Shown piece by piece: positions 1 through 64,000 of a DNA stretch of 64,000 bases. Source of the DNA: Bryoerythrophyllum caledonicum. Its lineage: Eukaryota; Streptophyta; Bryopsida; Pottiales; Pottiaceae. The stretch's first letter is position 1. Each line of letters opens with the position of its first letter. The notes under the pieces are model-generated. The model saw only the letters and a list, made by a program, of their open reading frames with translations, did no database searches and had not been told where the DNA came from. A program made the translations under genes and the position numbers. The stretch lies in assembly GCA_963971425.1 (NCBI GenBank), contig OZ020515.1:36594371-36658370 (forward strand), given 5' to 3'.

Positions 1-806
1 AGTCGAAAACTATGGGTGTCACTTATCAAAACCAAGGACAAAGTTATTGACAAATTCAAAAAATTTAAAAACCGCAAAGAAAATCACACGGGGAAGAAGA
101 TTATTACACTCCGTACGGACAACGACACCGAATATATGTCTTTAGCCTTCCAACAACTCCTCATTGATTCCGGTATTCACCATGAACGCACACAATATTA
201 CACTCCTCAAAGCAATGGTGTTTCGGAGCGCAAAAATTGATCTATAGTCGAGATGGCTCGATGCCTTTGCTTTCAACACAACATTCCATCTTACTTATGG
301 TCCGAGGCCATCAAGACCGCCACTTATATTATTAATCGAGTCCCTACTCGTATTTTAACCAACACGACACCATAAGAAGTTTTTTCTGGTATGAAACCTG
401 ATTTATCCCAGCTTCGTGTATTCGGCACACGAGTCTTTGTCTACATTCCAAAAGAAAAAAGGTACAAAATGTCTCCCAAAGCCTCTAGTTGTATTCTTCT
501 TGGTTTAGATGAATCCACTAAAGGATATAGATATTATTGTCCATACACACATCGCATTATCATTTCCAGGGATATTAAGATCGATGAGGGAAACTCATGT
601 CACACCCCACCCGACATTCCTTCCCAACCTGAAGCTAGATAAGGTCGTTTCAGACTTGTGATCCCTCAAATGGACCCTAAACAAGATAACATTCCCTCCA
701 TTGATGGTAATCAACATCAAGACGTGACATATTTCCCCCTGCCACCTCCACCCTCACCACACACGACTACAACGGAGTCTGCACTTCACACCAATACACC
801 GTGGCA
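1..806 (+). pseudogene. Ty1/copia polyprotein remnant, integrase part (left of LINE-A)
   Basis: This is the integrase C-terminal half and linker of a copia Pol polyprotein, entering from the left edge. The integrase core is recognisable by RTDNDTEY near the start and by YTPQSNGVSERKN just before an in-frame TGA at 238. Homology continues through that stop (VEMARCL, LPSYLW-like, INRVPTR) to a second stop near 373. The GKKP-like domain follows with LRVFGTRVFVYIP and GYRYYCP. The coding frame then runs into a proline/threonine-rich linker and is cut at 795-806 by the target duplication of LINE-A. It resumes at 13901. The two stops make it a dead copy. Copia assignment is secure from family motifs; gag and protease lie outside the window. 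Confidence 0.88.
795..806. repeat. Target-site duplication of LINE-A, 3' side
   Basis: TACACCGTGGCA occurs here and again at 13889-13900, on the two sides of LINE-A. The match is 12/12, and the copia reading frame continues from one copy to the other. This marks a target-primed insertion and defines the element ends. Confidence 0.93.
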
Positions 807-1031
807 GAAGAAGAAGAACGCCGGTCTCCGAAGGGGGCCGGCGTGGATAAAGTGTCCGTTCATTCCACCACTAAGTCCATGCCCACCGGGCATGGGTTAG
901 TAGTATGGAACTACTTCCCCCTTTCGAGGGTGGACACTATGTATCAGTAACAAGTGACCAATACAAAGGGACCAAGGTTTCAAAAAGTCTCTAAGAAAGG
1001 AGGGCGTGTATGGTGAGGCACACGTGCATGT
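807..1031 (-). other. LINE-A 3'UTR with terminal hairpin and (TTC)4 tail
   Basis: The sense 3' end carries a stem-loop near 819-842 (arms around GCCGGCC.. and ..GACCGGC, loop UUC) directly followed by four TTC triplets and then the target duplication. The same hairpin and tail end LINE-B (around 17095) and LINE-C (around 38343-38381), so this is probably the recognition element for the element's own reverse transcriptase. That role is inferred from position and conservation. Confidence 0.8.
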
Positions 1032-4000
1032 CTATGGAGGGGGGTTCGATGCGTCAGGAAGGGGTTGGTTGTTTTCAAGTTTTCGTTTATGGAGGAGTAT
1101 AGACATAGCATGTTGAATTGCAATAGTGTTAATATTTGAGAAGGTGGTCATGATAGAAGTGATGGGGATTTTAAATGTTTCTTCAAGGATTGTCATTGAG
1201 GGAATGAAGGTGGTGGCTCTGGCACCCGCAGTGATGACAATGAGGGGGTCTACTTTCCATCCTAGTGCTTGAATATCGTCAAGTAATGGTTGGTATTTAT
1301 TTGTTTTATTAGTAATAGTGTCCGGAGAGAATCTATCATTACAATATGTGAATTCAATAAACTGAATAGTGAGGCTGGGGTCTATGTGGTTTGGTGGAGG
1401 GTCTTTGTATGAAAGTCCTCTAACACATAGTAGGTCTGGTTTGAATCTTGCATTACAATGGCATCTTTGAGTGTAACATGTGCATGGTAATAGCCAAGGG
1501 GGGACCGTATTTTCTAGTGGGTTGTCATTAAAGGTTCCGGCATTCATGAGAATGAAGCTGCGGGATTTAGTTGATGATATAAGTAGTTTACGGATAGCCC
1601 ATACGGCTTTGTTATGTCTTTTGACAATAAGTGAGTGTATATGGGGGTTTCGGCACTTTAATAAGATATGTAGCCATGTGTCCGGGTCTGTGGTGTTGCA
1701 AATTGGACATGTTATTGTAGGGAATCTTTCTATTCCAAAGAAGAGTTGTTTGCGGGCATTACCCATGTATTGTCCGGTGCGGAATTTGATAAGGCATGTG
1801 ATTTGTGGGTCCGTAATGATTGGGTTTTTCCAAAAATTGTTGGACAATATGTTGTGAATGTTTGGGTTGCCGGTCCATTTTTCAATATTGGGAAAATTTT
1901 CTGTGAGTTTTTCTAGGTTGTTTATAAGATCATGTTTTTTGAGATATTTGTCTAAGAATCGTATGGGGCCTTTGTCGGGAGTTTCGCCCATAGAGGGCCA
2001 TTCATATCTATGATAGTAATATGGGGTGGCATGGGCGTGTTCGTATGGATGTTCGGCGTCCTTGTGGGTTTTTTCTCTTCCCTCCTTTGCTAGTTTGTCG
2101 GCTTCTTCATTGCCGGCGATGTTAGCATGAGCTCGGACTTTGTGGAGTGTAGTAATTTGTGTGCGACTTTGGAGCATTCCAATCATAGATGTAAGGATAG
2201 TTTTGTCCGGGTGACTGTTGTGTAAAGTGGGGTGTTTAATGTGTGTATTTAGAAGATGTAATACATTTACGCAGTCTGTAAAGATGTGAGCCGGTTCGTT
2301 TTGGTATTGAGTGGTGATTATCTTAAGGGTTTTGTGTATAGCCATCATTTCGGCTCTGAGAATGTTTTGGAGTCCATGTAGTCGTTTGCCTAATTTTATT
2401 TGTTTGGTTAAGTTGTATATCCCATAACCGGCTTTTTCACGGTGCCAATGTCCCGGGCTTACTTCAGTTGGTTCTTTAAAAGAGCCGTCAGTATAGTAGC
2501 TAAAGTTGGGGTCAAATTTAGGATCGGTGTTTGTTTGGTAGTTGGGGAGTGGGAGGCTTAGTTCGGTTATTGGTAGTGCGGGGATGTTTGTGTGGGGGGT
2601 TTTAGACCATTTTTTGTTACGGTTTACACGGATTGAGGTAGGTGAGGGAGGGGCAATTGCGGTGTATACCTTGTTAATGTTTAGATTTTTTGCTATCAAG
2701 GTGAGATGAGTGAGGTTTTCAAGAGTACCTATCTCCCGAGTTTGGTGATGTATACATAGGATACGTAGGGTTGCTGGTTCAAGGCGGGGAGTTTGTATTT
2801 GTGGTGGTATAGTAGGTTCAATGTAAGTCATAGAGTCCGCTTCAAATAGTACTATGATATGAGAGTCCGGGAATGGGCCTGAGTATGGGTTAGAGTTGTG
2901 GTACCAATTAGTGTCGGGAGTGATAATAATGGTGATGTTGTGGTTAGGATCATTGTTTGCCGCTAGACATGCCCAATGTATTGCTCGTTGTGTTTCTTCT
3001 TCGTTGTGAGGGTGTGCGAGACCTATTCCGCTCCATCTATAATCAAAAGCTTTACCAAGAGAACCAAAAATCTTATCACGTTCGAATGGAGAGTAGAATT
3101 TTGAGATTTTTGTGGAGCATGTAACGGGGGATGAGAAGTATGAATGTGTGATATTTAGAGATGTAATAATGTAGTCTAGGATTGGATCGGGTAATGTGTA
3201 TTGTGCATTTTTAAGGGGGTCTTTTTTGGATATACGGTATTTATATCTTTGGTATAACCAAACAATTTCGGTTTCAAATGTTTGGGGTATTGGTTCAATG
3301 TTGATGGTGGCTTGTAGTGCGTTGTGATATTGGTTCCACAGCCATTGTAATCTAGCGAGTGGTATGGTTATTAGATGCCTTCCATTATCTTCGTATATGT
3401 GGGCATTATCTTGTTGTATTTTAATTGAATTAGTTTGTGCCAGGATGTCAGTTTCGGGATTACATTCGATTGTAGAGATGTTAAGGAGGGGGATAATAAG
3501 AGGTGGCGCGACGAATCTTCTATCTCGCGGTTGTGCTTGGGGATGGTGTATTTGTATGATATTCAGGTAATAACTATTTTGAGTTTTGAGGTAGTATTGT
3601 CTGAGGATTTCTGTGTTATATAGGGAAGCATTTGGGTTGTGCCAAGGGAAAAGATTTCTTTGTGGGAGCCATTTGGTGTAGGTGGTGTTATTTTGAGACC
3701 AATGGCATAGGTATAAGGTGTGTTGTTTGCTTATTTTGTTGGAGTCAATGTATTTTCTATGTTTGTGCATGGTTATGTTGTTTATTGGGTATATGGAAGG
3801 ATTTTTTAAAATGTGTGGTGGAGGGGCATATGGTCGTGAGTGTGGCGGGTTTGGAGGGATTGATGGGAGATTGGTATTGGGATGGGTGTCATTGTGACCA
3901 ATGATGTATTGGTCTTTGAGTGTGTAAGGTGGGGCGTGAGTATTGCAGGGGTTCAGACAATCAGGGAGACATGGAGTTTGACAAAATAATTGTTTAGCAA

Positions 4001-7000
4001 TTTTTAACGCACTTTTTATTAATTTGTGAGGGGTACCGTGGAATGTTCTGTAGTTCTTGTCGTCCATGAGTTGTGTTCCATTAGGTAGTGTAATTTGTTT
4101 TAGATCGGTAATGTTTGTTGCTAAAAGTTTTTGGAGGAGTTTGGCGGATAGTTGTCGGTCAAGTCTGGGGAGATTGTGTATTTCGTTTGCCCAATTTTGT
4201 TCAAGCGGTGCGGGGCCTAGTAAGAAGTCTTCTAGTGTGCTTTTTAGGAATGTTTGACCCACTGTTTTGAGTAGAAAGAGTGTGCGGGTAATAGGAGACC
4301 GAAGACAATCAGTTTTCTTTAGTCTTTGGAGGTATTGTGCTCCTCCATAAATGGCAAGGATGTGTCGGAGGAGTCCACTGTAAATTTGGCCTAGTCGTCC
4401 CTCGTCGTTAAGTGCATTTTGGAGTTGTTCTCCAATGCAGCGTAAATAGGCATTTTTGAGGGAAAAAGCTTCTAATCCAAATAGTTCGTGGGGGAGTTGT
4501 GTTATGACATTGGACATGCATTTAGGGAGTCCACATACTTTCTTTTGTATGGCCATGATTTTTTTGTCAAGTTTGTTTATGGCGGGCATGGAATAAGGAA
4601 CTGCATAAAAACTATATGAGATACCCGGTCGTATGACGGTATCAATCATTTTTATTTTTTGTTGTAATGTGGCCGGGCATAGTGTGAGTTCATTGCATTG
4701 TTTAATAAGCTTCGTAGTAGTAACGTGGGTTTGAATTTTCCATTTTAACGATGGGACTAGGTTTATTCCAAGGTATATGTAAGGTTGGTTCTGGTTGAGT
4801 ACCGGAATTGGTTGGTTACGATAGTGGATATTGGTAGCTTGAATAAAGGCTTTGAAGGCGGTCGGATTTATTTTGGATTTATTTGGGCATCCGGTTACGG
4901 CACATTTTTGGACCCCAAGTTCCATCCCTGTCCATAAACAAAATTTGTCTATTTTGTCTAGTTGGGTTTGGAGTGGTTTAAGACGCCCGGAGATGGCCGC
5001 TAGGTCGTCGGCATATGCGGCCGAGTTTATGGTGACTTTAGAAGTACCAAATGTGTAGCCATTATTGCCTCTTTGAAGCCATCTCAATAGAGGTTCTAGA
5101 AAAATAATAAAGAGGTACGGGCTCAATGTGTCGCCTTGTATGGTACCACGTTGGATGGGGATAGGGCGCGTTTTACCAAAGAATTCTCCGACGTATGTAG
5201 TGGTAGATTGAGAGTATATATTGCCAACTAGTGTGACTGCGTCTTCCGGGTACCCAAGATCACTCATAACGGCTAGTAATCGAGGATGGTCAATGGAACC
5301 AAATGCGTTTTTGAAGTCAATATAGAGTATGTAGATGTCTTTATTTGTGAATTTTGCATCCTCAAGAGCGGCAATGAGGGTTTGAAGTTGCCGTGTGGTA
5401 CTTCTCTCGGCTCTAAATCCTTCTTGGCTTTCATGTAATATTTGGTGTATTTCTCCGTAGGCCGATAGTATTGATGTAAGTGTACTAGTATATAATTTGT
5501 AAATGGTGTTAGCTAGGGCAATAGGTCGGTGGTTAGGTAGCACGGCTGGGTTGCCTTTTTTGTATAATAAGATTGTTAGACTTGTTTTCCAAGATGCGGG
5601 AATGGATTTTTGTTTGTAACAATGAAGGAAAAATAATGATAGGAGATCGTGGAATCTTGGGGGCATATTTTTTAGAATTGAGTTGGGTATATGGTCCGGG
5701 CCAGGGGCTTTATTGGTTCCAAGATTTTTGAGACACATGTTGTATGTGTCTCTGTTATAGTATGTGTGGAGAGGTGTAGTTGGTTCTCCTCTTTTATCAA
5801 TAGTAAATCCGTCTAAATCATGCCACGGGTATTTTCTAACTCCGCATGTGCATGTTGGTGTATGTTGTGGTTGAAAGTAACATGTGGGGACGGTTGGTCT
5901 ATTGTTTATGGATTGCTGAAGATGTATTTCGTTTGCGATGTCATCTGGGCTGGTTAATATGTTATTGTTTTGGTCTAAAATGCAGTCCAGTGGCAGGTTT
6001 GTGTTGTTTTTAAAGACTTTTCTATTAATCTTTTTTGGGCTTGTTTCGTATAATTGACGATATTTAGAAATAGCTTTTTTGACACATTCTCTTGCATATT
6101 TTGTAGTGATTTTCTGAGCTTCTTTGTTGGCGGTTTTTGCAATAATTGCGATGTCTTTTAGCCAGTCTTCGTGAGGGGTGTTGGGTAGTGGTACTTGTGG
6201 GATTTGGGGATGGCGGAGGTGCTGTAGTTCTGAGAGTATGGGGTGGTTTTGCCAATTTTGGTTGGTTTTAGCAATATAAATTGTTTTGCGAATAGTGTGG
6301 TATGTGGCAAGATGTTGTTTCCACTTTTTAGCTAGTTTTCTTGGGAGATACCCACCTTGTTTCAAGGTTCTCGGTGTTAGTTGTGGAATTGGGGGTGCTT
6401 GACAAGTCTTTTCTAGTGTAGTAGAAATCTCGTTAATGAGTTTGTCAAGAATCGTGCAAGCTTCTTGCCATTGAATATGTGTGAGGTGTTGGTGGTTAGA
6501 AAGAGTATCTGTAAGGGAGTCTATTATTAGTGAGTTTTTTTCGAAGAATATTGTATTAAAGTTGTCAAGGTTTACTTTTGGGATGGGGTTTAATATTTTA
6601 ATATCATTTGAGTTGATGGTTGTAGGAGGTCTACTTATTAGGGTGTTGTGAGGTATATTGAGTTGGATTGGGAAGTGGTCCGAGTTTAAGTTGATTGTGG
6701 TATTGGTAGTAGATGTATATCGCGTATGGTTAGGTGTTTTAATGTAGAATCCATCGATTAGGCTAGTGTGTGTGTAATTAAGTCCACCTTGGCGAGAGTA
6801 TTGTGTATCGGTTGGAATTAAATATAATTCTAGGTTATTCGTATAATTTTGCCATTGATAGTCTCTATCAAGTGGGGGGGTAAAAACCTCTCCGTTTTGC
6901 CGTCCAATAAGGGCGATGTCTCGATTAAAGTCTCCGCAGAGTATTATTGTATGGTTAGTGTGTGTATTTATTTGTGAGGTGATAGAGTTTTGGATTTCCG

Positions 7001-8072
7001 GAATAAGCCTAGAGTCCTCTATATGTGAGGGCATATATAGATGAAGAATGAGCCATGGTTGGAGGGGTCGGTTAGAAATTTCAATAATTTGCAAATATGG
7101 TGATATATTAGCCGGGGTAGGGATTTTAGTAATATTTCCGGGAAAGGCATATGTTTGGTGTATGAGCATGAGTAGACCTCCTCTTGCCGGTGTATATGGC
7201 CTTCGTTGTTGGATGCATCGTGTGAGAGAATGAGTGTTATTAAATATTAGTTTATAATCGGGGAATGCTTTTTGGATGTATTTTGTGGATTTAGTAGCTG
7301 TTAGTTTGGTTTCTTGTATGGCAATTATGGCGGGTGGTGTGTTGGTGTGGGTGGTTAGATTATGGATGCTTGGTAAAGCAGTGTTTAACGTTGAGGCGTT
7401 CCATGTAGTTATATATGTGTTGCTATTGTCCAGATTGTCGTGGTTACAGGGTGGAGGGGGAATGTGGGCGGGTGTCGGGGCGGGGTGTGTGTAGGCGTGG
7501 ATTGGTTCGAAGCATCTAAGAGATTCGAGGATTAGACTGTGTGTAAGGTAGGGAAATTTCAGTTGTAGTACATCGGGGGAAGGGGGTGGGGTTTGGCTAT
7601 GAATGAAGTTGTATAGGTCATTGTGTAGAGAGGTTTTGTGTTCAAAAAGGTGTTGGTTTTCTTCTAGGAATTTAGTGTATGGGTGGGGTGTATCTATATG
7701 TCTTTCAGGGGGATTATGTAGAGAGGATAGGGTGTTTAGTAATATATCTGTCCAGTATGTTGGGTTTGTGTTGGTTGGGCGTTGGTTGGTGATATTATTG
7801 CATTCGTCTATTGAAGGGTGGAGGGTTGTGATTATGGCAAATAGGATATGTGCGGATGGGTGGTTGTTGTTTTTTTTTTGGTTAATGTAGCGGGAAATGT
7901 TGGGGTAGAGGGTGGAATAGTTTTGGTGGAGTATGTGATTGTTTTTTAGGAGTGGTGCAAATGAAGATGCTAGTTGTTGATATTCGGGGTGGAGTTTTAT
8001 AGTATTCGGAATGAAATATGTTTTTGCTAATCTTTTGTGTGTTTTTGGATGATTTTGAAATACATCCGGCAT
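1032..8072 (-). CDS. LINE-A ORF2: APE endonuclease, reverse transcriptase, RNase H, RLE endonuclease
   Basis: This 2346-residue intact frame should carry all catalytic steps of retrotransposition. The APE nuclease spans about 220-475, with TWN 223-225, QET 253-255, GDFN 380-383, SLIDGF from 437 and SDHF 464-467. The reverse transcriptase spans about 788-1060, with the motif A aspartate D919, RGTIQGDTLSP at 976-986 and YADD at 1020-1023. A chromodomain-like stretch lies at about 1440-1497. RNase H spans about 1857-2000 (D1862, E1908, D1933, H1982, D1992). A CCHC finger (C2122, C2125, H2135, C2140) is followed by KRHN at 2151. The restriction-like endonuclease has PD 2212-2213, E2240 and K2256/K2259-Y2260. 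The start is the first ATG, immediately after a 2A motif. A C-terminal RLE together with an N-terminal APE is the Dualen-type arrangement. Confidence 0.9.
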   Translation of the reverse strand: MPDVFQNHPKTHKRLAKTYFIPNTIKLHPEYQQLASSFAPLLKNNHILHQNYSTLYPNISRYINQKKNNNHPSAHILFAIITTLHPSIDECNNITNQRPTNTNPTYWTDILLNTLSSLHNPPERHIDTPHPYTKFLEENQHLFEHKTSLHNDLYNFIHSQTPPPSPDVLQLKFPYLTHSLILESLRCFEPIHAYTHPAPTPAHIPPPPCNHDNLDNSNTYITTWNASTLNTALPSIHNLTTHTNTPPAIIAIQETKLTATKSTKYIQKAFPDYKLIFNNTHSLTRCIQQRRPYTPARGGLLMLIHQTYAFPGNITKIPTPANISPYLQIIEISNRPLQPWLILHLYMPSHIEDSRLIPEIQNSITSQINTHTNHTIILCGDFNRDIALIGRQNGEVFTPPLDRDYQWQNYTNNLELYLIPTDTQYSRQGGLNYTHTSLIDGFYIKTPNHTRYTSTTNTTINLNSDHFPIQLNIPHNTLISRPPTTINSNDIKILNPIPKVNLDNFNTIFFEKNSLIIDSLTDTLSNHQHLTHIQWQEACTILDKLINEISTTLEKTCQAPPIPQLTPRTLKQGGYLPRKLAKKWKQHLATYHTIRKTIYIAKTNQNWQNHPILSELQHLRHPQIPQVPLPNTPHEDWLKDIAIIAKTANKEAQKITTKYARECVKKAISKYRQLYETSPKKINRKVFKNNTNLPLDCILDQNNNILTSPDDIANEIHLQQSINNRPTVPTCYFQPQHTPTCTCGVRKYPWHDLDGFTIDKRGEPTTPLHTYYNRDTYNMCLKNLGTNKAPGPDHIPNSILKNMPPRFHDLLSLFFLHCYKQKSIPASWKTSLTILLYKKGNPAVLPNHRPIALANTIYKLYTSTLTSILSAYGEIHQILHESQEGFRAERSTTRQLQTLIAALEDAKFTNKDIYILYIDFKNAFGSIDHPRLLAVMSDLGYPEDAVTLVGNIYSQSTTTYVGEFFGKTRPIPIQRGTIQGDTLSPYLFIIFLEPLLRWLQRGNNGYTFGTSKVTINSAAYADDLAAISGRLKPLQTQLDKIDKFCLWTGMELGVQKCAVTGCPNKSKINPTAFKAFIQATNIHYRNQPIPVLNQNQPYIYLGINLVPSLKWKIQTHVTTTKLIKQCNELTLCPATLQQKIKMIDTVIRPGISYSFYAVPYSMPAINKLDKKIMAIQKKVCGLPKCMSNVITQLPHELFGLEAFSLKNAYLRCIGEQLQNALNDEGRLGQIYSGLLRHILAIYGGAQYLQRLKKTDCLRSPITRTLFLLKTVGQTFLKSTLEDFLLGPAPLEQNWANEIHNLPRLDRQLSAKLLQKLLATNITDLKQITLPNGTQLMDDKNYRTFHGTPHKLIKSALKIAKQLFCQTPCLPDCLNPCNTHAPPYTLKDQYIIGHNDTHPNTNLPSIPPNPPHSRPYAPPPHILKNPSIYPINNITMHKHRKYIDSNKISKQHTLYLCHWSQNNTTYTKWLPQRNLFPWHNPNASLYNTEILRQYYLKTQNSYYLNIIQIHHPQAQPRDRRFVAPPLIIPLLNISTIECNPETDILAQTNSIKIQQDNAHIYEDNGRHLITIPLARLQWLWNQYHNALQATINIEPIPQTFETEIVWLYQRYKYRISKKDPLKNAQYTLPDPILDYIITSLNITHSYFSSPVTCSTKISKFYSPFERDKIFGSLGKAFDYRWSGIGLAHPHNEEETQRAIHWACLAANNDPNHNITIIITPDTNWYHNSNPYSGPFPDSHIIVLFEADSMTYIEPTIPPQIQTPRLEPATLRILCIHHQTREIGTLENLTHLTLIAKNLNINKVYTAIAPPSPTSIRVNRNKKWSKTPHTNIPALPITELSLPLPNYQTNTDPKFDPNFSYYTDGSFKEPTEVSPGHWHREKAGYGIYNLTKQIKLGKRLHGLQNILRAEMMAIHKTLKIITTQYQNEPAHIFTDCVNVLHLLNTHIKHPTLHNSHPDKTILTSMIGMLQSRTQITTLHKVRAHANIAGNEEADKLAKEGREKTHKDAEHPYEHAHATPYYYHRYEWPSMGETPDKGPIRFLDKYLKKHDLINNLEKLTENFPNIEKWTGNPNIHNILSNNFWKNPIITDPQITCLIKFRTGQYMGNARKQLFFGIERFPTITCPICNTTDPDTWLHILLKCRNPHIHSLIVKRHNKAVWAIRKLLISSTKSRSFILMNAGTFNDNPLENTVPPWLLPCTCYTQRCHCNARFKPDLLCVRGLSYKDPPPNHIDPSLTIQFIEFTYCNDRFSPDTITNKTNKYQPLLDDIQALGWKVDPLIVITAGARATTFIPSMTILEETFKIPITSIMTTFSNINTIAIQHAMSILLHKRKLENNQPLPDASNPPP

Positions 8073-8120
8073 TGGGCCTGGGTTAGTTTCTATGTCTCCG
8101 CAAAGTATAATAAGTAGCTT
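8073..8120 (-). other. 2A-like ribosome-skipping motif before LINE-A ORF2
   Basis: In the ORF2 frame, the 16 codons just upstream of the ATG read KLLIILCGDIETNPGP. This contains the full D-(V/I)-E-x-N-P-G-P 2A core with a leucine-rich lead-in, as in picornaviral 2A and in 2A of trypanosome and sea-urchin non-LTR elements. 2A makes the ribosome skip the Gly-Pro bond, so ORF2 protein would begin Pro-Met. The frame stays open upstream through the CAA tract to a TAA near 8606, but I find no ATG in it. Confidence 0.85.
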
Positions 8121-8163
8121 GCAATGAATGATGCCTATGGTTATTAGTGGGAGGGGTGTGGAG

Positions 8164-8553
<390 letters not shown>

Positions 8554-8695
8554 ATATATATTGTAGTATATAAATATACTATGGAAGTTTTTTGTTTTAT
8601 TTTATTTATGTTTCTATATTTATTTTTGTACTTAGTATATTTTTTAGTATATATATATACTATATTGTTTTTGGTTGTAGCGTTCTTTGACGCTA
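8554..8695 (-). other. LINE-A inter-ORF spacer with AT-rich inverted repeats
   Basis: This short AT-rich spacer follows the tandem stop codons TAA-TAG of ORF1. It contains a perfect palindrome TAGTATATATATATACTA near 8647-8664 and a second near-palindrome of the form TAGTATA..TATACTA near 8565-8582. The arms share the same TAGTATA sequence, so either hairpin could form in the RNA. No gene is seen. Confidence 0.6.
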
Positions 8696-10282
8696 TTAGT
8701 TTGACGTGTCCATCTTGCTTTCAATAGCCCTTTGCTCTCGTTCTAATGCTTGTGTCTCAGCCGCCATGATGGTTGCAATGAGCTGTGATCTGAGAGTCGA
8801 CATTTCCCCTCTAAGAGATTTGATTGTGTTTGTTTGCACCATGTCCGCGTATTGTTTTGCTTCTTCCACGATCTCTCCTTTCATATTCTTCATTTCTCTT
8901 CGAAGTTGTTGTAGGGTGACACCATGTTCCTTGTTAGGGCCATTCTCCATGGCAATTACAGCGTTCGCAACAGCGGAGTTTACATCCGTGAATCCCAATC
9001 TTGATAATTCATCCGCATTCGGTTTGTTACTCCCGTCTAAGCTTTTAGGGTGGGGGGTAAACATGACATATTTACCATGGATTTTTTTGCTTTGTTTAAC
9101 GAATTTCTTATATACTGCTGCGTTTAAACATTCAATGTTGCAAGTCCCTACATGCCGTCCATATTCGAGTTTGAAGAATGTATCAACCACATTCTCCTCC
9201 CCGAGGATGGATTTTATTCCCTCTACCAATTCCTTTTCATTTTTCGTTTTGTTGAGGTTTTTTGCAATAAGAATTAGACAATTCTTTTTTGCAATCTCAT
9301 CTTCATCCATTTTCCGCGTTGCAAAGATTGGTACAAAGATCTCATTGTCAAATGAGATTTTGTAATCTTTTACTTTGGCAGCTTGTACTGGAGAAGGGGT
9401 TTTTACCCATGCAAACTCGGAAAAACCCTTTTTTTCCACTCCTGTCACCTCAAAGTCGTACCCTCTTGCAAAACTATCTCTCACTATTTCCTCATGCAAG
9501 TCATGTGGTTATTTATTAACAAGATTTGTACCCGATATTTTAACGGATAATAGATGCGAGAAGGCTAAGGCGTCGTATGACTTGCACACTTTTCCTTTGT
9601 GTGGGATTCCTTCACTCAAGATAAGGATGAAAGGCCTTATCCCTTGTAATAATCCCTTTGCATCTATTTTTGGATTTTTTAGGTGTAATTTAAACACTCC
9701 ATTCCAATTTTCGGTTTGATAATAGCAAAAGATGGCTATTGGCTCACCGATGCGGGTCCCAATAGGGATTTCCATGTTTTTGAGCCTTAACTTTATCATC
9801 TCTAAAATAACATCCTTACTCCATATTTGATCACCAAGTTCAAAATGAATTGAGACTTGGTAATCTAGGGCATATCCTTCTTCATCTACCTCAACTTCAC
9901 TTGGAAGTTGGGTGAGATTGAAGTGGTTGCCCTCCTTTCCATCAACCCTACTTGAGGGCCACTCCTCTTGGGGAGTATATGAAAAGGCAGGCAATGCTTC
10001 AAAACTTTCCGCCGCCTCTTTCGAACTTAGACCACTTTTGACCAATTCTTCTAGGGAGAGAATGGGGATTTTTGGATTACCTTTTTTCTTTGCAAGTGTA
10101 TTCATGGTATGAAAACCTAACCAATATTCAGTGTAAGGCAAACTTGTTGCCTTCACCTTCTTTTGGATGGCACTTGCAATAGCTAGGGTGTTTTGGGTAC
10201 CATTTGTAACACATGGGTTTTGTTCCACTACTTCAACAAACAATCGCTTGGACGGGGTGGCAGCAGCTTGAAGTTGAGACAT
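8696..10282 (-). pseudogene. LINE-A ORF1: RRM-like, coiled-coil nucleic-acid-binding protein (one nonsense codon)
   Basis: This is the ORF1 protein of the element, about 528 codons from the ATG at 10282 to the TAA at 8696-8698. A single in-frame TAA at 9509-9511 (about codon 258) breaks it, and the same frame continues as PHDLHEEIVRDSF. The first half contains YWLGFHTMNTLAKK and FNLTQLP, both matched in LINE-B. The second half has a beta-alpha-beta-beta-alpha-beta pattern (CLILIAKNL .. NVVDTFF .. GKYVMFTPH) resembling the RRM of LINE ORF1 proteins, then a charged, probably coiled-coil tail. RNA binding is inferred. The open frame extends far upstream of this ATG, so the true start is uncertain; this one fits LINE-B, whose ATG is at the same relative place. 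Confidence 0.72.
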
Positions 10283-13200
10283 ACTGTACCTAGCAAGAAT
10301 TAAAGTGTTACTAGAGAAGGTATAGAGTGCTACTTTTGATTTACCCCTTATCACCTTGCTTTTAACTTCTTCCCTCAACATACATTGAGGGCTTGGTGAA
10401 GTTAAAGAGATCAAGAAGGAGTATAAAGTGCCCATACAATTGATATACCACCAAAATCCATTCAAACAACGAACATGCCCCCTTTTATCTAGCAACTTTA
10501 AGTATGAAGAGTTGATGTTGTGGCATATAGAGATTTGTACACATACCCACGCAAGAGAGGTGCCATAACAAAGGTCACCTCTCCAAGTAACTAATTTTAA
10601 TATTAAAATATGGATACACTTCCAAAGGTTTGCATAATAAACCCGGAGATAACAAGAAATGACAATTTGTGGAGAGAGTAAGAAGAGGCTATGACCTGAT
10701 TGAGGGGTACCCACTTGGGTGTTGCTGTGATGACTCTTGTTCCAGTGACGCCACTTTTTCGAATTAGTAAACGAGGGTTTAGTGTCCTTCAATCGGCTCC
10801 TTCTCTTGTGCACTGCTTGATCAATCCCTTGAATGGCACTGGAATTGTCCGTTGGACCAGTCTGACTCCTTGGGCCTGATGCTCTGTCGCCCTTCCTTCT
10901 TCTCTGGTTCGAGCTAGGGTTTGTTCCTGAAGTTCCGCCGTTTTCTTTTTGACCCTTGCTACGCTCGCCCTTCGTTCTGCGCCCTCCTTCCTTGATCGTG
11001 TCTCCTTTGTTGGACTTGCTTCGCCCGCCCTCGCTGGTCGTGTTTTTGCTGGACTTGCTTTGTCCGCCCTTCGTTAGCTGCACTTGCTTCTCCTGACCTC
11101 GCTGGGCTTGCTTTGCCCGCCTTCGCTTCACCCGCCCTGCGATCTTCTTCCCCTGAACTGCCTCGCACGTCGTGTCTCCCGGCTTTTCTACTTCTTTGGC
11201 AGCGACGTTGCCTGCCTTGCTTCTGGAGCTCGCGTCTTTCTCTGCTATGATCTTCCAACTCTGCGGACTTCTACGGCTGTCTCGTGATCTGGGGTGTGGG
11301 AGGGTTCTCCAAGTCTGCGGTCTTCTGTTGACGACTTGTGAGCTGCGGCGTGGGTGGCCAGCGCCGTTTTTCTTCGCAGTTGGAGACGGCCTTTCTGATG
11401 GGGGTTTCGTCCTGCGGGGCTTCTCTCGATCCACCCTCCAAGGTCGTGCAATTCTTGCTGAGTGGTTTCCTCTGTTTCGGTTGACCTGCAGTCTTCGTCT
11501 CGTCTTAACTTTTGTTAGTTGTTCTGCGAAATTACCAGACCTAATTGGTTCGGATATGTTATACAGGAACAATACGACTTGAGGTGCGTCCTTACACAAG
11601 CGACATTCTTCTAGTGCATACTTAGACAAGACCCAGACAATAAAAATTTGAAAGGAGTGGGTTAGGGGTGCTTCACTGTTGAAAGGTTTCTGCGATGGTG
11701 ACGCAGTCAGTATGTTGTTGGCGAGATGGAGTCTCTGCTGTTTGGATGTCCGCACCTCCTTCTCCACGGATCCCTGCTGTGAGCTTGGAGTAGCGTTCTC
11801 CTGCCGGACTCCTGGTTTCGAGTACAGTAATGCGTCCGACCTCTGATCTTCACGGTTCGCGTCTGACCTAACAGCGTTCTGCGGAGCTCCTAGCGGTGTG
11901 GGCGGCAGTACTCTCTCCCTCAAAGCATCCTTCTGGTAAGCTCCCTTCTCTTGGTTTGTGCAGATAGCACGCTTCCATATAGCAGAGAGTAGGTGTTCTC
12001 GCAATAGGCAGAAGTGAGAGGATTTGGTAGTGGGGAGGGGGTGTGATATATACCTTGTGTTTTGTGGATTTTCGATGGATGTCCTTGCGTGTAATGAACG
12101 TCTTCGTTTTTGGATTTGTGGCCGTTTAGGGTTGTCCTCTTCGCATTGTCGCTTGGCTGTAGATCTATGGCTGTGTTGGCTGGGATGGTCGTTTAGGTCT
12201 TGATCTTGCCAAAATTGGGTGTTTACTGTGCGGTTGTGACTGCTAGGGTTGCTGGGGTTGTATTGTAGTGACGGCTGGCAGTGTGGTCTTGTCACTTTCT
12301 TGTAGTTCCTGTCATTGTTCAGTGGTACTTTGCAGAAAGGAGATATGGAAGGTGACGGATTGGTGTAGGTACTTACCTGATTTCGCACATACCTTGGTTT
12401 CGAATGCCGTATTGGGGTCTTGATATCTTGCTGCTGTGGCTGTTTTTTAGTCTGTAGGTGGTGATGGAGGTGTGAGGCTTGATCTTCGAGATCTCCTAGT
12501 GTGTGTAGGGTGAGTGACAATGCCCCTTCCTCTACAGGTTGCTTGGTTGCGGTGGCTTTGTATTCTTGATGATTTGTTGGAAATTTGGTGGTGAGCGATT
12601 TGGTCTTGAAATCCTGATTGATGCTGGAAGAAAGTTGAAATGGCGTTAGTTTTGGAGGTGAGGTTAGGATATTTACCCTGGTTGAAGTGGCATTGTGTTG
12701 TTGGTGTCTTGTAGCTGATGCAGGTGCTGATGTTGTTTTTGTGTAGGGCTGCGCTTTGGATCTTCTATGTATGGCTGTCTTAACTTCGGCGCGGCGTAGG
12801 GCTGATGCAGAGCCTCGGTATTTGTGGCCGCGGAGCTGATATGTATTTGCAGCCCTGTATGTGTACCATTGGTTCACCTCTGTGTGCTGGTGGTTAGTCG
12901 ATATGTTTGCTCCTAATATATGTGAGTCTGTAAAGTGCATTCTAGCCTGGAACTTCAAAAACAGCGAAATACTGATAAATGACTTAGCTGGGTACTCAGA
13001 GTACGGTTCGTTGTGTTCAGCTCTCATGTCTTGGCCACGGGTTCGGTTGTTGCTTCTGTGTCGCGAGTCTGATGAAGGGCTGCGGTCTCGATTGTTGTAT
13101 TGTCCCGCATCTTCGTGTTCTTGGGTCTGTTTCATGTCGCTCTTTACTTCTTGCCTATTTGGATGTCCTTTCTTCAGTAACTGCAGTTGTCTTGACTTGT

Positions 13201-13459
13201 TCTTCCTGTCTTTCCTGTGTGGTATGTTCCAGGGCAAGCAACTACTATTCTCCTTCTTGCAAAGCAGGTTAATACTTGGTCCTACTCCTACAATCTTCAC
13301 CACTACATGCGAATCTAAATTACATATACACTTTTGAAAGTTTGTGAGATGTGAAGTGCCATAGGAATACTTAACTGATCTTGCAGAGAGTTGGTCGTCG
13401 TAAGGTCTTGTGTCTTGGCAACTGATTCGAGATTTGTGCAAGCAGTAGTCTGTTTTCAT
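10283..13459 (-). CDS. Long S/R/Q-rich upstream open frame of LINE-A, in frame with ORF1
   Basis: From an ATG at 13459 the frame is open for 1316 codons, straight into ORF1, until the nonsense codon at 9509. So many codons without a stop argue for coding history, although the composition (Ser, Arg, Gln, Lys, Asn, His) is low-complexity and I recognise no catalytic domain. A basic repeat-rich section lies around 10900-11200 (KGG, EGGRSKS, RSKGQ units). A hydrophobic, less protein-like stretch at about 10330-10680, just before the ORF1 ATG, could be an intron or leader. LINE-B keeps a similar S/Q/R-rich region in several broken frames. It may be an N-terminal extension of ORF1 or a separate upstream ORF. 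Confidence 0.5.
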
Positions 13460-13888
13460 GGCAAAGCTGAGGTCCTAGTTGAGGAGGGGTTTGGTGTGCT
13501 GTGTTGCTATAGTGTAGTGGCATCCTGATCTAGATCCAGTTGATAGATAGTTGATAAGGTAGGTGCAACATCTAGATCTAGATCTGAGCCAACACAGAGC
13601 CCCGCTACAGATCTGCTCTCCCAAACTAGTGCTAGTTTGTTGCACCTTTCCACAACGTTGTATCAATGATCTAAGATCTGCAATCCCTTTCCAACGTTAT
13701 ACACACTATAAGCAAACGATTCAGCGGCAAATGAAGTGCACACAGGGATTCACAATGAGCCCAGCAACCCTCATTGTTGTGTACCTTGCATTTGCGCCTA
13801 ACACCAGACAACCCCTCCTCACCAGGTTTTGCGGAGCTACTCTTCTCTCATTCTCCCCACTCCTTCTATAATTTTTCCGAGGTGTTGC
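13460..13888 (-). promoter_or_regulatory. LINE-A 5'UTR / internal promoter region
   Basis: About 430 bp separate the 5' target duplication from the first long ATG. A segment reading like CTGGTGAGGAGGGGT on the sense strand has a counterpart at the LINE-B 5' end (CTGGTGAGAGGGGTC), showing that both copies retain the 5' region. Nested GATCTAGATCTAGATC-type palindromes occur near 13568-13590 and 13530. A promoter role is inferred only from position. Confidence 0.5.
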
Positions 13889-13900
13889 TACACCGTGGCA
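13889..13900. repeat. Target-site duplication of LINE-A, 5' side
   Basis: This is the second copy of TACACCGTGGCA (see 795-806). The copia polyprotein sequence resumes immediately to the right. Confidence 0.93.
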
Positions 13901-15485
13901 CTTATTGATCGAGGATCCATCACCAAGTCACCAACCATCCCCACCTCTCCATCGTTCCAGTCGTATCAAATGACCTTTGGTGAGACTTGAAGGATTTGTT
14001 GGAAATATAGAGAATTCAAATCCCACCCATAAGGTAGCATTAGACGACCCTAATTGGGTCCAGGCAATGCACGAGGAAATTGATAGCTTACAGGATATGA
14101 AGAGATGGACACTCACAGAATTACCCCTTGGGCATCATGCCATCTCATCCAAATGGGTGTTCAAGTTGAAACCTGCCCAGGGCAATATTCCTGAAAGATA
14201 TAAGGCGCCTCTAGTCGCGAGAGGTTTTCAACAATTAGAAGGTATAGACTATGATGAAACCTTTGCATCAGTAGCCAAATACAACACCATCAAGATAGTC
14301 ACCGCCTTTGCAGAAACTATGGGTTGGGATATTCATCACATGGATGTCAAAAGCGCCTACCTCAATAGTCACTTGGAAGAGAAAGTATATATGCGACAAC
14401 CACCTGGGCACATTGTTTAAGGACAAGAGCACTTGGTATGTGAACTACACCGCTCGTTATATGGCCTCAAACAATCTGCAAGGAACTGGAATCGCGAGAT
14501 TAATAGGTGGCTTCTCAAACATGGCCTTCAACCGACTCATGTTGACAATAATCTATACTTCCTACGCCGTGGACACCTACATATCCACTTCATTCTATAT
14601 GTTGATGATGTCTTCATTACTGGCAATTTCACAATAAAAATCTCATGGCTTCGGGAAAGGTTCCATTCCCGATGGAAGATGACCTATCTCGGTCTCGTTT
14701 TCAAGTTTCTCGGTATTGAGTACACATTATCTCCACAAGGAATCAACATCCATCAAACCGAATGCGCAGAATCCTTACTTGTCGAATATGGAATGCAAGA
14801 CTGCAATCCAACCCAGACGCTTTTACGTGCTGGATTCACAACTTCTGTTCAAACCGGAACTCCCAATGTTGATTCTACCAGCTACAGATCTCTTATCGAT
14901 AAATTGTCTTTTCTAACCACCACACGCTCTGATCTTACTTTCGTTGTCAACCTCTTATCAAGGTACAATTCTGCCCCACAGAAGGCACATCTTCAGGCAG
15001 CAAAACAAATTCTAAGATATGTAAGGAGGTCCACATCTCAAGGTCTTTTCTATCCCCGATCCGACACTTTTTCCCTCCTTGGATACAATGACGCTGACTA
15101 GGGGGGGATTTAGACCAACGTAAGTCTATTGGAGCCTATATTTTCACGATCAACAACACCCCAGTCACCTGGAACACGAAGAAGCAAACATGCATCGCAT
15201 TGTCATCTACTGAATCCGAATTTTGTTCCCTTGTCGAGGCTACAAAAGCGGCAAGATGGATTCAAATTTATTTCAAGAGTTGGGATTTGATAGGAAAAAA
15301 CCCATTCAGCTCATGTGTGACAACCAAAGCGCAATTAAGGTTTTTGAAAATCCACAATTCCATTCCAAAACCAAACACTTTGAGATCCATCTCAATTTTG
15401 TTCGGGACATGGTTGAAAGAGGCTTTGTCACCATTTTTACACCCCTACCGATCGCCAACCGGCCGACATGCTTACAAAAGCTTTA
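13901..15485 (+). pseudogene. Ty1/copia reverse transcriptase and RNase H remnant (right of LINE-A)
   Basis: This continues the polyprotein from the left fragment. RT signatures are present: HKVALDDPNWVQAMHEEID, SKWVFKLK, ARGFQQLEGIDYDETFA, the LYGLKQSARNW block and the catalytic YVDD in LYVDDVFITGN. RNase H follows with SIGAYIFTINNTPVTW, ALSSTESEF and the CDNQSAI block. Frame breaks include a TGA near 13968, a TAA at 14418-14420, a TAG near 15099 and a frameshift near 15230. This copy is dead even if the LINE is ignored. The domain order Int-RT-RH across the LINE fits Ty1/copia. Confidence 0.9.
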
Positions 15486-15610
15486 GGGCCGTCTTAAATT
15501 CACGTCATGCAAGCAACTTCTAAATTTCAGCCCTACAACCGTCATTGATCCTTAAAATTGTCGTTTTTACAACAAACTATACAAATAGCCTTCTCCGGAT
15601 TTAGGGAGGG

Positions 15611-15755
15611 TGTTGATAATACAAAATCCTAGGGTTATCATCATATAGTAAACACATTCATTCCGTTAGACTTAGATCTAGATCTTACATAGTGTACTTA
15701 AGCGCTTCGCCTCTCTGCTTACAATATCTTATCTATTACACAATTTATCACAAAC
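15611..15755 (+). repeat. 3' LTR of the copia element (partial or short)
   Basis: A purine-rich stretch TTAGGGAGGG is directly followed by TGTTGATAATAC, the usual polypurine tract plus TG start of a copia LTR. The sequence runs about 145 bp and reaches CACAATTTATCACA before meeting a truncated MITE, so the LTR may be short or cut. No 5' LTR lies in the window for comparison. Confidence 0.6.
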
Positions 15756-15756
15756 T

Positions 15757-16142
15757 GTAGAGTAGGTGAGATTTAGTGCCCTCCTTTGCCCAATGCCAAC
15801 AAGTGAGAGTGAGCAATAGAGAGAAGACATGCCATGGATAACCAACTCATGGAGGGTACCCAATACCAATCGGCCTTGTTCGACTTTTGAGGCAATGCCA
15901 CCAATTAGAGCTCAATTGAGGTGGAGAGCCCAAAATTGCACACTTCATGACCCAATGCCGATAATGACTGGTGTTTTCAGAGTTTGAGTTATCGGTTCTA
16001 GATCACTTCATGCACCATTTCATATATTTGCCATTTTCATGCACCATGCCATGCATACTCTACTAGTCGGAATTGGGTGGCCGGTCGGAATTGGGTGGCC
16101 GGTCGGAATTGGGTGCCTGGTCGGAATTGGGTGCCTCTACCT
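15757..16142 (-). mobile_element. Truncated TA-flanked MITE, reverse copy
   Basis: This is a partial copy, in opposite orientation, of the element at 16238-16782. Its intact end reads GCCTCTACCT followed by TA at 16143-16144; the other end is lost at the copia LTR. Near the end it carries four 18-bp tandem units of the type CGGAATTGGGTGGCCGGT (about 16069-16138). With the next element it forms inverted arms of about 340 bp around a 95-bp spacer, so single strands could fold into a long hairpin. No coding frame is supported. Confidence 0.7.
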
Positions 16143-16237
16143 TACTTCATGTGTTTGTAGTCAAGGTTGTTGAGTGATTGTCTGCTTGATTTGTGGCAAC
16201 AATCTAAATCCCACACTTTGTTGAAGATGGAAAAATA

Positions 16238-16782
16238 AGGTAGAGGCACCCAATTCCAATCGGCCACCCAATTCCGATAAGTAGAGTATGCATGGCATGG
16301 TGCATGAAAATGGCAAATGCTTGAAATGGTGCATGAAGTGAGCCAAAACCAATAACTCAAACTCTGAAAACACCAGTCATTATCGGCATTGGGTCATGAA
16401 GTGTGCAATTTGGGGTTGCTCCACCTCAATTGAGCTCTAATTGGTGGCATTGCCTCAAAAGTTGAACAAGGCCGATCGGCATTGGGTACCCTCCATGAGT
16501 TGGTTATCCATGGCATGTCTTCTCTCTTTTACTCACTCTCACTTATTGGCATTGGGTGAAGAAGGGCACCAAATCTCACCTACTCTAGAGTTTGATTATA
16601 AGCTCTGGTGGTTTTTGGGCTTTTGAATTCCATATCAATTCCAAATCTTTGTGATTCAATTTGAAAAAATATTTGTTGAGTTTCATTCCTAATATCACAT
16701 CATTCTACATAAATGTTTTTGACATACAATGTCATTTGAGTCTCGAATTGGCTTAAGTGATCGGAATTGGGAGCCTCTACCT
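16238..16782 (+). mobile_element. TA-flanked MITE, about 545 bp
   Basis: The terminal inverted repeats are AGGTAGAGGCACCCAATTCC on the left and the complement of GGAATTGGGAGCCTCTACCT on the right. The left flank is TA; the right flank TG may be a mutated TA. A second full copy with matching ends lies at 62301-62869. It contains no coding potential and is non-autonomous. The superfamily is uncertain; the TA target suggests Tc1/mariner-like mobilisation. Confidence 0.72.
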
Positions 16783-16986
16783 TGGTGGGAGAAGCATTTG
16801 TGCAACAAGGGTGGCAACGTTGGTGATGGTTTAGGAAGCCATCATTTATGATTGTAGAAGCAACCAACAACTTCAAAAATTTGAGAAAGAGTTCTCTGAG
16901 AGGTAAATGAAACGGCTCTTAGTGTTTGCACTCTGACTCAAACGAGTTAAAACTCCAATGAATTGAAATACTCCAAATATTTTGTA

Positions 16987-16998
16987 TTCCTCTCCGCA
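16987..16998. repeat. Target-site duplication of LINE-B, 3' side
   Basis: TTCCTCTCCGCA occurs here, next to the (GAA)n tail, and again at 32047-32058. The match is 12/12. It shows that everything between, 15 kb, is one insertion. Confidence 0.92.
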
Positions 16999-17368
16999 GA
17001 AGAAGAAGAAGAAGAAGAAGAAGAAGAAGAAGAAGAAGAAGAAGAAGAAGAAGAAGAAGAAGAAGAAGAAGAAGAAGAAGAAGAAGAAGAAGAAGAACGC
17101 CGGTCTCCGAAGGAGGCCGGCGTGAATAAAATGTCTGTTCGTTCCACTACTAAGACCATGCCCACTGGACAAGGAATTAGTAAGCTGGAACTACTTCCCT
17201 CTTTCGAGGGTAGACACTATGTAACAAGAAGCCAAGGAGCCACAAAACAATCAACCGACCAACAAATCACAACCCAAGCGACTAGCCAACGAACCAACCA
17301 TAAACCAAGCAAGTAGTCGAAAAACCTCAAAACAAGCAAGTCATGATAAATCAAGGTTGGGGAGGAAT
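16999..17368 (-). other. LINE-B 3'UTR, hairpin and (TTC)~32 tail
   Basis: The plus strand shows (GAA)n at 16999-17096, which is (TTC)n on the sense strand, preceded by the family hairpin (GCCGGCCTCC-TTC-GGAGACCGGC). The remaining 3'UTR resembles those of LINE-A and LINE-C around the block ACTACTTCC.CTTTCGAGGGTAGACACTATG. The tail is much longer than the four units of LINE-A, consistent with replication slippage or long templated tails. Confidence 0.85.
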
Positions 17369-20300
17369 TTAAGGGGGGTCCTGTGTATCTGGAAGGACTT
17401 GATTGTTTTCGATTTTGCATTTATGCAGGAGAATGGACATGGCATATTGAATAGCTATGGTGTTAATGTTTTTAAAGGAGGTTTTAATTGTTTCAATGGG
17501 TATCTTGAAGTTATCTTCTAGAGATTTCATAGATGGGATAAAGGTGGTGGCACGAGCGCCGGAAGTGATTACAATAAGGGGGTCAACATTCCATCCGAGG
17601 GCGATGATGTCGTCAATAAGGGGTTGGTATTTATCTATTTTATTTTGGATTGTTTCCGGGGAAAATCTATCATTGCAATATGTGAACTCAATGAATTGAA
17701 TGGAGTATTCTTGGTTGATGTTATCGGGTGGTGGGTCATTATATGGTAAACCTTTAACGCAAAGGGTGTCCGGTTTGAGCCGAGCGTTACACTGACATCT
17801 TTGGGTCATACATGAGCATGGGAGTAGCCAAGGGGGGACCGTATTTTCTTGTGGATTAATATTAAAAGTGCCGGCGTTCATTAATATGAAACATCTCGAT
17901 TTATTGTAGGATGTGATTAGTTTTCGGACTTCCCATACCGCTTTATTGTGTCTTTTAACAATTAAAGAGAAAATGTGGTGGTTTTGGCATTTGAGTAGAA
18001 CATGAAGCCATGTGTCGGGGTCCGTTGAGGGGCATATGGGACATGTTATGGATGGGAATCTTTCTGTTCCAAAGAAGAGTTGTTTGCGATCGTTTCCCAT
18101 ATACTGGCCAGTACGGAATTTGATGAGGCATGTTATTTGTGAGTCTGAGATGATGGGGTTTTTCCAAAAGTTTGTAGAGAGTTCATTGTCTCTGTCGTTA
18201 TTGTTAGTCCATTTTTCTATTTTAGGAATATTTTCTGAGATTGTATCCAGGTTGTTGTAGAGGTCTTGTTTTTTGAGATATTTGCCCAGAAATCTAATTG
18301 GGCCTTTGTCGGGGGTATCTTCTTTGGAAGGCCAATCTTCTTTTTGAAAGTAGTATGGGGTGGCATGAGCATGTTCGTGAGGGTCTTTGGCGTTTTTGTG
18401 TGTTTTTTCTCGGCCTTCTTTTGCAAGTTTGTCTGCTTGTTCGTTGCCATCAATGTTGGCATGGGCTCTGACTTTGTGAAGGGTTGTGATTTGTGTACGT
18501 TTTTGTAACATTTATACCATTGATGTTAATATGGTTTGGTCGGGGTGACTGTTGTGAAGGGTTGGGTGTGTTATTTGAGTGTTTAGTAGGTAGAGTGCAT
18601 TTATACAATCGGTGAATATATGTGCAGGTTCATTTTTGTATTTTGTTGTGATGATTTGTAGTGTTTTGTGAATGGCCATGAGTTCTGCTCTGAGGATATT
18701 TTGTAGTCCATGGAGTCTTTTGGCTAGTTTAATTTCTTTGGTAGAATTATATATGCCATATCCAGCTTTTTCTCTGCGCCAAGAGCCCGGGCTAATTTGT
18801 TCCGGTGGTTTAAAGGAGCCGTCGGTGTAATAACTGTGTGCGGGGTTAAATTTTGGTGTGGTATGAGTTGGGTAGTCTGGGAGGGGGGGAGGTATGACGG
18901 AGTAGTTTAATGTGTTGTTGATATAGTTTAATTTTGACCAATTTTTACTTTTGTTTACGGAGGTTTGTATGGGTGTTGGTTGGGCCGGTTTTGTGTATGG
19001 TCTTTGTATATCTAGATTGTCTGTTATGGAGGTAAGTTCCGCAAGTTGTTCTAGAGAGCCAATGGTTTGATTTTGATGATAGACGCATAGTATTTGTAAT
19101 GTAGATGGTTCAGTTCGGGGTTTTTTTAGCTCGGGTGGAATATTAGGTTCTACGTATGTTATTGTGTCTGCTTCGAATACTGCAATGATGTGGGAATCTG
19201 GGAATGGATTTGAATGTTGGTTGTTGTTTTGGTACCAATTGTTGTTCGGTGTGACGATGATTGTTTTTGTGTTATTTGGATCGTGTTTGGCGGCAAGTCT
19301 ATCCCAATGTATGGCTTGTTCCATGTCTTTCTCGTTGTGGGGGTGAGCTGTGCATTTCCGATCCATTTGTGGTCAAAGGCCTTGCCTAGGGATCCAAATA
19401 TTTTGTCTCTTTCGTATGGTGAGTAGAATTTATTTAGTTTGGTAGGACATGTGATCGGGGAGGAAAAGTATGAGTGCTCGATGTTAAAGGATGAGATTAG
19501 TGAGTCTAAGATGAGGGTGGGTATTGTGTATTGTGCATTTTTGAGGGGGTCAATTTTTGGTATTCAATATTTATACCTTTGGTAAAGCCATATTAGTTCG
19601 GTTTCAAAGGGTTGGGTTGTTGGTTCAATGTTTGTAGGGGTTTGGAATTTTGTATGATATTGTTTCCATAACCATTGGAGCCTGATAATGGGTATGGTGT
19701 GTAAATGTCGGCCGTTTTCTTCGTATAGATGTGCTTGATTGTTATCTATTTGAATTGTGTTTGAGGATGTAAGGATATCATTTTCAGGGTTGCATTCTGT
19801 TGTGTAGATGTTTAAGAGTGGGATAATTATGGGTGGTGTTACGGATCTTGAGTCTGGGAATTGTTCTTGGGGGTGATGGGCTAGGATGATATCCGTGTAT
19901 GTTTTGTTTTGAATTTTTTGGTAGTATTGTTTCAATTTTTCGGTGTTATGTGTGGAGGTATTGGTATCGTGTCGTGGAAAAAGGTCTCTTTGAGGGAGCC
20001 ATTTATTGTATGTATTATCATTGTGTTGCCATTGGCATAGATATTTTGTGTAGGTAATTTGTATGTTGTTTGTGTCTATGTGTTGGATATGTTTATGGTG
20101 TATGATGTTATTAATGGGATATGTGGTAGGGTTTTTGGGGATGTATGTTGGGGGGTGGAGGCGGGGGTGATATGTATGTGGAGGGTTAGCGGGATTGATT
20201 GGTGTGGGGATATTTCTTGGGTTGATGTTATTGTTGAGGTTGATGAATGAATCTTTAAGTATATGAGAGTATAAATGTATGTTACAAGGAATACGACATA

Positions 20301-23300
20301 TATTGGGGCATGTTTGGTGGCAAAATAGTTGTTTAGCAATATTTAAGGCACTTTTTAATAGTTTGGATGGGGTGAAGTGGTAGGTTTTGAAGTCCCCGTT
20401 GTTCATGATATGTGTGCCGTTGGGTAACGTAATTTGTGCTAATTCAAAAATATTTTTTGAGAGGAGTTTTTGTAGAAGCTTTTGGGAGAGTTGGGCATTG
20501 AGTGTGTTGTGGTTTAGTGTTTCTTGTCGCCATAGTGTTTCAAGTGTTGTAGGATTAATGAGGAAGTTTGGGAGTGTGCTTTTAAGGTGGACTTTGGCTA
20601 TATGTTTTAATAAGAAGAATGTCCGTGTTATTGGTGATCTTATACAGTCGCTTTTTTTAACTCTGGGTATGTTTTCGGCGCCCCCGTATTGGGCAAGGAT
20701 GTAATGAGTTAATCCATTATAAATTTTTCCAAGTCTACCTATATCGTTTAAGGCATTTTGTAGTTGTTCCCCTCTACATCGGAGATATGCGTTTTTTAGG
20801 GAGAAAGCTTCAAGACCAAATAGGATATGTGGTAGTTGTGTTATTGCGTTTGACATACATTTTGATAGTCCACATATGGTTTTTTGTATGGCGATTATTT
20901 TTTGATCAAGTTTTTTGATGGCTGGCATAGAGTATGGTACCCCATAAAAACTGTATGCCACATCTGGGCGTAGTACGGTATCAACCATTTTTATTTTTTG
21001 TTTCATGGTGGCCGGACATGTTGTTAGTTCTTTGCATTGTTTGATGAGCTTTGTGGTTGTAGTGTGGATTTGGATTTTCCATTTTAGTGAGGGAACAAGA
21101 TTTGTACCTAGGTATATGTATGGTTCGTTTTGGTGCAGTATAGGGATTGGTTGGTTGCGGTAGTTGATGTTAGAGGTTTGCATTAGGGCTTTGAAAGTGG
21201 TAGGGTTCAATTTAGATTTGTTTGGGCATCCGGTAGCGGCACATTTTGGAACTCCGACATCCATGCCAGCCTATTTACAATATCTATCAATTTTATGGAG
21301 TTGTATTTGGATTGATTTGATTTTGTTAGTTATGGTGGCTAGGTCATCTGCGTATGCGGCGGAGTTTATTGTGACTTGTGATGTGCCAAAAGTATATCCA
21401 TTATTGCCTCTTTCTAGCCATCTAAGTAGTGGTTCTAAAAATATAATAAATAGGTATGGGCTGAGGGTGTCCCCTTGTATAGTTCCTCTTTGGATGGGTA
21501 TAGGTTTTGTTTTCCCAAAGTTTTCGCCGATATAGCAAGTAGATGATTGGGAATAGATGTTTCCAACAAGTGTAGTTGCCTCTTTTGGGTAGCCAAGGTC
21601 TGACATTATTGCTAGAAGTCTAGCATGATCAATTGAGCCAAAGGCATTTTTGAAGTCCACGTATAGTATGTATATATCTTGGTTAGTAAACTTTGCGTCT
21701 TCTAATGCGGCTATTATAGTTTGTATTTGCCGTGCGGTACTTCTCTCCGCTCTAAATCCTTCTTGACTATCATGTAGGATTTTGAATTTTTCGCCGTATG
21801 AGGATAGTATGTGGGTGAGTGTACTGGTAAAAAACTTATATATTGTGTTAGCTAGTGCAATTGGTCTATGATTGGGTAGCATGGATGGATCGCCTTTTTT
21901 GTATAGTAGAATTGTTGTACTTGTTTTCCATGAATTTGGTATTTGTTTTTGTTTATAACAGTGAGAAAAGAATAGGAATAGTAGTTTATGAAATCTTGGA
22001 GGCATGTTTTTGAGTATTGAGTTTGGTATGCGGTCTGGGCCTGGGGCTTTATTATTTCCAAGATTTTGAAGGCATGTGTCGTATGTGGCTCTGTTGAGGT
22101 ATTTGTGAAGTGGAATTTCTGGTTCGCTCCGTTTGTCAAGGGTATATCCGTCCAGGTCGTGCCAAGGGTATTGGCGTATTGCACATGTGCATTCTATTGT
22201 ATGTTGTGGCTGGTAATTACATGTTGGTACTGTTGGTCTATTGGTTTTTGTTTGTTGGTTAAATATTTCATTCGCAATGTCTTCGGGGCTAGTTAGAATA
22301 TTATTATATTGATCTTTGATACAATCCATTGGTGGGGATTCAAGGTTTTTAAAGACTTTTTTGTTAATTTTTTTGGGGCTGATTTCGTATAGTTGTCTGT
22401 ATTTTGAGATGGTTTTTTTAATGTTTTCTTTTGTGTATTTTGTGATTATTTTCCGGGCTTGTATGTTGGCATTTTTTGCAATTATCGCGATATCTTTTAT
22501 CCATGTATCGTGGGGAAGGTCCGGAGGCGGCGGGGTAGGGATTTGGATGTGTTATATAGTTAGTAGTTCGTTGTGTATGGGGTGGTTACGCCATTGAGGG
22601 TTGTTTTTTACAATTCTAATGGTTTTACGTATGGTATGGTATGTGGTTAAGTGTTGTTTCCAAGTTTTAGAAAGTTTGCGGGGTAGATACCCGCCTTGTT
22701 GAGAGGTTCTGTTTGTCATTTGGGGTATTGGGTGTGCTCTACAAATTTGTTCTAGTGTATTGGAGATTTTATTGATGAGTTTGTCTAGAGAGTGGCATGC
22801 TTCTTGCCATTGTGCTTGTGTTAATTGACTATTGATTTCAAGAGTGTTTATGAGGGAGTCTATTTGTACGGTGTTTTCTTCGAAGAATTTTGTGTTGAAT
22901 TTTTCTATGTTGGTTTTTGGGATGGGTTGAGTATGCGTATAGTGTCTTTGTTTGGGATTGTAGGAATTCTACTAATTAGTGTGTTATTTGGGATGTGCAG
23001 TTGTACGGGTGAGTGGTCCGAATTGAGAATAATATCTTTGTTTGTTGTGGAGGTGTATTGTGTGTTGTTGTTTGTATTTATATAGAAACCATCTATTAGA
23101 CTCGAATCACTATAATTGTAGCCACCTTGTCTAGAGAATTGTGTATCAGTATTGATGTAAGTGAAGTTTAAGTTTTCTGTGAAGCGGCGCCATTGGTAAT
23201 CAATGTTTTGAGGGGGGGTGTGATGGTTTCCATTTTGGCGGCCAATTAGCGCTATGTCTCTATTGAAGTCTCCACATAATAGGTATGTATGATTGGGATG

Positions 23301-24400
23301 ATTATTAATATGGGTTGTAATAGTGTTTTGTATATCTAAGAGAAATCTAGTATCTTCGGGATAGGATGGCATATACATGTGAAAGATTAACCACGGTTGT
23401 AGTGGATGATTAGTGATTTTAATTATTTGAATGTATGGTGATATGTGCATTGGAGTAGGGATTTTGTTGATGTTGCCGGGGAATGTATATTTTTTGTGTA
23501 TTAATGTAAGAAGGCCACCGCGGCCCGGTGTGTATGGTCTCCTTTGTTGCATGCATCTTGTAAGTGCATGTGTATTGTTAAAAATGAGTTTATAGTCTTG
23601 AAATATATTTTGTATGTATTTTATAGATTTTGTGGCGGTTAGTTTTGTTTCTTGTATAACTATAAGAGCTGGTGGTGTGTGTGTTTGCGACTAGAGTTTG
23701 TAAGCTAGGAAGTGCAGTGTTTAGTGAGGAGGCATTCCATGTGATTATGTATGTATTTTCTTGGTTTTGGTCTAATGTTTTGATTTTGGTTTTGAGGAGG
23801 GATGTAGGGAAGAGGTGGGGGTGGGTGGGTGTATTATGGTATAGGGTCTAGACATTTTAGTGATTCACTTATGAGGTTGTTAGGGAGGTAAGGGAATTTT
23901 AGTTTTATTATATCATTTGAGGGTGGTATGTCTTGACTATGTAAGAAGTCGTATAGTCTTTTATGTATTGAGTTCTCATGGTTTATAATATTTTGGTTGT
24001 CTACTAGGAATTCAATATAGGGGTGTGGAGTGTAAATGTGTCGTTCTGGTGGGTTTTGTAAGGTTAGTAAGGTTTGTAGGAGTGTATTAGTCCATGTAAT
24101 TGTGTTTAAATTTTGTGGATTTAGAAGTTGGTTACATTCATCTATGTTTGGATGAGTAGTGATTATTAGTGCATATAAGATGTGGGGTGGTGGATGCGTA
24201 TTTTTTTGTTGTATGTATTGGGCAATGTTTGGGTGGGAAGTGTTTTGTATGTGGTGTAATGTATGTGTGTTTTTTAGAAATGGTGCGAAGGGTTTTGCAA
24301 TGTGTTCATATTCTGGTTGGAGTTTTATGGTATTAGGTATAAAGTAGATTTTGGCATTTTTCTTATGTGATGTAGGATGTCTTTTTAGTATATTGGGCAT
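17369..24400 (-). pseudogene. LINE-B ORF2 (APE-RT-RNase H-RLE), broken
   Basis: This copy is homologous to LINE-A ORF2 throughout. It starts at the ATG at 24398-24400 (MPNILKRHP) right after a 2A motif. APE parts include GDFNRDIALIGRQNG and SLIDGFYI (22905-23552). RT has RGTIQGDTLSPYLF and YADD (21271-22329). A chromodomain-like segment with KWLPQRDLFP lies near 20000. RNase H has YTDGSFK, RAELMAIHK and IFTDC (18512-18840) and AHANIDGNEQADKLA. CPIC, KRHN and KPDTLCVKG of the finger and RLE lie in 17369-18200. Breaks seen are an in-frame TAA at 18512, a frameshift near 19370, stops near 19564 and 21267, another near 22330, and shifts near 22540-22920 and 23550-23830. The domain order confirms the family structure independently of LINE-A. 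Confidence 0.9.
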
Positions 24401-24448
24401 GGGTCCCGGGTTGGTTTCAATGTCTCCTCCTAGAAGTAGTAGAAGTTT
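24401..24448 (-). other. 2A-like motif before LINE-B ORF2
   Basis: The 16 codons before the ORF2 ATG read KLLLLLGGDIETNPGP, a canonical 2A core at exactly the same place as in LINE-A. The frame is open upstream to a TAA near 24828, about 126 codons, rich in Thr, Lys and Asn and with no ATG that I can find. Confidence 0.85.
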
Positions 24449-26315
24449 GTGGTATATATGTTTAGTGGTGTATTTTAAAGGCTTTGTTGTGTTATTAATG
24501 ACTTGTTGGTTTGGGGGTAGGTGGATGTTTGTATTTTGTGTTTGAGTTGTGGGTTTATTTATTTTTATAGTAGGTGTAGTTGTTTTCGTCTTTAGTTTAT
24601 TTTTTGTCCATGTATTTTTTGTGGTTGTTTTTGTTTTAGTAATGTATGGATGTATGTATGATTGGTTGTATTTTATCTTGGTTGTTTTTGTCCGTGTGCA
24701 TATGTAACTATTATGTTTAAGACTATTTGTATGTGGGTTTATGTTGGTTTTTAAAGTGGCTTTTAAGTCCTTTTTTTCATATGCGGTGTTATTATATACT
24801 TTGTGGTTTGGCCAAAAATAGACTTACTTCATTCTTACATATCCTCCCCAATTTTGTTATTTTATTTTTAATATTACTTGCTCTATTCGAAACCTTTGGA
24901 ATTTTATAAATATCTATCTTCTTCCTATTTAATTTATTATATCTCTTTTTACTCTCCTTGATTTTCCTATTTTTAGCCATTTTAATATTCCTTGTCTTCT
25001 TATGTTTTTTGGGTTTAGATTCCCTTCTACCCTTATGTATCTTTATTATAAAATTTCCATTCTTGTTTTCTCTATTATTGTTTCCTTCTTTGTTATATGT
25101 ACTTATGGTACTTATTTTCTCCTTCCTTTTACTATTTATTTTAATTTCATTTTTTCTCTTATTCCTTTTATTTTGTATTTTGGTTTTGATACTTTTGTTT
25201 TTTGTTTGTATATTTAATCTATTCCTTTGATTAATTTTTTCCTTTTCATTTATTTTCTTCTTTGTTTTTATTTTATTATCTTTTCTTATTTTTGTTTTAT
25301 TTACTTTCTTTGTTTTATTTCCTTTCTTTAGTTTTATTTTATTTCCTTTCTTAGTTATATCTTCTCTTCTAGTTTTTCTTTGTTTTTTAATATTCTTCTT
25401 AGTATTTCTTTGTTTTGAATCATTTCTAATATTTGTTTTCCATATGTATTTCATGTATGTTCTAACTTTTTTAATTCTCTTTGTGTTTTTTACTTCTTCA
25501 CTTGGTTTAAGAATTTTCTTACTTTTTGTGTTTGTTCTTTCTTTTATTTTGTGATTTTGGAGTTTGTTGCTTGATTTTTTATTTTGAATATATTTATTCT
25601 TGATGATGATATACCTTTTAGGTGTATTTTGTTTAACAATCAAACTAATTATTTTCTTCATCTGAGTCATATTCTTGATATTCTCTTTGTATTTTTTGTC
25701 ACTATTTGTGTTAGTGCTCGTATCAATATTCTTGCCACTATTCATTTTAGTATTTGTATTGGTATTTGTGTATGTTTCAGTATACGTATCAGTATACTTG
25801 TCGATATTAGTACCAGTGTCTTTACTGGTATACGTACAAGTGTACGTATCAGTATTCGTACCAATGTACGTACCCGTATTCATGTCAGTGTGTGTACCAA
25901 TATACTTACAGGTTCTCGTATCAGTATAGATGCCAGCGTATGTATCTTTATTTGTATTTGTATATGTAGTAGCGTACGTACCAATATTTGTATCATTATT
26001 TCTATTACATTGTGTACTAGATGTTGTGTAGTATAGTATCATTTCTAGTTTAGTGTGCGGTTTATGGTGTATGTGTATTTTTTTGTTTCTTTTAATATGG
26101 TATAAATATTTGTTAGGCCTAATATAATGTTGTATTTTGTATTTAAAATATCGCCAAATATATTGTATGTATTTGTTTGGTATAGATATTGGTGTTTGTG
26201 TGTAGCTAAAGACTGTGAGTATTTGTGCTTTTTTGTAAAGGGCATAATATGTGGTTTGGTTTCTGTGTTTTTTGAAGTATTTTGAATGATTTCGGGTATT
26301 TAGAACGTTTGGCAT
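24449..26315 (-). other. LINE-B low-complexity Thr/Asn/Lys-rich region between two 2A motifs
   Basis: This AT-rich segment is open in overlapping frames. One runs from the upstream 2A to a stop at 24792 and includes a TNTDTYT/TYIGTNTD repeat area (about 25700-26000) and a very basic KKGNK.K/RKDNKIK area (about 25150-25400). The frame leading into the downstream 2A takes over below 24828. I recognise no domain. It could be a duplicated and degenerated N-terminal module, or a basic nucleic-acid-binding region; the composition alone cannot decide. Confidence 0.45.
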
Positions 26316-26363
26316 GGGTCCTCGGTTAGTTTCTATGTCTCCACTTAGCAGTATTAAGAGTTT
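26316..26363 (-). other. Second, degenerate 2A-like motif in LINE-B (NRGP)
   Basis: KLLILLSGDIETNRGP is followed by MPNVL, matching the 2A-ATG junction of ORF2 (MPNIL, MPDVF). The first proline of the NPGP core is replaced by arginine, a change expected to abolish skipping. The Thr/Asn-rich lead-in (THTPTNTDTYTPTNKDT) resembles the region before the intact downstream 2A. Confidence 0.8.
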
Positions 26364-26582
26364 ATAATATATGGGATTCGTGGTGTATTTTTGGTTCGTT
26401 ACGTATTTTTTATACTTTTCTGATCTTGTGTTTATGGTTTTTGTATTTTTGTTTGTGGGTGTACATGTGTCCTTATTTGTGGGAGTATATGTGTCAGTGT
26501 TTGTGGGTGTGTGTGTTTCGTTGTTTGTGGGATTTGTTGTCAATGTGCCATTGGAGTTGATCTTAATAGTGGAGTAGTTGGT

Positions 26583-27172
26583 CCTTCGGAGATCGACGTT
26601 CTTCTTCTTCTTCTTCTTCTTCTTCTTCTTCTTCTTCTTCTTCTTCTTCTTCTTCTTCTTCTTCTTCTTCTTCTTCTTCTTCTTCTTCTTCTTCTTCTTC
26701 TTCTTCTTCTTCTTCTTCTTCTTCTTCTTCTTCTTCTTCTTCTTCTTCTTCTTCTTCTTCTTCTTCTTCTTCTTCTTCTTCTTCTTCTTCTTCTTCTTCT
26801 TCTTCTTCTTCTTCTTCTTCTTCTTCTTCTTCTTCTTCTTCTTCTTCTTCTTCTTCTTCTTCTTCTTCTTCTTCTTCTTCTTCTTCTTCTTCTTCTTCTT
26901 CTTCTTCTTCTTCTTCTTCTTCTTCTTCTTCTTCTTCTTCTTCTTCTTCTTCTTCTTCTTCTTCTTCTTCTTCTTCTTCTTCTTCTTCTTCTTCTTCTTC
27001 TTCTTCTTCTTCTTCTTCTTCTTCTTCTTCTTCTTCTTCTTCTTCTTCTTCTTCTTCTTCTTCTTCTTCTTCTTCTTCTTCTTCTTCTTCTTCTTCTTCT
27101 TCTTCTTCTTCTTCTTCTTCTTCTTCTTCTTCTTCTTCTTCTTCTTCTTCTTCTTCTTCTTCTTCTTCTTCA
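26583..27172 (+). mobile_element. LINE-E: minimal LINE insertion consisting of hairpin half plus (TTC)~190
   Basis: CCTTCGGAGATCGACG matches the last 16 nt of the family 3' hairpin (CCTTCGGAGACCGGCG) and is followed by about 570 bp of TTC repeats. TGGAGTAGTTGGT occurs on both sides (26570-26582 and 27173-27185), a perfect 13-bp target duplication. It is therefore an extremely 5'-truncated copy, inserted into LINE-B in the opposite orientation. The lysine-only open frame across it is an artefact. Confidence 0.87.
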
Positions 27173-27185
27173 TGGAGTAGTTGGT

Positions 27186-28133
27186 TTTGTTGGTATTCTT
27201 GAATCTTATGTTGTAGGTATTTTGTTTTGGGGAGATTTGTGGTTGGAGGTTAGTGGCTTTTGAAGGAAATTGATGGGTTGTTTTTTGGCAAGGGGGTATA
27301 GAGAGTCTTTGAAGTGTGTGTGAAAGTGATAGAGAAGTATCTTTTGTTATTTTGAATGGTATATGCGGTGGTGGGATTTGTGAATGTATTGGATTGTTGT
27401 GGGGTGATTTGATGTCTATGGTGTGTGTAGTTTTTTTGTTTTGTTTGTATATGAGTGATGAATAGGGGAGTTTTGTGCTAGTAGTATTTGTTTTTCGATG
27501 GTAGAGATTGTTGAAAAGTTTTGTATGTATATTGGTGTATGGTGAGTGTGAGGTTTGGAGAGCTCTCCAATGAGTGGTATAATTCCCATGCTATAGACAT
27601 GTATAATTTGAGTGTATATTCATATATTGAATTTGAGGGCAATACAATGTCACTAGGTTTGAGTGTAGAAGGTGTAATCTCTCCTTGGGTCTACATCTCA
27701 TCTTATGGAGAATGTGAGTGGGCAAAGATCTAATGAGAGATATGACAAGTGAGAGAGAAGCTTGGGAAGTAGAGAGGTGAGAGTGATCTATTGGAGTGAT
27801 GAGAAAATGTAATTTGATAGCTAGTAAGAATGGGAGTACTATCAGTACTATAAAGTGGAGATATACTCTAAGCAAAACTAGAAGATGAATCATATGTATG
27901 GAGAAGATTACGTTGAGGAGATTTGGGAAGGGAAAGCGTAAGGCTAGAGTAGAAAAGAGACATGATAGTTGTATATCTAATAAGAGAGTAGGTACTATAA
28001 GTGTGTAAAAGAGATTTAAAGAGTGGGGTATAAGAGTGGAAAGAAATGTATAGGGGAGACTTGAAGGGAAGGGAGATAAGGGTAGATGGGAGATCACCCA
28101 ATGGTGGTGCCGTTGTCGGTAGTCCGTGGTCAA
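27186..28133 (-). other. LINE-B inter-ORF region, non-coding
   Basis: This AT-rich sequence lies between the ORF1 end and the first 2A lead-in. An open frame at 27591-28133 lacks an ATG start and has a hydrophobic, biased composition without homology to LINE-A, so I do not call it a gene. Confidence 0.5.
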
Positions 28134-29768
28134 TCCACGTTTGACGGGCCGTTCGGTGGTGGAAGGGACAACGCCGGGCCGGTACTGTTAATGTCTTGCA
28201 TCACCAACAAGGCATTCAACATGAGAAGTTCCACCTTCTTGAGTTTGGTTTGTACCTCCTCCGTGCGTGTGTCGATATACTACCGGGTCTCTCGAATGAT
28301 GTCTTCTTTGAAAGAAGAGAGTTCCAATCGGAGTTGCTTGTGACTTTCTTCCATGATTGCGGTCACTTCCGCACGTAGAGTATTGGTGGTGTTGGGGGCG
28401 TTAGTCATGGTGGCCACGGTGTTGACTAGCGCCGTGTTGATATCATTGAACCCCCATTTTGTTACCAAGATGGCGGATGGGGGGTTGTTGCCATCCAAGC
28501 CCCGGCGATGAGGTCGAATCTCCACTTGATGAAGACCAATGTTGAATGTCTTGTTAATGTGTTGTCGATACACAATAGGATTGAGGACTTCAACATTGGC
28601 GGAGCCATTATGCTTGCCATCTTCTTTTTTGTGAAACCAAACGTTGACAACATTCTTGGTCTCCAAGGCATGAGTGATGGCAGCCGTGGTATCATCCACG
28701 CTCATGAGGATAGGCAATTGGGAGAGGGTGAGCGTTAAAGCATCCTTCTTGGCTCTATCCGTGGTTGAAAAACCACTAGAGCTACCAATCCTGGCGGGGA
28801 GGATCTCTTGGAAGGTCGTGATTTGGTGGCGCTCAAACTTCTTGGCTTGCATAGGAGTGGGTGCAACAATCCAGGCATGGGAGTCTCCTACTTCCTTTTG
28901 AACGTCTGTCACTTCGAATTCGTGGTTCCTATCAAAACCGTTCTTCACAACATCTTCGAAGAGTGCTCGTGCGGTGGTGCCTTTGAGATTGTCGCTTTTG
29001 ATGCGGACCGAAAAGGCCCTGGCGAGCCACTGCATGCCATGTTTTGCACACCTTCCCCACGGTCACTGGGCCTAATGGGTCAAGGGGCAAAACAAAGTAG
29101 CGGTTGCCGCGGAGGAGGGCGATAGCGTCAATCTCGGGGTGGAGTAAGTGTATCTTGATAACCCCTGAAAACACACCTTTCTATCCTTCTTTCTTGACCC
29201 CTTTGCAAAGAACTGCGATGGGATCAATGAGCTTAGTACCCAACAATATATTCATATTAGTAAGTCTAGCCTTGGTAAGCTTTTTAATGTCATCATGGAA
29301 CAAGGGTTGAGTGGGCAGCTCAAAATGGATAGCAATGTGGAAATCAAAGGATAATCCAGTCCCATTGTTAGTAGGAATGTCAAATGGTAGTTGTGTGATG
29401 TTGAAGTGCTGACCTTCAACACCGTCACTTCTTACCTTGGAGTAGAGTACCTGTGGGATCCTGGGGAATGCTATTGTGGCCTCCAAAGCTTCCTCAGCTT
29501 CACTCTTGGGCACTCCTCTTGAGATCATATCTCTGACGGTCTCTCCCTTGAGCGGGATGGCTTGCCCCGCATCTTGTGCTAGCTTCTCCATAGTGGAGAA
29601 GCCAAGCCAGAAGTGGAAAGTAGACAAGGTAGGTGAGGATACCTGGTCTGTGGTTGGAGAGTTACCTCTTGGTTTCTTGTGAGGGTTATGTGCCTCGGCA
29701 GAAGTGGAGGCTGAGGTTTTGTCTCCGATGGCTTGCTTGAGGCTGCTTATCGGGCTTTCGATGTCCAT
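28134..29768 (-). pseudogene. LINE-B ORF1 (RRM-like, coiled-coil), broken
   Basis: This is homologous to LINE-A ORF1: FWLGFSTMEKLAQ against YWLGFHTMNTLAKK, GQHFNITQLP against GNHFNLTQLP, DFHIAIHFEL against DYQVSIHFEL, and NVVNVWFHKKEDG in the RRM-like part. It starts at the ATG at 29768 (MDIESPISS). A TAG at 29181-29183, a frameshift near 29030 and a TAG near 28280 interrupt it. Beyond the last stop the frame stays open through a coiled-coil-like TEEVQTKLKKVELL stretch to a TGA near 28134, which fits the longer C-terminus of LINE-A. The protein would bind element RNA by analogy with other LINE ORF1 products. Confidence 0.8.
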
Positions 29769-31749
29769 TGCCTCCTCTTATACTCGAGTCTCCTGCTGCG
29801 ATTGCATGGTCTTTTGCGCGGGTAACGCCGTCGGTCGGGGAGGGACTTGAGCGGGACTGACTGGGGAGGTGGGCGGTGTGTCTTGTGCAATGCGCTTTCT
29901 GCCGATTCCTTGACCTCGGCTACTGCTTCGAGAGCGTTGTAGCGGTTCGTCTTCTTGGTTGTCAAAGAGGGAAGTTGGGCTTAATCCGGGCGCTGTGTGA
30001 GTTGTCGCTGTTGTTGTCGAGCTTCCACTTTTCTTCTCCTTTGTTGATGTGTGTAGAAGGTGCTTGGTCTTGGGCGCCTCGGAGGGTTCTGTGCTACTTG
30101 CTCTCCTCGTGCTGCGTTTCTTGGTAGGTGAGGTTGGTGTTCTTCGGGGGGCGGATTTGCTGCGCGTCGTTTCTTTGGGTACAATGCTTCGCTTCGCTTC
30201 GCCGTTGGTAGTGTGCAGGGGGCGCCTACCGTTTTAGATACTGTTCCGTTTCTCTTTGGACTCATAGCCAGGGATTTGCAGATAGGCTCATGGCCTCGAA
30301 AGCTCCCTCGCTTTTGGCCCTTTGATTTATTGGTGCTTGGTTTTGAGGTCCTTGCTCCTTGCTCCTCTTCTCGCGTACCTCGTTTTGATTGTCCTCGCCG
30401 TTGTGATAGCTCTCCTCCTTGTGTAGCACTCTGCGATGGGGTTGGTGTAGAGTACTCAAGGTCTGGTGGTTGAGGGTGTTTGCTTGAAGTTTGATTCTGT
30501 TGCTGCTCCGGATTGGGGCGCTGGTAGTGGGGTTTCTGCTCCAGGAGTTGCTCCGGGCAGGCACGCTGATGCTGGAGTTTCGACTGCTGAGGTTGCTTCG
30601 GTTTGGAGCGCCGGTGGTGTGTGTTCGGCTGGTGGGGCTGTCCCGATTTGGAGCTGTGGCGGTGGGTTTCAAGTGGCTGCTGAAATTGCTCTAGGCTGCA
30701 GTTCCGTTGGTGGGCTTTTGACTCCGATGTGGGTGAGCTCCGCTGTCTGGGGACGATATGCGCTTGCTGGGAGTACCGCCGGAACCTACACACCTCGGCA
30801 CCAAAGTATGCTAGCTTTTTGCTGTTCCAGGGAGTCTGCTCGGCTGCCGGTGTTGTGGATGGGCTAGTCGGCTGTTGTTCGCCGGCTGCTGGTCGCTGCT
30901 CCTCGGCAGGCTGCTATGTTGGAGTCTTCTCGTCGACCGATGTTGTCGCTGGGCTCGTCGGCTGCTGTTTGCCGGCTGATGGTCGATTACGGTGCTGTTG
31001 GTACAGCTCGATGAGGCGCTGCACACTCCTCTCCCGTATCAGGTACTGGTCGTTTCTTCTTGTTTTGATTTTTCTTCTGTGCTTGATTCTACACAAGTTC
31101 GGGAGAGAGAATAAGTACTTTCGTTATTAGGTCTCTGCGCACTTTTCTTCTGTTGATGTTGTTGTCTTGCGGTGTGGGTCTTGGAGCACGATATCCAACG
31201 CTTTCTTATCAGCGGGCAGCTTTGCTGATGTTTGCTCCGACCCAAGGTTGGTATGTGCCAGTCTAGTTCGGAGGGCCTTCCGAGGTTGGGGTTCTCGCTG
31301 CAGTGGTCTTGTTGTGTAATAGAGGCGAAGTTCTCTGTAGGAGATTGTATGCACAGCTCACGGATGTTGTGTCTGTGTAGACGAGTCCTGTCGAAATTTT
31401 TCCAGCGCTTCCGCACACAAAGTGAGTGAACGAAAAATTTGAATCTGATACTACTTAGAAGGTGGCTAGTGTGTGTGCTGTGGTGATTAGATAACCTAGT
31501 GTGTGTGCAATGTGCTGTGAATAAAGAGTAAGTACAAAATGTGAGCACAAAAGAGAGACAAACGGGAGAGAGAATTGTAGGGGCCTGGATTGGTGTGTGG
31601 ATGCTGCCAAGCAGGAGGGCTTCCTCGTTGCGCTCTGGAATCTTGTTTGGTGTAGTTCTGGGTCGAGGGGTCGCAGTGACTTTGTGTAAGGTGAGAGATC
31701 CGTTCCCACACCCTGCAGATCTGGGCGGCAGAGCACTGAAGAGCCTCAT
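29769..31749 (-). pseudogene. LINE-B S/Q/R-rich upstream region, broken frames
   Basis: This corresponds in position and composition to the long upstream frame of LINE-A. Fragments are an ATG-started 236-codon frame (31749-31039), a Q/P/S-rich frame (30793-29981) and overlapping pieces. Tandem repeats are evident: about 45-bp units at 30490-30700 (plus strand GGAGCGCTGGTGG-like, encoding Gln/Ser/Asn-rich units) and two ~105-bp units at 30840-31010 around GTCGGCTGTTGTTCGCCGGC. No domain is recognised. That the same composition persists in both copies suggests the protein, not just the DNA, was once maintained. Confidence 0.5.
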
Positions 31750-32046
31750 GCAGTTTCAGATCTGACTCTCCAACACCAGTGTCCCACGCTTCAGATCTTG
31801 TACGAGTTGATCTACCACGAAACCTTTCAGTAAACTCCCGCTGATCTGTGCAAAACCCTTTCCAACACTCTCCTTCTCTCTACTCAACTCTTGCAACAGC
31901 CGCAGATCTAAGTTCACAGGGGCCTCTCGGTGAGACCAGCTACCCTTCACCGACCATAAACTTAGCTTCTGCGGCTAAGTCACTGGACCCCTCTCACCAG
32001 AAATATCGGAGCGCTTAGTTCAACGCCATCGCCTTCTCGAATTTGT
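31750..32046 (-). promoter_or_regulatory. LINE-B 5'UTR region
   Basis: This 5' terminal region ends exactly at the target duplication and shares a CTGGTGAGAGGGGTC-like block with the LINE-A 5'UTR. It would contain the internal promoter, by analogy with other LINEs. No long reading frame crosses it. Confidence 0.5.
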
Positions 32047-32058
32047 TTCCTCTCCGCA
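32047..32058. repeat. Target-site duplication of LINE-B, 5' side
   Basis: This is the second copy of TTCCTCTCCGCA (see 16987-16998). Sequence to 32315 is unassigned; nothing is recognised in it. Confidence 0.92.
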
Positions 32059-32319
32059 CACAAGTCTCTGCCCCTCTGCAGGACATTTCACCTCAGAGGC
32101 TTCAAGAAATCACAAAGACGTATAATGCCACTGACATGTGGAAAACAAATGACAGAATTGAAAGAAACGATTGTTCAGGGTATCAACTTGGTATCATGTC
32201 TGTGGTCATCTCATATAAACTTCATCCTTACACAAATGAAAAACTCTAAACAACTCCTTCAGAGTCCTTCGCACCCAAGCGGATGTACCATATTTGTACT
32301 CAAAATAGGTGAGGTTTAA

Positions 32320-34363
32320 CCCTTAAACGCCGAAGCAACCAGAAATTAGCTTCTCGGATGACATTGTTGGATGATAATCAACGTAAACAACTATTTTCAT
32401 CCATTTTTTAATAGGAGAGTTCCTTGTATGTACAGTACCCTCACACAAGTATACGTACTATTTTGATTTTGTACGTTTCCACACATACATTGTTGCCAAC
32501 TTTGGCACCCTCCTGAGGGCTGAAAAATTGTCAATTTACCATGAAATTTTTGGCACAAAATCACCTTTATGTTGACAACATGTGTGCTAGATTTCAAGGC
32601 GAGAAGATAAATACAAAAAAAGATATTCAAAATCTACCAAGATGTGTAGTTGTTAGCCACTCACAGCTAACCAACTTTGACACCCTCCCAAGGATTAAAA
32701 GAATTTTTTTTGCCCTTGGAATTTTTAGCATGAGATCTCCTCTATGTATATAATAAGTGTGCCAAATTCCAAGGCCACATGGAGAATAGAAAAAAGGATA
32801 TTCAAAATTGTTTCTCATAGCTACATAATTTGGTAGACTTTGAAGATGGTTTCTTGTATTCATCTTCTGGCCTTGAATTTTGGCACACATGTTATCAACA
32901 TGAAGGTGATCTTGTGCCAAAAATTTCATGGTCAATTCACAATTTTTCCAACCTAGGGAGGGTGCCAAAGTTGACAATAGTGAAATGGTTTCACTGATTG
33001 TTTCTCACAACTACACATGTTGGTAGATTTAGATTTGTTTCTTTTCCTTTGTGGGTCTTTTGGACTTGAAATTAAGCACATGTATAATCAACATAGATAT
33101 GGTCTTATGTCCAGAATACCATGGGAAAAAATTTAAAAAATTGAATCCTTAGGAGGGTGTCAAAGTTGGCAGTAGTGAAATGTTTCTCACAACTATACAT
33201 GTTGGTAGATTTCAAAAATCTTTTGATATGTAGATATTTTGGCCTTCAAATTTGGCACGCATGTGATAAACATAGAGATAGTCTCATGTCTGAAATTTCA
33301 TGGGAAAATACCAAAAAATCCAATCCTTGGGAGTGTGTCAAAGTTGGCTAGGAGTGAAATGTTTCTCACAACTACACATGTTGCTAGCTTTTGATGTAGA
33401 TTTAATTGTGTGGATCTTTTGGACTTGAAATTTTTTACACATATAATCAACATAGAGGTCCTTTCATACTTAAAATTACATTGGCAAAAACAATTCTTTC
33501 AATCCTTGGAAGGGTGTCAAAGTTGGCAGTTGTGAAACTTTTCTTACACCAACCCCATGTTGGTAAATCTTGGATATCTTTTTTTGTATTTATCTTTTGT
33601 CCTTGAAATTTGGCACACATGTTTTCAACATAGAAGTGATCTTGTTCCAAAAATTTCATGGTAAATTGACAAATTTTTAGCCCTCATGACCGTGCCAAAG
33701 TTGGCAGAAGTGTAGTGTGGAAACGCACAAAAGCAAAAAGTACGTATGCTTGTGTGAGGGTACTGTACAAGTATTGGATGATGATGAAACTGGCCCCATT
33801 GAGGTAATCATGTTTTATCTAAGAAATAAAATTCTTGTGACACGGATCTCAATATAGTAAAATTGATAAACTTCTAGCTTTAGCTCTAGATCTGAAGTCA
33901 AGCCATCAAAATGATATTTTTTGAATTTGAGTCCAACTAATGAAATGAATCTAATGATGTCTTGTTCCATACCATTTTGAAATTAAAAAAATACGTAAAA
34001 TTTAATAAGTTATTGCAATTTGAACTTGGACCTATAACCGTGGTTTTAATTTTAGCCGAACATGGAACTTTCATTTACACCACAAGTTTTGGCACTATAA
34101 TGTCCACCTTTGGTGAAATTTTCAGAATTTTTTAGCATAATTTGTATTTAATATGAATTTTCTTCACTTTTTCTTCAGAAAATCACAATAAATTTAAATT
34201 TCCACAAAAAAATCTGTGATTTTTGTAACATAATTGAGACATATGATCTCATCTCTGAATTTTTTTTAAAAAGAATTCCACTTATATTTGATGAGAAACT
34301 AGAGCATACAATTGATTGAAAATTTAGATTGATGCCACGGTCATAGGCTCCGTCGTTTAAGGG
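32320..34363. mobile_element. TTAA-flanked (piggyBac-like) non-autonomous element 1
   Basis: TTAA plus CCCTTAAACGCCG on the left (TTAA at 32316-32319) mirrors CGTCGTTTAAGGG plus TTAA on the right (TTAA at 34364-34367). A TTAA target with ends starting CCC is characteristic of piggyBac-type transposons. The element's own DNA is about 0.7 kb, because a 1.3-kb TA-flanked element (32433-33765) is nested inside. There is no transposase. The class is inferred from ends only. Confidence 0.65.
32433..33765. mobile_element. TA-flanked foldback-like element (Tc1/mariner type), 1.33 kb
   Basis: Ends are CAGTACCCTCACACAAG and its inverse, each flanked by TA (32431-32432, 33766-33767); CAGT ends with a TA target are typical of Tc1/mariner. 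The body consists of ~180-bp subrepeats marked by CCAACTTTGACACCCTCCC, two in forward orientation (near 32490 and 32670) and five in reverse (near 32950, 33150, 33330, 33510 and 33690). The subrepeats are shared with the long inverted repeats of the element at 36468-43077. No protein is encoded. Confidence 0.75.
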
Positions 34364-34367
34364 TTAA

Positions 34368-35365
34368 CCACACTGTATTAATGATAAAATTTTCCTATTC
34401 CATATTAAAATTGGTCTAAGGTATCTAGGTCTATAGAAGCGATGAGAAAGTTAAAGCATGTAAATTGAAAGATGATGACATATATGATAGTGCAAGAATC
34501 TAATTTTTCAAACAAAAGGAATTTAGATGCATCCAATAGAGATTAAACATGTCTCTCACCTATTTTGGGCAAGGCACCTAAAACAAATTTTTCTCTTCAT
34601 AAAAGATAAGGGTCTTGATTGTTTCAAATTCAGTTTTTTCTACCTCAAGAAGAATTATAAACCCTGGTTTGACCCTTTGGATAGTCCACTGACAAAAAAA
34701 AAATGGATTTATTGGCAATCGTACTGATTTTTTGACAATTTTTGAACCTCTCTTTATTGCTTCGTTTTTTTTTTTTTTGGTTGAAAATGCTTCACTTATC
34801 CCTTACCTTTAAAAATTGGTGTGCAGAGAACCAACATCACACACACCATTATAATGGTATAATATGTAGAATGAAAAAATGAAACACTAGATGAAGACTT
34901 CAAAGTTTGTCAATCCTCTCTATGTAGGGAAGAAGAAAAATCTATACCTTCACTTCAAACACTAAATAATCTTTCCACCTGGATGATGAAATTCTATGAG
35001 CATGTGCAGTTGGGAATATATATCAAGATCACACAAGTGGAGATGGAATAAGATTTTATTTATTTTTTCGACTCTTTGCACTAAAATGAACGATTTTGAA
35101 GTGTTTGGTGAGAAACAGTATAGATTTTAGGGTTCAAGCATAAGAATGTCTTGGATGTCAATTGAGACCACTTAGATTGTCTAGAGTGGTTGGGATTTTT
35201 AAAACTGTGTCAGAAATAGATAACAAATATGTTGGAAATTCATTTGCAACGGACAAATAACAAGTGTTGGGAAATTTCAACAATATTACCGTATCCAAGG
35301 GTCGGAATTGGTACCCTTGTGCCGCGTAGTTATTCATTTCTGATAACAAAAGTTTGGCAACGCTC
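34368..35365. other. Intergenic, nothing recognised
   Basis: This is about 1 kb of AT-rich sequence between two TTAA elements. Only short open frames without recognisable domains were seen, and no RNA gene or repeat structure. Confidence 0.5.
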
Positions 35366-35369
35366 TTAA

Positions 35370-36295
35370 CCCCTAAAGGACCACGACCTATTTCGCTCTA
35401 AAACCAGTCCAAAACTGCCGCTATCAAAAAGAGACATGAAAATCACATTTTAAAGTGAATTTTGGATTTTCAACCGTAAGATTTTAAAATAGACTTCCAT
35501 ATAAACATCCCATCAAATTTTGGTTGCAATCCACCGCACGGATTGATAGATTTTAGTGTTTAAAGTCAAAACAATGGTTCATTCTCTTCCCTGCGTTGAG
35601 TAGATCAGCTGACTTTGACTTCATTTTGTATCAAATTTTTGCATTGTACAAGGTCTAAATCTCTTACCATTGTCTTAAGCATGATGTTATTTCCCAACAC
35701 ACCAATTTTTAGAGGTAAAAAAGGGGTGTAGCATATTCAAAACAAGTGTGCAAGGAGTGGAGGTTCAAAAATTGCCATTTCACGTTTTATTTTTTTGTGA
35801 ACTACGTATGTATTCAAATGATAATCCAAACGGTCAATAAGAAGGTTTTCACCATATATTGTTGTTGAAAAAATAAAAATTGAAAAATATGAAGATTTCT
35901 AGGTTTTATGTAAAAAAGATGAAGTTGTTTTCCCCCGTTGCCTGACAATGTGTGAAAATGTTTGACTTGGAATAAAATGCCTTTTTACACTGAAGACAAG
36001 ATTTTTTTTTGAAATTTTCCAAGAAAAGGATATATTCTTTATATGTGCGAAAAATCTCAATGTCAATAGAAACTTTTGTCAAAATTTTTGGAGGTGCCTA
36101 AAGTCCCACTTTTGGCTTTCAGTGGTACTAACTTTCAAACCACAAATCCAAAAAAAAAAATATATATATCCCCACGCAGCTCTTATCAGATCCTATCTTG
36201 AGAAAAAAAATCAATTAAAAAGGATTTTTTTTCGAATTGTAGGTACATGCCCAAAATCCAAAATGACCCCGGGGGGACGTTTGGTCCTATAGGGG
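35370..36295. mobile_element. TTAA-flanked (piggyBac-like) non-autonomous element 2, 926 bp
   Basis: The left end is TTAA-CCCCTAAAGGACCA and the right end is TGGTCC-like ..GGTCCTATAGGGG-TTAA, forming inverted termini (TTAA at 35366-35369 and 36296-36299). A related short copy lies at 61542-61758. The interior is AT-rich and non-coding. Confidence 0.72.
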
Positions 36296-36467
36296 TTAAA
36301 ATAGAGTATTCTTCAAAATCCGTTTATCACCGTGAAAAAAATATTGATTCTTTTGAAAAATAAATCCCGAAAATTTGGGTATCTATTTTTAGAAATAATA
36401 ATTGCCGACTATGACCCTAGGGTATTGTTATTGTGTTCATTCTAGGGGTGATGTCTGGATTGTTGTA

Positions 36468-37410
36468 CAGTAGGGTGACATTCAAATTGGCGTTTGGGCA
36501 ATTCCAAGGATGGTGTCCCACGCTGCTGCCAACTTTGACACCCTCCACAGGGCTGAAAATTTGTTATTTTACCCTGAAATTTTTGTAACAACATCATCTC
36601 TATGTTGAAAACATTCATACCAAATTTCAAGTCCAAGGGACTAGTAAAACAAAAGATATTAAAGATTAACCTCCATGGGGTAGCTGTGAGAAAAGTTTCA
36701 CAGCGGCCAACTTTGACACTTTCCCAAGGATTGAGGAAATTTTTTTTGCCCATGGAATATTTGAAGTGAAAATATCTTTATGTTGATTACATGTGTGGAA
36801 ATTTTCAAGTCCAAAAAATGCACAAAGAAAATCACATCCCAAATCTACCAACATGTGTAGTTGTGAGAAAGAGAGGGAAAAACCAACTTCCAACTTTGAC
36901 ACCCTCCCTGGGGTTGAGAGTTTGTTATGTTAACATGAAATTTTTGACACACGGTTTTCTTTATGTTGATAACATGTGGGAAAATTTTCAAGGCCATAAA
37001 ATGTATTCAAAAGAAGATATTCAAAATTTACTAGTATGGAGGTTAGCTGTGAAAAAAGTTTCACAGCTGCCAACTTTGACACCCTCCCCAAAATTCAAAA
37101 AAATATATATGTCCATGAAGGTTTGGGTATGAAGTCAACTTCACGTCAAATACAAGTGTGGAAAATTCAAACCCAAAATATCTACACAAAAAAATATATA
37201 CCAAGTCTACCAACATGTGTTGTTGTGAGAAAAAAAGGGGAAAGCTTACCACTACTTCCAACTTCAACACCCTTCCTAGGATTGAGCTTTTGTTGATACG
37301 CAATGAAATTTTGGCCACAAGACCATCTCTATGTTGGTAACATGTGAGATGGATCAAAGCCAAAAGATGTATATACCAAAGAAAATTATTCAATATCTAC
37401 CAACGTGTAT
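36468..37410 (+). repeat. Left inverted repeat with five ~180-bp subrepeats
   Basis: CCAACTTTGACACCCTCC or close variants recur near 36530, 36710, 36893, 37073 and 37258, giving an approximately 180-bp period. Each unit also carries an ACATGTGTAGTTGTGAGAAA-like block. The right repeat is its reverse complement. Such subrepeats may be multiple transposase binding sites; that is inference. Confidence 0.78.
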
Positions 37411-37428
37411 GTCTTCCTTTAGTGTCAA

Positions 37429-38880
37429 TCATTGCTCGTAACCTCGAGGGCTTAGGATGACATAGTTGAAGGGGCTTTGTACCACTGACCAAATTCCACT
37501 CTCTTTCAGAAACTACCTTCAACACTTCTAAGTTTTTAGGGTTGTCCTTCCATGTTGCACAACATCTTTTAGCATCGTGCAGACATTCTCGATTGGATTG
37601 AGATCCGGAGAGTTTGCAGGGTAATTGAGCTTTCCGAGTTGGTGGGTTTGTCTCCATTCTGCACATGTTTTGCTGCAATGGACATGTGTTCCGTCTTCCG
37701 TAGGCACTCCTTCTAGAACTCTATCCAAGAAATGAATCAATTTGCCATCGTAGACCACTTCCACAAAATCCTTAGCATAACGTCGACTTTTTGGTATATT
37801 GACAAGTTGTGACTTCTGTCATCCAGCAAATGCACCCCAAATCATCAAAGATGTCCGTCCACTTTTAAAAGTAGGAACTATACAACTTGATGGATAGCGC
37901 TCATATGCACTTCTCCAAACATGAATTTGCCTTGGGCCACCACCTTTATCCCATCTATGAAAACTCTAGAAGACACCTTCAAGATACCCATTGAAACAAT
38001 TAAAACATCCTTTAAAAACATTAACACCATAGCTATCCAACATGCCATGTCCATTCTTCTACATAAACGCAAAATCGAAAACAACCAAGCCCTCCCTGAT
38101 ACACAAGACCCCCCCTAAATTCTCCCCCCGCCTTGATTTTCATGACTAGTTGGTTTTAAGGTTTTTGACTACTTGCCTGGTTTGTGGTTAGTTTGTTGGA
38201 TAGTTGCTTGGTTGGTTGACTTGTGGTTCTTTGGTTTCTTGTTACATAGTGTCTACCCTCGAGAGAGGGAAGTAGTTCCAACTTACTAATTCCTTGTCCT
38301 GTCGGCATGGTCTTAGTAGTGGAACGAACAGACACTTTATTCACGCCGGCCTCCTTCGGAGACTGGCGTTCTTCTTCTTCTTGAATTTGCCGATAACTTT
38401 TTCCAATCTCAAGATTAGATTCATTTGTCCAAACAATTCGCTCCCATTCTTCTCGACTCCATTGACGGTACTTCTGAGCAATAGGTATCCGGTGAAACCT
38501 GTGACGGGATGTCAAGAAAGGTTTCTTGACTACAATTCAACCAAAATTACCACTTTCATGTAATATCCTTTGAATAATACGTCTACACACCTCAGTACGG
38601 CATATACTAGTAATCTTTGAGACCGAGGAGCGTTAATGACTTTTGCATAATGCACAATACTATGCACATTTTTCTCACTAAGATTTATAGCGTGACTTCC
38701 ACCGCAAGGTTTGAGCTTGAAAGTTCTAGCTTTTTAAAACGTTTTTACTAACCTGTGAACTGTTATAACAGAAACTCCGGTTTAGGGTGCAATTTGAACT
38801 CCTATATTTCCTCCCTCACTCAAACCTACAATGCGAGCACAAATTTCATCTCAAATTGCCATTCAAGACTATTTTTTATG
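37429..38880 (-). pseudogene. Tc1/mariner transposase, broken and split by LINE-C
   Basis: Reading on the minus strand, an N-terminal helix-turn-helix fragment resembling EICARIVGLSEGGNIGV lies near 38850. A catalytic part follows with WSREEWERIVWTNESNLEIG (38385-38460), containing the DES-like first catalytic motif with N in place of D. After LINE-C the protein continues as VWRSAYERYPSSCIVPTFK and LMIWGAFAG, then NSPDLNPIENV (around 37600), which holds the second DDE aspartate. Stops occur (for example after WGAFAG and at LKT near 37528). The HTH-DDE order and the SPDLNPIE motif identify Tc1/mariner. It is inactive. Confidence 0.8.
37932..38381 (+). mobile_element. LINE-C: 5'-truncated 3' end of the LINE family, 450 bp
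   Basis: It begins inside the RLE coding end (ATTFIPSMKTLEDTFKIPIE..) and continues to LPDTQDPP, stop, 3'UTR, hairpin and (TTC)4. TGAATTTGCC at 37922-37931 and 38382-38391 is a perfect 10-bp duplication. It interrupts the Tc1 transposase between GKSYRQIQ and HVWRS. The 3'UTR is closest to LINE-B. Confidence 0.88.
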
Positions 38881-39614
38881 ATGTTGATATGATACTTAAA
38901 GCTCATCAATAAGTAGTCAATATTACACTCAACCTATGGCATTTGGATAATATGAATCAGTGAATACAAAGGACTCAACCTATGGCATGTGCACTAAATA
39001 AATCAACCAACAACATAATACACACATTGGCATGTGCATTATGTGATCACCATGGCATGTGCATGAATTGAGTGAACCAAAAAATACTCTTGGACATACT
39101 CATGCTACATGTGATTTATCGACATTCAGTAAACTAGTCAGCAACACTCAACCAAAAAAATGATATGTCCACTCAATGAATTAGCCCATATGTGATATGT
39201 CTACTCAATCACTCAGCAACACTCAGCCCATATGTAAGATGTCCACTCAACCCATATGCCCTACATCTAAATTAACACTCATGCATCACAATATAACATT
39301 CTTTGCTTTCAATATCATCTCAACATTCAGTCTATCACAAATCACATGACAAAACCCACACAACGTTTCCTTTACATAGTGCTCAATAAATATTTGGAGG
39401 AGAAAACTCGTCATACGTACACAATGCACACCTTGTGACCAAGTGAATTCTCTTAAATCAAACACCTCTTCACTTCTACATGTAGATATTATTGATCTTT
39501 TCAAGAAGCATTTATGTTTGGTTGCTTAGACACATGAATAAAATCAATGAGGAGCACGAGGTGTCAAAGATGTTTCGACCTTCTCAATATGCCCCTTCAA
39601 TATAGTTTCTCATT
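38881..39614. other. Internal non-coding part of the Tc1-like transposon
   Basis: This lies between the transposase N-terminus and the right inverted repeat. It contains loosely repeated CATGGCATGTGCA and CACTCAACCCATATG motifs (38930-39250). No gene is recognised. Confidence 0.5.
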
Positions 39615-39796
39615 GTTACAAACATTGGTGGATATTGATTTTTCTTTTTTTTGGGTACACACATCTTTTGGCTTTGATCTATCTCACATGTTACCAACGT
39701 AGAGATGGTCTTGTGGCCAAAATTTCATTGCGTATCAACAAAAGATCAATCCTAGGAAGGGTGTTGAAGTTGGAAGTAGTGGTAAGCTTTCCCCTT

Positions 39797-42524
39797 GACT
39801 CTTACAACATAAGCAAACAATATACGTCATACCTATGCCATTGGTCCCACAATAACACCACCTACGCCAAATGGCTCCCACAAAGAAATCTCTTCCCTTG
39901 GCACAACCCAAATACTTCCTTACATAACACCAAAATCCTCACACAATACTACCTTAGAACTCAAAACAATTACTACCTAAATATCATACATTTACACCAC
40001 CCTCAAGCACAACCTCGAGACAACAGATTTGTCACGCCACCTCTTACTATCCCCCTCCTTAACATCTTTACAACCGAATGCAACCCCGAAACAGACATCC
40101 TCGCACAAACAAATACGATCAAAATACAACAAGATAATGCCCACATATACGAAGGTAATGGGAGACATCTAATAACCATACCACTCGCTAGACTACAATG
40201 GCTGTGGAATCAATATCACAACGCACTAGAAACCCCCATTAACATTGAACCAATACCCCAAACATTTGAAACCAAAATTGTTTGGCTATACCAAAGATAT
40301 AACTACCATATACCCAAAAATGACCCCCTTAAAAATGCACACTACACGCTACCCGATCCTATCTTAGACTACCTTATTACATCTCTGAAAATAACACATT
40401 CATACTTTTCATCCCGCGTTATATGCTCCACAAAAATCTCAAAATTCTACTCTCCATTCGAACGTGATAAGATTTTTGGCTCTCTTGGAAAAGCTTTTGA
40501 TTACAGGTGGAGCGGAATAGGCCTTGCACACCCTCTCAACAAAGAAGAAATACAACAAGCAACACATTGGGCACGCCTAGCGGCAAACAATGATCCCAAC
40601 CACAACATCACCATTATTATCACTCCCGACACTCATTGGTACCACAACTCCAACCCACACTTAGGCCCATTCCCGGACTCGCACATCATAGTACTATTTG
40701 AAGCCGACTCTATGACTTACAAAGAATCCACTATACCTCCGCATATACAAACACCCCGCCTTGAACCAACAACCCTACGTATCCTATGTATACATCACCA
40801 AACTCAAGAAATAGGCAATCTAGACAACCTCACTCATCTCACTTTGATAGCAAAAAATCTAAACATTAACAAGGTACACACCGCAACTGCCTCTCCCACA
40901 CCCATTTCAACCCGTGTAAACCGCAACAAAAAATGGTCTAAAACCCCCCACACAAGCATCTCCGCATCAACAATTACCGAATTAAGCCTCCCCCTCTCCT
41001 ACTACCAAATTAATACAAACCTTAAATTTGACCCCAACTTTAGCTATTATACTGATGGCTCCTTTAAAGAACCAACCAAAGTAAGCCCGGGACATTGGCA
41101 CCGAGAAAAAGCCGGTTATGGGATATACAACTCAACCAAACAAATTAAATTAGGCAAAAGACTACATGGACTCCAAAATATTTTAAGAGCCGAAATGATG
41201 GCTATACACAAAACCCTTAAAATAATCACCACTCAATACCCAAACTAACCGGCTCACATTTTTACAGATTGCGTAAATGTATTATATCTCCTTAATACAC
41301 ACATTAAACACCCTACTTTACACAACAGTCACCTGGATAAAACTATCCTTACATCTATGGTTGCAATGCTCCAAAACCGTACACAAATTACTACACTCCA
41401 CAAAGTCCGAGCTCATGCCAATATTGACGGCAATGAACAAGCCGACAAACTAGCAAAGGAAGGAAGAGAAAAAACCCACAAGATGTGAACACCCATACGA
41501 ACACGCCCATGCCACCCCATATTACTTTTATAGATGTGAATGACCCTCTGTGGGCGAAACTCCCGATAAAGGCCCCATACGATTCTTTGACAAATACCTC
41601 AAAAAACATGATCTTATAAATAACCTTGAAAAACTTACAGAAAACTTCCCCAATATTGATAAATGGACCGGCAACCCAAACATTCACAACATAATGTCCA
41701 ACAATTTTTGGAAAAACCCCATAATTACGGATCCACAAATCACATGCCTTATCAAATTCCGCACCGGACAATACATGGGTAATGCCCACAAACAACTCTT
41801 CTTTGGAATAGAAAGATTTCCTACAATTACATGTCCAATTTGTAACACCACGGACCCAGACACATGGCTACATGTCCTTCTCAAGTGCCAAAACCCCCAT
41901 ATGCACTCACTAATTGTCAAAAGACATAACAAAGCCGTATGGGCTATTCGTAAACTACTTATATCATCAACCAAATCCCGGTGTTTCATTCTCATGAATG
42001 CCGGAACCTTTAATGACAACCCACAAGAAAATACGGTTCCTCCTTGGCTATTACCCTGCATCTGTCATACTCAAAGATGCCACTGTAATGCAAGATGCAA
42101 ACCGGACCTACTATGTGTTAGAGGACTTTCATACAAAGACCCCCCACCAAACCACATAGACCCTAGTCTCACCATCCAATTTATTGAATTCACATATTGT
42201 AATGATAGATTCTCTCCGGACACTATTGCAAACAAAACAAATAAATACCAGCCACTGCTTGACAATATTCAAGCACTAGGATGGAAAGTAGACCCCCTCA
42301 TTGTCATCACGGCGGGTGCTAGAGCCACCACCTTCATCCCCTCAATGACAACCCTTGAAGAAACATTTAAAATCCCCATTACTTCAATCAAAACCACCTT
42401 TTCAAATATTAACACTATTGCAATTCAACATCTATGTTGATACTCCTACATAAACGTAAACTTGAAAACAACCAACCCCTTCCGGACGCTTCAAACCCCC
42501 CTTTGTTCTTCGTTCTTCTTCTTC
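39797..42524 (+). mobile_element. LINE-D: 5'-truncated LINE copy lacking its 3'UTR
   Basis: This plus-strand copy is flanked by perfect 14-bp duplications TAAGCTTTCCCCTT (39783-39796, 42525-42538), inside the right inverted repeat of the Tc1-like element. It carries the ORF2 part from the chromodomain-like segment (TSYLCHWSHNNTTYAKWLP) through RNase H, CCHC finger and RLE. Breaks are a TAA at 41247, a frameshift near 41485 and a changed end near 42437 (QHLC, stop). After DASNPP it jumps directly to a CGTTCTTCTTCTTC tail, so about 200 bp of 3'UTR and the hairpin are missing. Confidence 0.87.
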
Positions 42525-43079
42525 TAAGCTTTCCCCTTTGTTTCTCACAACAACACATGTTGGTAGACTTGGTATATATTTTTTTGTGTAGATATTTTGG
42601 GTTTGAAATTTTCCACACTTGTATTTGACGTGAAGGTGACTTCATACCCAAAACTTCATGGACATATATATTTTTTTGAATTCTGGGGAGGGTGTCAAAG
42701 TTGGAAGCTGTGAAACTTTTCCCACAACCAACCCCCATACTAGTAAATTTTGAATATCTTCTTTTGAATACATTTTATGGCCTTGAAAATTTTCCCACAT
42801 GTTATCAACATAAAGATAACCGTGTGTCAAAAATTTCATGTTAACAAACAAACTCTCAACCCTAGGGAGGGTGTCAAAGTTGGAAGTTGGTTTTTCCCTC
42901 TCTTTCTCACAACTACACATGTTGGTAGATTTGGGATGTGATTTTCAGGGTAAAATAACAAAAATTTCAGGGGTAAAATAAAAAAAATTCAGCTCTGTGA
43001 AGGGTGTCAAAGTTGGCAGCAGCCTGGGACAACATCCCTGGAATTGCCCAAACGCCAATTTGAATGTCACCATACGGTA

Positions 43080-43543
43080 CACTACAGTAGCTGGGAACAT
43101 GGGAACAATCTTTCCCTGGGAACGTCCAGAGAACCTGTGAGTGTCCCTGGAAAGCCAATGTGGATATGGCACCCGCTTGGCTTCCCAACACACCAACTTA
43201 GAGGCTCTGCATCTCCTCCGACCTCCACAACGCCATGAATTCCCTCCAGGTACCTCCCTCTTGTTCCATATTCCATTTTCCCCGAAGGCATTCTCCGACG
43301 TTGTCGTAATTTGGATCAATTCGACGTCTTCGATGGGTCTCATGTCTACACAGAAATTGAAGTTCAAATCAGTGTGACATGACTAGTGAGCTAGTTTGGC
43401 AGCTTTTGCTTGTTTTGAAGCAAATGCCAAATGCATGGCTAGCTCATTGAAGAGTCTTGAATGGTCATCTCATTCGTTGTGGCTAATGGTTTGATGTGGG
43501 TTGCTCCTCTCTTGTTGGATGATTTCAGGTGTGCAATCTCAAC
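43080..43543 (+). promoter_or_regulatory. Upstream region and probable 5'UTR of the PsbP-like gene
   Basis: This sequence lies between the transposon end and the first usable ATG. A good donor (CCTCCAG-GTACCTC, after 43247) and an acceptor (GATTTCAG at 43521-43528) suggest a 5'UTR intron. No TATA box is asserted. Confidence 0.4.
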
Positions 43544-45225
43544 ATGGAGGCGCAAGCATTATGTGGGCGCAGCATTTGTGGTAGGAGTACCATGAAGTTG
43601 ATCCGTTCCAATGCACAAGTTGTGGAGAATGAGGTCCCAGCAGGCAAAGTGAACTGTGGCGGTAGATTGGCGGTCTCCTTGATGGCAGCGGCTCTCGTCT
43701 CTTGCCCACCAGCGTCTTCGAGTGCGACCAACGCAATGTATGCAGTGGTCATTTTACAGTGCGAATCTTGGATTAGTAGGGTTTAGTGCGTGGGAGTTTG
43801 AATGTGGTTTCGGCAGGTGTGCTCTGAGGGGGGTGCAGGCGAATGGATATGAGTACGCTTACCCTGAATCATGGGTTCGTGACAAAATACGTGGAATTGA
43901 GGTCATTTTCTCCTCCTCACTCAACCCTGAATCAAGTGAGCATATTCATAGTTCGTCAGGGATGGATATTTATGATCTTGCAGGTGCTGGCACATGATCC
44001 AGAAGTAGCAGAATTGAACTTGAGCATCTTCACTGGTCCTGCTCAATCGGGCACTTTGTCAGGCTCAGCGGCAGAGGTAAGTGATCTCTCAAGTTTTCAC
44101 CGTTTGTGGGGAAGGGTACTGTTTTCCTACTTCTTGATTGGTTAACACCGAACCGAATTACAGGTCGGCGAAGCGATAATTGCCCAATACAAGAAGTCTC
44201 CTGCTATAGATAAGGTTTCACCTTTCATGTATCTCAATCTGTCGTTCTTCATGCTCATGTAACAATATTGATGTGTGAATGAAGAGGATCGATCACAACA
44301 TGGAGTGATAGAATGGTGACCTCTCTTGCATTTTGGTGGACTAACTTTGGTAGTGTAGCTGCTTAGTGCGTGAACACCTTCTGTTGTGTTCACAGTTGGT
44401 CTTGGGTATAAATATGTATTAATCCAGGCGGAGCTGCTAGGAGTTGATCTGATGCAAGATGGAGGCGCTAACAGGTACATATTCCTCACTGCTCATTCTT
44501 TTTCAACTCCCTTGATTGCTACTCAATCAATGGGCCACTTGCAATCTAGTACAACGAATGTGAGCATTTTCCTAAGTTATTTTCTCCCATCCCAAGGGAA
44601 CGGTGAATGTCCAAAGAATGTAATAGAGATATCCGGAAGGTATTGGCTGTGAGTCTGATCATGCAGCAATGCTGCTTGGTGATTCCCGTATTAGTCAACA
44701 CATCACTGTAGGCATTGTGACGGTCTCCAATAGTAAAATACAAATCACAGGCCAGTTTTTATCCTTGACAGACATCTGTAACGAGGAGGGAATGTTTTAT
44801 GTTGAGTGTGGTGGGATTCCTAAACTACATTCTTGTGGAACCGGTGTCCAGGAGCTACTCCGTTGAGCTATCCATTGACGCCGGTGGTAAACAGCGGCAC
44901 TTGCTAACGAAACTGATTCGAACGGACAGAAAGGTTGAGATGTCTAGATCTGATGCTGGGCTCCAATGACTTATAAAGAATGAGTCAATTTGACTCTAAT
45001 TTGTATGTATCGGCCAAGCTATTCTGATCGTTAAGAAATGCCACAAAATGTTGTATAATCTTGCGAGCATGTTGTGAAGTTGAAGGTGACCATTCTGAAG
45101 GTGTTTCTGTAACTCGTGCTCAGGTGTTGTCGTTGACGTTGCAAGTGCCGGAGGAGCTGTGGTTGAGCAACGAAAGCTGCATGAAATCTATCACTGAGGA
45201 GTTCAAGCAGACAACACTCATGTAG
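43544..45225 (+). CDS. PsbP-like thylakoid-lumen protein, about seven exons
   Basis: Proposed exons are 43544-43737, 43817-43901, 43984-44076, 44164-44214, 44396-44474, about 44800-44933, and 45124-45225 (TAG). The N-terminus looks like a plastid transit peptide followed by a hydrophobic thylakoid-transfer segment (RLAVSLMAAALVSCPPASSS). The next exons encode GYEYAYPESWVRDKIRGIE, then LAHDPEVAELNLSIFTGPAQ, which resemble the YP-W and beta strands of PsbP-domain proteins. The end (LQVPEELW..ITEEF) fits the family's C-terminus. Splice phases agree at most junctions but not at exon 4/5, and the exon 6 start is uncertain. PsbP-family proteins assist photosystem II or related lumen functions; which member this is cannot be told. 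Confidence 0.55.
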
Positions 45226-46054
45226 TTACTCATTGCCTTGTATAACATGGTATTGATGTTTTGACTTCTAATAGCCTGGGGTGGAAATTAGACTCAGCTG
45301 TGTACATTGTCGTGAGAATGAGGACTCAAGGTTAATAAAATGATGCTGTTTATACATCTTTTTCCTAAAATCAAGTACACCGTTCACTGTATATACTGTG
45401 GACCAAACTATTTCGAAATACCCGCACTAGTTACTGTAAACCCAGATTTCAGTGGTCCACCTCAGTTCTTAACCCACATCAAATATGGTACCTACAAAAA
45501 AGAGTGTGGGATGTTTCAAAACTATTGACACAAAATTAATGTGGAGTGACGGAGATGAGGTGGGGATTAATGTGGGGATGAGGTGGGGATTAATGTGGGG
45601 ATGAGGTGGCGACGTGACATAGGTTGAAATGTGATCACATTAACCCTGAACTTTAGAACATGCCATCGCTAACCACAATATTCTACATGTATAGTGTCGT
45701 GTTTGAACATGATAAGGCTCAAATATTGAAATGACCTCCGGTCGTGCTAAACTTTAACCCTGAAAGGTCTGAGAAGCCACATTTGGGTTACAAGGTGTTA
45801 GAATTGATGTACACAATAGTTTCAAAAGTTTGTATATGTGTCGAGCGTGATCAAATGACACATGACTATTTTAATTTAGATCATTAGTGCACCTACTACA
45901 TGCTTGAGATGGTCATGTATTCTATATGTATGTACGTCACGTATAATACATACTACGGGTCAAGCCGCAGTATATTACGTTCCCTGTATGTACGGCAAAG
46001 CTGCAGTCAGCAGACGAAAGCAGGGTTTTTCGAAGCAGACTCTGTCTCGTTGCA
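45226..46054. other. Intergenic with a short tandem repeat
   Basis: Downstream of the PsbP-like gene a 23-bp unit (GATGAGGTGGGGATTAATGTGGG) is repeated nearly three times at about 45553-45615. The last part presumably contains the promoter of the next gene. Nothing else is recognised. Confidence 0.5.
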
Positions 46055-46501
46055 ATGGCGGGGAAGGCGATGGCGACGACGGTGAACTTGGTTGCAACCA
46101 CTGGGCGATCCGCGCGGGCCCTGCTTCTGCCCGAGTTCGCATCCCTCCATCGGTGCGCTCTCCCTACCACTTCCACGCCTCCGGCGCCAGTTTTTGCCTT
46201 GAATGGTGTGCGATCTTTCGCCTCGTCGGTGAACCCTCCGGAGACGAAGGGGTTCAAGGACTACAAGCTTCCGCCTGTGAACCCGCCGGACAAGGAGAAT
46301 CCGGACGCCGTGACGCTGCGCGCGCAGTGGGACAACGCCGTGCGCCTGTACGGGCGCACGTACTCGCAGGCGTGGGGGACGGCGATCATGGCCGGGGTGG
46401 TGTTGTTCGGCGTCGGCTGGTGGGTCAAGGGCGAGAATCCGTTGAAGGCGTTGGATCCCACGGGCGAGATCAAGAAGGAAGAGACCGCGAAAATTGAGTA
46501 G
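46055..46501 (+). CDS. Small mitochondrial single-pass membrane protein
   Basis: This is a single-exon, GC-rich gene of 148 codons ending in TAG. The first ~55 residues are rich in Arg, Ser, Ala and Thr with no acidic residues until after GVRSFASS, as in a mitochondrial presequence. After the presequence comes a proline/lysine-rich stretch (ETKGFKDYKLPPVNPPDKENP), then an amphipathic part (LRAQWDNAVRLYGRTYSQAW) and one membrane helix (GTAIMAGVVLFGVGWWV, about 107-123). A short charged tail (GEIKKEETAKIE) follows. It looks like an inner-membrane accessory protein, perhaps of a respiratory complex, but I do not recognise the family. A second ATG six codons in (MATTVN) is an alternative start. 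Confidence 0.75.
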   Translation: MAGKAMATTVNLVATTGRSARALLLPEFASLHRCALPTTSTPPAPVFALNGVRSFASSVNPPETKGFKDYKLPPVNPPDKENPDAVTLRAQWDNAVRLYGRTYSQAWGTAIMAGVVLFGVGWWVKGENPLKALDPTGEIKKEETAKIE

Positions 46502-46915
46502 AGGTGAAGAATTGCTTCTTCCCAGTTCTGTGTTGTAATTGCATTTAGGGTTTGTCTGATGGTGATTTGTCGACCATTTTGTTGTGTAGAAAATCCTGTG
46601 AATAGACGGTCAGAGGTGAATTGCTTCCAGTTTTACTGTTGATTCTGGTGTGATCGCATTTCCATGATCTAGGGTTTTTCCAACTGTTGATGTCTATTTC
46701 GTGGTTTGTGTTTTGTTGACCTCAAGCTGAGATGGCAAATTGTATTGTGTGTAGAAAGTGTTGTGAATAGACGATCAGAGGTGAACTGCTTCCAATTTAG
46801 TGTTTGGGTCTTGGTTGCTCATATTGTTTTCACGCTCCATGAGATTAGGGTTTGTCCAATTGTCGATGGCGTGCACTCTGTCTATTTCAAACTTCACTGT
46901 CAAGTCTTGTGAGTA
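46502..46915 (+). repeat. Diverged tandem repeats downstream of the mitochondrial-protein gene
   Basis: Blocks such as GTGAATAGACG.TCAGAGGTGAA followed by TGCTTCCA and TAGGGTTT recur near 46598 and 46760, and a weaker third copy starts at 46500 (GTGAAGAATTGCTTC, TTTAGGGTTTGTC). The period is about 120-165 bp. It probably represents duplicated 3'UTR. To 47397 the sequence is otherwise unassigned. Confidence 0.55.
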
Positions 46916-47397
46916 GAAGACCTACTTTGGAGTTCAGGGAGGTTAGTTGGTTCACATCATGACTGCTGCGTTGTTTGTTTTATTATGTGTCAGTGTGCTA
47001 CGAAGATAGCCTTCATGCGAAGCAGGAGGGAGGCGTTTCTTTGTTTGTAGCCGCATATCAATGGAGGCTCTATGCCATCATCAGATCTTAGGTGCTGTAC
47101 AGCTGCGGAAGTAGAGTAAGACCTGTTAATATTGACGAGAGGCAAGGGACAGGAGCTCCCTCAATAAAGTCGAGGTTGTAATTTGAGAGAGGAAAGTGTA
47201 CAGTTGCAAACGTTTTAATGTGACGATCATTTACATGGTTTTTTCTTGTCTGAAACTTCATTGCCAACCTTCACGTTTGACCTACCGGCATGGACTTCCT
47301 GGGGAAGTAACCGTCAGTCGTGTGAGTTGCTGGTGAATGTACAGGGAAACTGATGAACTCGTGGTTGGTGTAGTCTGCTAACTCGCGTGGCCTTCAG

Positions 47398-50300
47398 ATG
47401 GGGAACTCAAACCTGCAGCGGATTTCTTTCGAGAACAACACATCAGTGAGCTTCACAAGATTATAGGCGCACCGATTCGTGAGGTATGTGTATTCAAAGG
47501 TCGGCAGTACGTACAGGAGACATGGGTACAGCAACCTGGGGCCCGGCTGGAGCAGCATGGACGGTTTACTCAAGCAACCGCCGGTCCCCCCCTGTTCTTC
47601 CCTTCCTCCTGTCACTGTGACCTTGTGCTGTCCCTTGATCCTCACCTACGTTGTCCTCCTCAATTTTCTACTGGTAGCATCATCTCTGCCACTTTTTAGG
47701 GCATAATTGCAGATGGCCTAATGCCACTGTTATTTGCAGTAGGTTGGTAGCAGGGAATGGATCAGCAAATTGTGGCAGATTGAGCAGGAAACTTGCACAA
47801 TGAAAATGCGGCGTCCAAGGCAGAGGAAGAAGATAATAGAGATCGGAATGTGGAGTCCGGAAACGTCTTCTGGTCCCAGCTATGAGGCCTTCACTATCCC
47901 CACGCCCAGAGAGTTTCCATCGGTTGGAGCCCCTGACACGAGTCTTGCAGGTCGAAAGAGGCCTGCCAGTGATGCGGAGCATGTCCAGGACTCAGCTCCG
48001 TGTGCAACTACTCATGTTGTCATGGAGCGTAGTGAGAGCGATGGTGCATCTACCTGTCAGGTATACTGCCAGCTTTAACCTAATGCCTTGTTTCGTACAA
48101 TTGATCCTCGACAGTTCTTTACGTTGGACTGTCGGTCAAATTTTTAATGGATAATTACTGGCTCGATCAGGATGGAGGCCTTGCCAAACCTGTGCAGCAA
48201 GCGTCCAGTACGGCAGTGAAACAGATTGTGCTCAGATTATCTGCGTTGAGAGATGCTCCTGCTACTCTAGGGGAGCCTCCTTTCGTCAACTATGGTGGTA
48301 TGAGCCTGAAATGTGATGTTGATGTCTGGTATATAAGTTATGAATTCTGAAGTTTCCTTGTATCGATTTGAGAGGCGTTAGGGTATGTACCTTTTTAGCA
48401 TACGTAGTCCTTGACTTAGCTGCTGATTCGTGGTGAAATGATGGTTGGCAGAGGCTGTGAAGGACGTGGGGACGAAAGCTGATTTTCAGCACGAAGCGCA
48501 CAGAGCTGTGTGGACAGATTGCACAGAAACCAGTCAGAACGATCACTATGTTCACCCAGATTTGCAGTCGTCCACACAGAACGCGAACATCATACAATCA
48601 TACCACCAGCCATATCAGATTTCGTGTGATAGAGGGCCGAAGGAGGAGTCAATTGAAGCGCACACAGAGAGCAAACCTGGTTCAGCAGACGATTCAGGTA
48701 ATTGCTTACACTTCTATGCGCATTATTGTGAAACTGTAGACTTCCTCTTATCAGAGAGCTTGAAAATGCTGCAGGCGGCTGTATAGGAACCCTTCCTCCA
48801 ATTGACGAGAGTCGCTGTGTGCGGGATTCCAGTAATGGTCGGACCGGGTGCGGTGGATTTGGACATGAGCTACCTGCTCGGAATAGCACCTGCTGCTTCT
48901 CTCATCAGGCCAATCCCAGCTGGACTATGAACGCTAACATGTGCAGGAGCTGCCCCGTTCGGAGCAACCCACCCATGTGTGGTTGCAACGCATGTGCGGC
49001 CGCCAGATTTGCTCCTTGTAGCTTTCAACGAGGTGTGCCCAGGTGATGTTTCATTCCCCACTTAAGCTCTTTCAAAAAGGTTGTTGCCTGCACAGTTACT
49101 GAGAGGGTGGATTTGTCCAGTGCTGTTCGCTACTACGTGGAGCCGATGCCTGTGAGTCAAATGAAGCCCTACCTGAGCAGGATTGAGCCTCCAGCCTGTT
49201 GCCAGAGGATGGACGAGCAGTTTGCAAAAGCAAGCGAGCAGGGTGTGGACGTCGATGCCGGACGAGGTCAGAATGTGCCATCGGCGGAGGGACACACATA
49301 TGGAAGTCATTACATATCTGGCAACGACGCGTTGGTGTATCCACCGCCCTGGGTGCACGAAGGGAGAACATTTCCAGGAACTCCTGCAACGGGCGTGAAC
49401 TGGGCGCCGGAGAGCGCGACCGAAAGCCAGCCGAGACAGAGCGCGAAGTTGGACGAGAGTCATATGCCAGAGCCTGTGTATCCACCAGCTCATGGCAGCA
49501 ACTCCAACTTCTCAGCTGATATGGACATGGACACGCAGCACCACCTCGAAGAGCAGATCGCGCAAGAGATTTCGCTCCTGAGCCAGAAGCTGGCGAATCT
49601 ACAGGCGCGGTACGGATCGAGGCGTCCCGTCCATGACAACACGAAGCCTGCTGTTCTGAGCTGCCCACAGACGCCTCTCTTGTTGGACGACGCGACAGGG
49701 CCGCAGAAGGATGTGAAGAGTAACCCTCGTGCTCCAAGCCTCAGCCAAAGCATGAAGAGCGTCGAGTCACGACCTGCAACATCGTCGTCTTCGTCAGTCA
49801 TTCACAGGCAATCGGAAGAAAAGAAGCATGGAGTTAGGACTTCTAAGGTGGCCTCATCCACCTCTTCGAACAGAGGAAGCGACTCAGGGACTGTCAAGAA
49901 CACCCCCAGAACTGGGTCAAGAGGAAGTGGGTGCCAAGCTCCAGCACAAGGCGAGGAGAAAGTCTTCGTTGCTGAGAGTGGAAAACCAAGCAGAAACTCC
50001 CAGATTTACTTGAGCCCTAACAGAAGAAGACGAGAGAGGCACACAGAAGCTGAGCACGTTGACGAGCAGCAGTGCTCTTACTCGGATGACATGAAGGACC
50101 GCTTACTGCGAACTGGAGGAGCAAACGTCCAGGGTTACCCTAACGGAAACAAACGATTCGATTGGGTGAAGACGCTTCGGTTTGGCGGCGCTGGCGTGCG
50201 TGACAATCAGGGCTGCGCTCATCAAACCAAGGACTCCTCTTCACCTCAGATAGAGTTCGAAGAAGTGGATCCCGAGACGTGGTTGCGAGACAGTGGCGAC

Positions 50301-51717
50301 AACGAAAACAGGGACACGAAGACCGTGAGCAAATCAGTGCAGGCTGGTGGTGGTGGTGCTTCTCCCGTTTCATGGACCCCAACAGAAGGTGAAACGGAAA
50401 GCAGGTTGAAGAGACGGCCAAATGGCAGCATTGAGAGCAGGAATGGGAAGAGAGCGAGCTCCCCGGAAGACATGAGATGCTTAGACCCCAGAATCACGCA
50501 TCACTTACTCAAAGCAGGGCTGAGAAGGGCGCCCTCACTTTGGAAGACGCCTAGCAACCCCAGACCTGTGCCCAACAGTGCTCCGAGGCCGAAGAAAAAA
50601 ACGTTCGGGTCCCGGAGCCCAAGGCGCGACGGTGGGAAGCGGTTGCGTAGGAGAACTCCCTCCGACTTGAACCTGATGGCGTTCCCAAAGCACGAAGTGA
50701 AATTCCTTGACAAGAAAGTTAGTGAGGAAGAAGTGAAAACCTGCGAGGACGCGCAGTGGCAGCGCGAAGTCGCAGACTACGAAGCCGAGTACGAGACGTT
50801 TGTGGAGAACTCCGAGGACGGTGCGCTCCACGACACGCTCAACTCGGAAGAGTACACCTCAATCGTGAACAGGGAAGCCCCCACAAGCAGCGAAGAATTC
50901 ACTCAACGAAGCCCCTCCAGCGTCTCCACTCAAGAGAAAGCCAGGCTCTCCGAAGCGCCCGTGATGAGCTTGGCGAAAACCCCGCCCGCTACGAAGAAGA
51001 CGTTCATCCGATGCATCGAGCTCGTGGTGGCATCAAAGAAAAAGAATCAGCTGTCCAAGATCAACGGGCGCAAGGCCAGCTTCGGAGGCGGGTACCCTTG
51101 CAGACGAGTTGATTGTGCGGAGGAGGTCTGTTACGTGAAAGCTCACGCTAATGGAGGTAACTTCACAGACAAAATGGTGGATTCTTCTCCTCATCAACGT
51201 CGTCATCTTTCCTGATTCAGAGAAACATGTCCCAGGTGCTTGAAGAGATCACGGTGCATATCCCAGGGATAATAGTAATCAGGTCTTGGATCCAGTGGCT
51301 GCAGGTGCCCCGGCGGAGCAAAACCTGAAGGAGTCACCGACTGAATCCATGGTTGTTGAAACAGAACCAGAGATGAAAACCGTCTTCCAAGATTCCTTCA
51401 GAGTTAACATGAACAAGCTGCCATTTCTCTCTTCCGATTTGGCGGAGCGGCTCAAGGCTCAGTGGGAGCAGTTGATAGATGCTCTGGAGAAGGAGCGCCT
51501 TGAGCTGCCCAAGATCAAAACGGGGGGCCTCATGGTGACTTGGAGCAGGAGCAACAGCCCCCGTGACTCGGGCTGCGTCAAGCGCATTGCGGAGCAGCTG
51601 AAGAGCTTGAGGAAGGTGGAGAAGAGGGAGAAGGATGTTGCTCATGAAGAGACTGGGTTGAGGAAGGGGAGGTTTTCTTGGAGCAAAGTTGAGCAGAAGC
51701 AAGAAGTTGTATTTTAG
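47398..51717 (+). CDS. Plant protein of unknown function, seven visible exons
   Basis: Exons with matching splice phases are 47398-47480, 47743-48060, 48171-48297, 48452-48697, 48775-49032, 49096-51156 and 51296-51717 (TAG). The start exon is not found. The first visible exon encodes FFREQHISELHKIIGAPIRE, faintly like the FxxQxxELHRLY start of plant DUF863 proteins. Exon 5 is cysteine-rich (CRSCPVRSN, CGCNACAAA). Exon 6 is long, polar and mostly disordered (Ser, Arg, Pro, Lys), with an acidic stretch near EAEYETFVENSEDG and an ordered end (TFIRCIELVVASKKKNQ). The last exon has charged helices (LAERLKAQWEQLIDALEKERLELP). It is possibly nuclear; no function is assigned. DUF863 is only a weak suggestion. 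Confidence 0.6.
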
Positions 51718-52161
51718 AGGTATTAGTGTTCCTCATTCTGAGGTCAGAATCACGTCTTGTATTTGTATATCGAAGTTGCTCTCACAACATTTCTTTTTAT
51801 GATCAAACGCCGCCTCTGATTCTCTGATAAGTTGCACAATGAAATTCAATGGTTAGGATTTTTTTTCTAATTTGATTGACACATTACGGCTAGTGTTTAT
51901 TCCACGGTGAAACTAGCAATTGTAAATTCCTACAAATGCATTTTGATTTTGGTCTTAAAAGCACTATTAGAGCGTGGTTACCCAGTTCAAGACGAGCGTG
52001 AAAAACTAACCAGACACTGCTGAACCTGAAAGTTCTTGAATATGTAACTCACCTTGGAAACTCTACAATTCGAACGAGCGTCAGAACTTTACAGCATGCC
52101 CGAAAACCTGCTTCCCGCCTACAAATTGGGTGGCAGTCTCCAGTGCACTCAAAAAAATCCA
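51718..52161. terminator. Convergent 3' regions of two genes
   Basis: The plus-strand gene ends at 51717 and the SR140 gene (minus strand) ends at 52162, so both polyadenylation regions lie here in about 440 bp. The sequence is AT-rich. No gene is seen; individual poly(A) signals are not resolved. Confidence 0.5.
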
Positions 52162-60265
<8,104 letters not shown>

Positions 60266-60660
60266 GGCGGAGTTTGATGACAAAAGAGAGCCTGCGGAGT
60301 ATGGCCTCGTTTCCTACATGACGTAATGCACAGCTATGTGAGGTCCGTCGTGTGCGCTTCTTCTGCGTGCGTGCGCGAGCGCAGTCGCTCCATCGCCAAC
60401 ATCGCCATCGCCATGAAGCAGCAGCCAAAGCTTGACCGTCGACTCTGTTTTTCCTCCTTCAAGTTCTTCGCTCGACGTCTCCTTCTCCTTCGTCTCCGTT
60501 CCCCATTCTTCCTTTCTTCGTCCTCCGTTGTCCTTTTTCGTCTTATGTTCTCCTTTCTTCATCCTTCGTTCTACTTTCTTCCTCCTTCGTTCTCCTGCCT
60601 TCGTCCTTCGTTCTCCTTTTTTCGTCGTCTGCTCTTCTTCATTTTCTTCCAATTTCGGGT
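60266..60660 (-). promoter_or_regulatory. SR140 upstream region with polypyrimidine minisatellite
   Basis: This lies directly upstream of the SR140 first exon. On the plus strand, 60440-60655 is an irregular repeat of about 20 bp built on CTTCGTTCTCCTTTCTTC; the minus strand is therefore GA-rich, as often seen in plant promoters and 5' leaders. The short open frames over it are low-complexity shadows. Confidence 0.45.
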
Positions 60661-61537
60661 TTAAAATTTGCCAAACTTAATTCGAAAAATATTTGCTTGG
60701 AGTATGCTCTAAGAAGTAGAGAGAAGATGGATGAAGGAATCACATCTTCCTAATATTTTGGAAACAATGTACAGAATTCTTCTCTTCGGTATTTAAGAAA
60801 GCAATTTTTTATGATCACAGAAAATGAATTTTAATTTTCAAACTGGATGAATTTAGAAGAATTGGCTTCTTGAAAGTGCTCACATTGCCATTTGTATATT
60901 TTTATAATGTAAAATATTAGAATAGACTATAAACTTTTATACAACGCAAGCGTAATCCATTTCCAAATATAATGAAAGTGTTGGGAGTTCCAATGATGTG
61001 GAAAGAGAGCGAGTCACGGTGAGACAAGGACTCGCGTTGCGCAGTGGCATGGGTATAATCTACCGACGAGTATATACATGGGCCAAGTTCCCTAAGTCCC
61101 TCCTTCTTTTAAGCCCCCCAAGTTCCCACTTCCCTCATCTTTTCTTTGTTGATTTTCAAAAACAAAATTTTTCTCATAATATATATTGAAACCAGCAATT
61201 GGCACTTGCTTTGCAACGCATTAGTCCAACTATTTAATATAGTTCTTATATTGGAAACTATATTAAAAAAAAGGTAACATGATTCACTGCGCGGTTGACT
61301 GTAGCGTTTCTATAGTTCACTGCACGGTTGACTGCGTGGTTGATCGTTGCGTGGTTCATTGCGCAGATTATGATTTTAGTAGTATGATCAACTTAAATTT
61401 GATGGATTTATAAATTTTTAATAGTCTCATAAAATATAATTAAATATCAGAACATATATTATGATCAATATGTAATTATTATTTTTAGAATTGTATATGT
61501 AGCAATCATTTTTCTATTTTTGATACATTTTAGTACT
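60661..61537. other. Intergenic, AT-rich
   Basis: No gene is seen. A short cluster of related phrases (TTCACTGCGCGGTTGACTG, GTTCACTGCACGGTTGACTG) occurs near 61281-61365. Confidence 0.5.
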
Positions 61538-61541
61538 TTAA

Positions 61542-61758
61542 CCCCTAATGGACCAAGTCTCAGTTCGGGGACAAAAATTCTCACTTTGACTACAATTATC
61601 TTTCAATCTCTACAGTCAAGATTCACAAAATTTTTACCGTGTCATCTCATACAAGTTTAGAAGAAGATCATATTATTGCATTCTCAAATGAATCATCTTT
61701 GCACTTTTTAATCATTGGAGTAGAGATAATGTTGTAAAATGCCTTGGTCCTTTAGGAA
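61542..61758. mobile_element. TTAA-flanked (piggyBac-like) MITE 3, 217 bp
   Basis: The left end TTAA-CCCCTAATGGACCAAG pairs with the right end CTTGGTCCTTTAGGAA-TTAA. The left terminus matches element 2 (CCCCTAAAGGACCA). It is the shortest and most diverged of the three, with GGAA in place of GGGG at the right end. Confidence 0.65.
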
Positions 61759-61762
61759 TTAA

Positions 61763-62298
61763 AACTCAATAATTTTTCTTATATAAGCCAATTCAGTAAA
61801 AAGGGCACATTTGAAGGAAGAAAAGGGCACATACAAGCCTTTGCAAACGACTCCTTATTGTATAGCATGGCATTGTTCATAAGCGAAAGCCCCATGAGCT
61901 GCTACAGTATGGCTCCATAGAAGAGATTGGAGACAAGTTGCAAGGCAATTTTACAAAGGCTCTCTAGCCGCTATAGCTCACATGTTGGGGACCTTTTCTT
62001 TGACTTGACCTTTTGTGGATAATGGTAGGAGACATTGTCTTATTTTTGTGTTTTTAAAAATATAGAATGGATTGATTAAGTGGCTAGTGAGAACACCAGA
62101 ACCTAGCTTGCCATCGTAGTGAATAATAACTCCTATTACATAGACATGTGTCTGTGCTCTTGTCATTTGGGAAGAAGATGGTGATTGATTGTCAATGGAA
62201 GGCAACCACATTGGTGTTGAATGTAAACAACTAGTTTAGGAGATTGTCACATAGGGAAAGATGTAGGAGACTGTCACATTGAGAAAGATAAAAGAGAC
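61763..62298. other. Intergenic, nothing recognised
   Basis: This 0.5-kb stretch between two MITEs shows only short open frames without recognisable domains. Confidence 0.5.
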
Positions 62299-62300
62299 TA

Positions 62301-62869
62301 AGGTAGAGACATCCAATTCCAATAACTAAAGCCAGTTGGGGTCTCAAATGACATTGTATGTCAAAAGAAATTATGTAGAAAGATGCAGAATTAGGAATGA
62401 AACCCAACAAACCTTTTTTCATATTTAATCTCAAAAATTTGGAATTGATATAGAATTTAAAAGCCCAAAAACCACCAAAGCTCATGGTTGTTCTATAGAG
62501 TATGTAGTAGTTGTTATGAGGTGGGTTGGATTTTGTGGCTTCCTTTGCCCAATGCTAACAAGTAACAATGAGTAAAAGAGAGAAGACATGCCATGCAATT
62601 CCGATAAACATGCGTGACCCAATTCCACACCCACTTCTGAGACTTTCAAGGCAAGGCCACCAATGAGGAGCTCAAGTGTGGTGGTGCAACCAAAAATTGC
62701 ACACCTCGTGACCCAATGCCACTTCTGACTATTTTTAGTTACTGACATTTTAAAGATTTTTTGAGAGGTTGTGGGTGGATGGGTGATCCGAATTGGGTTG
62801 CTCCAATCGGAATTGGGTTGCTCTACATAGCAGATTTGGGTGGGTGATTGGAATTGGGTGTCTCCACCT
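62301..62869 (-). mobile_element. TA-flanked MITE, second full copy
   Basis: Ends AGGTAGAGACATCCAATTCC and the complement of GGAATTGGGTGTCTCCACCT are flanked by TA on both sides (62299-62300, 62870-62871). The interior (AAAGCCCAAAAACCACC, ATTAGGAATGAAACCCAACA) matches the reverse complement of 16238-16782. It confirms the family's ends and TA target. It is non-coding. Confidence 0.75.
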
Positions 62870-62871
62870 TA

Positions 62872-63346
62872 TCACATAGGGAAAGCTGCAAGACAAAAAG
62901 CTGCAAAAGAGACTCTCAGTCACAAATTCACCCACTCAACAACCATCCTCTACAAAATACCACATCAACAAAGAATTAGGCATTAACAAGATTCGATCAC
63001 CTTCCACTCAACATTCAATTCAACATATTGGTGGTTACCACCACTAATTCCCGTTGAATGCCACTAATAAGTATTTCCCTACTCACTGCACAGCAACTCC
63101 GAAATTTATAAGAGAGTAAAAAAAACGCCTCAATTGAACTCCATATCACTCTGGACCCAAAGCAATTCAACCAACAAATGATCACGCTACAAAACCAAAC
63201 ATGAGCAGGCCAGACAGTTGACAACGAACACAAGGACCATGATCACCGGCGTGGTAATCTTTTTATTTGCTGAAGCCTGACCCACATATGTCACTAACCT
63301 TTTCCATGACACCAAAGTCATCACACTTGGCTCTAATTACACTCGT
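62872..63346 (-). other. 3' flank of the right-edge gene
   Basis: This lies downstream of the stop codon at 63347 and probably includes that gene's 3'UTR. No independent gene is seen. Confidence 0.4.
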
Positions 63347-64000
63347 TCACTTGCCTCCAGACGCGAGCAAGAACCCCGGCAGCCGAGACTCCAGAACCGA
63401 CAGAAGCTCGTGTTTACTGAACTTCATAAACACCTCCTCTGCGGAAACCCCCCCTCCTTGGTTCAGCCTCAGTGCAGCTTCCACAAGCTGGCCTCTGAGC
63501 CACTGAGAGAGAACCACCCCATTGGACGCAACACACTCTTTATACAGCGGGAGATACGCCACCGTGACCTGAAATCATCACATGGCCCATTGAAAATGAT
63601 AGAGTTCGACTAATATCCTACTGAAATATAAGGAATTTATTTTTAGTGTTGAAACAGCAAATAATTGGATGGACACAACTTTCTAGAACTAGTATTAGGG
63701 CGGCCTTCCATTTCAATGAATCCCTAAATGAGCTAAGAACCACTAGAAGAGGCGAATGAAAATGAAGCAGATTGGCTATCAAAGGAAGGAAAGACATAGA
63801 TGTCTGTGAGCATGGCCCATTCTAAAAAGGAGTTAATCACTGTTGGGACTACAACCCAAGACGCCGCCCTAGGATTGGTTCTTGAATGTTGTGAAGTGAT
63901 GTATAGAGTTGGTTGAATATAGAAAACATAGGATACTAACCTGCAGTTGCAGAGGGAGCTCCTGCAAGTGGAGAGGCGAGGAGCCTCGCTTCAGGGCACG
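63347..64000 (-). CDS. 3' end of a gene of unknown function (two exons, partial)
   Basis: Two exons join in frame: 63941-64000 (reaching the window edge) and 63347-63568, with a good donor (CTGCAG-GTTAGT) and acceptor (GATTTCAG). The C-terminus reads ..LPLQLQ|VTVAYLPLYKECVASNG..LSQWLRGQLVEAALRLN..AEEVFMKFSKHELLSVLESRL.. and ends GFLLASGGK, stop. It is helical and globular-looking. I do not recognise the family, and the start lies outside the window. Confidence 0.6.

Follow-up and report, generated by a model that had tools for sequence, protein, structure and literature searches.

A probable full-length Dualen-type retrotransposon with two endonuclease domains and a CAPAM/PCIF1-like domain in Bryoerythrophyllum caledonicum

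Dualen/RandI non-LTR retrotransposons were reportedly described from green algae by Kojima and Fujiwara in 2005, and the abstract of that work is said to count an N-terminal cysteine protease among the parts of Dualen. R2, to our knowledge, has neither an APE endonuclease nor an RNase H and is site-specific, and the 2A-bearing non-LTR retrotransposons of the L1Tc and sea-urchin kind are, going by the title of Odon et al. 2013, reportedly APE-type. The 2A of these latter elements is given as D(V/I)ExNPGP in a passage of PMC4981915, while L1 is described as having no restriction-like endonuclease (RLE) in a passage of PMC10499050. In passages from three papers, Dualen is assigned to green algae (PMC4438587, PMC8226300) and cryptophytes (PMC12747079) only, and its position serves in the introduction of PMC4640811 as an argument for an origin of APE elements in which the RLE was replaced. 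Two unrelated DNA-cutting enzymes in one protein are a rare design, which could show how two LINE families connect.

We analyzed 64,000 nucleotides of B. caledonicum DNA (the window), which very probably contain a full-length Dualen-type non-LTR retrotransposon that would move by target-primed reverse transcription. The element shares with Dualen/RandI an APE upstream of the reverse transcriptase (RT), an RLE with a zinc knuckle downstream of it, an RNase H, the RT clade, and a short tandem-repeat 3′ tail, a feature of eight out of eight green-algal RandI families in the form of (ATT)n or (CTATTT)n (PMC3747384, Table 3). It differs from them in that no Josephin/OTU/C48-type protease was found in copies 1 and 2, and in an ORF1 of up to 1588 codons without a known domain; it is a variant of the Dualen type, with no protease found and with a pseudo-cap-methyltransferase-like domain. 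Unlike the RLE-only R2, it has an APE as well, and its four insertions lack an obvious common target sequence. With plant and human L1 it has the APE upstream of the RT in common, but it carries an RLE and a (TTC)n tail, and an RT clade with L1 was rejected. L1Tc and the sea-urchin elements share its D(V/I)ExNPGP motif, yet are reportedly APE-type rather than dual-endonuclease elements.

Element boundaries and further copies

The complete element, copy 1, occupies 807..13888 on the minus strand (13,082 bp), as deduced from a 12-bp target-site duplication and from a copia frame that is continuous once the flanks are joined. On the minus strand, its 3′ flank starts at 806 with TGCCACGGTGTA (795..806), and these 12 bases recur at 13900-13889 on the 5′ side (13889..13900; 12/12 identical). 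Joining the flanks restored a single Ty1/copia polyprotein frame that reads across the junction, some stops interrupting it in other places. The interrupted Ty1/copia element (1-794 and 13901-15101, plus strand) contains several stops; Pfam detected its integrase in 1-237 (1.5e-5, below its cut-off) and RVT_2 in 13974-14417 and 14421-15101, on the same strand as the integrase. Because matches of at least 12 bases also occurred in 17 of 1000 random pairs of a flank and a 12-kb region, and because the duplication of copy 2 was sought across 21 kb, a single duplication is modest evidence; taken together with the copia frame and with an ORF1 common to both copies, the two duplications make a strong case for the ends of copies 1 and 2. 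The original prediction had placed the element at 807..8072. While 807 is its exact 3′ end, 8072 is merely the ATG of ORF2 and the element reaches 13888; that account also came without the strand (minus), ORF1, the 2A motif, the CAPAM/PCIF1-like domain, and three further copies.

Copy 2 (16999..32046, minus strand, 15,048 bp), flanked by 12-bp duplications of its target (16987-16998 and 32047-32058), has its ORF2 broken into several frames and differs from copy 1 by ~30% in DNA, with an identical domain order. Copy 3, on the plus strand, is 5′-truncated (39797..42525; 13-bp duplications at 39784-39796 and 42526-42538) and has a TTC-type tail without the 3′ UTR, as a template jump would leave. 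Copy 4, also on the plus strand, comprises the last 450 nt of an element (37932..38381; 10-bp duplications at 37922-37931 and 38382-38391). The motifs of both endonucleases are retained in copy 2, and those of the RLE in copy 3, whose APE part is truncated away. Tails, truncations, and duplications make target-primed integration well supported at the sequence level. By eye, the four target duplications have nothing in common except the TG that starts three of them, so that insertion looks unspecific. Insertion into microsatellites was considered and rejected: copy 1 sits inside the copia element and copy 3 inside a repeat family, and the trinucleotide runs of the window are internal to the elements. 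This family, whose tandem unit measures 179 bp, is present in both orientations (32494-33769, 36520-37410, 39622-39796, and 42525-42946), one of its copies being the target of copy 3. The view of copy 1 as recent fared less well: its target duplication is perfect, yet the closest copy in the window is 9% different.

ORF2 and its two endonuclease domains

ORF2 (1032..8072, minus strand) runs for 2346 codons without a stop, for which log10 P is about −52 at the base composition of the window. As originally predicted, the APE, RT YADD, RNase H, CCHC/KRHN, and RLE motifs were all found in one frame; it lies on the minus strand, to which the coordinates that follow refer. The APE endonuclease (residues 221-475; 6648..7412) carries TTWN (222-225), IQETK (252-256), GDFN (380-383), and SDHF (464-467); its Pfam matches (PF14529, 4.2e-6; PF03372, 5.7e-4) are weak for the single protein (27.1 bits, just short of the 27.4 required, and 20.2 bits where the cut-off is 24.5), and PF03372 matched 11 of 16 family members. 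The RT (residues 781-1190; 4503..5732), which matches R2 and L1 structures by sequence, contains RVT_1 (PF00078) over residues 841-1104 (1.3e-28), with APGPD at 789 and YADD at 1020-1023. A weak chromodomain-like stretch (residues 1440-1475; 3648..3755) stands ahead of the CAPAM-like domain; ten of its eleven listed matches are chromodomain proteins (best E 0.078), and no Pfam model matched it. Further downstream lie the RNase H (residues 1858-1999; 2076..2501; PF00075, 2.3e-12), with YTDGS 1860, LRAEM 1905, FTDC 1931, and NEEAD 1988, and a CCHC zinc knuckle followed by RHN (residues 2122-2154; 1611..1709), which has conserved ligands (C2122/C2125/H2135/C2140; KRHN 2151) and was aligned to R2. 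The frame closes with the RLE core (approximately residues 2200-2334; 1071..1475), carrying KPD (2211-2213), FIEF (E2240), and NKTNKY (2255-2260). No Pfam model matched this C-terminal region, whereas an R2 profile did and the predicted fold agreed; with the APE residues conserved, this argues for the dual-endonuclease LINE that had been proposed.

We gauged conservation in an alignment of 16 proteins, namely that of the window and 15 picked mostly for length from 39 relatives. All 16 have the PF00075 RNase H and keep its D1862/E1908/D1933/D1992, as well as the four zinc ligands, R2152, and H2153. The APE residues G380, D381, and N383 are present in 15/16 (one gap) and H466 likewise in 15/16, with N225 in 13/16 and E254 in 12/16 (D in two, a gap in two). 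K2259 was discarded as the catalytic lysine of the RLE; it is Q in 13 of the 16 proteins, which makes K2256 the better candidate. The NKTNKY stretch is helical in the predicted model, and in R2Bm the RLE lysine sits on a helix (passage in PMC10499050). In the RLE alignment (A2), the row of P0012 is trimmed and so without its zinc knuckle. Between copies 1 and 2, dN/dS is 0.085 for the RT and 0.111 for the RLE; synonymous sites are saturated in the APE and RNase H (pS 0.78 and 0.75, with pN 0.18 and 0.13). Against copy 3, values of 0.102 (RLE), 0.098 (RNase H), and 0.322 (chromodomain-like stretch) were obtained.

Could the two endonucleases have been brought together by accident? Nested insertions are present in the window, and a locus-specific chimera joining an APE LINE to an RLE LINE might be pictured on that ground; copy 2 has the same order of domains despite its divergence, however, and APE, RT, RNase H, and RLE motifs co-occur in distant relatives from other sources, which together refute the chimera and leave it virtually no probability. 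It is also quite unlikely that the RLE is vestigial, with the APE alone in use and the C-terminal domain surviving as a DNA- or RNA-binding module. The dissimilar target duplications would suit this reading, many APE elements inserting unspecifically, as would the loss of K2256 in three of 16 proteins (A in two, C in one). On the other hand, P2212 and D2213 are kept in 16/16 and E2240 in 15/16 (D in one), and the RLE dN/dS between copies 1 and 2 is close to that of the RT. We favor two endonucleases that are both under constraint; given the defined ends and the open ORF2 as well, the element lends itself to in vitro tests of which strand each enzyme nicks.

RT phylogeny pointed in the same direction as the original assignment to a Dualen-like lineage. 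Our tree comprised 68 rows: two window copies, eight close relatives from the 120 listed, P0002-P0056, and three PDB sequences. A clade (100/100) unites both copies with these eight relatives and is nested within a 45-row Dualen-type clade (99/95), together with Pleodorina starrii P0027—which carries Josephin, APE, and RT—and Nannochloris P0033; these two rows stand in for Dualen, so that the comparison runs through relatives and not through a Chlamydomonas Dualen row, and the tree is likewise without named RTE, I, CR1, CRE, and NeSL rows. Nine rows are long-branched and seven have an odd composition. Grouping with the six L1 rows was rejected (p-AU 1.2e-61), in a test that also forces human and plant L1 together, since the human L1 row falls apart from the five plant rows in the tree. 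A clade with three RLE-only rows was rejected as well (p-AU 0.00014), with the insect protein P0040, classed as RLE-only by motif, forced together with two R2 rows. In the deeper order, the Dualen-type clade, R2, and APE elements form an open fork.

Close relatives are numerous: a search with the RT fragment returned 333 proteins at E 1e-10 or better, those among the 120 listed (drawn from ENA, JGI, and one other set) being 53-78% identical. One scan of viral contigs gave eight pattern matches and no confirmed relative. Pfam found Josephin in three, OTU in two, and C48 in one of the 16 family members, possibly overlapping, and a C..H..N protease signature occurs in 13 of the 39 relatives, a set in which many proteins are incomplete; neither copy 1 nor copy 2 has this signature as a protease, and Pfam found no Josephin/OTU/C48 cysteine protease in ORF2 or in the scanned pieces of ORF1. 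Given this patchiness among relatives, we treat an N-terminal cysteine protease as usual rather than defining for Dualen. P0006, P0038, and P0044 have a Ulp1/C48 protease where other relatives have Josephin, which suggests that the protease at the N terminus may have been exchanged repeatedly. PHD fingers were found by Pfam in three of the 16 family members and not in the window protein.

A CAPAM/PCIF1-like domain between RT and RNase H

Residues 1546-1795 of ORF2 (2688..3437, minus strand) form a CAPAM/PCIF1-like methyltransferase domain in which HPHN replaces NPPF. Pfam placed PCIF1_WW over residues 1593-1719 (2.9e-9), and at E 0.1 or better in 13 of the 16 family members. Sequence profile and model fold both indicated a methyltransferase fold with an aligned SPL..FG..NP-type stretch, features held in common with CAPAM/PCIF1. 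The model is of moderate confidence (pLDDT 64.7, pTM 0.61) and its match covers residues 417-673 of the CAPAM/PCIF1 chain; the profile by itself, independently of the model, carries the CAPAM-like identity. What sets the window domain apart from CAPAM/PCIF1, besides the altered motif, is that the methyltransferase part alone could be aligned and that it is embedded in a retroelement protein. A profile (A3) built from the window and eight of the 39 relatives recovered the domain in 27/39, a count that contains those eight (19/31 among the others); some of the 12 missed are short proteins ending near the RT. In the open-licence literature, as far as its accessible passages go and with the original Dualen description lying outside it, we found no report of a CAPAM-like domain in a LINE.

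An active RNA adenosine methyltransferase that works with an altered motif and marks the transcript of its own element is improbable. NPPF was seen in none of the relatives that could be read (0/20; the site was read by regular expression, 21 of the 27 relatives giving text and P0021 being dropped as a reading of the wrong place), and the window copies have HPHN and HPLN. In human PCIF1, changes of N553 and F556 serve to inactivate the enzyme (passage in PMC10544176). The C-terminal part of the domain has a dN/dS of 0.115 between copies 1 and 2; against copy 3 the domain reaches 0.251, which, like the value of the chromodomain-like stretch, is higher than in the RLE (0.102) and RNase H and weighs against our overall reading of the element. 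We consider the domain to be borrowed and probably inactive as an RNA cap methyltransferase, and it would have lost its canonical catalytic motif to serve as an RNA-binding module. With it, a part drawn from RNA-cap enzymology stands within a LINE. One rather doubtful scenario is that an ancestor of the Dualen-type clade captured a CAPAM/PCIF1 domain, which lost its catalytic motif and became an RNA reader—perhaps recognizing the 5′ end of the template RNA and thereby seeing full-length copies through to completion—while RLE and APE split the two nicks between them. If true, extant elements in which both endonucleases are still at work would connect the two great LINE classes.

ORF1, the 2A motif, and the 3′ end

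ORF1 (8696..13459, minus strand; 1588 codons from the first ATG, stops counted) is preceded by a 5′ leader, starts with an ATG at 13459, and ends with a stop at 8698. Its first open stretch of 1321 codons has a log10 P of −30 by chance. An in-frame stop at 9511-9509 tells against the idea that copy 1, with its open ORF2, is competent. The 3′ third of ORF1 shares 32-39% of its amino acids (33% in a second comparison) with the corresponding region of copy 2, where two halves matching ORF1 fall in different frames. ORF1 gave no credible match to Pfam and no relative in the PDB (best E 0.23, vimentin), and an RRM-like ORF1, which we had considered, found no support in these searches.

From 8720 onward, no stop interrupts the ORF2 frame, which lies at −1 relative to ORF1 and overlaps its end by 25 nt; it crosses an (AAC)130 run (8164..8553, minus strand, 99% perfect), read as poly-Asn, and a 2A/StopGo motif, LLIILCGDIETNPGP (8073..8117, minus strand), immediately 5′ of the ORF2 ATG. 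Upstream of the 2A, its frame lacks an ATG in copy 1, and a −1 shift out of ORF1 within the 25-nt overlap is possible; by eye, this overlap contains no canonical slippery heptamer. In copies 1 and 2 alike, GDIETNPGP before ORF2 fits the D(V/I)ExNPGP motif. Copy 2 has a perfect (GAA)191 run (26599-27171), read as Lys, in frame ahead of an altered first 2A (NRGP), and a second 2A (NPGP) ahead of ORF2. Between its two 2A motifs (24400-26600, minus strand) lies an A-rich segment of ~1.9 kb, and a decayed ORF2-like start follows the first. Four of the 39 relatives (P0004, P0010, P0017, and P0033) have 2A-like motifs. P0004 and P0010 contain two apiece, located immediately before the protease signature, and one of the P0010 pair is NPGE. 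The window holds three long trinucleotide runs that are 99-100% perfect (8164-8553, ~130 units; 16998-17097, ~33; 26599-27171, ~191), the second of which is the tail of copy 2; the first and third lie upstream of a 2A in its frame, and changes in their length therefore preserve the frame.

The 3′ UTR (807..1031, minus strand), with predicted stem-loops and a (TTC)n tail at its end, is common to copies 1, 2, and 4. In copy 1 it gives a better fold than any of 200 shuffles (z −3.67). A joint fold of the three sequences contains 45 pairs; in one of them both partners are changed, and two others are each broken in a single sequence. All four copies end in a (TTC)n-type tail of ~4 to 34 units, and not in poly(A).

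As a mechanism, we propose that the ORF1 and ORF2 proteins would bind the element RNA, with the 2A, a predicted StopGo, freeing ORF2 from whatever is translated ahead of it. The R2-like block of linker, zinc knuckle, and RLE would then cut the first nick and pass the 3′ end to the RT, and the APE would cut the second strand ~12 nt away; this division of labor between RLE and APE is the least certain step, plausible but tentative. Slippage on UUC triplets at the end of the RNA could give rise to the (TTC)n tail.

Elsewhere in the 64-kb window, an Rfam scan yielded nothing that reached the gathering score, and a tRNA search found none. An imperfect palindrome at 15751-16594 (80% over ~840 bp), with a second partial copy at 62297-62720, is perhaps a foldback transposon, and an open frame at 52814-53899 on the minus strand, with a weak SAP domain (E 8e-4, below cut-off), is possibly a host gene.
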